Shown here one piece after another: positions 1 to 37,690 of a DNA stretch of 37,690 bases. A program made the position numbers and the translations under genes. The notes under the pieces are model-generated. The model saw only the letters and a program-made list of their open reading frames with translations, had not been told where the DNA came from and did not search any database. How positions within the stretch are numbered: the first letter of the stretch is position 1; each line of letters starts with the position of its first letter. This DNA is from a virus: the IMG/VR virus record IMGVR_UViG_3300046002_006532, positions 1 through 37,690 of that record. The stretch is one strand, 5' to 3'.

Positions 1-2610
1 AGTTGTACATACGTACAATGAATCCGCTCTACTATATTCAATCATATCAATAGCACTCTCAACTAAATTAGAGTTATTAACATAATCAATACCCGGTGTT
101 ACAAACACATTGATGTTTACCGCCTCAGGATTCGCAAATGTTTGTTGACCTAATAAATAAGCGTAATAATCAGTGTTTGCCCAATCTTGAGTGTTACCAG
201 CAACAATAATTTGTTTAAATGCTCCCCAACCCGATGCTGTTGGATATTTTATTGTAGGACAAGAACCTTTCAAGTAACCTGTTCTACCTAACATAAACTC
301 ATCTTTATTTGTTCTAAATTCTCTATAGATGTCCCAACCATCAAAACCACCTTTTAGTAAGAATGTAAATTTACGTGCGTAAATTCTGTAATAAGGGTTA
401 AGTTCACTATCAGGGTCTGATGTAAATGGTGCGTCACCACAAAAGAACGCCGGAGTACCACTTGTTACAAATATATTTGGAATTGTAATACCACTTGCGT
501 TTTTGTCCATGTGGAAACCTCTTGTTCTAAAATTCCAAGGATTACCTTCAGTATCATTACAAATATCTAAAGGAAGTTGAGTTCCTTTATATTGGAAGAA
601 ATCAACATCAATACCTTCAGTATCTGAAATACCTAAATAAGTTCTTCTTACATTATCACCAGCACTTGTTGTTGAATCATCCGCTCCTGAAGCCAACCCA
701 AACGGTGGGTTATAAACTACTTCACCAGGATAATAATATTTAGATTTAATTAATGGGAATGGTGGTCTTACACCAGCATATTCTCTATAATCGTATCCTA
801 AGAATCCACAAGGAAGAGCATCTATTGGTGCATCCTCATTAATTTCAACCATAACATAACTTGACAATAAAGGATATTCACCATCTAAACTACCGATTTT
901 TTTACCAACAAATGAATTATCTTGAGGGTTCATACTACAATTAGTGTATTTTTCAAGAACAACAGGTGAGGAATCAGTATCAAAGAAATCTCTAATTAAT
1001 ACATCAAAAGTACCATTGTTAAATGACATATTTGCAATTGATATTTTAATATCAATATTTGCTGAATCACCATCTGCAATAGTTGTAAATTTAAATAAGT
1101 TATAAACTTTATTACCTCTTAATTCTGAAACAACCCACGGTGAAACCGGTGATTGGAATTTTTCTAAGTAAAACGCTATTGATGTTGGGTCAATCGATTG
1201 ACGAGCATCAGGTAAAGCTGTTAATTCACAATTTAAACCTCTAATATAACCCATTCTCCAAGCATTCGTTAATAAAGCTTGGAATCTTTCTTCAACAAAT
1301 AATGGAACTACTGTTCTTGGTTTTGAGAAGTTAGTTGAACCAAACACTTTACTAATGTATTTTGAATCTGAATTTGATAATGATGTTTCAAAGAAATATT
1401 GGTCACCATCTTTACTTGTAATATTAACACCAAAAGTTGAAAATGGGTTCTTAGTTACACCTGAATATGTCCCGGTACAATCTAAACTAACATCCGTTAA
1501 ACCCGAAACTTCATAAACAGGTCCATTTTCCAAACCATATGTTGACAATCCTCTTGAACGAAGTGTTGCAACAACTAAGTCATCATAATCTGTATATGCC
1601 GTACCCGAATAAATATAAATCACCCCAATCAATGTACCTGTATAACAATTAACAGGTTTTGCTGTTGTTGTTGAAGTAGTTGATGTTGATGTTGTTGTTG
1701 TACAAGGGTTTGTTGTTGATGTCGTCGTTGAAGTTGATGTTGTTGTTGTAATTATTGGTGTCAATGTTAATCCTGTAACAACAGACCAAAATGAAAATCC
1801 TGTATAAGAAGCATTACCAACATTATCAAATAATGAGTAATACCAAGGGTCATTTTGAGGTGCTGAATAATTACATAAATTTGAACTTACATTATCCACT
1901 CCGTAAACATTAGTTTCACCAGTATATACTGAACTTAAACCCGAATAAACACTAGTTGGTATTGCACCATAATAATTAATTGAAGTATCTTCTTTAGCCG
2001 GTGTTGAAACGATATCAAAAATTTGACTTGACATATCATCAAACAATGTTGACATTGAACCATCAAATTGTTCGTAAGGTTCATACAAAATTGAAGATAT
2101 TTCAGATGGTAAACTAGATGTGTTTGTAAAACTAACAGTGTTAATACTATTAGTACACGCTGAAAATTCAACAGAATAGTTTATAGTTTTAAAGTCTATA
2201 CATTCAGTAACACAATTAACTGTAGTTGCACTTTCACAAAAGAAATCAACCGTTGTTGGGTCAACATTTGCTTTTGTAGTTATAGACCAAGATGGTCCTG
2301 CATCGTAACCAGATAATCCTAACACTCTTGTTACGAATAATTGGTTAGATTGTTGTAAGTATGATTTAGCAATATAAGCCGCTTCGTACTTTGGAATTTG
2401 TGTATTTATAAATTTTTCTGGGGAAGTTCCACCGAAGAAATTTGTGAATTCATCAAAATTTCGTATAAAGATAGGCTCGAAAGCGGGACCTTTTAAGGTC
2501 TCACCCACAATACCCAACGTGGTAACTCCCACACTTTGTGCTACGAAACTTAAATCAACTTCAGAAGTATATACTCCGGGAGATACGAATACTTTTTGAT
2601 TTGATGCCAT
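1..2610 (-). CDS. Contractile tail sheath protein (T4 gp18-like), partial at its C-terminal end
   Basis: The reading frame is open from ATG at 2610 down to the window edge, so at least 870 residues are present and the C-terminus lies outside. The N-terminus, MASNQKVFVSPGVYTSEVDL, has the SPGVY..E entry typical of phage tail sheath proteins. It is followed by a region with GIVGETLKGPAFEP and a downstream LFVTRVLG strand, as in gp18-like sheaths. The edge-proximal part (NINVFVTPGIDY) also fits the conserved sheath core. The sheath surrounds the tail tube and contracts at infection. T4 gp18 is about 660 residues, so this one is enlarged. Residues about 285-317 are a Thr/Ser run with a Cys (bases about 1662-1758), probably within an inserted surface domain. 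A TATTTAT element precedes the gene by 37 nt. The family call is confident; the full length is unknown. Confidence 0.88.
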   Translation of the reverse strand, partial: MASNQKVFVSPGVYTSEVDLSFVAQSVGVTTLGIVGETLKGPAFEPIFIRNFDEFTNFFGGTSPEKFINTQIPKYEAAYIAKSYLQQSNQLFVTRVLGLSGYDAGPSWSITTKANVDPTTVDFFCESATTVNCVTECIDFKTINYSVEFSACTNSINTVSFTNTSSLPSEISSILYEPYEQFDGSMSTLFDDMSSQIFDIVSTPAKEDTSINYYGAIPTSVYSGLSSVYTGETNVYGVDNVSSNLCNYSAPQNDPWYYSLFDNVGNASYTGFSFWSVVTGLTLTPIITTTTSTSTTTSTTNPCTTTTSTSTTSTTTAKPVNCYTGTLIGVIYIYSGTAYTDYDDLVVATLRSRGLSTYGLENGPVYEVSGLTDVSLDCTGTYSGVTKNPFSTFGVNITSKDGDQYFFETSLSNSDSKYISKVFGSTNFSKPRTVVPLFVEERFQALLTNAWRMGYIRGLNCELTALPDARQSIDPTSIAFYLEKFQSPVSPWVVSELRGNKVYNLFKFTTIADGDSANIDIKISIANMSFNNGTFDVLIRDFFDTDSSPVVLEKYTNCSMNPQDNSFVGKKIGSLDGEYPLLSSYVMVEINEDAPIDALPCGFLGYDYREYAGVRPPFPLIKSKYYYPGEVVYNPPFGLASGADDSTTSAGDNVRRTYLGISDTEGIDVDFFQYKGTQLPLDICNDTEGNPWNFRTRGFHMDKNASGITIPNIFVTSGTPAFFCGDAPFTSDPDSELNPYYRIYARKFTFLLKGGFDGWDIYREFRTNKDEFMLGRTGYLKGSCPTIKYPTASGWGAFKQIIVAGNTQDWANTDYYAYLLGQQTFANPEAVNINVFVTPGIDYVNNSNLVESAIDMIEYSRADSLYVCTT

Positions 2611-2647
2611 TAGTTTGTCTTTTTTATTTGTAAATTTATTTTTATTG

Positions 2648-2654
2648 ATAAATA
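2648..2654 (-). promoter_or_regulatory. TATTTAT promoter-like element for the sheath gene
   Basis: On the minus strand this reads TATTTAT within AATATTTATCAATAAAAA, 37 nt before the sheath ATG. The same core recurs upstream of most gene starts in the window. It is inferred to be a phage (late) promoter element, with no experimental support. Confidence 0.45.
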
Positions 2655-2677
2655 TTATAAAAAAAACCAAAATACTT

Positions 2678-2693
2678 TACTTCATAAGAAGTA
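2678..2693. repeat. Short inverted repeat between divergent promoters
   Basis: TACTTC (2678-2683) and GAAGTA (2688-2693) form a perfect 6-bp inverted repeat around ATAA. It lies in the 123-bp gap between the divergent sheath and RHH genes and abuts the plus-strand TATTTAT element. It could be a regulator site, but short AT-rich repeats like this can also arise by chance. Confidence 0.3.
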
Positions 2694-2698
2694 TTTAT
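2692..2698 (+). promoter_or_regulatory. TATTTAT promoter-like element for the RHH gene
   Basis: TATTTAT occurs in the context AGTATTTATAAATTAGG, 35 nt before the ATG at 2734. If it acts as a -10-like element, transcription would begin close to 2705, where the perfect inverted repeat starts. Confidence 0.45.
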
Positions 2699-2704
2699 AA
2701 ATTA

Positions 2705-2733
2705 GGTAGAATAAATTCTGCCTTTATTCTACC
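2705..2733 (+). promoter_or_regulatory. Perfect 11-bp inverted repeat abutting the RHH start codon (candidate operator or leader hairpin)
   Basis: GGTAGAATAAA (2705-2715) and TTTATTCTACC (2723-2733) are perfect reverse complements separated by TTCTGCC. The right arm ends on the base just before the ATG of the ribbon-helix-helix gene. As DNA it could be a two-half-site operator for the dimeric product. As RNA it would form a stem against the start codon and could limit initiation. The geometry is seen directly; the role is inferred. Confidence 0.6.
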
Positions 2734-2898
2734 ATGGCAGACAACGAAAAAAAGATAAAGAACCTAAAGATATCAATTGAGGTTCATAACGTCCTAAAGA
2801 CCTATTGCGAAAAGAGGGGTATCAAAATGTATCGTTTTTTAGAAAGAATGATTGTTGAGAATTGTAAAGAAAAGAAGGATATATACGGCGAGAATTAA
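2734..2898 (+). CDS. Small ribbon-helix-helix (Arc/MetJ-type) DNA-binding protein
   Basis: The product is 54 residues and begins MADNEKKIKNLKISIEVH. The strand-like KNLKISIEV segment followed by two predicted helices (residues about 18-28, HNVLKTYCEKR, and about 33-46, YRFLERMIVENC) is the usual layout of a short RHH domain in which a dimer binds an operator through a beta-ribbon. The ATG at 2734 directly follows a perfect inverted repeat, which suggests autoregulation. It is the only plus-strand gene in the left 5.2 kb and its stop overlaps the convergent gp15-like gene by 4 bases. It may control the switch of the adjacent late genes. The fold is assigned by eye from a short sequence, so confidence is moderate. 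Confidence 0.65.
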   Translation: MADNEKKIKNLKISIEVHNVLKTYCEKRGIKMYRFLERMIVENCKEKKDIYGEN

Positions 2899-3932
2899 AC
2901 TAATTGGTTTTCTAACACAATTGAACCCTCTTGAGTATCATTAGATTTAACTACAATAATTTTTAAAACATCATTGGTATTGATTTGTATTTGATACAAA
3001 TCTGACCCATAATATTGATTATTAATGTACACATCAAACGAATCAATATTAGTTGTTTCACCTAAATTTAAATCAACAGTATAATCAAAAACTTGTGAAA
3101 TAATATTGTTCCCAACAATAAATAAAATATTTGTTGAGGTTCCTTCATCTGCAATATTTTTTCTTCTTCCACGCATGAACGATTCTTTTTCAAATTCAAT
3201 AACAGTTAAAACTCTTGAAACCGCCGGAGCAACTTCAAATTCGTTTTCATCAATTAAGAATCCTAACATTGTAAAATCATAACTTTGAATATAATATTTC
3301 CTTTTATCAATATTCATAACTGACTCATCGGTAATGTTATTCATAATGATTGGAATATAATGACCTTTGATAGTTGTATATGCTTGACGAGAGGAAAACA
3401 TTTCAAGAATATTTTTATTAAACTCGTTTAATTCTCTCATTCTATTACAAATTATTTTAACACTATATGTAATATCAACAGGTACCGGTTGAGGTATTTT
3501 ATAAATATCCATACCATTTCTATTACCATCCCACGTTGGTACTTGAGCATAAAAATATTGTTTTCTATTTGGTATGTTATATAGTAATGCAGGGTTAGTA
3601 CCAAATTTAACTTCGGGATTTCTAACAACCGTAATAAATGGGGGTGAGACATTAGAATCCAAATCTTGAAAATTCCAAGTTTCAGTAAATTGAGACCAAT
3701 TTTGAGCCGTTATCAAAATATCAATTGATGGTATAACATTACCATCCACAATAGTCTGTAATTCATTCTGAACAAAGTTTAACATTCCCCCATCCAAATC
3801 GGCATGTAAAATGGACTTAGGTAAATAAGTTCCATCTTTATTAATTTTTTCCAATAACTCTTCTCTTCGTGGATATAGAGTTTTTGGAAACGTTAACGGT
3901 ATTGTTTTCTTTATTTTGTTAGGTAAACCCAT
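2895..3932 (-). CDS. Tail completion / sheath-stabilising protein, gp15-like
   Basis: The product is 345 residues. The middle part resembles the T4 gp15 family that caps the tail tube and sheath at the neck: a segment around PVPVDITYSVKIICNRMREL, then a helix with NEFNKNILEMF, then GHYIPIIMNN and a strand YYIQSYDFTMLGFLIDE. T4 gp15 is about 270 residues, so this protein has about 70 extra C-terminal residues that look like a beta domain (from about residue 265, NILFIVGNNIISQVFDYTVD onward). It is the last gene of a minus-strand run from 5197 and lies beside the sheath gene, as expected for a tail completion protein. It begins 1 base after the upstream gene stops, with its own TATTTAT element inside that gene. 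The family assignment is by pattern and context. Confidence 0.55.
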   Translation of the reverse strand: MGLPNKIKKTIPLTFPKTLYPRREELLEKINKDGTYLPKSILHADLDGGMLNFVQNELQTIVDGNVIPSIDILITAQNWSQFTETWNFQDLDSNVSPPFITVVRNPEVKFGTNPALLYNIPNRKQYFYAQVPTWDGNRNGMDIYKIPQPVPVDITYSVKIICNRMRELNEFNKNILEMFSSRQAYTTIKGHYIPIIMNNITDESVMNIDKRKYYIQSYDFTMLGFLIDENEFEVAPAVSRVLTVIEFEKESFMRGRRKNIADEGTSTNILFIVGNNIISQVFDYTVDLNLGETTNIDSFDVYINNQYYGSDLYQIQINTNDVLKIIVVKSNDTQEGSIVLENQLV

Positions 3933-3933
3933 T

Positions 3934-4380
3934 TTATTGTTTTGTTATAAATATTTTGTTTCTTGAATTTATCATTTCTACCTCACCGGCACGATATATT
4001 GGTTCTTCGGTGTCTTTCATAACATAAGAATTATATTTGTAAGGGTTATAGGTTACGATATTACTATTTGGTTCACTTGGTAGATTTTCACAAGGGAACT
4101 TACAATAATCCATTAATGTTCCAATCACAAATGAATGAACATTCTTTCTTTTTTCTTTTATAACCTTTTCTCTACCTCCGGGTCTAACTCTGAATTCAAC
4201 GTCACTTAATTTAACATAGTCACAATGATTAACAACTAATCCTTTATAGATTATTGAGAATGTCTGTTTATGTAAGTTATAATAAATCATAACTTTCTTA
4301 CCTATGTAATCATTTTCTTCTTCATCTGAAAAATTTTCAAATATTCTGTTTGCTTGAGATTCTGTTATTATTATTTTCAT
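3934..4380 (-). CDS. Unknown phage protein with N-terminal MKIIITES tag
   Basis: The product is 148 residues and I do not recognise the family. It starts MKIIITESQANRIFENFSDE, followed by a beta-rich middle (KKVMIYYNLHKQTFSIIYKG) and a tail rich in Asn, Tyr and Pro. The first seven residues nearly match those of the next upstream gene (MKLIITE), while the rest of the two proteins differs. Its ATG overlaps the upstream stop (ATGA). It lies between gp14-like and gp15-like genes, so a virion or assembly role is plausible, but nothing in the sequence proves it. No signal peptide or membrane segment is apparent. Confidence 0.75.
   Translation of the reverse strand: MKIIITESQANRIFENFSDEEENDYIGKKVMIYYNLHKQTFSIIYKGLVVNHCDYVKLSDVEFRVRPGGREKVIKEKRKNVHSFVIGTLMDYCKFPCENLPSEPNSNIVTYNPYKYNSYVMKDTEEPIYRAGEVEMINSRNKIFITKQ
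3947..3953 (-). promoter_or_regulatory. TATTTAT element upstream of the gp15-like gene
   Basis: The minus strand reads AATATTTATAACAAAAC, 14 nt before the ATG at 3932. It lies within the 3' end of the upstream gene's coding region, so this gene may have its own transcript as well as operon readthrough. Confidence 0.4.
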
Positions 4381-4682
4381 ATTTCATTTACTCGATAAAA
4401 GACTCTAGCTCTAAATCCAAATTTATTATTACACCAATTTAGTAAGATTTTTCCCGTTTCTTCATAATCTAAACTAAACACTTCACTAACAAAATCCCAT
4501 AATTCCCTAACAATATATAATTGTTTTCCTCTCAAATTATACATAATTTTAAACAATCCATTTTTGGATAAATAAATTTCTCTAAATTCAGTACGATTAA
4601 ATCTTTCTAAATCACTATAATGTTTATTTAACCAATTTATAATAATTGAATTTAATTTATTTTCTGTTATAATTAATTTCAT
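4377..4682 (-). CDS. Unknown small phage protein with N-terminal MKLIITEN tag
   Basis: The product is 101 residues, of no recognised family. It begins MKLIITENKLNSIIINWLNK, then has a mixed alpha/beta region with KNGLFKIMYNLRGKQLYIV and a C-terminal segment with several aromatics. The start codon overlaps the stop of the gp14-like gene by one base (TAATG read on the minus strand) and the stop overlaps the next start, so all three are translationally coupled. It shares the MK-hydrophobic-IITE opening with its downstream neighbour. The I-x-x-E pattern recalls the cleavage consensus of the T4 prohead protease. This is a pattern resemblance only. Confidence 0.72.
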   Translation of the reverse strand: MKLIITENKLNSIIINWLNKHYSDLERFNRTEFREIYLSKNGLFKIMYNLRGKQLYIVRELWDFVSEVFSLDYEETGKILLNWCNNKFGFRARVFYRVNEI

Positions 4683-5197
4683 TATAATCCTCTAAATTCG
4701 TTCTCCGTAACAGGAGTTGCTATATATGACTTGTAAAATGGTTTGTAACCGGCATATGTATGTTTATTGTCTGAGTTAATTCTTCCATCATCACTAACCA
4801 CATAATATCTAACTTTGGTTTCAGTTTCGTAATAACCAATATAGTCACCATAATTAATCTGAATACCTAAATCATTAAGTTGAGCAGCGTAAATTGAGAA
4901 TTTAAGATTTCCAGGTTCTGATTGAGCAATTTTAGAATTACCTAAATATTTGGTCTCAGGTGGGAGTATTTGAACGTAAGCTTTAATCTCAATTGGTGGT
5001 AAATATTTGATACCATCGGTCATAACCTCACCATAAACATCATCTGTTTTAGTTTTTAATCTATCTATCTTATATAGTACTAACGTAAAGTTCATATCAC
5101 CATATAACCATTCCTCCCCCATAGAGATGTCTAAGTCGTAATCCTCCGCTCCGAAGAACTTACCTATTCGTGTAATTGGTACTAATTGTCTGCTCAT
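4682..5197 (-). CDS. Neck / head-completion protein, gp14-like
   Basis: The product is 171 residues. It opens MSRQLVPITRIGKFFGAEDY, with a GEEWLYGD segment, then VYGEVMTDGIKYLPPIEIKA, then INYGDYIGYYETETKVRYYV. The order of a loop with a Phe-Gly, a strand pair and a 'GDYIGYY' element is what I associate with T4 gp14-type neck proteins, which sit under the connector and join head to tail. T4 gp14 is about 256 residues, so this is a compact form. It is the first gene of the minus-strand run ending at the gp15-like gene. The gp13-like partner is encoded at 8012-9154 on the other strand. A TATTTAT element ends only 4 nt before the ATG. The assignment rests on pattern and synteny. Confidence 0.5.
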   Translation of the reverse strand: MSRQLVPITRIGKFFGAEDYDLDISMGEEWLYGDMNFTLVLYKIDRLKTKTDDVYGEVMTDGIKYLPPIEIKAYVQILPPETKYLGNSKIAQSEPGNLKFSIYAAQLNDLGIQINYGDYIGYYETETKVRYYVVSDDGRINSDNKHTYAGYKPFYKSYIATPVTENEFRGL

Positions 5198-5201
5198 ATT
5201 G

Positions 5202-5208
5202 ATAAATA
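5202..5208 (-). promoter_or_regulatory. TATTTAT element immediately before the gp14-like gene
   Basis: The minus strand reads AATATTTATCAATATGAG, leaving 4 nt between the core and the ATG at 5197. If this is the -10-like element, the transcript would be leaderless or nearly so. Confidence 0.4.
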
Positions 5209-5223
5209 TTAAATAATTTATTA

Positions 5224-5230
5224 TATTTCT
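5224..5230 (+). promoter_or_regulatory. Variant TATTTCT element upstream of the helicase gene
   Basis: TATTTCT ends 15 nt before the TTG at 5246, the same spacing seen for exact TATTTAT cores at other genes. It differs at one base, so support is weaker. It also supports TTG 5246 as the start. Confidence 0.3.
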
Positions 5231-5245
5231 ATTAAAAGATTAAAT

Positions 5246-7021
5246 TTGGAAAACAATACATCTGAAAATTCTAATTTAACAATAGAACAACGAGCAATAT
5301 CTATCCTTGAAACTTATCAGGGGGCAAACAACTATATCCTAAAATTAAAACACCAAAAGGAAACTAACAAAAGATTCTTCCCAACTCGGGCACAATCTGA
5401 CTACATTATGAATTTTAATGAAGTAACTCCTAAGGTTGCAAAAAGATGGGTTGATTTAGACCCTTACTTCGCTAAAAAAATTGCTGATGAAAAATTATTA
5501 ATTAAAATCCCTGAACAGGTTTGGGTTGAAAAGTTATTAGTTGAGAAAGAAAAGTCTTACCACGTTTGGGGAAAAGTATTAGAATCTGAAACAATCCACG
5601 ATTTTTGGTTACCAAAAGGAGCTTTGATTAAAACACACACAATAAAGAATATTGTTGTGGATTATTCAAAATACTCCAATAGACCACCGTTAGAACATCA
5701 AAAAGAAGCTATTGAAAAACTTGCTGGGTCTAAAAGGTTTATCCTTGCCGATGATATGGGATTGGGTAAGACTACCGCAACCATTATTGCTGCTTTAGAG
5801 ACAGGTGCGAAGAAAATACTTATAGTTTGTCCGGCATCTCTGAAGATTAACTGGCAAAGAGAGATTGAGAACTATACCGATAGAAGTGTTTATATCTCCG
5901 AAGGTAAGAATTTCTCAATAGAACACGATTTTGTGATTATTAATTACGATATTCTTAAAAACTTCTATGATTTAAAAAGTAAAACAGAATCTTTAATCTC
6001 ACAAGGAAACTTTGATTTAATTATTTTGGATGAGGCACATTATGTTAGTAATGGACAAGCAGCAAGAACCAAACTTGTTAATAGTTTCTCTAAAAGTTGT
6101 GAAAGAGTGTGGTTATTAACCGGAACACCGATGACTAACCGACCGATGAATTATTTCAACCTATTGGCTCTTATTGAAAGTCCGGTGGCTCAGAATTGGA
6201 TGGCTTACGCTATTAGATATTGTCAAGGTTATCAATTCACAGCGGGAACTCGTAAGATATGGAACGTAACCGGAGCATCTAACTTAGAAGAATTGAGAGA
6301 CAGAACATCAAGACAAGTTTTACGTAGATTAAAAACGGAAGTTTTAGATTTACCTGAGAAAATTATTACACCAGTTTATTTGAGATTGAAGTCAAAACTC
6401 TATGAAGGATTAATGGGTGAATACTATGATTGGTACAATAAAAACCCCGATGAGTCAACATCTCTAACAGTTCAGTTCAGTAAGTTAATGAAGGTTCGTC
6501 AAGTGATTGCTGAAGAAAAAATTAAAGATACCATAGAATTAGCTGAGAATATTTTGGAACAAGATAAAAAAGTTATCATCTTTACCAACTTTACTGAGAC
6601 ATTAAACAGAATTGCCGACCATTTTGGAAAACAAGCTGTGAGATTAGATGGTTCAACCTCAAAACCTCAACGACAATATGCTGTTGACCAATTTCAAGAT
6701 AATGAAAAGATTAAGGTGTTTGTTGGAAACGTAAAAGCCGCTGGTGTTGGAATCACACTAACCGCAGCCGAAGCTGTAATCATTAATGACTTATCATTTG
6801 TTCCGGGTGATTTAGCACAAGCGGAAGACCGAGCATACAGATATGGACAGAAAAATTCGGTGTCAGTTTACTACCCAATATTCGATAACTCAATAGAAGG
6901 AATCATTTACGACATGGTAAATCAAAAGAAACAAAATATTGGAACCGTTATGGGAGACAACATCTCTGAAAGAGGAGATTTTATTGGAGAACTTATGAAT
7001 AAGATAAACAATCGGGGATAA
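5246..7021 (+). CDS. SNF2/SMARCAL1-type superfamily 2 helicase or translocase, TTG start
   Basis: The product is 591 residues. ATPase motifs are clear: MGLGKT (about 171-176), LDEAH (about 261-265), LTGTP (about 291-295), RLDGSTS with a following QR, and the motif VI region with QAEDRAYRYGQ (about 525-535). This arrangement is SNF2-like, as in SMARCAL1-type annealing helicases. In T4-like phages a related role (fork regression and recombination) is held by UvsW. No in-frame ATG occurs between the upstream stop at 5210 and the TTG at 5246, and the next ATG is near residue 54, inside what looks like a structured N-terminal domain. TTG is therefore the likely start. No Shine-Dalgarno is visible. 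The gene stands alone, divergent from the gp14-like gene, and is followed by the nuclease-like gene. Confidence 0.9.
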   Translation: MENNTSENSNLTIEQRAISILETYQGANNYILKLKHQKETNKRFFPTRAQSDYIMNFNEVTPKVAKRWVDLDPYFAKKIADEKLLIKIPEQVWVEKLLVEKEKSYHVWGKVLESETIHDFWLPKGALIKTHTIKNIVVDYSKYSNRPPLEHQKEAIEKLAGSKRFILADDMGLGKTTATIIAALETGAKKILIVCPASLKINWQREIENYTDRSVYISEGKNFSIEHDFVIINYDILKNFYDLKSKTESLISQGNFDLIILDEAHYVSNGQAARTKLVNSFSKSCERVWLLTGTPMTNRPMNYFNLLALIESPVAQNWMAYAIRYCQGYQFTAGTRKIWNVTGASNLEELRDRTSRQVLRRLKTEVLDLPEKIITPVYLRLKSKLYEGLMGEYYDWYNKNPDESTSLTVQFSKLMKVRQVIAEEKIKDTIELAENILEQDKKVIIFTNFTETLNRIADHFGKQAVRLDGSTSKPQRQYAVDQFQDNEKIKVFVGNVKAAGVGITLTAAEAVIINDLSFVPGDLAQAEDRAYRYGQKNSVSVYYPIFDNSIEGIIYDMVNQKKQNIGTVMGDNISERGDFIGELMNKINNRG

Positions 7022-7035
7022 TCCGGTTGTTTAGA

Positions 7036-7042
7036 TATTTAT
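7036..7042 (+). promoter_or_regulatory. TATTTAT element upstream of the nuclease-like gene
   Basis: The context is GATATTTATCATAATAAA. The core ends 18 nt before the ATG at 7061. Confidence 0.45.
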
Positions 7043-7060
7043 CATAATAAACAAGCCTAC

Positions 7061-7990
7061 ATGAAAAATATTAAAAATAAAATTAAACTCATTATAGAAA
7101 AGATTAAATCGGTGGAAAACCTTAGTAATCGAAAACCATCCATTAATGAAATGAAAAAAATAGAAATTGAAAAACTTAAATCTATTATATCTGAAGGTAA
7201 ATCGGAAAGATGTAGTAGAGAAATGAACGAATCGATTAGAATGGTGTTTAACATTAACCCTAAAGTTAAAACAATTTTTAAAGACGGTATTAATCGAATG
7301 ATGAAAGAAGTCTTCCCTGATAACTATTATGGAAATAATGAATATAGTGAAGGAGAAGTTGCCGGAGTATATGATTTAGAAAAAGATGGTCGTTCTGTTT
7401 TAAATAAATTAAACACAAACTATAGTTGTTTTTGTATCTTATTAAACGATGTTAATCAAGTCTTAAAATCAAAAAACGAACCCGAAATAAAAATTATTGG
7501 TTTAAAACCTTTTGAGCAAATTAGTGAAGTTAAAAAACTTGTTAATGTTTTAGATGAATATAAGTCTAGAATTTTTTCACAAAAATCCTCAACATTTCAA
7601 AATCTTATGAAAGTTTTAACTCAAACAGATAGTTGGGGTCAAGCTCGTGAAGATAGAACAATTCAAATATTAAAAAAACAATTTGGTGAAAAAAATGTTA
7701 ACGCCATTGGTAAACTTGGTAGTAAAGAAGACATGATTGGTGGTATTGATTGTGAAGTTATTATTGATGGAGTTAAAAAAACCGCACAAATTAAACCTTT
7801 TACGGGGGAAAAAGAAATTGATAATTCTGTTATGATTTTAGGAACCGCAAATGTTAAAAGATATTCAACCGATTGGTTAATTTTTACTAGAAATAATAAA
7901 GAAGTATTGGTCTTTGATAATAAACACTCAAAAATAATGGGTGGTCAGTATATTTTCCCTAAAGAAGACCTGATTTATACATTAAGTTGA
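7061..7990 (+). CDS. PD-(D/E)XK-like nuclease domain protein
   Basis: The product is 309 residues. The first 60 residues are Lys/Glu-rich and helical. The C-terminal third has a restriction-endonuclease-like signature: Glu197 in the helix REDRTIQIL, Asp230 in GGID, and a Q243-x-K245 pair in TAQIK, with about 12 residues between Asp and Gln. This E...D...QxK order, with Gln in place of the usual Glu, is found in PD-(D/E)XK nucleases, and the surrounding strand pattern (CEVIIDGVKKTAQIK) fits. It lies between the helicase and the gp13-like neck gene. Possible jobs are DNA-end trimming at packaging, recombination with the helicase, or defence against competing DNA. The family call is by motif only, and substrate and activity are unknown. 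Confidence 0.5.
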   Translation: MKNIKNKIKLIIEKIKSVENLSNRKPSINEMKKIEIEKLKSIISEGKSERCSREMNESIRMVFNINPKVKTIFKDGINRMMKEVFPDNYYGNNEYSEGEVAGVYDLEKDGRSVLNKLNTNYSCFCILLNDVNQVLKSKNEPEIKIIGLKPFEQISEVKKLVNVLDEYKSRIFSQKSSTFQNLMKVLTQTDSWGQAREDRTIQILKKQFGEKNVNAIGKLGSKEDMIGGIDCEVIIDGVKKTAQIKPFTGEKEIDNSVMILGTANVKRYSTDWLIFTRNNKEVLVFDNKHSKIMGGQYIFPKEDLIYTLS

Positions 7991-7997
7991 TATTTAT
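7991..7997 (+). promoter_or_regulatory. TATTTAT element upstream of the gp13-like gene
   Basis: The context is GATATTTATAAAATAAAA. The core begins one base after the nuclease stop codon (TGA, 7988-7990 region) and ends 14 nt before the ATG at 8012. Confidence 0.45.
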
Positions 7998-8011
7998 AAA
8001 ATAAAAACGTT

Positions 8012-9154
8012 ATGGGAATATTAACAGGGGCTACATATCAAACAGCTATTATACCGGAACCAGAAAGAACTAAATTATATACAAGAATTAAACATCTTTT
8101 AGGTGCACCATTAAGGAGTGTTGAATTAGAAGATGAACAAATGGATAGTTTATTAGAATTGTCTATTGGTGATTATTCTCAATATATACAAGATTGGTTA
8201 ATTGAATCTCAATGGACTTCATTGTACAATTTAAATTTGGATACAGAATCGTTATCAAGAGCCTTTGTAACCAAAAGTTTAGATTGGGAAACAAGATATA
8301 CTTACGCATACTCTAAAATTGTCGGATTACAAGCCGGTGGTGATTGGGTTTTGAAAAAAGATTTTGTTCAATTAGTACCAAACCAACAAATATATGAAAT
8401 TCCTGCAAACCGAGAAATAAATGAAGTATTATGGTTTACACCTTCAGAATTAAATGGGTTATTATTTGACCCCTGGACTTTTGGTGGTTTAGGTGGTGGT
8501 GGTTTTGGTGGACCGGGTGGTTTTGCTCAAATGGGTGCGTCAGGTTCTTACTTTATGATGCCGGCATTTGATATGTTATTGAGAATGCAAGAAATTAATA
8601 TTCAAAGAAGAATTATTGCGGGAGATTTAACTTATACCATCACAGCATTACCTGAAGGTAAAAAAGCTCTTCACTTAATGAACACACCTGGAGGTAAATT
8701 TGATTTTGGTAATCAACAAATGGCTAGAGGTAAAGTTTGGTATTGGTATTACGATGTTGGTCCTGCGGACAGAGATAATTGTTTAAAAAACAATCCGGAT
8801 ATTATTAAACTACCATCAGACGTTCCAATAGATTCAATGTCTTGGATTGATTTAAATAATCCAGCACAACAATTTGTACGAAGATGGTTTACCGCTTATT
8901 GTAAAGAAACGTTATCAAGAGTTAGAGGTAAATTTAGTGGTAATATTAAAACACCTGATAGTGAATTAACAATGGATTACGCTACTTTAGCGACTGAAGG
9001 TAAAGATGAAAAAACAAAACTTGAAGAAGAATTAAAGTTAAGACTTGAAAGATTACGTCCTGAGAAAATGATGGAACGTGAAGCGTTACTTGCTGAAAAT
9101 TTAAACAAACAACTTAAGTTTAGAGCAATGCCAAGACAAATTTATGTTATATAA
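8012..9154 (+). CDS. Neck / head-completion protein, gp13-like
   Basis: The product is 380 residues. The N-terminal helical part, with IKHLLGAPLRSVELEDEQMD and then DYSQYIQDWLIESQW, matches the pattern of gp13-type neck proteins (an LGAP..V.L.D.Q opening followed by a helix of alternating acidic and aromatic residues). These close the packaged head and bind the tail through gp14. A Gly-rich stretch at about residues 155-170 (GGLGGGGFGGPGG) interrupts the middle, and the C-terminus is a charged helix rich in Glu, Lys and Arg ending MPRQIYVI. T4 gp13 is about 309 residues. The gene is followed 3 bp later by a small fibre-like gene, which suggests co-transcription. The call is a family-level inference supported by neighbouring tail genes. 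Confidence 0.6.
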   Translation: MGILTGATYQTAIIPEPERTKLYTRIKHLLGAPLRSVELEDEQMDSLLELSIGDYSQYIQDWLIESQWTSLYNLNLDTESLSRAFVTKSLDWETRYTYAYSKIVGLQAGGDWVLKKDFVQLVPNQQIYEIPANREINEVLWFTPSELNGLLFDPWTFGGLGGGGFGGPGGFAQMGASGSYFMMPAFDMLLRMQEINIQRRIIAGDLTYTITALPEGKKALHLMNTPGGKFDFGNQQMARGKVWYWYYDVGPADRDNCLKNNPDIIKLPSDVPIDSMSWIDLNNPAQQFVRRWFTAYCKETLSRVRGKFSGNIKTPDSELTMDYATLATEGKDEKTKLEEELKLRLERLRPEKMMEREALLAENLNKQLKFRAMPRQIYVI

Positions 9155-9157
9155 CTT

Positions 9158-9544
9158 ATGAATACAATATCCAATAGATTAACTAGAAAAACAATTAACG
9201 AAAAACAATTTTTAGGAGACACTTTAATTGAAATAGAAGAAATTAAAATACAAAACCCTAAAATAATTCCAATGAAAAAAATAATTACTAACTCCGAATA
9301 TAAAACAAATGGTGAAATATTAATAGTAATAAAAGAAGTTGATTCTTGTAATCTTACTTTAGATTCAAATACGACCGACCATATCATAATTAAAGCATTT
9401 ACTAAAGTTTATATTAGACCAAGTTTTGGTAAGATAGACGAATATTATGATGAAATATTAATTGATTTGGGTGCGTGTGTAGAATTTTACTTATTAGAGA
9501 ATAATTGGTACATAGTTTCCTCAGATGGTTTAAAATTAGAATAA
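9158..9544 (+). CDS. Small protein with phage-fibre-like beta domain
   Basis: The product is 128 residues. The C-terminal half runs TTDHIIIKAFTKVYIRPSFG, then KIDEYYDEILIDLGACVEF, then ENNWYIVSSDGL. The order 'strand, G-K-I-D, strand, V-E-F, NNWYIVS' is common at the ends of phage fibre and decoration proteins, where it forms a small beta structure. The first 50 residues are Lys- and Ile-rich and of unknown fold. It starts 3 bp after the gp13-like gene and shares its transcript, which ends at the terminator overlapping its stop. It is probably a virion component such as a neck whisker, decoration or fibre accessory protein. The function is not established. Confidence 0.65.
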   Translation: MNTISNRLTRKTINEKQFLGDTLIEIEEIKIQNPKIIPMKKIITNSEYKTNGEILIVIKEVDSCNLTLDSNTTDHIIIKAFTKVYIRPSFGKIDEYYDEILIDLGACVEFYLLENNWYIVSSDGLKLE

Positions 9545-9573
9545 AAAAAGGTGTCGTATTAGACACCTTTTTT
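9543..9573. terminator. Bidirectional rho-independent terminator
   Basis: GGTGTC (9550-9555) and GACACC (9562-9567) form a perfect stem around GTATTA, flanked by an A-run on the left and a T-run on the right. It therefore works in both orientations, between the convergent genes ending at 9544 and 9577. Confidence 0.9.
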
Positions 9574-9576
9574 GTT

Positions 9577-12366
9577 TTAGTTAATATGTTCTTCCCAACC
9601 AGGTTCTGCTAATTCATAAATATATTCAGAACTAACCCCAACTCTATCCCAAAACTTTAATTCCAAATCTGTAATGGTTAATAGGTCCTCAATAGTGTCT
9701 TGGTCACCTTCTTTATTCGGAATACCACCAATTAACTCACATTGGGTCTTAGTAAAGAATCCTCTATCTTCGGGATTAGCAATTAACAAACTTTCTCTTA
9801 ACTCTTTATTAAAAACAATTAATAATGGTTCAACTTTCTTATTGAATGTAGAGATTGCTCTCGCAATATTGTAATCTCCTGTTAAATCGGGATTGTTCTC
9901 AATTTCAGTTTGGTCTAACATATAACAATTAAGTTGTATGGTTGAGGTTGTTTTGTTTTCCGGTTCCTGTCCATTAACTGATGTAAATAAATCCAACTCT
10001 TTCTTGGTATAATTATTTTTAGTCAATTTTTGAACATCCCCGTGTGACGCTTTTAATCCATTATTAACATAACTGATTACATCACCCAACGACACCTTTA
10101 AATTGTGTTTAATAGCTAATTCCATATGAGCCATTCTACTCATTAAAGAACCCGCCTTTGTTTTCATACCACATCGTTTTTTGTAATCATCGATAGATAG
10201 TTTAACTCTCGCTCTTTGGGCAATTTGTTTTAAGGGTATTTGTTTATCATATATTCTTTGGTGGTATTCAAAATACCATTCAATAAACTCCTGACCTTTT
10301 CCTTCCAACAATAGCTTCACTCCTTTATCTAAAAATACCTCAATATATAATGGTAATTTTTTAGATTTAATTGAGTTTCCGGTTAATTTAATCTTACCGT
10401 TAGATTCCATCGTAGCGTAATTCTTTCTACTTAAATTGATACACGAATCCCAAGTTCCATCACAATCAAGACCCATTTCACCTTTCATAAACAAATCGTT
10501 GTATTCGGCGGTATCGGCATAATAACCTCTATATTCTTGACCCTCTTTAACCAACCAATTCAAACCTTTTCCGATGTAAACCCTGTCGTCAACACCACCT
10601 TCAGGTAAACTAAAGTTGACACCATCCGTATCAAGTACCAAAGGAGTGTATCCTCTCTTAACAAAGTACTTTACCATTTGACGAAGATATTGTCTTCCGG
10701 TACAGGTAATTCTTTCCCCACTATTCATTTCTCCCCACTCATAAACGTGTGGAGCAGATAAACCACCAAACATTGAGTTAATGAAGATTTTTAACGGTAA
10801 CTGTTTACGGTCATACGATAATGATTTTTTAGAATCAGTTGACTTATATTCCGTTGCTAAGTTTTTATACATAATACGAGCGTTACGGAAGTAAGTTAAC
10901 ATTCCTTTCATTCCACCCATAACATCACACTCAGGGAACACGTCGTGCACCAACTGAATAGATGGATATAGGGAAGAGTAATCTAGTTTTAGTACGTTGG
11001 TAGAGTAACCCACCTTAAGTAGTCTTGAAAGTCCTCCTACGAAGTCAGTCTTCTCTTCTTTTGCAGGAATAGCCAAATTGTTCTTGAATGACCAAGCCAA
11101 CATAATCATTCTCCATAGAGTTGCGGTTCCCATTGTGGAAACTCTCTCATAAGTTGTTGGTACCATCGACGCTAATAGAAACGTTCCCTGATTGAATTCA
11201 TCATCCACCGTTAACGTTTCCTCTAAATCGTCGTCAAGATATCTCTCCACAACATTATCCCCCGTCACTTTAATATATTTTCCGGGAAATCTTGTGTCTA
11301 AGTTATTGAAGTCCGGATTGTCGGCTTTCTTATATTTCCCATTCTCAACATTTAACCAATATTCCTCTTTTTTAGCATACATCGGTCCAATCTCTAAGTG
11401 GTCAATATAAACTCGGTCGGGAGCTTCCGCTTTAATATATTGGGTAATGTATTTAAGACCCGCTGATTTAATACTTGAGTTAATCGCCTGAGCTCTACGA
11501 ACTGAGTGGATAATATCAATAATATTATAACCCCACAATTGAGTTTGTGAGAATCTCTCCACCTCGTTGGCAAGTTTTAACATACCATCCTTTTGAGAGA
11601 TAGGTCTTGCCGGATTTAGGGATTTAGCAATCTTTTTGATATCTAAGTTAAGAGCTTTACATCTCTCAAATATCCAAAACCAGTCAAAGTTTGCAGAATT
11701 GTATCCACCGATGATTGATGGTTTAAGTTCGTCAATAATTTTGAAGAACTCTACCAAACCTCTTCGTTCTTGGTCTTCGTCAGCACACTCAATAACTTTT
11801 TGGTATCCTTTATTGGTTTTGATTCCAATCATAAATATACGACCATCCTTAGGTTCTAAAGCGGTCGTCTCCAAGTCAAATCCGAGTCGGGTGATGTCGT
11901 TGTATTCTTCATACCCTTTAAATAATCTCTTCTCTCTTGAAATAAGGAACTGTTCTACCGGTGGAAGTACCGTAAGTTTACCTTTTGTTTTTTCACCCCA
12001 GGGGTCAACACCACCATCTCTAAAGAATTGGATAAGTGAACGATAACCCTTCATTGATTTAACCATATATTTGAGACCTTTTTCTAATCTCTCATTACCT
12101 TTGGTTTCTAACTTATCAATGATGATTCCGTGTTTTTTCATCGCCTCTTTTTGTTGGTCTTTGGACTTTGAATAAAAATTCAAATCTCTCAAATCACCAA
12201 CCCAAGCAAATGCCGTAAATGTATCTTTTTTGATTATTTTTCCCTGACCAGGGATTTCTTTAATTTTGTATATTGAGTCTGACCCATAGTCATACTCAAT
12301 AGCAACGATGTGCTCTTCCGGGTCATTTCCTTCAAGGAATGCCTTAATTTCTTCTTGTGTTACCAT
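9577..12366 (-). CDS. DNA polymerase, family B (T4 gp43-like)
   Basis: The product is 929 residues (T4 gp43 is about 898). Exonuclease motif I is FDLETTAL with Asp164 and Glu166. Exo II is GGYNSANFDWFW with Asp228. Polymerase motif A is LDYSSLYPSI (about 461-470), motif B is KIFINSMFGG (about 526-535) and motif C is VLDTDGVNF with Asp579 and Asp581. All catalytic carboxylates needed for synthesis and for 3'-5' proofreading are therefore present. It replicates the phage genome. The gene stands alone on the minus strand between a shared terminator and fibre genes. A TATTTAT core lies 59 nt upstream, and a second overlaps the start codon. The start MVTQEEIKAFL follows no Shine-Dalgarno sequence. 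Confidence 0.97.
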   Translation of the reverse strand: MVTQEEIKAFLEGNDPEEHIVAIEYDYGSDSIYKIKEIPGQGKIIKKDTFTAFAWVGDLRDLNFYSKSKDQQKEAMKKHGIIIDKLETKGNERLEKGLKYMVKSMKGYRSLIQFFRDGGVDPWGEKTKGKLTVLPPVEQFLISREKRLFKGYEEYNDITRLGFDLETTALEPKDGRIFMIGIKTNKGYQKVIECADEDQERRGLVEFFKIIDELKPSIIGGYNSANFDWFWIFERCKALNLDIKKIAKSLNPARPISQKDGMLKLANEVERFSQTQLWGYNIIDIIHSVRRAQAINSSIKSAGLKYITQYIKAEAPDRVYIDHLEIGPMYAKKEEYWLNVENGKYKKADNPDFNNLDTRFPGKYIKVTGDNVVERYLDDDLEETLTVDDEFNQGTFLLASMVPTTYERVSTMGTATLWRMIMLAWSFKNNLAIPAKEEKTDFVGGLSRLLKVGYSTNVLKLDYSSLYPSIQLVHDVFPECDVMGGMKGMLTYFRNARIMYKNLATEYKSTDSKKSLSYDRKQLPLKIFINSMFGGLSAPHVYEWGEMNSGERITCTGRQYLRQMVKYFVKRGYTPLVLDTDGVNFSLPEGGVDDRVYIGKGLNWLVKEGQEYRGYYADTAEYNDLFMKGEMGLDCDGTWDSCINLSRKNYATMESNGKIKLTGNSIKSKKLPLYIEVFLDKGVKLLLEGKGQEFIEWYFEYHQRIYDKQIPLKQIAQRARVKLSIDDYKKRCGMKTKAGSLMSRMAHMELAIKHNLKVSLGDVISYVNNGLKASHGDVQKLTKNNYTKKELDLFTSVNGQEPENKTTSTIQLNCYMLDQTEIENNPDLTGDYNIARAISTFNKKVEPLLIVFNKELRESLLIANPEDRGFFTKTQCELIGGIPNKEGDQDTIEDLLTITDLELKFWDRVGVSSEYIYELAEPGWEEHIN

Positions 12367-12425
12367 AAATATATTTTTTAGAATGACATATTGGCTCTGA
12401 CATAAATCAGGTTTGTCTTGTTTCT

Positions 12426-12432
12426 ATAAATA
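12426..12432 (-). promoter_or_regulatory. TATTTAT element upstream of the DNA polymerase gene
   Basis: The minus strand reads TATATTTATAGAAACAAG, 59 nt before the ATG at 12366. A second core (12365-12371) overlaps the start codon and is unlikely to be the promoter. The 98-bp gap between the polymerase and the next gene holds no other feature. Confidence 0.35.
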
Positions 12433-12464
12433 TAAATGATATTAATTAATAAATCAATTTTATA

Positions 12465-13043
12465 TTATAATTGTGTTATTATCACAGATACAGATGGACT
12501 TGTCGGTCTAGATGGATTACTTCTTATTGGTATCGCATATAACTTAACATCAGCAACATCTGAAGACCACACTAACTCAACATTATCACCTGATTCCACT
12601 GTTAAAAGATAAGTCCATGCCGCAATTAATGGAGATGATATTGGTGTACCAGCAAGTACTACGTCACCGGTACTGTCAATAATTGGATTCCCATTTTGAT
12701 TTAACCATATACTAATAGTGTATGCACCAGCACCTGTTGTTTTTATTAATTGAGATGAAAAGGAGAAATTATAAGTTCCACCAGATAAAAATGTAAATTT
12801 ACTACCATCAACAACTGTAACTCCCTCAGAATCAATTACAGTATCTGCACTCATTATATATGATTGAGATGTGGTTCCTGTAATAAATTGGTCAACAGTT
12901 GATAAAAATTGACCATGAGCGGCATCTCCGGAAGTATTTCCTGCTTTAACTTTATATGTTGTACCACCGTCAGATACCACAAATAAAGTGTCTGTTGTTA
13001 TTCCGGTTATTTCGGGCAATAATGCTATTGGTAAATCAGGCAT
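12465..13043 (-). CDS. Fibre-tip-like virion protein (C1q/TNF-like beta-sandwich pattern)
   Basis: The product is 192 residues. The N-terminus (MPDLPIALLPEITGITTDT, then LFVVSDGGTTYKV) is the short 'anchor' seen at the start of many tail-fibre proteins. The remainder has the alternating strand pattern of C1q-like fibre heads: GGTYNFSFSSQL, then TISIWLNQNGNPI, then LLTVESGDNVELVWSS, ending with a strand VSVIITQL. Such domains trimerise and bind receptors. It lies between the polymerase and a baseplate-like protein with a Thr/Pro stalk and has its own TATTTAT core, so it is expected to be a late structural gene. Its exact place in the virion cannot be told from sequence. Confidence 0.65.
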   Translation of the reverse strand: MPDLPIALLPEITGITTDTLFVVSDGGTTYKVKAGNTSGDAAHGQFLSTVDQFITGTTSQSYIMSADTVIDSEGVTVVDGSKFTFLSGGTYNFSFSSQLIKTTGAGAYTISIWLNQNGNPIIDSTGDVVLAGTPISSPLIAAWTYLLTVESGDNVELVWSSDVADVKLYAIPIRSNPSRPTSPSVSVIITQL

Positions 13044-13058
13044 GTTTTTTTTTTATTA

Positions 13059-13065
13059 ATAAATA
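13059..13065 (-). promoter_or_regulatory. TATTTAT element upstream of the fibre-tip-like gene
   Basis: The minus strand reads ACTATTTATTAATAAAAA. The core ends 15 nt before the ATG at 13043. Confidence 0.45.
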
Positions 13066-13067
13066 GT

Positions 13068-13904
13068 TTATGTTATAATTATTTTACTTAAATCATCTTG
13101 TAAAAGATAAAATAAATCATCTTGTAAAAGATATGATATAGATGGTGTTGATGTAGGTGTTTGAGTAGGTGTAGGTGTTTCTGTTGGCGTCGGAGTAGAA
13201 GTTTCAGTTGGCGTCGGAGTAGAAGTTTCAGTTGGCGTCGGAGTAGAAGTTTCAGTTGGCGTCGGCGTAGAAGTTTCAGTTGGCGTCGGCGTAGGTGTTT
13301 CAGTTGGCGTCGGAGTAGAAGTTTCAGTTGGCGTCGGCGTAGGTGTTTCAGTTTGAGTAGGCGTAGGAGAACTTGTTGTTGTTGTGGTTGTATGATTAAT
13401 TGTTGTTGTAGTTGTAGTATGATTAATTGTGGTAGTCGTTGTGGTACAAGGACAACATTCTGTAGTTGTTGTTGTAGTATAAGGACCATTGATACAACAA
13501 GGGAATTCTGATACGTAACAACTATCATAAACTAAATCATCAGCAATAAAAGAATCTTGTACATTTATAAATAAATCTTCGCGTATTGGTAATATAAGAA
13601 CTCCATCGGAATTTCTTAACATAAATTGACCAGCGTATCTACCAACTCTATTAGTATCTCTTGGAGTAAACTGATAATATATGTAATATTCAGGACCAGC
13701 ATTCAAGTCAACAAAAGTTTTTTCAACAAACCCTGCAGGTCTTGAACTTATTTTTGGAATACCGGTTTCTACATCAACCATTGAGAAGAAAATGGCAGAT
13801 TCTTCAATCATATCCATAAACTTATTATAGTCGCTTCTTCCGTCTTTAACCACTTGTAATTTTAATACCGGTAAGGTTGCGTTTTTCTTAATAAAAAAAT
13901 CCAT
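13068..13904 (-). CDS. Baseplate-upper-like virion protein with Thr runs and Pro-Thr stalk
   Basis: The product is 278 residues. Residues 1-125 resemble the N-terminal domain of phage baseplate upper (BppU-like) proteins: a start MDFFIKKNATLPVLKLQVV, a strand around YYIYYQFTPRDTNRVGRY, and ILPIREDLFINVQDSF. A Cys-rich linker follows (FPCCING, ECCPC) alternating with runs of six Thr. After it comes a stalk of TPTPTET-type repeats (about residues 178-255). The end is an 8-residue duplication, YLLQDDLF then YLLQDDLS. The Thr runs resemble the Thr run in the sheath protein, and the stalk resembles that of the 20396-22189 protein. Both tracts are plausible O-glycosylation acceptors given the adjacent transferase operon. 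The domain name is a pattern-level call. Confidence 0.6.
   Translation of the reverse strand: MDFFIKKNATLPVLKLQVVKDGRSDYNKFMDMIEESAIFFSMVDVETGIPKISSRPAGFVEKTFVDLNAGPEYYIYYQFTPRDTNRVGRYAGQFMLRNSDGVLILPIREDLFINVQDSFIADDLVYDSCYVSEFPCCINGPYTTTTTTECCPCTTTTTTINHTTTTTTINHTTTTTTSSPTPTQTETPTPTPTETSTPTPTETPTPTPTETSTPTPTETSTPTPTETSTPTPTETSTPTPTETPTPTQTPTSTPSISYLLQDDLFYLLQDDLSKIIIT
13090..13133. repeat. Two 24-bp-spaced direct repeats encoding the YLLQDDL duplication
   Basis: A 20-bp sequence at 13090-13109 recurs exactly at 13114-13133. The 24-bp spacing equals eight codons and keeps the frame, so this is an in-frame tandem duplication at the extreme C-terminus of the stalk protein. Confidence 0.85.
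13150..13375. repeat. Tandem repeats encoding the Pro-Thr-Glu stalk
   Basis: Units of about 24 bp built from GTTTCAGTTGGCGTCGGAG variants are repeated head to tail and encode TPTPTETS/P on the minus strand. The near-identity of units suggests recent expansion by slippage or recombination, so copy number probably varies between isolates. Confidence 0.85.
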
Positions 13905-13919
13905 CTATTGTTTTTATTT

Positions 13920-13926
13920 ATAAATA
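13920..13926 (-). promoter_or_regulatory. TATTTAT element upstream of the baseplate-like gene
   Basis: The minus strand reads AGTATTTATAAATAAAAAC, 15 nt before the ATG at 13904. It sits in the 46-bp gap after the glycosyltransferase operon. No terminator hairpin is visible there, so the operon may read through. Confidence 0.45.
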
Positions 13927-13950
13927 CTTTGCTTTACAAAAATAAACAAA

Positions 13951-15633
13951 TTAACTTTCTTTTCTTAATGAACCATCATAATGTTCAAATCTATCGTGTT
14001 CTGTTGGAGTTAATAGTAATAAGCCAGGTTTAATGTTACCCATGACAGTTTCTTGGTAAACATATGACATTAAAGTTTGTTCAAAAGGATGAGACCATTT
14101 TGTTTCTAAAAAACATTTATAGTTTCCTTCTCTACCAACAACAATTGGCCAATTACACACATAGACCTCACCAGTTGCATATGGAAGTCCTTTATAAGAC
14201 TTAATGTTCTCAAATTTTGTTTTAGGTGAGTTTGCGTCTAATCCATGTTCAGGCAATTTAGGGTTATTAGGCCAATGTCTTTGTCTGAAATCTTGTGGAA
14301 CATTATACCAACTCCATTGAGTACTATTATCACCAAAAAACTCGGTAAAATTAAGTTTTAAAAAATCAAAATTTTCTTTTTTAATTATTTCTAAAGATTT
14401 GTTATATAAATTTGGTACCCATCTATTAAACCCATTTTTACAAGTCTCATTTTTTTTAGGATAAAATGCCATATCATCCTCAAACCAAAAATAATAATCG
14501 TGATTTGTTTTATCAAAATGGTCAGCAACAAAAATACGACCACCAACTATACCAATGTTATCTTTTTTAATGTGTTCAAACCCATATTGTTCACATAGTT
14601 CAATATATCTTGGGGTTGTTGTTAAATCAGTTGAATTATTTAATAAATATTTTTTAGGTTTTTCTATAAAATCTTTGTCATAATCTAACATAGATTGTAT
14701 TAACACTTCTAATTGTTTAGGTGAGTTAAATGTTATAACATATAACCCAACATTATCAGTACTTGGTTGTGTTTTATTATTTTGTATAAAATCTTTTGTG
14801 TATTTTTTTAACTCTTCAAAGAACGGCCAAACTAAACCATTACCCTCAATTTCAAATCTATATATTAAATCTTTATGTTTATAAGAAAGTATTGTAAATA
14901 AACATTCGTCGGCACCCATTAACCCTTCTTTTAACGTATCGTGCATTACTGAATAATAATAGTCATTCATTTGGTGAATGTTATCTTTACTCCCACCAAA
15001 AAAACCGCCTCGACACACATAACTAACGTAATCGGTATTACAATAACGAGCCATATCCTTTCTTTCAAATCCATGAATCTCTACATTACCATCATAAGGA
15101 TATGATATCTGAATAAATTTATTATTGTTAAATCGAACATAATTTTCCAAATTATCTAATACATTATCGTGACTAAAATAACCTCGATTAACCGTATTAG
15201 TTAATCCACCATCAACCCAAAAGAAATATTCACTATTAAATGGATTCACAATTGCGGAATCATTTAACATAAAAAATTTAGTAAACATCATTGGGTTATA
15301 ATATTTTAACCCGGCTTGAGGAGATTCAGATAACCATCCTGCAAAATTTTTCCAACTATCTTGGATTCTAATTTTTTGAATATCTTCAAAAAAAGGATTC
15401 CAAACTTCAAAATCCTCAACATTCTTAATAAATATTTTAGTAGGTTTATCGCCTCTAATTTTTAATACTTCTTCTTCTAATTCTTGGGGAATCCAAATAC
15501 ACATTTGAACATTTGTTTCTAACATTTCAAAAAACTTTGTTTTGTAATTTGAAAAATCTCTTTTACCCCAACCATCAAGATTACCGCGACCTAAATCCCA
15601 AAGACCGGTAACTATTGTCACATTACTATTCAT
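13951..15633 (-). CDS. Two-domain glycosyltransferase: HtrL/YibB-like plus GT-A domain
   Basis: The product is 560 residues. Residues 1-285 resemble the HtrL/YibB family: an opening VTIVTGLWDLGRGNLD, a central FFWVDGG (about 137-143) and GGFFGGSKDNI. That family is linked to surface polysaccharide loci and is thought to be glycosyltransferase-like. Residues about 294-560 form a second, GT-A-like domain, from NVGLYVITFNSPKQLEVL to an acidic FWFEDDMAF (about 383-390) that could bind metal-nucleotide sugar. It is the last of four minus-strand genes reading from 20082 and starts 1 base after the previous stop. Its likely role is sugar transfer in the assembly of a phage-specified glycan. Acceptor and donor are unknown. 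Confidence 0.7.
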   Translation of the reverse strand: MNSNVTIVTGLWDLGRGNLDGWGKRDFSNYKTKFFEMLETNVQMCIWIPQELEEEVLKIRGDKPTKIFIKNVEDFEVWNPFFEDIQKIRIQDSWKNFAGWLSESPQAGLKYYNPMMFTKFFMLNDSAIVNPFNSEYFFWVDGGLTNTVNRGYFSHDNVLDNLENYVRFNNNKFIQISYPYDGNVEIHGFERKDMARYCNTDYVSYVCRGGFFGGSKDNIHQMNDYYYSVMHDTLKEGLMGADECLFTILSYKHKDLIYRFEIEGNGLVWPFFEELKKYTKDFIQNNKTQPSTDNVGLYVITFNSPKQLEVLIQSMLDYDKDFIEKPKKYLLNNSTDLTTTPRYIELCEQYGFEHIKKDNIGIVGGRIFVADHFDKTNHDYYFWFEDDMAFYPKKNETCKNGFNRWVPNLYNKSLEIIKKENFDFLKLNFTEFFGDNSTQWSWYNVPQDFRQRHWPNNPKLPEHGLDANSPKTKFENIKSYKGLPYATGEVYVCNWPIVVGREGNYKCFLETKWSHPFEQTLMSYVYQETVMGNIKPGLLLLTPTEHDRFEHYDGSLRKES

Positions 15634-15634
15634 A

Positions 15635-18157
15635 TTATTTTTTTCTAATTATACTGGTATAACTCCATTCAGGTTTAAGTTTAAAAATTTCACACGATTC
15701 AATATTTTTTTCAAGATAATCACATTCTTCATCTGTCATATAATCTGAAACTAGTTTACCTGTTTTATTAAACATTTCTAACATATCAAGTGTTATCGTA
15801 TTTTTTTCAGATTTCCATATTGAATTAACATCATTCTTTACACTAACACTTGTATGTAAATCTTCTAATACGTACATACCACCACTTTTTATACTTTTAA
15901 ATAATTTAGCTAAAACAACTTGTTGGTCTTTCATTGCGTGACTTCCATCGTCAATAAATAAATCTATATCCACATTATCATTTGAAAACTCGATTAAAGT
16001 ATTACCAACATTAACATTAAATTCTAATAATTTAACTCGATTAAAATCATCAATATTAGCCCTATTCATTTCAAAATCAACACCTATTATTTCCGCATTA
16101 GTGAAAAATTCTCTCCATATGTTAATTGATTGTCCTTCATGAACACCTAATTCAACAACTTTTTTTGCAGATTCTTTGATTTTATCAAATTCAAGTTGAT
16201 AAACTTTATCAAAAAAATCATGTCCATAATGTTTATCTGTCGTATATTTTTCTGCTAAACCACTTAATTTTGAATAATCATAATTTTCGTTTATATTAAA
16301 AATTTTATTATGAATCTTATCTATTGTTCTATTTTTAATACTACCATACGCATACGCATGAAAAATAAAATTATTATCATTATATTTATTCCAATTAAAA
16401 CTTCTATTTGAAATAATTTTCATTTTACTAACATACTCACCTCTATCTTTATATAAATGAGTTAATGCGGTTTGGTCCATCCATAATCTGTTAGAATAAA
16501 ATCCTTCATGATTTAAATCATGTTCACCAACTTCAGGTCTTAATTCACAATCAATAGGTTTTAGGGTTTTACAACAAAAAGCCCAATCATTAAGAAATTT
16601 TTTACCCCATTCATTATTTTTTATTAAAAATACTCCAGCATTCATTAGACTATGAGTGCTTTCATCTAATGAGGCAATAAAATTATAATCTTTGTCAATA
16701 AATTCTTCAATTCTAATATTAAAATCAGATATTATAGCATCCGTATCTAAAAATAGTATATATTCAGGGTCAAAATTTTCAATAACGTCTAATATTAACT
16801 TTGGTTTGTACCAAGTAGGTGCAGCACCATTTATGTAATCCGTTATTGTTTGATTTGATTTTTCACAAAAATATCCATATCCATTTTCATCACAATATTT
16901 CTTATTTATTTTTTCAGCAAATGGTCCATGAGTTAAATTACTTGTGTAATATTGTGCGATGTAAATTTTTTTAATTTTATTTGTTTTTAAAATTCTAATA
17001 ATTAATCCTTTTTCGTCCGGTTGGATATATTGAGCTTGAGTATATTCTTTAAAATTCACATCATTTAAAATTTCATATTCATAATTTAAATTTTTAATCA
17101 TTTTTAAAATAATATTATAAGTATTTTCATTAGTTATAACACCATCATTTAAACTAAAAAAGATATTAATTTCACCGTCTTTTACTATTGTTTTAAGTAA
17201 ATTATTAAATGTGTTTTTAATTTTTAGGTCATGGGGATTTTTGAAATTAAAAACACATAAATTTTGTATAACTTCATCACCATATGTTATTGTTCTATCA
17301 TATATATCAGATATACTTCTAGCATAACCACCATAGTATTCCCAATTATTTTTATCTCGGTCTAACCCATACCAAGCACCTGTCTTACCCTCTGTACCAC
17401 TAACTCTATTAGTATTTAATTCAATACCTGAAGACCATTCATAATTTAGAATAACTTTTCTATTAGTTTTTAAATTATTATAGTAATTACTAATAATAAA
17501 ATCACAATAATACATTCGTTTACCCGTTGAATAATGAATTGTTAGATTTTTTTCACCTAAATTATAAAAAGCAGACATAGTGTCTATTATATGAAATTTA
17601 ACTTCCGGTATTTTTGAAAAGTGTTGCATTAATGTGGCATCTTCCAAATGATTAGTTTCATCATGTATATTTAAAATTTCTTCACATATTTTTTTACTGA
17701 AGAATATTCCTCCTCCACCACCTTGTCCGGACCATATAATGTCTTTATCAATAATTTCGTTAAAATATTTCTCTAAAACAAATGAATTAACATAGGTACC
17801 ATCGTCAACTCTTAAAATATAATCAAATTCTCTATTTTTTAATAACCATGTTATAGCCCCTTGAAGTTTTTTAACCATATTAGATGGTTTTTTTTGATGA
17901 TGTAAATAATAATAGTCGTATGTGTCGGTTTCGGTTAAATGTAAAATTTGATTTTTTTCATCAAAAGATACTTCCGGATTGTCTCCATCAAAAAAAATAA
18001 CTTCAATATTTTTATCCTTTAATTTAGATACCCAAGTATCCATACATGGTAATTTTCTAGTTAAATCAGCTCTATCTGATTGTATTGGGTCAAATGGTAT
18101 ATATAACTTTTCACTCATATAATTTTTTGAAGTGTAGGCCAAGACAATTAATTTCAT
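15635..18157 (-). CDS. Multidomain GT31-like / GT34-like glycosyltransferase fused to a SAM methyltransferase
   Basis: The product is 840 residues. Residues 1-210 resemble beta-1,3-galactosyltransferase or Fringe-like enzymes: FDYILRVDDGTYVNS with the acidic motif at 118-120, then GGGGGIFFSKK. Residues about 211-390 have no family I can name. Residues about 396-605 resemble GT34 (galactosyl/mannosyl, GMA12-like): IAQYYTSNL, TWYKPKLILDV, the DxD in ILFLDTDAI (471-473), NAGVFLIKN and WMDQTALTHL. Residues about 630-840 are a class I methyltransferase with the SAM loop ELGVHEGQS (669-677), an acidic strand end GVDFE and the DDGSH motif (736-740). The start overlaps the upstream epimerase stop (ATGA). 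One polypeptide may thus add two sugars and methylate the product or a sugar precursor. Confidence 0.75.
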   Translation of the reverse strand: MKLIVLAYTSKNYMSEKLYIPFDPIQSDRADLTRKLPCMDTWVSKLKDKNIEVIFFDGDNPEVSFDEKNQILHLTETDTYDYYYLHHQKKPSNMVKKLQGAITWLLKNREFDYILRVDDGTYVNSFVLEKYFNEIIDKDIIWSGQGGGGGIFFSKKICEEILNIHDETNHLEDATLMQHFSKIPEVKFHIIDTMSAFYNLGEKNLTIHYSTGKRMYYCDFIISNYYNNLKTNRKVILNYEWSSGIELNTNRVSGTEGKTGAWYGLDRDKNNWEYYGGYARSISDIYDRTITYGDEVIQNLCVFNFKNPHDLKIKNTFNNLLKTIVKDGEINIFFSLNDGVITNENTYNIILKMIKNLNYEYEILNDVNFKEYTQAQYIQPDEKGLIIRILKTNKIKKIYIAQYYTSNLTHGPFAEKINKKYCDENGYGYFCEKSNQTITDYINGAAPTWYKPKLILDVIENFDPEYILFLDTDAIISDFNIRIEEFIDKDYNFIASLDESTHSLMNAGVFLIKNNEWGKKFLNDWAFCCKTLKPIDCELRPEVGEHDLNHEGFYSNRLWMDQTALTHLYKDRGEYVSKMKIISNRSFNWNKYNDNNFIFHAYAYGSIKNRTIDKIHNKIFNINENYDYSKLSGLAEKYTTDKHYGHDFFDKVYQLEFDKIKESAKKVVELGVHEGQSINIWREFFTNAEIIGVDFEMNRANIDDFNRVKLLEFNVNVGNTLIEFSNDNVDIDLFIDDGSHAMKDQQVVLAKLFKSIKSGGMYVLEDLHTSVSVKNDVNSIWKSEKNTITLDMLEMFNKTGKLVSDYMTDEECDYLEKNIESCEIFKLKPEWSYTSIIRKK

Positions 18158-18831
18158 TTTTTATAATATTTTTTTATAATTTTATGCGGATTAGTATTTA
18201 AATTTTTAATGTCTAAATCATTGTAAAATTTATCAATATGGTTTTCAAATAAAATAGTTTCATTATCTTCTAACATTTCAATTTGATAATCACTTATTTT
18301 ATTTATTTCAATTAAATAATTAACAATATCAACTACTTTAATTTTGTTACCTAAAGTAACGTTAATTTTACCATTTATTTTTTTATTAATTAAAAAATCA
18401 ACAATTTTTGGTAAATCTTCAACATCTATTAAATCTCTATAAGTACCGTTTTTTATTTGTATAACTTTTTTATTTAATAATGAATTATACATAAATGGTA
18501 CTAATTGTTTTGTGTTTTTTGTTCTACCAATAATATTAGGTAATCTTAAAATCAAAAAATTATTTGAATTATTTTCAATATATGATTCAATAAATAATTT
18601 ATGCATAACATAATTTGTGTAATCATACCTTAACACACTTAACGTACTAAAATATATTATCAAATTGTTCTGATTTTTTTTTAAAACTTGTTTTAGTAAA
18701 TCATATTCTTTTTTATATTTTAAAATATCATTTTCTGTTGAATCCGCAACCCCTGAAGCAAAAACACATACAGATTTAAAATTATAATTTTTAAAAGATT
18801 CTGCAATCATCCCATCCCCAATTATGTCCAT
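18154..18831 (-). CDS. NAD-dependent epimerase/dehydratase (extended SDR family), short
   Basis: The product is 225 residues. The N-terminal IIGDGMIAESF is a compact GxGxxA dinucleotide-binding loop. IYFSTLSVL with a downstream YTNYVMHKLF supplies the Ser and YxxxK of the SDR active site. LRLPNIIGR and RDLIDVEDL are typical of nucleotide-sugar epimerases and reductases. Most such enzymes are about 300 residues, so this is a trimmed version lacking part of the substrate domain. It presumably makes or modifies a nucleotide sugar for its neighbours. It starts 3 bases after the GlcNAc-transferase-like gene ends and overlaps the next gene by 4 bases. The substrate cannot be told from sequence. Confidence 0.8.
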   Translation of the reverse strand: MDIIGDGMIAESFKNYNFKSVCVFASGVADSTENDILKYKKEYDLLKQVLKKNQNNLIIYFSTLSVLRYDYTNYVMHKLFIESYIENNSNNFLILRLPNIIGRTKNTKQLVPFMYNSLLNKKVIQIKNGTYRDLIDVEDLPKIVDFLINKKINGKINVTLGNKIKVVDIVNYLIEINKISDYQIEMLEDNETILFENHIDKFYNDLDIKNLNTNPHKIIKKYYKK

Positions 18832-18834
18832 ATT

Positions 18835-20082
18835 TTATAAATTACCAGTTAATCTATCACACCATCCTTTTGATGTGCTATAAGGCCATACAACCCAATA
18901 TTTTGGTTTAGATGTTGTTTGGAAATCTCTCCAAACTTTACAATACCCATCAGGGTCTTTCATCATACCGTTTATTTCATTGATGTCAGCATCTTTTCTA
19001 TAAAGAGTTTCATCTTTTTCATCGTGGAATGCAACAACCCAAAATTCGTAATCTTTTTCCGGAACTTGTTTAAATGAGATATCAATACAATGTTTGAAAA
19101 TACTAGCGAAACTTGCCAACCATTCTTCTTCAGTCTCAAATATAGTAGGATTTGGTGCGTATTTTTTATCTAAAGTATATTGTTGAACAGCTCTATTTGA
19201 AAATTTAAGACCTGAATAAATTTCATAATCTTTTAATGTTCTTTCAGTTCCAAATCCATACTTACTAAAATCCATATTAACTTCTTCACCATCCATTCCA
19301 AAAAGTTGTCTATTCTTTTTGTGAGATAACTCATTCTTTTTACCCCACTCTTTATCGTCATCCCATTGTTTTACCCTACCTTTACGAGTATACTCATGCC
19401 AAATAACTGTTTTATGTGGGTGGAATAAATCATATCCGTGAGTAAATGCTCTAACTGCTATGGAAATTTCTTCACCATGAAAATAAAACTCAGGGTCGTG
19501 TTGAACCTCAACACTAAATTGACCTAATGTGAACGCCATGTGAGCAGAATAAAAACGAGAAGTAATTGGTTGTTTAAGTTTTTCCCACCCCGGAATTGTT
19601 TCAGGTAAGAAGAAGACAGCACCTTCTGGTATAAATCTGTCAAACGACATTCTCCATGGGTCTCTAACTCTCCCTGCCGGGTCATTATCAGGGTCAAATG
19701 AAGAAACATATCCTGTTAATAAAGGTTTGTTAAATCCTTTCTTTTGAAGTTGTTTAATCATTTTGATTAATGTATCGTCCCAATCTTTTTCAAATCTCAT
19801 ATGAGAATCTATTTGAAGAGTATATTCCTCACCATCGTATAATTGTTGTACTTGATTTCTTGCCCAACAAACACCTTTAGCGTCAGAATATAAAACATCC
19901 TTAACTCTAAATCGTTTGTCTTTTTTAAATTTCTCTAAATTATCAAACCCATCTTCAGGGTGATATTGGCGACATATACCTATTCTTAAGTTCTTAGGTC
20001 TTTTAGCATTTTCCAACATACTATCTAATGTTGGAATAAGTTGGGGGTCACGATAGGAAGCTATCTGTACAAATATTTTCAT
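18835..20082 (-). CDS. GlcNAc-type glycosyltransferase (Skp1 GlcNAc-transferase-like family)
   Basis: The product is 415 residues. It opens MKIFVQIASYRDPQLIPTLD, then KNLRIGICRQYHPEDGF, then SDAKGVCWARNQVQQLYDGE, YTLQIDSHMRFEKDWD, and later FSVEVQHDPEFYFHGEEISI. These are the hallmarks of the Pfam family 'Glycosyltransferase (GlcNAc)' (PF11397), whose best-known member adds GlcNAc to hydroxyproline of Skp1 in Dictyostelium. The DSH in LQIDSHMRF takes the place of the DxD motif. It is the first gene of the minus-strand sugar operon and lies next to the mucin-like Thr/Pro gene, so a protein acceptor is tempting. No prolyl hydroxylase was seen in the window. The linkage type is therefore open. 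Confidence 0.85.
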   Translation of the reverse strand: MKIFVQIASYRDPQLIPTLDSMLENAKRPKNLRIGICRQYHPEDGFDNLEKFKKDKRFRVKDVLYSDAKGVCWARNQVQQLYDGEEYTLQIDSHMRFEKDWDDTLIKMIKQLQKKGFNKPLLTGYVSSFDPDNDPAGRVRDPWRMSFDRFIPEGAVFFLPETIPGWEKLKQPITSRFYSAHMAFTLGQFSVEVQHDPEFYFHGEEISIAVRAFTHGYDLFHPHKTVIWHEYTRKGRVKQWDDDKEWGKKNELSHKKNRQLFGMDGEEVNMDFSKYGFGTERTLKDYEIYSGLKFSNRAVQQYTLDKKYAPNPTIFETEEEWLASFASIFKHCIDISFKQVPEKDYEFWVVAFHDEKDETLYRKDADINEINGMMKDPDGYCKVWRDFQTTSKPKYWVVWPYSTSKGWCDRLTGNL

Positions 20083-20395
20083 TTATCTCTTGTTTTATAC
20101 AAAAGATAATAATTTATAATTAAATATAAATAATTTTATTTAATTATTATGACGAAATTGAACTTGATATAATAGTATGTTTATTTTATTTTATATAATT
20201 AAAAAGTCTATGTTAAGTTCACACTTTCAACTCCCACTATTGTACAACCATCATCATCCACTATTAACCCTAATCTACAACCTATCACCATTTTTTTTTT
20301 ATTTATCATATCTTATAATTATAAGATATAAGTGTTTTTTGTGTATGTTTTTAATAATATAGGGTCATTAAAAAACTAATAAAGTTTCGATAATA
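20083..20395. other. 313-bp intergenic region with one AT palindrome
   Basis: The region separates two minus-strand genes. It contains the TATTTAT element for the downstream operon, a T-run at 20291-20300, and a perfect 22-base palindrome at 20308-20329 centred on ATAATTAT. The palindrome is entirely A/T except for its outer C/G pair, so it makes a weak terminator. It could instead be a protein site or the 3' end of the mucin-like transcript. A plus-strand frame at 20177-20362 looks non-coding. I see no RNA gene here. Confidence 0.5.
20126..20132 (-). promoter_or_regulatory. TATTTAT element upstream of the minus-strand sugar operon
   Basis: The minus strand reads ATTATTTATATTTAATTAT, 43 nt before the ATG at 20082. 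It is a candidate promoter for the four-gene operon 20082-13951. Confidence 0.4.
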
Positions 20396-22189
20396 TTATT
20401 CTGGACATGTTGTACCTTCATTACATATCCATAATAATACACCAGTAGGGTCAGTTGTTAATAACATGTTATAAGTGCTTATAATTTGACTTGTTACAAA
20501 TGGAGTTTCTAATGATGGGTCTGTATATAGATAACCACCTATAGTTGGTTGCTCATTTATTGGAAGATAAACAATTTGGATAGTTGGAGTTCCATCAAGA
20601 TAACAAACACCAGTATTACAATATGCACTACCAAGCTCTACAGTAAATTGATATGATGTCGGAGTCGCAGTTGATGTTGGTGTTCCCGTATTTGTTGGTG
20701 TATTTGTTGGAGTTTGAGTTGCGGTATTTGTTGGTGTTAATGTTGGTGTATTAGTTGGCGTATTAGTTGGCGTTAATGTAGGCGTGTTTGTTGGAGTAGG
20801 TGTTGGTGGAAGACATTGAGTACAACCACTATATTGACCTTGACCAAAATAATTTATTAAATTTAATGTGTTCGTACCACCCCAAGTAATGAGAGGGTAA
20901 ATTGAACCAGCAATTCCTTTAACATTCCAACAATTCCCTAAATTATCAATAACAGTATAAGAATACCAAGTAGAAAAAGGTCCACTAGTATAAGGTAAAT
21001 ATTCAATCGGTAATACCATTTCAGCGGTTGGTGATGCAGTAGGGTTAGAACAAGGGGCAAGTGACGCTATAAATGTTGTTTGTGTACTTGTTGGTGTTAA
21101 TGTTGGTGTAGAAGTTAATGTAGGTGTATTAGTTGGTGTTAATGTTGGAGTATTTGTTGGAGTTTGAGTTGCGGTATTTGTTGGAGTTAATGTTGGTGTT
21201 GGAGTATTTGTTGGAGTTTGAGTTGCGGTATTTGTTGGAGTTAATGTTGGTGTTGGAGTATTTGTTGGAGTTTGAGTTGCGGTATTTGTTGGAGTTAATG
21301 TTGGTGTTGGAGTATTTGTTGGCGTTTCTGTAGGTGTATTAGTTGGAGTTAATGTTGGTGTAGAAGTTAATGTAGGTGTGTTAGTTGGAGTATTTGTTGG
21401 CGTTTCTGTAGGTATATTAGTTGGTGTTAATGTTGGCGTAGAAGTTAATGTAGGTGTATTAGTTGGTGTTAATGTTGGCGTAGAAGTTAATGTAGGCGTA
21501 TTAGTTGGAGTTAATGTTGGCGTAGAAGTTAATGTAGGTGTATTAGTTGGAGTTAATGTTGGCGTAGATGTTAATGTTGGCGTGTTAGTTGGCGTTAATG
21601 TTGGTGTTTGCGTATTTGTTGGAGTTGATGTTGGTGTAGATGTTAATGTAGGTGTAATAGTCGGAGTATTTGTTGGAGTTGATGTTGGAGTTGGCGTCGG
21701 AGTCTCACTTGGTATTGGTACACAAGTATTATCAATACATATCTCATTAATAATTATGTTTACCCCTACCTCAGCCGATGGTAATCTACCACAATAATAT
21801 AAGATAGTCCCTGATTGAATAACGCTGTTTAACACAACGTTATTACATAGGGTTAAACTAAAGTTTAAAGCCCCCGAAGTTGTATTTTCAAATGATATAC
21901 AATTACAAACAACAACCATTGTTGGGGTCGGAGTTGCTGTTGTTGTTGGTGTCGGAGTTGGTGTTCCCGGACAACTTTGTAAAATAAATTCATCACAACC
22001 AATTGAATCGGTAACAACGACTAAAACTTGGTTAGCCCCATATAGTTCTATTGGAATAGTCAATAAAAGTGTTGGAGGAACAGAAACAACGCCGGTCGCA
22101 ACCACATAACAATACGTTAATGTTAAATCACATATTGATATATCAAATGGTGAGTGTCCGTTTAAACTGGTTATTTCTATTACTTGCAT
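20396..22189 (-). CDS. Mucin-like Thr/Pro-repeat virion protein
   Basis: The product is 597 residues, beginning [20 protein letters not shown]. Upstream in-frame codons reach an ATG at 22234, but that extension would run through the TATTTAT element, so 22189 is preferred. Three small Cys-containing beta domains (about residues 1-80, 95-165 and 375-450) and a C-terminal domain (about 515-597) alternate with long TPT tracts such as [15 protein letters not shown]. The small domains ([26 protein letters not shown]) resemble Cys-bearing structural domains of tail proteins. No signal peptide is seen. The TPT tracts would be extended, rigid and rich in possible O-glycosylation sites. The gene lies exactly between the two glycosyltransferase operons, so it is the prime acceptor candidate. 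Confidence 0.7.
21144..21329. repeat. 54-bp tandem repeat, about three copies
   Basis: GTTGCGGTATTTGTTGGAG recurs at 21168, 21222 and 21276, exactly 54 bp apart, with the intervening bases identical until the third copy diverges near its end. Each unit encodes 18 residues of the TPTNTATQ type on the minus strand. Perfect identity suggests very recent expansion. Confidence 0.9.
21415..21600. repeat. 42-bp tandem repeat, about four copies
   Basis: GTTGGCGTAGAAGTTAATG or a near copy recurs at 21432, 21474, 21516 and 21558, exactly 42 bp apart. Each unit encodes 14 residues of the [14 protein letters not shown] type on the minus strand. Copies differ by a few synonymous changes. Confidence 0.9.
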
Positions 22190-22193
22190 TACA

Positions 22194-22226
22194 ATAAATA
22201 TAGATAGAATTATTTTACCATAAATA
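22194..22226 (-). promoter_or_regulatory. Two TATTTAT elements upstream of the mucin-like gene
   Basis: One core at 22194-22200 ends 4 nt before the ATG at 22189. Another at 22220-22226 ends 30 nt before it. Either could be the promoter, the nearer one giving a leaderless transcript. Confidence 0.35.
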
Positions 22227-22240
22227 CTTAACAATTTTAA

Positions 22241-22247
22241 TATTTAC
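22241..22247 (+). promoter_or_regulatory. Variant TATTTAC element upstream of the plus-strand sugar/sulfate operon
   Basis: TATTTAC within AATATTTACTATGG lies 45 nt before the ATG at 22293, in the 103-bp divergent gap. It is one base off the common core. The inverted repeat TTACTA/TAGTAA overlaps it. Confidence 0.3.
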
Positions 22248-22292
22248 TATGGAACTTTATTAGTAATTTATTATTTTTGTAATAAAAAAAAT

Positions 22293-25200
22293 ATGTCATT
22301 AAACATCAAACATTACGATTTTATTGAAATTGGTACTTCAGATTTTGATACTTTAATTGAAACTTCTAATGACAAGACTGTCGGTATTAGTATTGAACCT
22401 ATAAAATATTACATAAATAGATTACCAGATAAACAGAACATCATTAAAGTCCAAGCGGCGTTATCAACAACTGATGGTGAAGTTGATGTATATTATATCG
22501 ATGATTGGAAAATTGAAGAAAATAACTTGCCTTGGTGGGTTAGAGGAAGTAACTCAATAAATAATCCCCACCCTTTTGCGATTAAAGAATTAGGTGAAGA
22601 ACTATACAATAGTTTGGTCACCATTGAAAAAGTACCAACGATTAGTTGGAAAACGTTAATTAACACATATAATATTGGGTCGGTTGATTATTTAAAAATT
22701 GACACTGAAGGTCATGACCACATTATCTTTAGAGATTTTTTGGACTATTGTAAGGAACACTCTTTTCCAATACCGAGTAAAATAACGTTAGAATATCACG
22801 ATGGTGTTTCAAACAAAATTGAGATTGATAAGTTAGTTTCAGAACTATCGGATTATCAAATGATAAGACATGTTAGTGATATTACATTAATTAAACCTCA
22901 AATACCAAGAGTGATTCATCAAACATATAAAACTAATGATTTACCAACTGAAATAATTGAAGTAGTTCAAAGGTTAAAAGATATGAACCCAACATTTGAC
23001 TATAAATTCTACAATAATGATGATTGTGTTAAATTTATTAAAGAAAATTATGATGAAGAAACCCTTAATCTTTATTTAAGTATTAACCCAAATTATGGGT
23101 CGGCAAGAGCTGATTTATTTAGATATCTTTTAATGTATAAAGTTGGTGGTGTTTATTTAGATATTAAAAGTTGTACTACAAAACCATTAGAAGAAGTCTT
23201 ATTACCAACTGACGAGTATCTATTAACACATTGGGAGGGTCTAGATTGGGCGGATGAATTAAAATATTATTTTGGTGAATTTCAAAATTGGCACATCATC
23301 TGTAAACCAAACCACCCATTTTTAGAAAATGTTATTGAAGTAGTTAAAGATAATATTAGAAATTACATTGGTGGCGCGGATAAGAATTCGGTATTAAGAG
23401 TTACCGGACCAATCGCTTATAGCAAAGGAATTTTAAACTTGTTGAATATCCACAAAACAAATCGTTTTGATTCTCCTGTTAGAGAATTTTTATTAGAAAA
23501 TGAAATTGGATTACAATATGTGTCAACACCTGTTCATCATCACAAAATAATTGAAAAATCATTCTCAAGAAAAGAACCTTTAATATTAAAAAATAAAGTA
23601 GAAAAATCATATCTATTATTAGCAACTGAAAATTATTTTGATGTTGCTAAAATGTGTATTAAATCAATTCGTGAATATAGTGATTTACCCATTTTCTTAT
23701 ATCTAATTAACTCTGATAAAGTGATAAACATTAAAGATGTGGTCACAATAATGTGGGATTTAGACTTAGTTGATGACAATTCCAATAGATACATTCAAGA
23801 GGGCGAAAATTTCTATATTAATAGAACCAATAAAACAATTTACAACATCTTAATACAAAAACCATTAATCACTAAAGACGTTTTATCTAAATACACTAAA
23901 ACGGTTGCGTTTGTTGATTGCGATTCAATTGCAACACCATATGTTGATAGAATCTTTGACTTATACGATAATGATAAAGATTATCCTTATTTTGTTGAAG
24001 GGATTTATGATTATCTACACGTAGGTGAACGAGGTGGTGCGATGACTAGAGATGATATGTCAACCACGTTGGAATACCCGGCATGTGAATTATTTAATGT
24101 TAATCAATATGTTAGAGAAAAATACCGACAAACAGGTTATTATGTATCAAATGAAAAATGTGTTGATTTTTTATCTGAATGGTATCAAATGTGTTCTCAC
24201 CCTGAAGTATTAAATAATATCCCATATTATGCGGCGTATAATGAGGAGACCATCTTAAATGTGTTATTGTGGAAAAAATTAATATTTGATGGGTTACCTT
24301 ACATTTATGCTAACGGAAATTTAGAATTAATAGATAATATTTATTCAAATTATAATATTAATGAAGAAAGTTTATGGGTTAAGATTCCAAACAAGAAAGA
24401 TGGTTTGTTATTTATTCACGGAGAAAAAAATATTTTAGAAATGGGTAAAATGATATCAAAAATCAAAAACCATCATAAAGAAAAAATTAGAGTTTTATTC
24501 TTGGCACCACATCTATCAACCGGAGGAATGCCATCATTTCTATTAAAAAGGATTGAATCATTATTGGAATATTATGAAGATAAAACAGAACTTTTTGTTG
24601 TGGAATATTCAAATCATAGTGACCATTTTGTTGTTCAAAAAAATAGAATTAAAGAATTAGTACCTTCGTCACATTTTTGGACGTTAGGTGAAGATAAGAA
24701 TGAATTAAAGAAAATTATTGAGGAAAATTATTTTGACATTATCCATTTAGATGAAATGATTGAAGCGTTTGATTCTCATAATAAATTGTCAAACAACTTA
24801 ATAAATTTTATTTATAAAAATGACCGAACATGGAGAGTCGTGGAAACTTGTCATAACATAATGTTTCAACCGGATAAAGAAAAAATATTTCATCCTGACG
24901 CATATTCATTTTGTTCTCCTTTTCATAAAGAAGTTACATTCGTTAATATGCCATCATATGGTGAACTAATTGAATTTCCCTACACACCTACAATCATATT
25001 ATCAAAAAAAAGTAGTAAAGAAAAATTAGGTTTAGACCCAAACAAAACTCACATTATAAATGTTGGATTATGGACATCGGGTAAAAATCAAGGTGAGGGT
25101 GTTGAGATTGCTAGATTAGTTGAAGGGGTTTACCCTGAATTAGAATTTCATTTTATTGGGAATCAAGCTCCTAACTTTCAAAATTATTGGGAACCTATAA

Positions 25201-26636
25201 TGAAAGACCTGCCAACCAATGTTAGAGTATGGGGTGAGAAAGATAATGTTAATGACTTTATGATGGCAGCCGATGTGTTAATGTTTAACTCAACTTGGGA
25301 ATGTAACCCATTAGTATTAAGAGAAGGAATATCTTATGGGTTAAAAATCTTATCAAGAAATTTACCACAATATATGGATATGTTTACACCGTATATTAAA
25401 CCAATTTATGGTGATATTTTTGATATGAAAAATCAACTTTTAGATTTAATTAATGATAATATTAATTATGGATTTCCATCATATGGGGTTAAAGAATTTG
25501 CTGAAAAAAATTACCAATTATATCAACAAATACTAAATCAACCTATAAAAAAACAAACAATGATTGACGAAGAAGTACAAGTACTCCAACATTTTGTTAA
25601 GGAACCCTTCTTAGAAATAAAAGGTAGTGGTGATAAAGATTATAATGTAAAATTCTTTGATGAAAATGGTGTTTGTCATTATGAGAACACAATAAAACCA
25701 AATCATTGGGTTAAATTAAGTCGTAGTTATTACACCAAATGGAGAGCAGTTGTGAGTAGAGATAATATTGTAATTTATGACAATACATTGGATTTAACTA
25801 ATAAGAGAGTTTATATCTCATTTGAGAGTAAATCATTAGGGGATTCAATTGCTTGGATTCCATATGTGTTAGAGTTTAAAAAGAAACATAATTGTAAAGT
25901 AATTGTGTCAACCTTTTGGAATCATTTGTTTGAAAATGAATATCCGGAGATTGAATTTGTGGTGCCCGGAGTTACAACACATAATCTTTATGCTATGTAC
26001 TCAATTGGGTGGTTTTATGATAAAAACAAAGAACCAATTTTACCAAACACAATACCTTTACAACAAACTATTACAAATATTTTAGGTTTAGATTTTGAAG
26101 AAATTAAACCTACAATACATAGTACCGTTAACACAAGACCTTATAAACAGAAATATATAACTATCGCAACCAATTCAACTGCGGGATGTAAATTTTGGAC
26201 AAGAGAAGGTTGGCAAGAACTAATTAACTATCTTCATAATTTAGGTTATAAAATTATTAATGTGTCAAAAGAAGATAACCCATTTTATAATGCAAATAAA
26301 ATTAAAAACACATCAATTCATCATACTATGAATGTGATTAATCATAGTGAATTCTTTATTGGTTTATCTAGTGGTTTATCTTGGTTAGCGTGGGGTTTAG
26401 GTAAAAAAGTTGTTATGATTTCTAACTTTACAAATGAAGACCATGAGTTTATACTTAATTGTACTAGAATTGTAAACCGTTCAGTTTGTAATGGATGTTG
26501 GAATAAACCTGAATTCACCTTTGATAAAGGGGATTGGAATTGGTGTCCCATCAATAAAGGGACTGAAAAACAATTTGAATGTCATACATCAATAACGCCG
26601 GAAATGGTTATTAAACAAATACAACATTTACTATAA
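22293..26636 (+). CDS. Five-domain glycan enzyme: FkbM methyltransferase, GT32-like, GT-A-like, GT4-like, BAHT-type heptosyltransferase
   Basis: The product is 1447 residues. Residues 1-200 are an FkbM-type methyltransferase with IEIGTSDFDTL (11-21) and VDYLKIDTEGHD (131-142). Residues 203-430 are GT32/OCH1-like: IPRVIHQTYK, ARADLFRYLLMYKVGGVYLD and the acidic DIK at 290-292. Residues about 438-700 form a GT-A-like domain with AFVDCDSIATPY (539-550). Residues about 731-1085 are GT4-like GT-B, with FLAPHLSTGGM, NVGLWTSGKNQGEGV and the ECNPLVLREG loop (1003-1012). Residues about 1100-1447 resemble the autotransporter O-heptosyltransferase (BAHT) family of TibC and Aah: YISFESKSLGDSIAWIPY, STAGCKFW, GLSSGLSWLAWGLG, then a Cys finger C1399-x2-C1402-x15-C1418-x11-C1430. 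It heads a seven-gene operon. Confidence 0.85.
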   Translation: MSLNIKHYDFIEIGTSDFDTLIETSNDKTVGISIEPIKYYINRLPDKQNIIKVQAALSTTDGEVDVYYIDDWKIEENNLPWWVRGSNSINNPHPFAIKELGEELYNSLVTIEKVPTISWKTLINTYNIGSVDYLKIDTEGHDHIIFRDFLDYCKEHSFPIPSKITLEYHDGVSNKIEIDKLVSELSDYQMIRHVSDITLIKPQIPRVIHQTYKTNDLPTEIIEVVQRLKDMNPTFDYKFYNNDDCVKFIKENYDEETLNLYLSINPNYGSARADLFRYLLMYKVGGVYLDIKSCTTKPLEEVLLPTDEYLLTHWEGLDWADELKYYFGEFQNWHIICKPNHPFLENVIEVVKDNIRNYIGGADKNSVLRVTGPIAYSKGILNLLNIHKTNRFDSPVREFLLENEIGLQYVSTPVHHHKIIEKSFSRKEPLILKNKVEKSYLLLATENYFDVAKMCIKSIREYSDLPIFLYLINSDKVINIKDVVTIMWDLDLVDDNSNRYIQEGENFYINRTNKTIYNILIQKPLITKDVLSKYTKTVAFVDCDSIATPYVDRIFDLYDNDKDYPYFVEGIYDYLHVGERGGAMTRDDMSTTLEYPACELFNVNQYVREKYRQTGYYVSNEKCVDFLSEWYQMCSHPEVLNNIPYYAAYNEETILNVLLWKKLIFDGLPYIYANGNLELIDNIYSNYNINEESLWVKIPNKKDGLLFIHGEKNILEMGKMISKIKNHHKEKIRVLFLAPHLSTGGMPSFLLKRIESLLEYYEDKTELFVVEYSNHSDHFVVQKNRIKELVPSSHFWTLGEDKNELKKIIEENYFDIIHLDEMIEAFDSHNKLSNNLINFIYKNDRTWRVVETCHNIMFQPDKEKIFHPDAYSFCSPFHKEVTFVNMPSYGELIEFPYTPTIILSKKSSKEKLGLDPNKTHIINVGLWTSGKNQGEGVEIARLVEGVYPELEFHFIGNQAPNFQNYWEPIMKDLPTNVRVWGEKDNVNDFMMAADVLMFNSTWECNPLVLREGISYGLKILSRNLPQYMDMFTPYIKPIYGDIFDMKNQLLDLINDNINYGFPSYGVKEFAEKNYQLYQQILNQPIKKQTMIDEEVQVLQHFVKEPFLEIKGSGDKDYNVKFFDENGVCHYENTIKPNHWVKLSRSYYTKWRAVVSRDNIVIYDNTLDLTNKRVYISFESKSLGDSIAWIPYVLEFKKKHNCKVIVSTFWNHLFENEYPEIEFVVPGVTTHNLYAMYSIGWFYDKNKEPILPNTIPLQQTITNILGLDFEEIKPTIHSTVNTRPYKQKYITIATNSTAGCKFWTREGWQELINYLHNLGYKIINVSKEDNPFYNANKIKNTSIHHTMNVINHSEFFIGLSSGLSWLAWGLGKKVVMISNFTNEDHEFILNCTRIVNRSVCNGCWNKPEFTFDKGDWNWCPINKGTEKQFECHTSITPEMVIKQIQHLL

Positions 26637-27313
26637 TGAACTTAACTAATTTTGATTGGGGATGGATGGAGCAAAGTGAAGAAGGTTTGTTTCATAAAGA
26701 ACAAATAACTCAAGAAACATTTATTGATAAAATATATGAAAAGTTTTTTGAAGTTTCTGAGGGTGATATTGTTTTAGATTTTGGGGCTAGTGTTGGACCA
26801 TTTACTTATAGTATTTTATCAAAAAAACCAAAACACGTATATTGTCTTGAACCGAGTGAATATGAATTTCCTACATTAGTTAATAACACTGTCGGTTATC
26901 CGGTTACACCAATATTGAAGGGTATCTCAAATACCAACACATATACTGACTGTAATGACATTTATGGGGGTTCAAAACAAATGGAAGGAATCACTTTTAA
27001 AAAACTTTGTGAGTTATACAATTTAAAAACCATAGATTTTTTAAAAACAGATTGTGAGGGTGGTGAATACGATATTTTTAATGATGAGAATTTTGAATTT
27101 ATTAAAAATAATGTTAAAAAAATTACAGGTGAATGGCATTTAGGTACACCAATTTTAAAAGAAAAATTTAAAAAATTTAGAGACACTTACTTACAATATT
27201 TTATAAATGTTGAGGTATACTCGATTGATGGTGTTAATGTAAAATGGAATTTAATGTCTGATAATTTTTTAGAACACTATACAGAAATAATAATACACAT
27301 ATATAACGTTTAA
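26636..27313 (+). CDS. FkbM-family SAM methyltransferase
   Basis: The product is 225 residues. VLDFGASVGPFTYSI (46-60) is the SAM-binding loop, VYCLEPSEYEF the acidic strand end, and TIDFLKTDCEGGEYDIF (about 132-148) the FkbM signature. Such enzymes O-methylate sugars or related hydroxyls. The start overlaps the stop of the five-domain gene by one base (TAATG), so the two are translationally coupled. It is a second FkbM domain in the operon, distinct from the N-terminal domain of its neighbour, which suggests two different methylation positions. The acceptor is unknown. Confidence 0.85.
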   Translation: MNLTNFDWGWMEQSEEGLFHKEQITQETFIDKIYEKFFEVSEGDIVLDFGASVGPFTYSILSKKPKHVYCLEPSEYEFPTLVNNTVGYPVTPILKGISNTNTYTDCNDIYGGSKQMEGITFKKLCELYNLKTIDFLKTDCEGGEYDIFNDENFEFIKNNVKKITGEWHLGTPILKEKFKKFRDTYLQYFINVEVYSIDGVNVKWNLMSDNFLEHYTEIIIHIYNV

Positions 27314-27317
27314 TTAA

Positions 27318-28136
27318 ATGAAACAAATATTTTTTAACTCTTCCCTACCCAGAAGTGGAAGTACATTAATTCAGAATTTATTAGCTCAAAATCCTGAAAT
27401 TTACTCAACACCAACATCAGGGTTGGTGGATTTTGTAATCGCCTGTAAAAACAATTACAATCACTCTCAAGCATTTCAAGCACAAAATCAAGATGAAATG
27501 ACCAAAGCGTTTGTTGATTTTTGTCAAGATGGTATGCAAGGTTATTTTAAAAGACTTACTGACAAACCAATCGTAATAGATAAAAGTAGAGAATGGGGTA
27601 TCAATTATAGTTTATTGGAAATGATAAATCCAAACCCAAAAATTATTTGTATGGTTAGAGATGTTAGAGCGGTCTATAGTTCAATGGAAAAGAATTTTAG
27701 AAAAAATCCTCATAGGGAAAACGGGATTCAAAGACCGGCAGAATTAATTGGTACGACATTAAATAAACGTATTGATATTTGGGCGGGTGGAGTACCTGTT
27801 GGAACTTCTATTGATAGATTATTAGATATTATACAACAAGGAATTGACGATAAAATGTTATTTATTCGTTACGAAGATTTAATGAGTAATCCTGAACAAG
27901 AAATGTCGAGAATATACGAATATTTGGGTGTACCGAATTATGATGGGCATGATTTTGAGAACATATCACAATTAACTCATGAAGATGATAGGGTACATGG
28001 GATATATGGTGACCATAAGTTAAGACCAAAATTTGAAAAAAAACCGGATGACTATATGGAAGTTTTAGGTTATGAACTATCAATGAATATTAAGAATCAT
28101 TACAAATGGTTTTATGACTATTTTGGTTATGTATAA
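27318..28136 (+). CDS. PAPS-dependent sulfotransferase
   Basis: The product is 272 residues. The N-terminal SSLPRSGSTLIQNLL holds the phosphosulfate loop (PRSGS, 11-15). CMVRDVRAVYSSMEK (111-125) is the 3'-phosphate-binding segment with Arg114 and a Ser near 121-122. MLFIRYEDLMSNPEQEM (about residue 175 on) and YLGVPNYDGHDF are typical of the Sulfotransfer families. It transfers sulfate from PAPS to a hydroxyl or amine, with carbohydrate or Tyr as common acceptors. It starts 4 bases after the FkbM gene and is followed by APS kinase, which makes PAPS. Given the surrounding transferases, glycan O-sulfation is the simplest reading. A tyrosylprotein or small-molecule acceptor cannot be excluded. 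Confidence 0.88.
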   Translation: MKQIFFNSSLPRSGSTLIQNLLAQNPEIYSTPTSGLVDFVIACKNNYNHSQAFQAQNQDEMTKAFVDFCQDGMQGYFKRLTDKPIVIDKSREWGINYSLLEMINPNPKIICMVRDVRAVYSSMEKNFRKNPHRENGIQRPAELIGTTLNKRIDIWAGGVPVGTSIDRLLDIIQQGIDDKMLFIRYEDLMSNPEQEMSRIYEYLGVPNYDGHDFENISQLTHEDDRVHGIYGDHKLRPKFEKKPDDYMEVLGYELSMNIKNHYKWFYDYFGYV

Positions 28137-28155
28137 AATTTTAAAAAAATAAAGA

Positions 28156-28608
28156 ATGGCAATATATTGGTTTACAGGTCAACCAGGCGCTGGTAAGACC
28201 ACATTAGCAAAACACGTTAAAGATTATCTACAACCAAGTAATGTTATATTAGTAGATGGTGATGACATTAGAGATGTCTTCCAAAATAAAGATTACTCTG
28301 AAATAGGGAGAAGAAAAAATATTGAGAAAGCTCAAGACATTTCATTATTTTTAGATTCAAAAGGATTTGATGTGATAGTCTCATTAGTTTCACCTTATAA
28401 AGACCAACGAGATGAATTTAAAAACAATCATAACGTATTAGAATTTTACATTCATACTGAAGATGTTAGAGGTAGAGAAGATTATCATGTATCAAACTAT
28501 GAACCACCTACTGAGAATTTTGTGGACATTAATACGACAAATGTTATTGAACAAAAATCTGTTGGGGAAATAATAAACAAAATTATTGAATTTAAAACAA
28601 ATGGGTAA
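28156..28608 (+). CDS. cysC: Adenylylsulfate (APS) kinase, CysC-like
   Basis: The product is 150 residues. WFTGQPGAGKTTLAKHV holds the P-loop (8-15), VILVDGDDIRDVF (30-42) the APS-binding and Walker-B-like segment, and GRRKNIEKAQDISL (51-64) the family Arg/Asn motif. YHVSNYEPPTENFVDINT matches the C-terminal CysC pattern. Cellular CysC is about 200 residues, so this is a compact version that keeps the core motifs. It phosphorylates APS to PAPS, the sulfate donor for the preceding sulfotransferase. Its last codons overlap the start of the nucleotidyltransferase gene. An alternative is another gluconate- or shikimate-type kinase, but DGDDIRD and the downstream motifs favour CysC. Confidence 0.85.
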   Translation: MAIYWFTGQPGAGKTTLAKHVKDYLQPSNVILVDGDDIRDVFQNKDYSEIGRRKNIEKAQDISLFLDSKGFDVIVSLVSPYKDQRDEFKNNHNVLEFYIHTEDVRGREDYHVSNYEPPTENFVDINTTNVIEQKSVGEIINKIIEFKTNG

Positions 28609-29011
28609 TTGGGAAAGAAAAACACACGTACAAGCAGCATTTGCTTCATCATCATCAAATAAAAAATATTCAATGTTTGTGGGTAGATGGCAACCGTGGC
28701 ATCATGGTCATAGAGCATTAATTGACCAACAATTGGATAGAGGTAAAAATATTTTACTATGCGTTAGAGATGTTGAAATTGATGATAAAAATCCATTTTC
28801 AACAGAATGGGTTATTGAAAACTTAAATAAAGAATTAAAAGACCTAATTGACGAAGGAAGATTAGTAATTCAGGTAATTCCGGATATAGAAAGTGTTAAC
28901 ATTGGTAGAGGTGTCGGATATGATGTTTATGAACATTTTCCACCTGACGATATTAAAAACATTTCCGCAACAAAAATTAGAGAACAAATGAAAAAAGACG
29001 GTAAACTATAA
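28601..29011 (+). CDS. HxGH nucleotidyltransferase, possible minimal ATP-sulfurylase-like or cytidylyltransferase-like enzyme
   Basis: The product is 136 residues from ATG 28601, which overlaps the CysC stop (ATGGGTAA). A TTG at 28586 would add five residues and is less likely. MFVGRWQPWHHGHRALID carries the nucleotide-binding H-x-G-H (residues 34-37 region, HHGH) and NISATKIREQM (120-130) carries the second signature (I-S-x-T-x-I-R). This is the fold shared by cytidylyltransferases, NMN adenylyltransferases and the catalytic domain of ATP sulfurylase. Operon position after APS kinase makes sulfate adenylylation attractive, but a 136-residue protein lacks the PUA-like domain of known ATP sulfurylases. 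Activation of a sugar phosphate is an equal alternative. Confidence 0.8.
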   Translation: MGNWERKTHVQAAFASSSSNKKYSMFVGRWQPWHHGHRALIDQQLDRGKNILLCVRDVEIDDKNPFSTEWVIENLNKELKDLIDEGRLVIQVIPDIESVNIGRGVGYDVYEHFPPDDIKNISATKIREQMKKDGKL

Positions 29012-29226
29012 TGGTAGAAATAAAACGACACATAGGTAAAGCCGTTAGTTATAGAATGCTAGGTTCAATACAAACCTGTTTAATATCATACGCATTTACA
29101 GGGAATTTTTGGGTTTCAGGTAGTATAGGGTTAACAGAGTTATGTATAAAACCATTAATATATTTCCTACACGAAAGAGTGTGGTATAAATGGATAAAAT
29201 TTGGATTAAAAAAAAATAAAGAATAA
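29011..29226 (+). CDS. DUF2061 small membrane protein
   Basis: The product is 71 residues. HIGKAVSYRMLGSIQTCLIS, then FTGNFWVSGSIGLTELCIKP and LIYFLHERVWYKWI match the DUF2061 pattern (A.S.R.LG, ITG, IG..E...K...Y..HE..W). It has two predicted membrane segments (about 14-30 and 34-55). From knowledge of the family, DUF2061 is found beside or fused to APS kinase in bacteria and is suspected to act in sulfate uptake or activation. It starts at the stop of the nucleotidyltransferase (TAATG overlap). It strengthens the case for a sulfation cassette. Its molecular role is not known. Confidence 0.88.
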   Translation: MVEIKRHIGKAVSYRMLGSIQTCLISYAFTGNFWVSGSIGLTELCIKPLIYFLHERVWYKWIKFGLKKNKE

Positions 29227-29227
29227 T

Positions 29228-30103
29228 ATGAATGTAATTTTTCAAATAGATGGTGGACTAGGTAAAAGTATCTTGGGAACCGCAGTATTAAAAGCAATAA
29301 AAAAACAATACAGTAAGGCAAATATAATTGTAGTTACTAGTTATCCGGACGTTTTTGTTAACAACCCAAATGTTAACAAAGTTTTGACTCACGAAACAAT
29401 AAGTGGTGTGTATGAAAAATACATTCTAAATAAAGATGCAAAAGTGTTTGTATCTGACCCATATGCAACTTCTGATTATATCACTGAAGAAAAACATCTA
29501 ATTCAATTATGGTGTGAAATGTATGGTCTAAATTACAACGGTGAAAAACCTGAATTATTTATTAGTAAAGCCGAAAGACAATACTTTGAAGGGTTCTATA
29601 AGTTAGATAAACCAATTATGGTTATTCAACCTCATGGGGGAGCATTTAATCAACCATTAAAATATAGTTGGACAAGAGATATCCCTCAACCAATTATGCA
29701 AGACATTATAAATCATTTTGCAAATGATTATGCTATCTTACATGTTAAACGAGAAGACCAAATTATTTATGAAAATACGTTTCAAGCGTTAGATTCATTT
29801 AGAAGTATTGCAGTATTATTGAGTATGTCAACAAAAAGATTGTTAATTGATAGTAGTGTGATGCACATCGCAACTGCGTTAAATTTACCATCAGTGGTGA
29901 CTTGGGTTGGGACAAATCCAAAAATGTTTGGTTATGATATTCATAATAATATTGTGGCTAATGAACCAACCAAAACACCTGATTTAAATCACCCACATTA
30001 TTCTAAATATCTATTATTCCAAGATATTAGCTCCATACCTTATAACGACCTGTATGAAGTTTTTGATACTCAAAAAATTATAGATGCAATTAATAAACAA
30101 TAA
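29228..30103 (+). CDS. GT9-like glycosyltransferase (heptosyltransferase-like GT-B)
   Basis: The product is 291 residues. It opens NVIFQIDGGLGKSILGTAVL, the GD-type loop of GT9 enzymes, followed by NIIVVTSYPDVFVNNPNVNKV. The C-terminal half has PIMVIQPHGGAF, then LHVKREDQ, then KRLLIDSSVMHIATALNLPSVVTWVGTN as the donor site (bases about 29847-29920). GT9 members transfer ADP-heptose or related sugars. It resembles a free-standing relative of the last domain of the five-domain enzyme, but without the Cys finger. It is the last gene of the plus-strand operon, 1 base after DUF2061, and is closed by a terminator. Donor and acceptor are unknown. Confidence 0.78.
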   Translation: MNVIFQIDGGLGKSILGTAVLKAIKKQYSKANIIVVTSYPDVFVNNPNVNKVLTHETISGVYEKYILNKDAKVFVSDPYATSDYITEEKHLIQLWCEMYGLNYNGEKPELFISKAERQYFEGFYKLDKPIMVIQPHGGAFNQPLKYSWTRDIPQPIMQDIINHFANDYAILHVKREDQIIYENTFQALDSFRSIAVLLSMSTKRLLIDSSVMHIATALNLPSVVTWVGTNPKMFGYDIHNNIVANEPTKTPDLNHPHYSKYLLFQDISSIPYNDLYEVFDTQKIIDAINKQ

Positions 30104-30131
30104 CAAAAAACCCTCATATGAGGGTTTTTTT
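30104..30131. terminator. Bidirectional rho-independent terminator
   Basis: CCCTCATATGAGGG (30111-30124) is a perfect palindrome with an A-run to its left and a T-run to its right. It terminates the plus-strand operon ending at 30103 and the minus-strand pair ending at 30130. Confidence 0.9.
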
Positions 30132-31464
30132 AATTTAAATTAAGTTCGTTTTTTTTAATAATCCAATATCCATTGTCAAATATTTTTGCGTTAGGTATGT
30201 TAACATTTTCATAACAATTACCTCCAATATACCCATCATCTTTAATTTTATCATAATATTGATTAATTAAAGGTAATATATCTTCGTTTTTTCTATTATT
30301 AATAAATAAAAATGAAATGTCATTAAAATTATCAACCACATCTTCAGGTTTTTTTTCAATATGAGATATATTTTTAAAGTGATAGGTATTACTGTGAAAC
30401 CCAATTCTAACATCTTCCCAAGTAACTTCGTTATTAACATTAAATTCATCTTCTCCAAATAAAGGGTCTATTGAATAGATATTAGTAAATAACCCACAAC
30501 TACCAAAAAAGAAAGTTAATTCCCCAAGATGAGGATAAAGTTCAATCATGGTCTCATTTTCACCTAACTGAGTTAAAAGAAATCCTAATAAACCGGAAAT
30601 CCCAAAAAAATTAGATTTATTAAATTTTTGTATTCCAAATTTTGGTTTATCTAAAACCATTTCAAAATATCTATCAGTAATGTCTTTAGGCTGTTTTAAA
30701 TAATTTACAATTTTTTTATTTAAAACATTTCCATCTTGGTCAAATGAAAGCCCCACACGTCCGCTATTTTCTCTAAATTCATTATAGTAGGTATCAGAAT
30801 CCGCATTTTCAGGATTAAAACCATCACTTATTTGTTTAAATAAATTATTTTTTAAAGTGAAAGAATTATGAGTATTATAAAATTGTTCTAAATAAAGGTC
30901 CGAGGCATATTTGATTGGATAATATTCGTCTGACATAGTTTTTATCGTCTCTCGTGTTGCAATATAAGCATGAGCTCCATTGTAATTTGTATTAAATCTT
31001 GGGATTACTAAATGTTTCCCCACATTAATCCCCGTTTGTCCTCCGGTTTTCTTACCTAAATGAATTAAATCCCAATCATATTGTTGGATTTCATTAAATA
31101 TACTTTCATATTGTGGTGTAAAACTCCCATTCTCTAAAACAGGGTTTGTTAGATAAACATCGTCCTCTAAAAACAATGCGGTCTCAACACCATCTATTAA
31201 GGCTTGTTCCCATGCCTTTTTATGTGATAATGCACAAGCAAAAACACCCATAGTTACTTTACCCCAAGGGTCTAAAAATGATTTATTCAGTTTTTTTTCA
31301 GTAATCAATTGTTCAACAGATAATAACTTACCGTCAACAGCTTCAATAAATGTCAAATCAAGACCCGGAAGAGTTTTAATAAGTGCTTCTTTTCTATCGG
31401 GTCTACGCTTTAAATTAATCACATATATTTTATCAAAACCTAATGTTGATGTTTTATTAATCAT
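30130..31464 (-). CDS. GT25 glycosyltransferase fused to a methyltransferase-like domain
   Basis: The product is 444 residues. Residues 1-250 are GT25 (LPS/collagen-type galactosyltransferase family): FDKIYVINLKRRPDRKEAL, LTFIEAVDG, GVFACALSHKKAW and the metal site ALFLEDDVYL (99-102). Residues about 265-444 have a class-I-methyltransferase-like strand order (MIELYPHLGELTFFFGS, NIYSIDPLF, ISFLFINNRKNEDILPLINQ, DGYIGGNCYEN) but no clean glycine loop, so activity there is uncertain. The start overlaps the stop of the upstream gene (ATGA). It is transcribed toward the terminator shared with the plus-strand operon. GT25 enzymes act on LPS or, in eukaryotes, hydroxylysine of collagen. The nearby fibre has a collagen-like part, but this link is speculative. 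Confidence 0.78.
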   Translation of the reverse strand: MINKTSTLGFDKIYVINLKRRPDRKEALIKTLPGLDLTFIEAVDGKLLSVEQLITEKKLNKSFLDPWGKVTMGVFACALSHKKAWEQALIDGVETALFLEDDVYLTNPVLENGSFTPQYESIFNEIQQYDWDLIHLGKKTGGQTGINVGKHLVIPRFNTNYNGAHAYIATRETIKTMSDEYYPIKYASDLYLEQFYNTHNSFTLKNNLFKQISDGFNPENADSDTYYNEFRENSGRVGLSFDQDGNVLNKKIVNYLKQPKDITDRYFEMVLDKPKFGIQKFNKSNFFGISGLLGFLLTQLGENETMIELYPHLGELTFFFGSCGLFTNIYSIDPLFGEDEFNVNNEVTWEDVRIGFHSNTYHFKNISHIEKKPEDVVDNFNDISFLFINNRKNEDILPLINQYYDKIKDDGYIGGNCYENVNIPNAKIFDNGYWIIKKNELNLN

Positions 31465-32495
31465 AATGAATTAAGGAATTTTTTATATTGTTCATAATTA
31501 TTTTCATTATTTAATTCTTTAATATCCTCTAATGAGGTTTTTAATATGTCTTTCATATCATCTATTGAAGTTTTATTAATTACTTCCAACATATTAGACA
31601 TTGAATCTACTTTATCATTAACAATAAATGGATATGATTTAAAAAATTGCGATGTTCCCGAACTTTTACTTATTAAGGGAACAGACCCATTTAACAAACT
31701 AAAAAAGGTATAATAATCGTATGTGTCATAAAGAGACAGATTAGAATATATATAATTTTCTTTAAAAAATTTCTCATCATTTTTTAATCGACCATTAAAT
31801 TTAATTCTATTATTTTTTGAAGTTAAATGATTTACAATCATCTCATTTAAAATATCATCTCTCCCATGCGTTCCATACATATTCAAAACATATTTGGGGT
31901 TAAACTCAATTAGATTTAATAAATCAAACATCCCCGATTGGTTTGATGGGTATCCGTTAAAACCTATATTTTTATTGGGAATTAAATTATTAAAATTTAT
32001 ATTGATTTGGTCTTTATCCCCTAAAGGTGGTGAAATAACTGAAAATGGTTTAGGGTTATTAAGTTTGTAGTATTTTTGAAATAAATTAACATCGTTGTCG
32101 TTAAAAAAGACAAATCCATCGGCACAATTTTCATATAAAAATAATTGTCGATTAATAGGGAGACCATTAAAATTATTAATCATTCCTTTAATATTAAACT
32201 CAATAAATTCATCATTAAGTTCTTTATTATGGTGTGGAATCGTATCAATTATGAATATTTTAGGTATTTGGATTTCATTGAAGAACTCTTTATAAAACTC
32301 AACACTGCTAACTTTATAATCCATAAAGATTAACGCATGAGTATAAGTTTTATTTATTTCATAAGTAATATTTGGAGAAATAAAATTGTAAGTATCATCT
32401 TGGGATATAGATAGAGAATTTAAAATTTTATTAATGGTAATCATTTCATTAATATATCCCTTATTTTGGTAATTGGTTATGGCACATAACTTCAT
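31461..32495 (-). CDS. Probable GT-B glycosyltransferase, divergent
   Basis: The product is 344 residues. The N-terminal half has alternating strands (MKLCAITNYQNKGYINEM, THALIFMDYKV, IPKIFIIDTIPHH). The C-terminal half shows a GT4-like donor-domain order: NIGFNGYPSNQSGMFDLLNL, YVLNMYGTHGRDD, RIKFNGRLKNDEKFFKENYI, NLSLYDTYDYYTFFSLLNGSVPLISKSSG. The conserved Glu of classical GT4 (E-x7-E) is not evident, so it is a distant member. It is the first gene of the two-gene minus-strand unit, with a TATTTAT element 19 nt upstream. Substrates are unknown. Confidence 0.65.
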   Translation of the reverse strand: MKLCAITNYQNKGYINEMITINKILNSLSISQDDTYNFISPNITYEINKTYTHALIFMDYKVSSVEFYKEFFNEIQIPKIFIIDTIPHHNKELNDEFIEFNIKGMINNFNGLPINRQLFLYENCADGFVFFNDNDVNLFQKYYKLNNPKPFSVISPPLGDKDQININFNNLIPNKNIGFNGYPSNQSGMFDLLNLIEFNPKYVLNMYGTHGRDDILNEMIVNHLTSKNNRIKFNGRLKNDEKFFKENYIYSNLSLYDTYDYYTFFSLLNGSVPLISKSSGTSQFFKSYPFIVNDKVDSMSNMLEVINKTSIDDMKDILKTSLEDIKELNNENNYEQYKKFLNSL

Positions 32496-32514
32496 TATTT
32501 TTTTTTATATAAAC

Positions 32515-32521
32515 ATAAATA
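32515..32521 (-). promoter_or_regulatory. TATTTAT element upstream of the 31461-32495 glycosyltransferase
   Basis: The minus strand reads CTTATTTATGTTTATATA. The core ends 19 nt before the ATG at 32495, just after the fibre gene's terminator. Confidence 0.42.
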
Positions 32522-32549
32522 AGTTGTGTGACTTGTAAATTGATAACAA

Positions 32550-32576
32550 CAAAAAACCCCTCTTTATTGGAGGGGT
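32550..32576 (-). terminator. Rho-independent terminator of the giant fibre gene
   Basis: On the minus strand ACCCCTC-CAATAAA-GAGGGGT forms a 7-bp stem (32556-32576) followed directly by a T-run (32551-32556). It lies 8 bases after the fibre stop codon. Confidence 0.9.
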
Positions 32577-32583
32577 GTTCTTT

Positions 32584-35500
32584 TTATTTATTATTTGGTT
32601 TAAGTATTTCAATACCATTCCAATTTTCAATGGCATCTTTATCCTTTCTTGTTCCAATTACAAGAACATTATATCGAATATCCTTGTCTGCAAATATATT
32701 AATATTTTCTTCAATATCATCAATAACCCCATATGCAATTCCAAAACCATTAAAAGGACTCACCCATACTTGAGTATTTTTATTCAAATACTTATAATAA
32801 TCAGGTAACTTAATAATAGAGGTCCCATTTACAACATCAACAACATATCTATATATATTATCTCCTTCTGTAGGTGATTCAACAAATGAATGTTGTAAGT
32901 ATTTCGTTTCTGTTTTATTTGGGTCAGGGTGGTTAATTCTAAATGTTCCGGATGTTTTAGATAATGCCTGAACAAATGTTGTATTACTAGCACTTGATGT
33001 TAAATTAGAACCAATTATGTGAGAATTATAGTGAGTAACAGTATTTGACGCTCCCCCCAAAATAGATGAACAATTACCAGAAGCAGTATTACCACAACCA
33101 CCACCAATTGTTGACTGAGTCCCTGTTGCACAGTTTTTAAAACCACCCGTAATTGTTGAAGTTTGACCAGAAGCAATATTACAACGACCACCTCCAATTA
33201 TAGACCACGCCGAACTTGCGGCAATAACATTTAATTCACCACCTCCAATAAATGAAGAACATACTGAGATAGTATTTCCCGAACCACCAGCAATTGTTGA
33301 AAAACAACCATCATTTTGGATAGTATTACAACACCCTCCAGCAATTGTTGAACAACGAGAATTACCACATGTAAGATTAAATCTACCTCCTCCAATCGTC
33401 GAAGAATGACCACACGCGTGATTAAAATAACCACCACCAACTGTTGCACACCCATCAGATGCCCTATTACATTTACCACCCATGACGGATGTATATGAAT
33501 TTAACGCAACATTTACCGCACCTCCTCCAATAAATCCGGAACAACAAGAAACACAGTTTGCTCTACCTCCTGCAATTGTTCCATGACCCGCACTTGTAAT
33601 TCTATTGTTTTGTCCTCCACCAATAGAACTATATTCACCACAAGTATAATTATTGTAACCACCAGCAATTGTTGATGCTTTACTATTAGTAACTCCGTAG
33701 TTTCCTTTTACAAAATTACCACGACCACCACCAATTGTTCCAAAACAATGATTACCAGCACTTTTGTTAGTACATCCTCCACCAATTGTTGAGAAAAGAC
33801 TACAAGCAAAATTTGACTTTCCTCCACCGACTGTTGAATAACAACTAATTGAACAATTTAAATAACCCCCACCAATTGTTGAGAAAATAGATGTAGAAGT
33901 AGTGTTCTTACAACCTCCACCAATAAATGTGAAATTACCACAAGCACAATTTAATAACCCACCACCAATTGTTGAAAAAATAGCTGTAGAAGTTTTGTTA
34001 TTACAACCTCCACCAATAAATGTGAAATTACCACAAGCACAATTTAATACCCCACCACCAATTGTTGAATAACAACCAGAAGCACTATTGGAATTACCAC
34101 CACCAACAAAAGAAGCAGTATTAGAAGCAAGATTATTTGACCCTCCCGCAATTGTTGATACAATACCAGATGCAGTGTTAGCAGAACCGCCACCAATTGT
34201 TGAAAAATTACCAGAAGAAATACCATATCTTCCACCACCGATAAACGAAAAACAACCAAAACTTTTATTTGCAAAACCACCACCGATTGTTGCAAAATTA
34301 CATCCATTAGGGGCGGTAGTTGTATTTACTAATCTTGGATTATTTCCATAAGTAAACGTTTGGTTTGTATATAAACAAGTATAATAACTAGAATAAACAA
34401 CATTAGTGATTTGTCCTACGTAAGTGGTATTATTATAATTAGATGAAATAAAATTATCTCCAATAGTAAATGATGATGTTTGGTCGCCATAAATAACAAA
34501 ACAATTAGAATTAACACAATATGATTTAAATATAGTTTCATTAGATGTTATGTTTAAATTACCACCACCAATAAAACCGGATTGAGATTTATTTAAATTT
34601 ACCTTACCACCACCAATTGTTGAACTAACATTAGTAGCAATATTATTTTTACCACCAGCAATTGTTGAATAATTCCCTCCAGAAGTATTATTTCGACCAC
34701 TACCAATAAATGAACTATCTCCAGAAGCAGTATTTTGACCACCACCAGAAATTGTAGAATAAAAATCAGAAGCAGTATTTTGACCACCACCAGAAATTGT
34801 AGAACGATTACCACAAGCAGTATTAGAAGTACCACCACCTATTGTTGAACTTGTGGAAGCAGAAAAGATTAAATTACCACAACCACCACCAATTGTCGCA
34901 TATACTCCTCCATTACAGTTTTTAAAACCACCCGTAATTGTTGAAGTTTGACCAGAAGCAATATTACAACGACCACCTCCAATTATAGACCACGCCGAAC
35001 TTGCGGCAATAACATTTAATTCACCACCTCCAATAAATGAAGAACATACTGAGATAGTATTTCCCGAACCACCAGCAATTGTTGAAAAATAACCATTAGT
35101 TTGTATAAGATTACAACACCCTCCAGCAATTGTTGAACAACGAGAATTACCACATATAAGATTAAATCTACCTCCTCCAATTGTCGAAGAATGACCAGCC
35201 GCTTGATTACAATAACCACCACCAACTGTTGCATACCCATCAGACGCCCTATTACATTTACCACCCATAATTGATGTGTAAAAATTTGACGCAACATTTA
35301 CCGCACCTCCTCCAATAAATCCGGAACAACAAGAAACACAGTTTCCTCTACCTCCTGCAATTGTTCCATGGCAAGCAGAAGTCCACGTACAATTGGATTG
35401 ACCACCACCAATTGTTGAATGATGAGCCGTAGGTGCCGTAGAATTGCATTCACCACCACCAATGAATGAACAAGTACCCTGTGCCAAATTACATTTTCCT

Positions 35501-37690
35501 CCACCAATTGTTGTAAATGCATATGCCGCAGTATTACCACAACCACCACCAATAAATGCACAATCACCTAAAACAGAAACAAGATTTTTTGACCCTCCAC
35601 CAACTGTTGAGGTATTACCGGAAGCAGTATTACTATTTCCACCGCCAACTATCGAATTATCACCACCAGCAGTATTAATACTTCCACCACCAATTGTTGA
35701 ACGAATACCAGAAGCCGTATTTTTATAACCACCACCAATTGTTGAACCAATACAACAAATTTTATTACAATAACCTCCACCAATAGATGAAGATGTGGAT
35801 GTAGAAATGATTAGATTATTACAACCACCCGCGATTGTAGAGTATATTGCTAAATTACAGTTTCTAAATCCACCACCAATTGTTGATAATCTACCAGCAT
35901 TACAACAAACAATTGTTCCTGATAAAATCCCTGTTGATGTTGTAAATGTTCCACCTGAAGTATTATGTCCAATACCACCACCAATTGTTACACCTAAAGA
36001 ACCACATTCGTCAGTTGCAGATTGAATTATGTTTCTATGTCCACCACCAATAAATGACATTCTAGTACTTGTTCTATTACAATATCCACCAGATATTGTT
36101 GAGGTATTTCCAGAAGTATTATTTCTAAATCCCCCACCAATAAACCCACAACGAGCATTGTTTATATTACAAGAACCACCAACAACTGTTGAATCATAAC
36201 AAGAAGAGGTGTTAAAACGACCCCCACCAACAAATGAAAAACATCCCGATGCTGTATTTCCTGAACCCCCACCAACTGTTGCACGTCCATTAGAAGCAGT
36301 ATTATCTAAACCACCCCCTACTGTTGAGGAATAACAAGAAGAAACATTACATTGTCCTCCACCAACGGTTGACCGACTACCAGAAGCAGTATTCCATACT
36401 CCTCCTCCAATTGTTGAATAAGCACCTCTAGAACAATTTAATGACCCTCCACCAATTGTTGCTCCTGTTATAGAAGCATAATTACAATATCCACCAGCAA
36501 TTGTTGAATACTTAGCCGTTGCACGGTTTCTAAATCCACCACCTATGGTTGATAATCTACCACCTTCAAAACAAGTAATTACTCCTGATAAAATACCTGT
36601 TGATGTTGTAAATGTCCCTCCGGTTGTGTTATGTCCAATACCCCCACCAATAGTTGCTCCTAAAGAACAACATTCGTTTGGTGTTGATAGAAGTATATTT
36701 CTTTGACCACCTCCAATTGTTGAGAATCTAGAATTTAAAATATTACGACATCCTCCATTAATTATTGAATAACTACCACGAGATGAGTTAAAACTACCAC
36801 CACCAATAAATGTATAATCACCTATGGCACAGTTTCTAAAACCACCACCAATGGTTGATAATTTACCTGCATCACAACAAGCAACTGGTCCGGTTAAAAT
36901 TCCTGTAGTCGCATTAAATGTTCCCCCTGAAGTATTATGTCCAATACCTCCACCGATTGTTACACCTAAAGAATTACATTCGTTTGTTAATGATTGAATT
37001 ATATTTCTTTGACCACCACCAATAAATGAGAATCTAGCATTTGTCGTATTATAAGAACCACCAACTATTGATGAACAAGTACCACTAATCGAGTTTTGAC
37101 AACCACCAACAATTGCTGAATTATCACAAAAAGCGCTATTATATTTACCACCACCAATAAACGAATAACCACCTGGGCTATTATTACAACAACCACCAAC
37201 AATTGCTGAATAAGGACCTGTTGATGTATTATTAAAACCACCTAAAGAAGCTGAATAATTTCCTATCGAAGTATTTGAAACACCACATCTAACAGATGAA
37301 TTCTTACCCGCACCTAAAACAATAACCGCTGATGAACCAATATTTACACCCGATGAACCACTTGTTCCTGAAGTACCGCTAGTTCCGGTTGTTCCTGAAG
37401 TACCACTTGTACCTCCGGTACCATTCGTTCCTGAAGTACCACTAGCACCATTAACACCACTTGTTCCTGAAGTTCCGCTAGTTCCTGAAGTACCACTTGT
37501 ACCTCCGGTACCATTCGTTCCTGAAGTACCGCTAGTTCCTGTTGTTCCTGAAGTTCCTCTAGTACCTGAAGTTCCCGATGTACCGGTTGTTCCTGATGTT
37601 CCGCTTGTACCTCCGGTACCATTCGTACCTGATGTTCCTGATGTACCGCTAGTTCCGGTTGTTCCTGATGTTCCGCTTGTACCACTTGTA
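32584..37690 (-). CDS. Giant Gly-rich repeat fibre/adhesin with collagen-like part, N-terminus outside the window
   Basis: The minus-strand frame is open from the right edge to TAA at 32584, giving at least 1701 residues; the start is beyond 37690. An internal ATG at 36060 sits mid-repeat and is not the start. From the N-terminal side: Gly-x-x triplets of GTSGTSGTT type (37336-37690), then dozens of units of about 15 residues with consensus S-T-I-G-G-G-x-x-N-x-A-S-G-x-x. This is similar to the head repeats of YadA-like trimeric autotransporters. A non-repeat insert lies at about 34300-34560. The C-terminal domain (32584-32990) runs [20 protein letters not shown], then [16 protein letters not shown], then [20 protein letters not shown], which looks like a fibre tip or trimerisation domain. 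Cys recurs before Asn in many repeats. It is probably a long tail fibre. Confidence 0.8.
33131..33585. repeat. Segmental duplication, copy 1 (partner 34916-35370)
   Basis: The block starting CAGTTTTTAAAACCACCCG at 33131 aligns without gaps to the block at 34916. The offset is 1785 bp at the left end and again 1785 bp at CTCTACCTCCTGCAATTG (33561 and 35346). Only scattered substitutions are seen. It codes for about 150 residues of repeat units. Confidence 0.88.
34916..35370. repeat. Segmental duplication, copy 2 (partner 33131-33585)
   Basis: This is the gap-free partner of the block 1785 bp to the left. The offset is a multiple of 3 (595 codons), so the frame is kept, but not of 45, so the repeat register differs across the intervening insert. 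Confidence 0.88.
35840..37060. repeat. Three copies of an approximately 68-residue module within the fibre
   Basis: A longer unit occurs three times: GGGxRNIIQS, then a Glu-Cys pair, then [20 protein letters not shown] and [12 protein letters not shown]. Approximate positions are 35855-36060, 36530-36735 and 36835-37040. In DNA the copies share stretches such as GAAGTATTATGTCCAATACC with substitutions. The modules are spaced unevenly, with ordinary 15-residue repeats between them. Confidence 0.75.
37336..37690. repeat. 9-bp-periodic repeat encoding collagen-like GTSGTSGTT
   Basis: Every third codon is Gly on the minus strand, with Thr, Ser, Val or Asn between. A 50-bp stretch beginning GTTCCTGAAGTACCACTTG at 37391 recurs exactly 90 bp later at 37481. 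Collagen-like Gly-x-y segments are common in phage fibres, although here Pro is absent from the triplets. Confidence 0.8.

Follow-up and report, generated by a model that had tools for sequence, protein, structure and literature searches.

The closest described relatives of the enzyme reported here are TibC and AAH (PMC4358343; PDB 4rap, 4rb4), BAHT-type enzymes with which it shares a GT-B fold with an N-terminal barrel, the residues D110, T226, K230 and W305 (TibC numbering) and a four-cysteine finger. In TibC, Arg286 is reported to be needed for full activity and to be the basis of the choice of ADP (PMC4358343). The viral domain has Ser at position 300 in common with AAH and differs from TibC/AAH in the lack of the beta-hairpin thumb, in the replacement of R286 by Thr and in its fusion behind other glycosyltransferases; its locus differs in that collagen-like repeats lie nearby and the strand-loop-strand repeat was not found. 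Glycosyltransferases also stand alongside tail fibres in pelagimyophage genomes, which carry rfaE, collagen repeats and YadA domains, but in the available text these islands are read as serving modification of the host O-chain, and neither a BAHT nor a fibre acceptor is named there (PMC7029224). Phage and prophage collagen-like proteins have the Gly-X-Y repeats in common with our locus, and no glycosylating partner is apparent in the available part of that article (PMC3368898).

Among the titles and abstract openings listed from open-licence literature, one set of them mostly on animal viruses, we found no phage BAHT and no fibre acceptor of one. The sugar of Riftia cuticle collagen is galactose and its enzyme is unrelated to BAHTs; the capsid glycosylation of the mycobacteriophages Che8 and Rita also uses other enzymes. 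According to the accessible portion of PMC11766948, the Riftia protein, an animal collagen unlike a phage fibre, contains glycosylated threonine and owes its stability in part to sugar carried by a hydroxy amino acid. Che8 and Rita encode their own glycosyltransferases and have virion glycans, as proposed here, but on the capsid and not on a fibre (work cited in the available text of PMC11256854).

The window, the whole stretch of 37,690 nucleotides analysed here, comes from virus record IMGVR_UViG_3300046002_006532 (G000), in agreement with the phage origin assumed in an earlier sequence-only reading. The ORF 22293-26636 encodes a protein of 1447 residues with the following domains.

22293..26636, plus strand: multi-domain glycan-assembly protein, 1447 aa (ORF; Pfam and NCBIfam domains)
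22368..22736, plus strand: FkbM-type methyltransferase domain, aa 26-148 (PF05050, E 3.4e-10)
22947..23198, plus strand: Gly_transf_sug, glycosyltransferase with DXD sugar-binding region, aa 219-302 (PF04488, E 2.1e-9)
23610..24428, plus strand: GT-A-fold glycosyltransferase domain like LgtC and the blood-group A/B enzymes, aa 440-712 (AF2 model)
25005..25397, plus strand: GT4-type glycosyltransferase domain, match aa 905-1035 (PF00534, E 8.6e-7)
25590..26633, plus strand: BAHT-like domain, aa 1100-1447 (TIGR04414, 276.5 bits; TibC Z 37.0)

Residues 440-712 matched nothing in Pfam at E 0.01, and the GT-A fold was seen in the AF2 model (pLDDT 83; best PDB Z 16.0, LgtC Z 15.8). The homology of the last ~350 residues to Aah/TibC, already proposed from the letters, was confirmed with hmmscan, TIGR04414 (hepto_Aah_TibC) scoring 276.5 bits over residues 1115-1445 (E 3.1e-82) against a curated cut-off of 200. 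TibC 4rap was found by phmmer among PDB sequences with E 5.7e-50, and PF01075 (GT9 heptosyltransferase family) gave 30.4 bits on its best stretch, 1275-1388, with a gathering score of 22. The AF2 model of the domain (pLDDT 90.4) contained both the N-terminal barrel and the GT-B catalytic domain of TibC, and the anticipated structural likeness was found, with Z 37.0 and rmsd 2.1 over 342 aligned residues (model 1-348 with 4rap 27-387); other GT9 heptosyltransferases ranked below TibC (Z 18.6-20.9). The resemblance of the last 348 residues to TibC/Aah is far beyond chance. The motifs quoted earlier were all present, including the finger C1399-x2-C1402-x15-C1418-x11-C1430.

The domain was then aligned in 186 rows, comprising 101 distinct IMG/VR viral domains and 85 bacterial ones, once 70 rows had been set aside as identical, short or weak. 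The broken frame of L012 led to its omission from the TibC residue mapping and later to its trimming at the break.

25842..25844, plus strand: D1184, equivalent to the TibC catalytic base D110 (alignment; 101/101 viral and 85/85 bacterial rows)
26190..26192, plus strand: K1300, equivalent to TibC K230 (alignment, 186/186 rows)
26265..26298, plus strand: site of the missing TibC beta-hairpin thumb, 10 residues shorter (alignment)
26325..26327, plus strand: T1345 at the position of TibC R286, an adenine contact (alignment)
26487..26582, plus strand: putative iron-finger cysteines C1399, C1402, C1418 and C1430, equivalent to TibC C339/342/358/370 (186/186 rows)

T1296 and W1364 aligned with TibC T226 and W305, the latter conserved in 186/186 rows. 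The correspondence of donor and finger residues with TibC thus held for D110, T226, K230, W305 and the four cysteines, and failed at Arg286. The thumb segment counts 27 residues versus 37 in TibC, and the thumb residues F265/V266 were missing in all 101 viral rows; since the thumb builds the TibC dodecamer, no dodecamer of that type is expected. Position 286 was occupied by Thr in 100 and by Ala in one of the 101 viral rows, versus Arg in 79 of the 85 bacterial rows, and because Arg286 is reportedly needed for full activity of TibC and underlies its ADP choice, the donor may differ here. The two losses are not strictly coupled, as the Arg is retained in L086, which has a short thumb, and in LR756501, a huge phage; at position 286 the Microcystis phage Mel-JY01 (PP395634), LR756501 and LR756504 carry I, R and L, respectively.

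The viral BAHTs nearly always form the C-terminus of a multi-glycosyltransferase fusion, with a GT4-type domain (PF00534) in 39 of the 40 proteins scanned and PF01075 (E 0.001) in 40/40. In a quick tree without bootstrap, thumb columns excluded, 43 viral rows formed a clade with an SH-aLRT of 100, outside which fell Mel-JY01, LR756501 and LR756504; the viral rows taken together were not a single clade and the deep forks were unsettled. Sampling took the 80 top-scoring viral sequences out of 266, with at least 587 relatives in all, and the 80 top-scoring bacterial ones out of 431 (78 loci), so that the clade is defined near the query; several records are related, and the counts are therefore not independent. 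Three records with a bacterial label, L082, L087 and L147, look by eye like phage DNA. Relatives are encoded by at least 587 IMG/VR stretches and by only 4 of 50,697 deposited phage records. Phage-borne members of the family have a precedent, an Aah/TibC homologue being already so named in a viral structure library. The DNA polymerase and helicase of the phage, together with one of its small proteins, indicated no single host.

At a distance of 5,948 bp, counted from where the 1447-residue gene ends, a giant protein is encoded.

32584..37689, minus strand: giant putative fibre protein and proposed acceptor, its frame open at the record end (translation; Pfam Collagen, E 1.2e-11)
33088..37155, minus strand: 51 GGGxxN repeats (repeat count)
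37342..37683, minus strand: collagen-like run of 38 strict Gly-Thr-Ser-type triplets (Gly-X-Y scan)

The giant repeat protein announced at about 6 kb exists. It matched no autotransporter family, with hits admitted up to E 0.1 in NCBIfam and up to E 0.01 in Pfam. The YadA-head-like, autotransporter-head character of its GGGxxN repeats is a putative resemblance, and its role is presumably that of a fibre. The collagen-like run was absent from the earlier description. PF01391 scored 44.6 bits against a cut-off of 27.2, with Gly at each third residue, and when the protein was shuffled 1000 times, runs of even 8 Gly-X-Y triplets appeared 3 times. The Gly-Thr-Ser run is longer in L470, a record with an identical BAHT domain.

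Thumb-short BAHTs were also found in Methylobacter/Methylomicrobium, Acidiferrobacterales and Schekmanbacteria (L083-L086, L088), which, like the phage, have a Gly-Thr/Ser-Ser gene nearby; they share 36-41% identity with the window domain, and differ from the phage fusion in being cellular, stand-alone proteins of about 370-430 residues. Gly-X-Y runs (at least 8 triplets, flanks up to 10 kb) occurred near 6/6 thumb-short bacterial BAHTs versus 2/72 others (Fisher 1e-7). Additional genomes gave a Gly-X-Y neighbour, at a gap of at most 154 bp, in 3/3 thumb-short cases versus 0/4 others; L460, L462 and L463 (Methylobacter order), whose enzymes are likewise cellular, stand-alone and of that size range, too combine a shortened thumb with a nearby Gly-Thr/Ser-Ser collagen-like gene, L460 being 89% identical to L084. 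The phages showed the same pairing at 18 of 27 BAHT loci (8-21 kb) versus 1/40 among 20-kb control regions that came from the same 27 of 36 records (Fisher 8e-9). Among the 85 viral BAHT loci with a length of 8 kb or more, 40 lacked a Ser/Thr-rich Gly-X-Y run, as did 9/27 in the control test. The reverse direction was weaker: TIGR04414 exceeded its cut-off in 11 of 50 repeat-bearing records (12 at E 0.001), these records being the first 50 with a length of 20 kb or more among the 80 loci listed out of 120, against 1/31 arbitrary-pattern records, or 1/18 of those of at least 20 kb (50 vs 31: Fisher 0.02). As 39 of the 50, which are fragments, lack TIGR04414 over the cut-off, the repeats seemingly do not require the enzyme. 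The co-location of enzyme and repeats within a tail-fibre island could reflect a shared host-interaction function. In Mel-JY01 a long Gly-X-Y frame (2-3052, plus strand) overlaps opposite-strand CDSs and is annotated on the same strand only at 2519-3052.

The strand-loop-strand target repeat, TIGR04415, was present in 16/16 genomes searched with a canonical BAHT, in 0/8 with a non-canonical one and in 0/36 phage records, window included, some of which may be fragments; of 14 named control genomes E. coli alone matched. A strand-loop-strand acceptor was rejected on the 0/36 in phage records.

The remaining neighbours of the fusion gene in the window are as follows.

13951..15633, minus strand: HtrL/YibB-like protein (PF09612, E 7.5e-15)
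15635..18157, minus strand: GT34 and methyltransferase protein (PF05637, E 1.3e-15)
18835..20082, minus strand: GlcNAc-type glycosyltransferase (PF11397, E 3.2e-71)
20396..22234, minus strand: mucin-like Thr-Pro-Thr-rich protein (56 TPT in 612 aa)
26636..27313, plus strand: FkbM methyltransferase (PF05050, E 2.7e-8)
27318..28136, plus strand: sulfotransferase (PF13469, E 4.3e-22)
28156..28608, plus strand: adenylylsulfate-kinase-like (CysC-like) protein (PF01583, E 3.7e-16)
28586..29011, plus strand: small nucleotidyltransferase, cytidylyltransferase-like (PF01467, E 3.8e-6)
29228..30103, plus strand: second GT9-like (heptosyltransferase family) protein (PF01075, E 4.6e-5, 23.3 bits vs cut-off 22)
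30130..31464, minus strand: GT25 glycosyltransferase (PF01755, E 1.7e-20)

The Thr-Pro-Thr-rich protein, which matched no Pfam family, is divergent from the 1447-residue gene across a gap of 59 bp and is a possible second acceptor.

Since this branch of the enzyme often lies near Gly-Thr/Ser-Ser collagen-like proteins, glycosylation of the phage's own fibre is probable, and we favour a fused glycosylation enzyme for the collagen-like fibre. The phage fibre named in the sequence-only reading thus stands as a likely acceptor, with the Ser/Gly/Asn repeats a less likely target than the collagen-like Gly-Thr-Ser segment. That the fusion would instead act during infection on LPS, capsule or adhesins at the surface of the host, for example excluding rival phages, with the fibre nearby as part of a host-interaction island, appears unlikely: its fold is common to LPS heptosyltransferases, and the available text of PMC7029224 places pelagimyophage glycosyltransferases in a variable host-recognition cluster and proposes host O-chain changes, but the domain keeps an N-terminal barrel and a Cys finger of the TibC type, and in methanotrophs and further non-phage bacteria, homologues that group on its side of the tree are paired with Gly-Thr-Ser proteins.

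The sugar was considered from the donor genes. A cassette adjoining the BAHT gene of L080 had as best NCBIfam matches a heptose epimerase, HldE kinase and HldE adenylyltransferase, and 5 of 20 viral loci with an L080-type kinase had a BAHT in the flanks, the record of the kinase query included. HldE-kinase matches occurred in 7/36 phage records, none over the cut-off, in a search that is unspecific since 14/14 control genomes matched (2 over the cut-off); GmhA matched in 1/36 phage records and in 9/14 control genomes, 2 over the cut-off. The profile search gave neither HldE kinase nor GmhA in G000 or its 318-kb relative G001, and donor supply by the window phage was rejected. The small kinase and nucleotidyltransferase of the window were likewise discarded as ADP-heptose genes, their best Pfam matches being APS kinase and a cytidylyltransferase-like family. 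A collagen-like fibre carrying a sugar other than heptose, the Arg286-to-Thr change marking another nucleotide-sugar donor, is distinctly unlikely: R286 is replaced throughout the 101 viral rows and most phage records lack demonstrable heptose genes, but the heptose-contact Trp is conserved, L080 and relatives have a heptose-type donor cassette beside the gene, and ADP-heptose is usually made by Gram-negative hosts. Canonical BAHT function, in which host autotransporters with strand-loop-strand repeats, or else a phage head resembling an autotransporter, would be heptosylated, is very improbable despite a TIGR04414 score over the curated cut-off and conserved catalytic residues, given the absent thumb, with no TibC-type dodecamer expected, the loss of Arg286, the TIGR04415 repeat found in 0/36 phage records and the separate clade.

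Under the favoured reading of own-fibre glycosylation, the C-terminal domain would be a GT-B, four-Cys, TibC-like O-glycosyltransferase from a thumb-less sister branch of the BAHTs, which would put the first sugar, most likely heptose from NDP-heptose, on Ser/Thr of the Gly-(Thr/Ser)-Ser fibre. Extension and capping of the glycan would next fall to the other parts of the fusion, namely the GT4, GT-A and DXD-type domains with the FkbM methyltransferase, and the adjoining sulfotransferase cassette might sulfate it. We tentatively suggest, at less than even confidence, that thumb-less BAHTs are, in bacteria as well as phages, a dedicated O-glycosyltransferase class for proline-poor Gly-(Thr/Ser)-Ser collagens, the Ser/Thr sugar taking the stabilising role that (hydroxy)proline has in animal collagen. 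Were the sugar to stabilise collagen in this way, the benefit to the virion would be very long glycosylated, possibly sulfated, fibres made through a single fused enzyme.

Large phages have many glycosyltransferase genes that lack an explanation, and to some of these the proposal gives a concrete function, decoration of the own fibre and not of the host. It also divides the BAHT family according to the thumb, a structural element that varies with the repeat protein encoded nearby. The enzyme and (GTS)n collagen make up a simple pair that can be tested in methanotrophs and in a Microcystis phage available in culture. If true, some phages with a thumb-less BAHT would provide their own heptose donor and, if right, this would be a prokaryotic path to a stable hydroxyproline-free collagen.

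The ORF at 22293-26636 of the window, a 37,690-base virus record and perhaps a fragment, codes for a protein of 1447 aa with the following domains.

Domains of the protein encoded by ORF 22293-26636 (plus strand)
aa 26-148: first domain, FkbM-type methyltransferase
aa 219-302: second domain, Gly_transf_sug
aa 440-712 (window 23610-24428): GT-A-fold domain, recognised by structure only
aa 905-1035: fourth domain, GT4
aa 1100-1447: last domain, TibC-like

The GT-A domain had no match in Pfam, and its AF2 model (pLDDT 83) gave a Z of 16.0 with the best PDB entry and of 15.8 with LgtC. A TibC/Aah-type domain had been placed in the last ~350 residues by the sequence-only reading, and this assignment was borne out. 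TIGR04414, the enzyme HMM of the BAHT O-heptosyltransferase family, scored 276.5 bits for a cut-off of 200, TibC was matched among PDB sequences with an E of 5.7e-50, and the domain model (pLDDT 90.4) aligned with TibC over 342 residues with a Z of 37.0, against 18.8 for WaaC.

According to the available text of PMC4358343, the active-site residues of TibC are D110, T226, K230, R286 and W305, four Cys bind iron, dodecamer and activity need a beta-hairpin thumb (F265, V266), and the R286 alanine mutant is weak or inactive. The alignment compared 101 distinct viral domains, that of the window among them, with 85 bacterial rows. All 186 rows retain D110, K230, W305 and the four Cys; T226 is retained in 101/101 viral and 55/85 bacterial rows. 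Position 286 is Arg in 79/85 bacterial rows and in 0/101 viral ones (Thr in 100, Ala in 1). The thumb-holding segment counts 37 residues in TibC and 77/85 bacterial rows; its length is 27 residues in all viral rows except one, which has 26. A donor site and Cys finger like those of TibC, as earlier proposed, were thus found for D110, T226, K230, W305 and the four Cys, but not for R286, which is Thr; compared with TibC, the window domain keeps the catalytic residues and the four Cys, lacks the thumb and has R286 replaced. Judged from sequence, the loss of R286 may mean that the donor nucleotide, even the sugar, differs from that of TibC. Arg loss and thumb loss are not strictly coupled among BAHT-type sequences: Arg286 is kept in the thumb-short bacterial L086 and in huge phage LR756501, Mel-JY01 has Ile and huge phage LR756504 Leu, and L087 has Thr despite a nearly full-length thumb segment. 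All 101 viral rows share Ser at position 300 with AAH, which takes both ADP-heptose epimers (PMC4358343, available text).

The window query returned 266 relatives and the alignment at least 587, the best 80 of each being taken. In a quick tree of 69 identity-thinned rows with thumb columns omitted, 43 IMG/VR rows form one clade (SH-aLRT 100) and 16 TibC-type bacterial rows a separate one (SH-aLRT 99). The bacterial rows nearest to the viral clade belong to Schekmanbacteria, Methylococcaceae and a Rickettsiaceae bin. This clade excludes Mel-JY01, LR756501 and LR756504, which are placed on its side of the tree, where deep forks are weak. Among 96 distinct viral ORFs with an intact 5' end, 94 reach 600 aa or more and the other 2 are short; GT4 was found in 39/40 viral proteins scanned and TIGR04414 in 40/40. 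Only 4/50,697 deposited phage records matched, each below 60% identity, and one viral protein in BFVD already bears the name Aah/TibC. L082, L087 and L147, filed as bacterial genomes, show by eye phage-like DNA beside their BAHT-type genes.

Canonical BAHTs modify strand-loop-strand repeats. With TIGR04415 as model, such repeats were found in 16/16 genomes picked for a canonical BAHT, in 0/8 genomes with a non-canonical one (L082-L088, L147) and in 0/36 phage records searched. The earlier interpretation is partly right: it stands as to BAHT homology and falls as to a canonical BAHT. Since defining family features were looked for and not found (thumb, R286, and TIGR04415 repeats in the 36 phage records), the window domain is kept out of the canonical BAHTs.

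Ser/Thr-rich Gly-X-Y runs were present in 18/27 phage BAHT loci versus 1/40 control regions, each 20 kb long and drawn from other parts of these 27 records (Fisher 8e-9), and looser repeats (TSG or TPT) in 24/27 versus 4/40. Such runs accompany 45/85 non-redundant viral BAHT loci of at least 8 kb, the median distance being 1,675 bp. In Mel-JY01 and LR756501 they lie 1.7 kb and 3.7 kb away, and there is none within the fetched flanks of LR756504. Run length goes up to 920 triplets. Where runs count at least 12 triplets (16 loci), X is mostly Thr/Ser, Y mostly Ser, and proline is outside the eight commonest residues. The giant window fibre ORF (32584-37689, minus strand) contains a run of 38 triplets next to the end of the record, and a longer one occurs in virus record G026, whose BAHT domain is identical. 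The reverse test was weaker, a BAHT being over cut-off in 11/50 repeat-bearing versus 1/31 arbitrary records, the latter smaller on the whole. Proline-poor Gly-Ser/Thr-Ser runs occur within single phage frames in L047 (920 triplets) and L033 (684). In Mel-JY01, the gene annotated over the Gly-X-Y region L238:739-2298 lies on the strand opposite to the repeats, although a strong Pfam Collagen match comes from the repeat strand. A mucin-like Thr-Pro-Thr repeat protein is encoded at window 20396-22234; its gene and the BAHT fusion gene are divergent and 59 bp apart. Similar TPT frames recur in several related loci.

Gly-Thr/Ser-Ser collagen-like proteins also lie near non-canonical BAHTs of the bacterial set. 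Among 78 loci scored for strict Gly-X-Y runs of at least 8 triplets, runs were found near 6/6 thumb-short BAHTs (L082-L086, L088), with gaps between 41 bp and 5.1 kb, and near 2/72 others, the phage-like L147 and L120, whose GDK-type run is 8.5 kb off. A further 151 genomes, drawn from the Methylobacter order, contributed 10 matching genes, spread over 9 of them; 4 of these genes are canonical, 3 were known before and 3 are thumb-short and new. All 3 new thumb-short genes are within 154 bp of a Gly-X-Y gene; none was found in the 4-kb loci of the 4 canonical genes, 2 of which adjoin, by eye, Ser/Gly-rich autotransporter-like ORFs. A similar search of 274 genomes from the same class as L086 recovered only the known case. 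Pfam Collagen was above cut-off for the Methylobacter and Methylomicrobium proteins and below it for that of Acidiferrobacterales.

HldE-kinase and GmhA searches found no heptose genes in the window. In viral locus L080, the proteins listed below are encoded after the BAHT gene; for epimerase, kinase and nucleotidyltransferase the best NCBIfam matches are heptose families, all below curated cut-offs.

Proteins encoded after the BAHT gene of L080
HldD-like epimerase, 168 bits (NCBIfam)
HldE-kinase-like protein, 121 bits (NCBIfam)
HldE-nucleotidyltransferase-like protein, 101 bits (NCBIfam)
Small protein, weak capsule-phosphatase match

The whole phage-borne split ADP-heptose-type cassette (L080:7817-10436) comprises HldD-, HldE-kinase-, HldE-nucleotidyltransferase-, phosphatase- and cupin-like proteins, and parts of it recur in other viral loci with and without BAHT. 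The L080-type kinase was found in 20 viral loci, 5 of them with a BAHT domain, the kinase query's own record included. A wider HldE-kinase search matched 7/36 phage records and was uninformative, because 14/14 control genomes matched too. LR756501 has an HldE-kinase homologue at 209213-210175 (306 bits, cut-off 345), and LR756504 a GmhA over its cut-off at 430182-430640. Across the 85 viral BAHT loci, the kinase occurs in 5, a sulfotransferase in 20 and a CysC-like kinase in 20. The window cassette at 27318-30103 (sulfotransferase, CysC-like, small nucleotidyltransferase, GT9-like) recurs in L067, L076 and L080, which suggests that PAPS is made by the phage and glycans are sulfated.

For pelagimyophage islands of a similar kind, one published view favours changes of the host O-chain (PMC7029224, available text). 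Under the fibre reading proposed here, Ser/Thr residues in the collagen-like fibre would be primed by the thumb-less domain. The glycan would then be lengthened and capped by the fused transferases and methyltransferase, and sulfate may come from the sulfation cassette. A TibC ring would not be expected without the thumb, and we infer that such a ring-less enzyme would suit a long triplet-repeat substrate better than one beta-helix enclosed by a ring. Precedents, from the available texts, are Riftia cuticle collagen for sugars stabilising collagen (PMC11766948) and a mycobacteriophage capsid for virion glycosylation (PMC11256854). The window enzyme is a variant of the BAHTs, and we propose the collagen-like fibre as its candidate acceptor.
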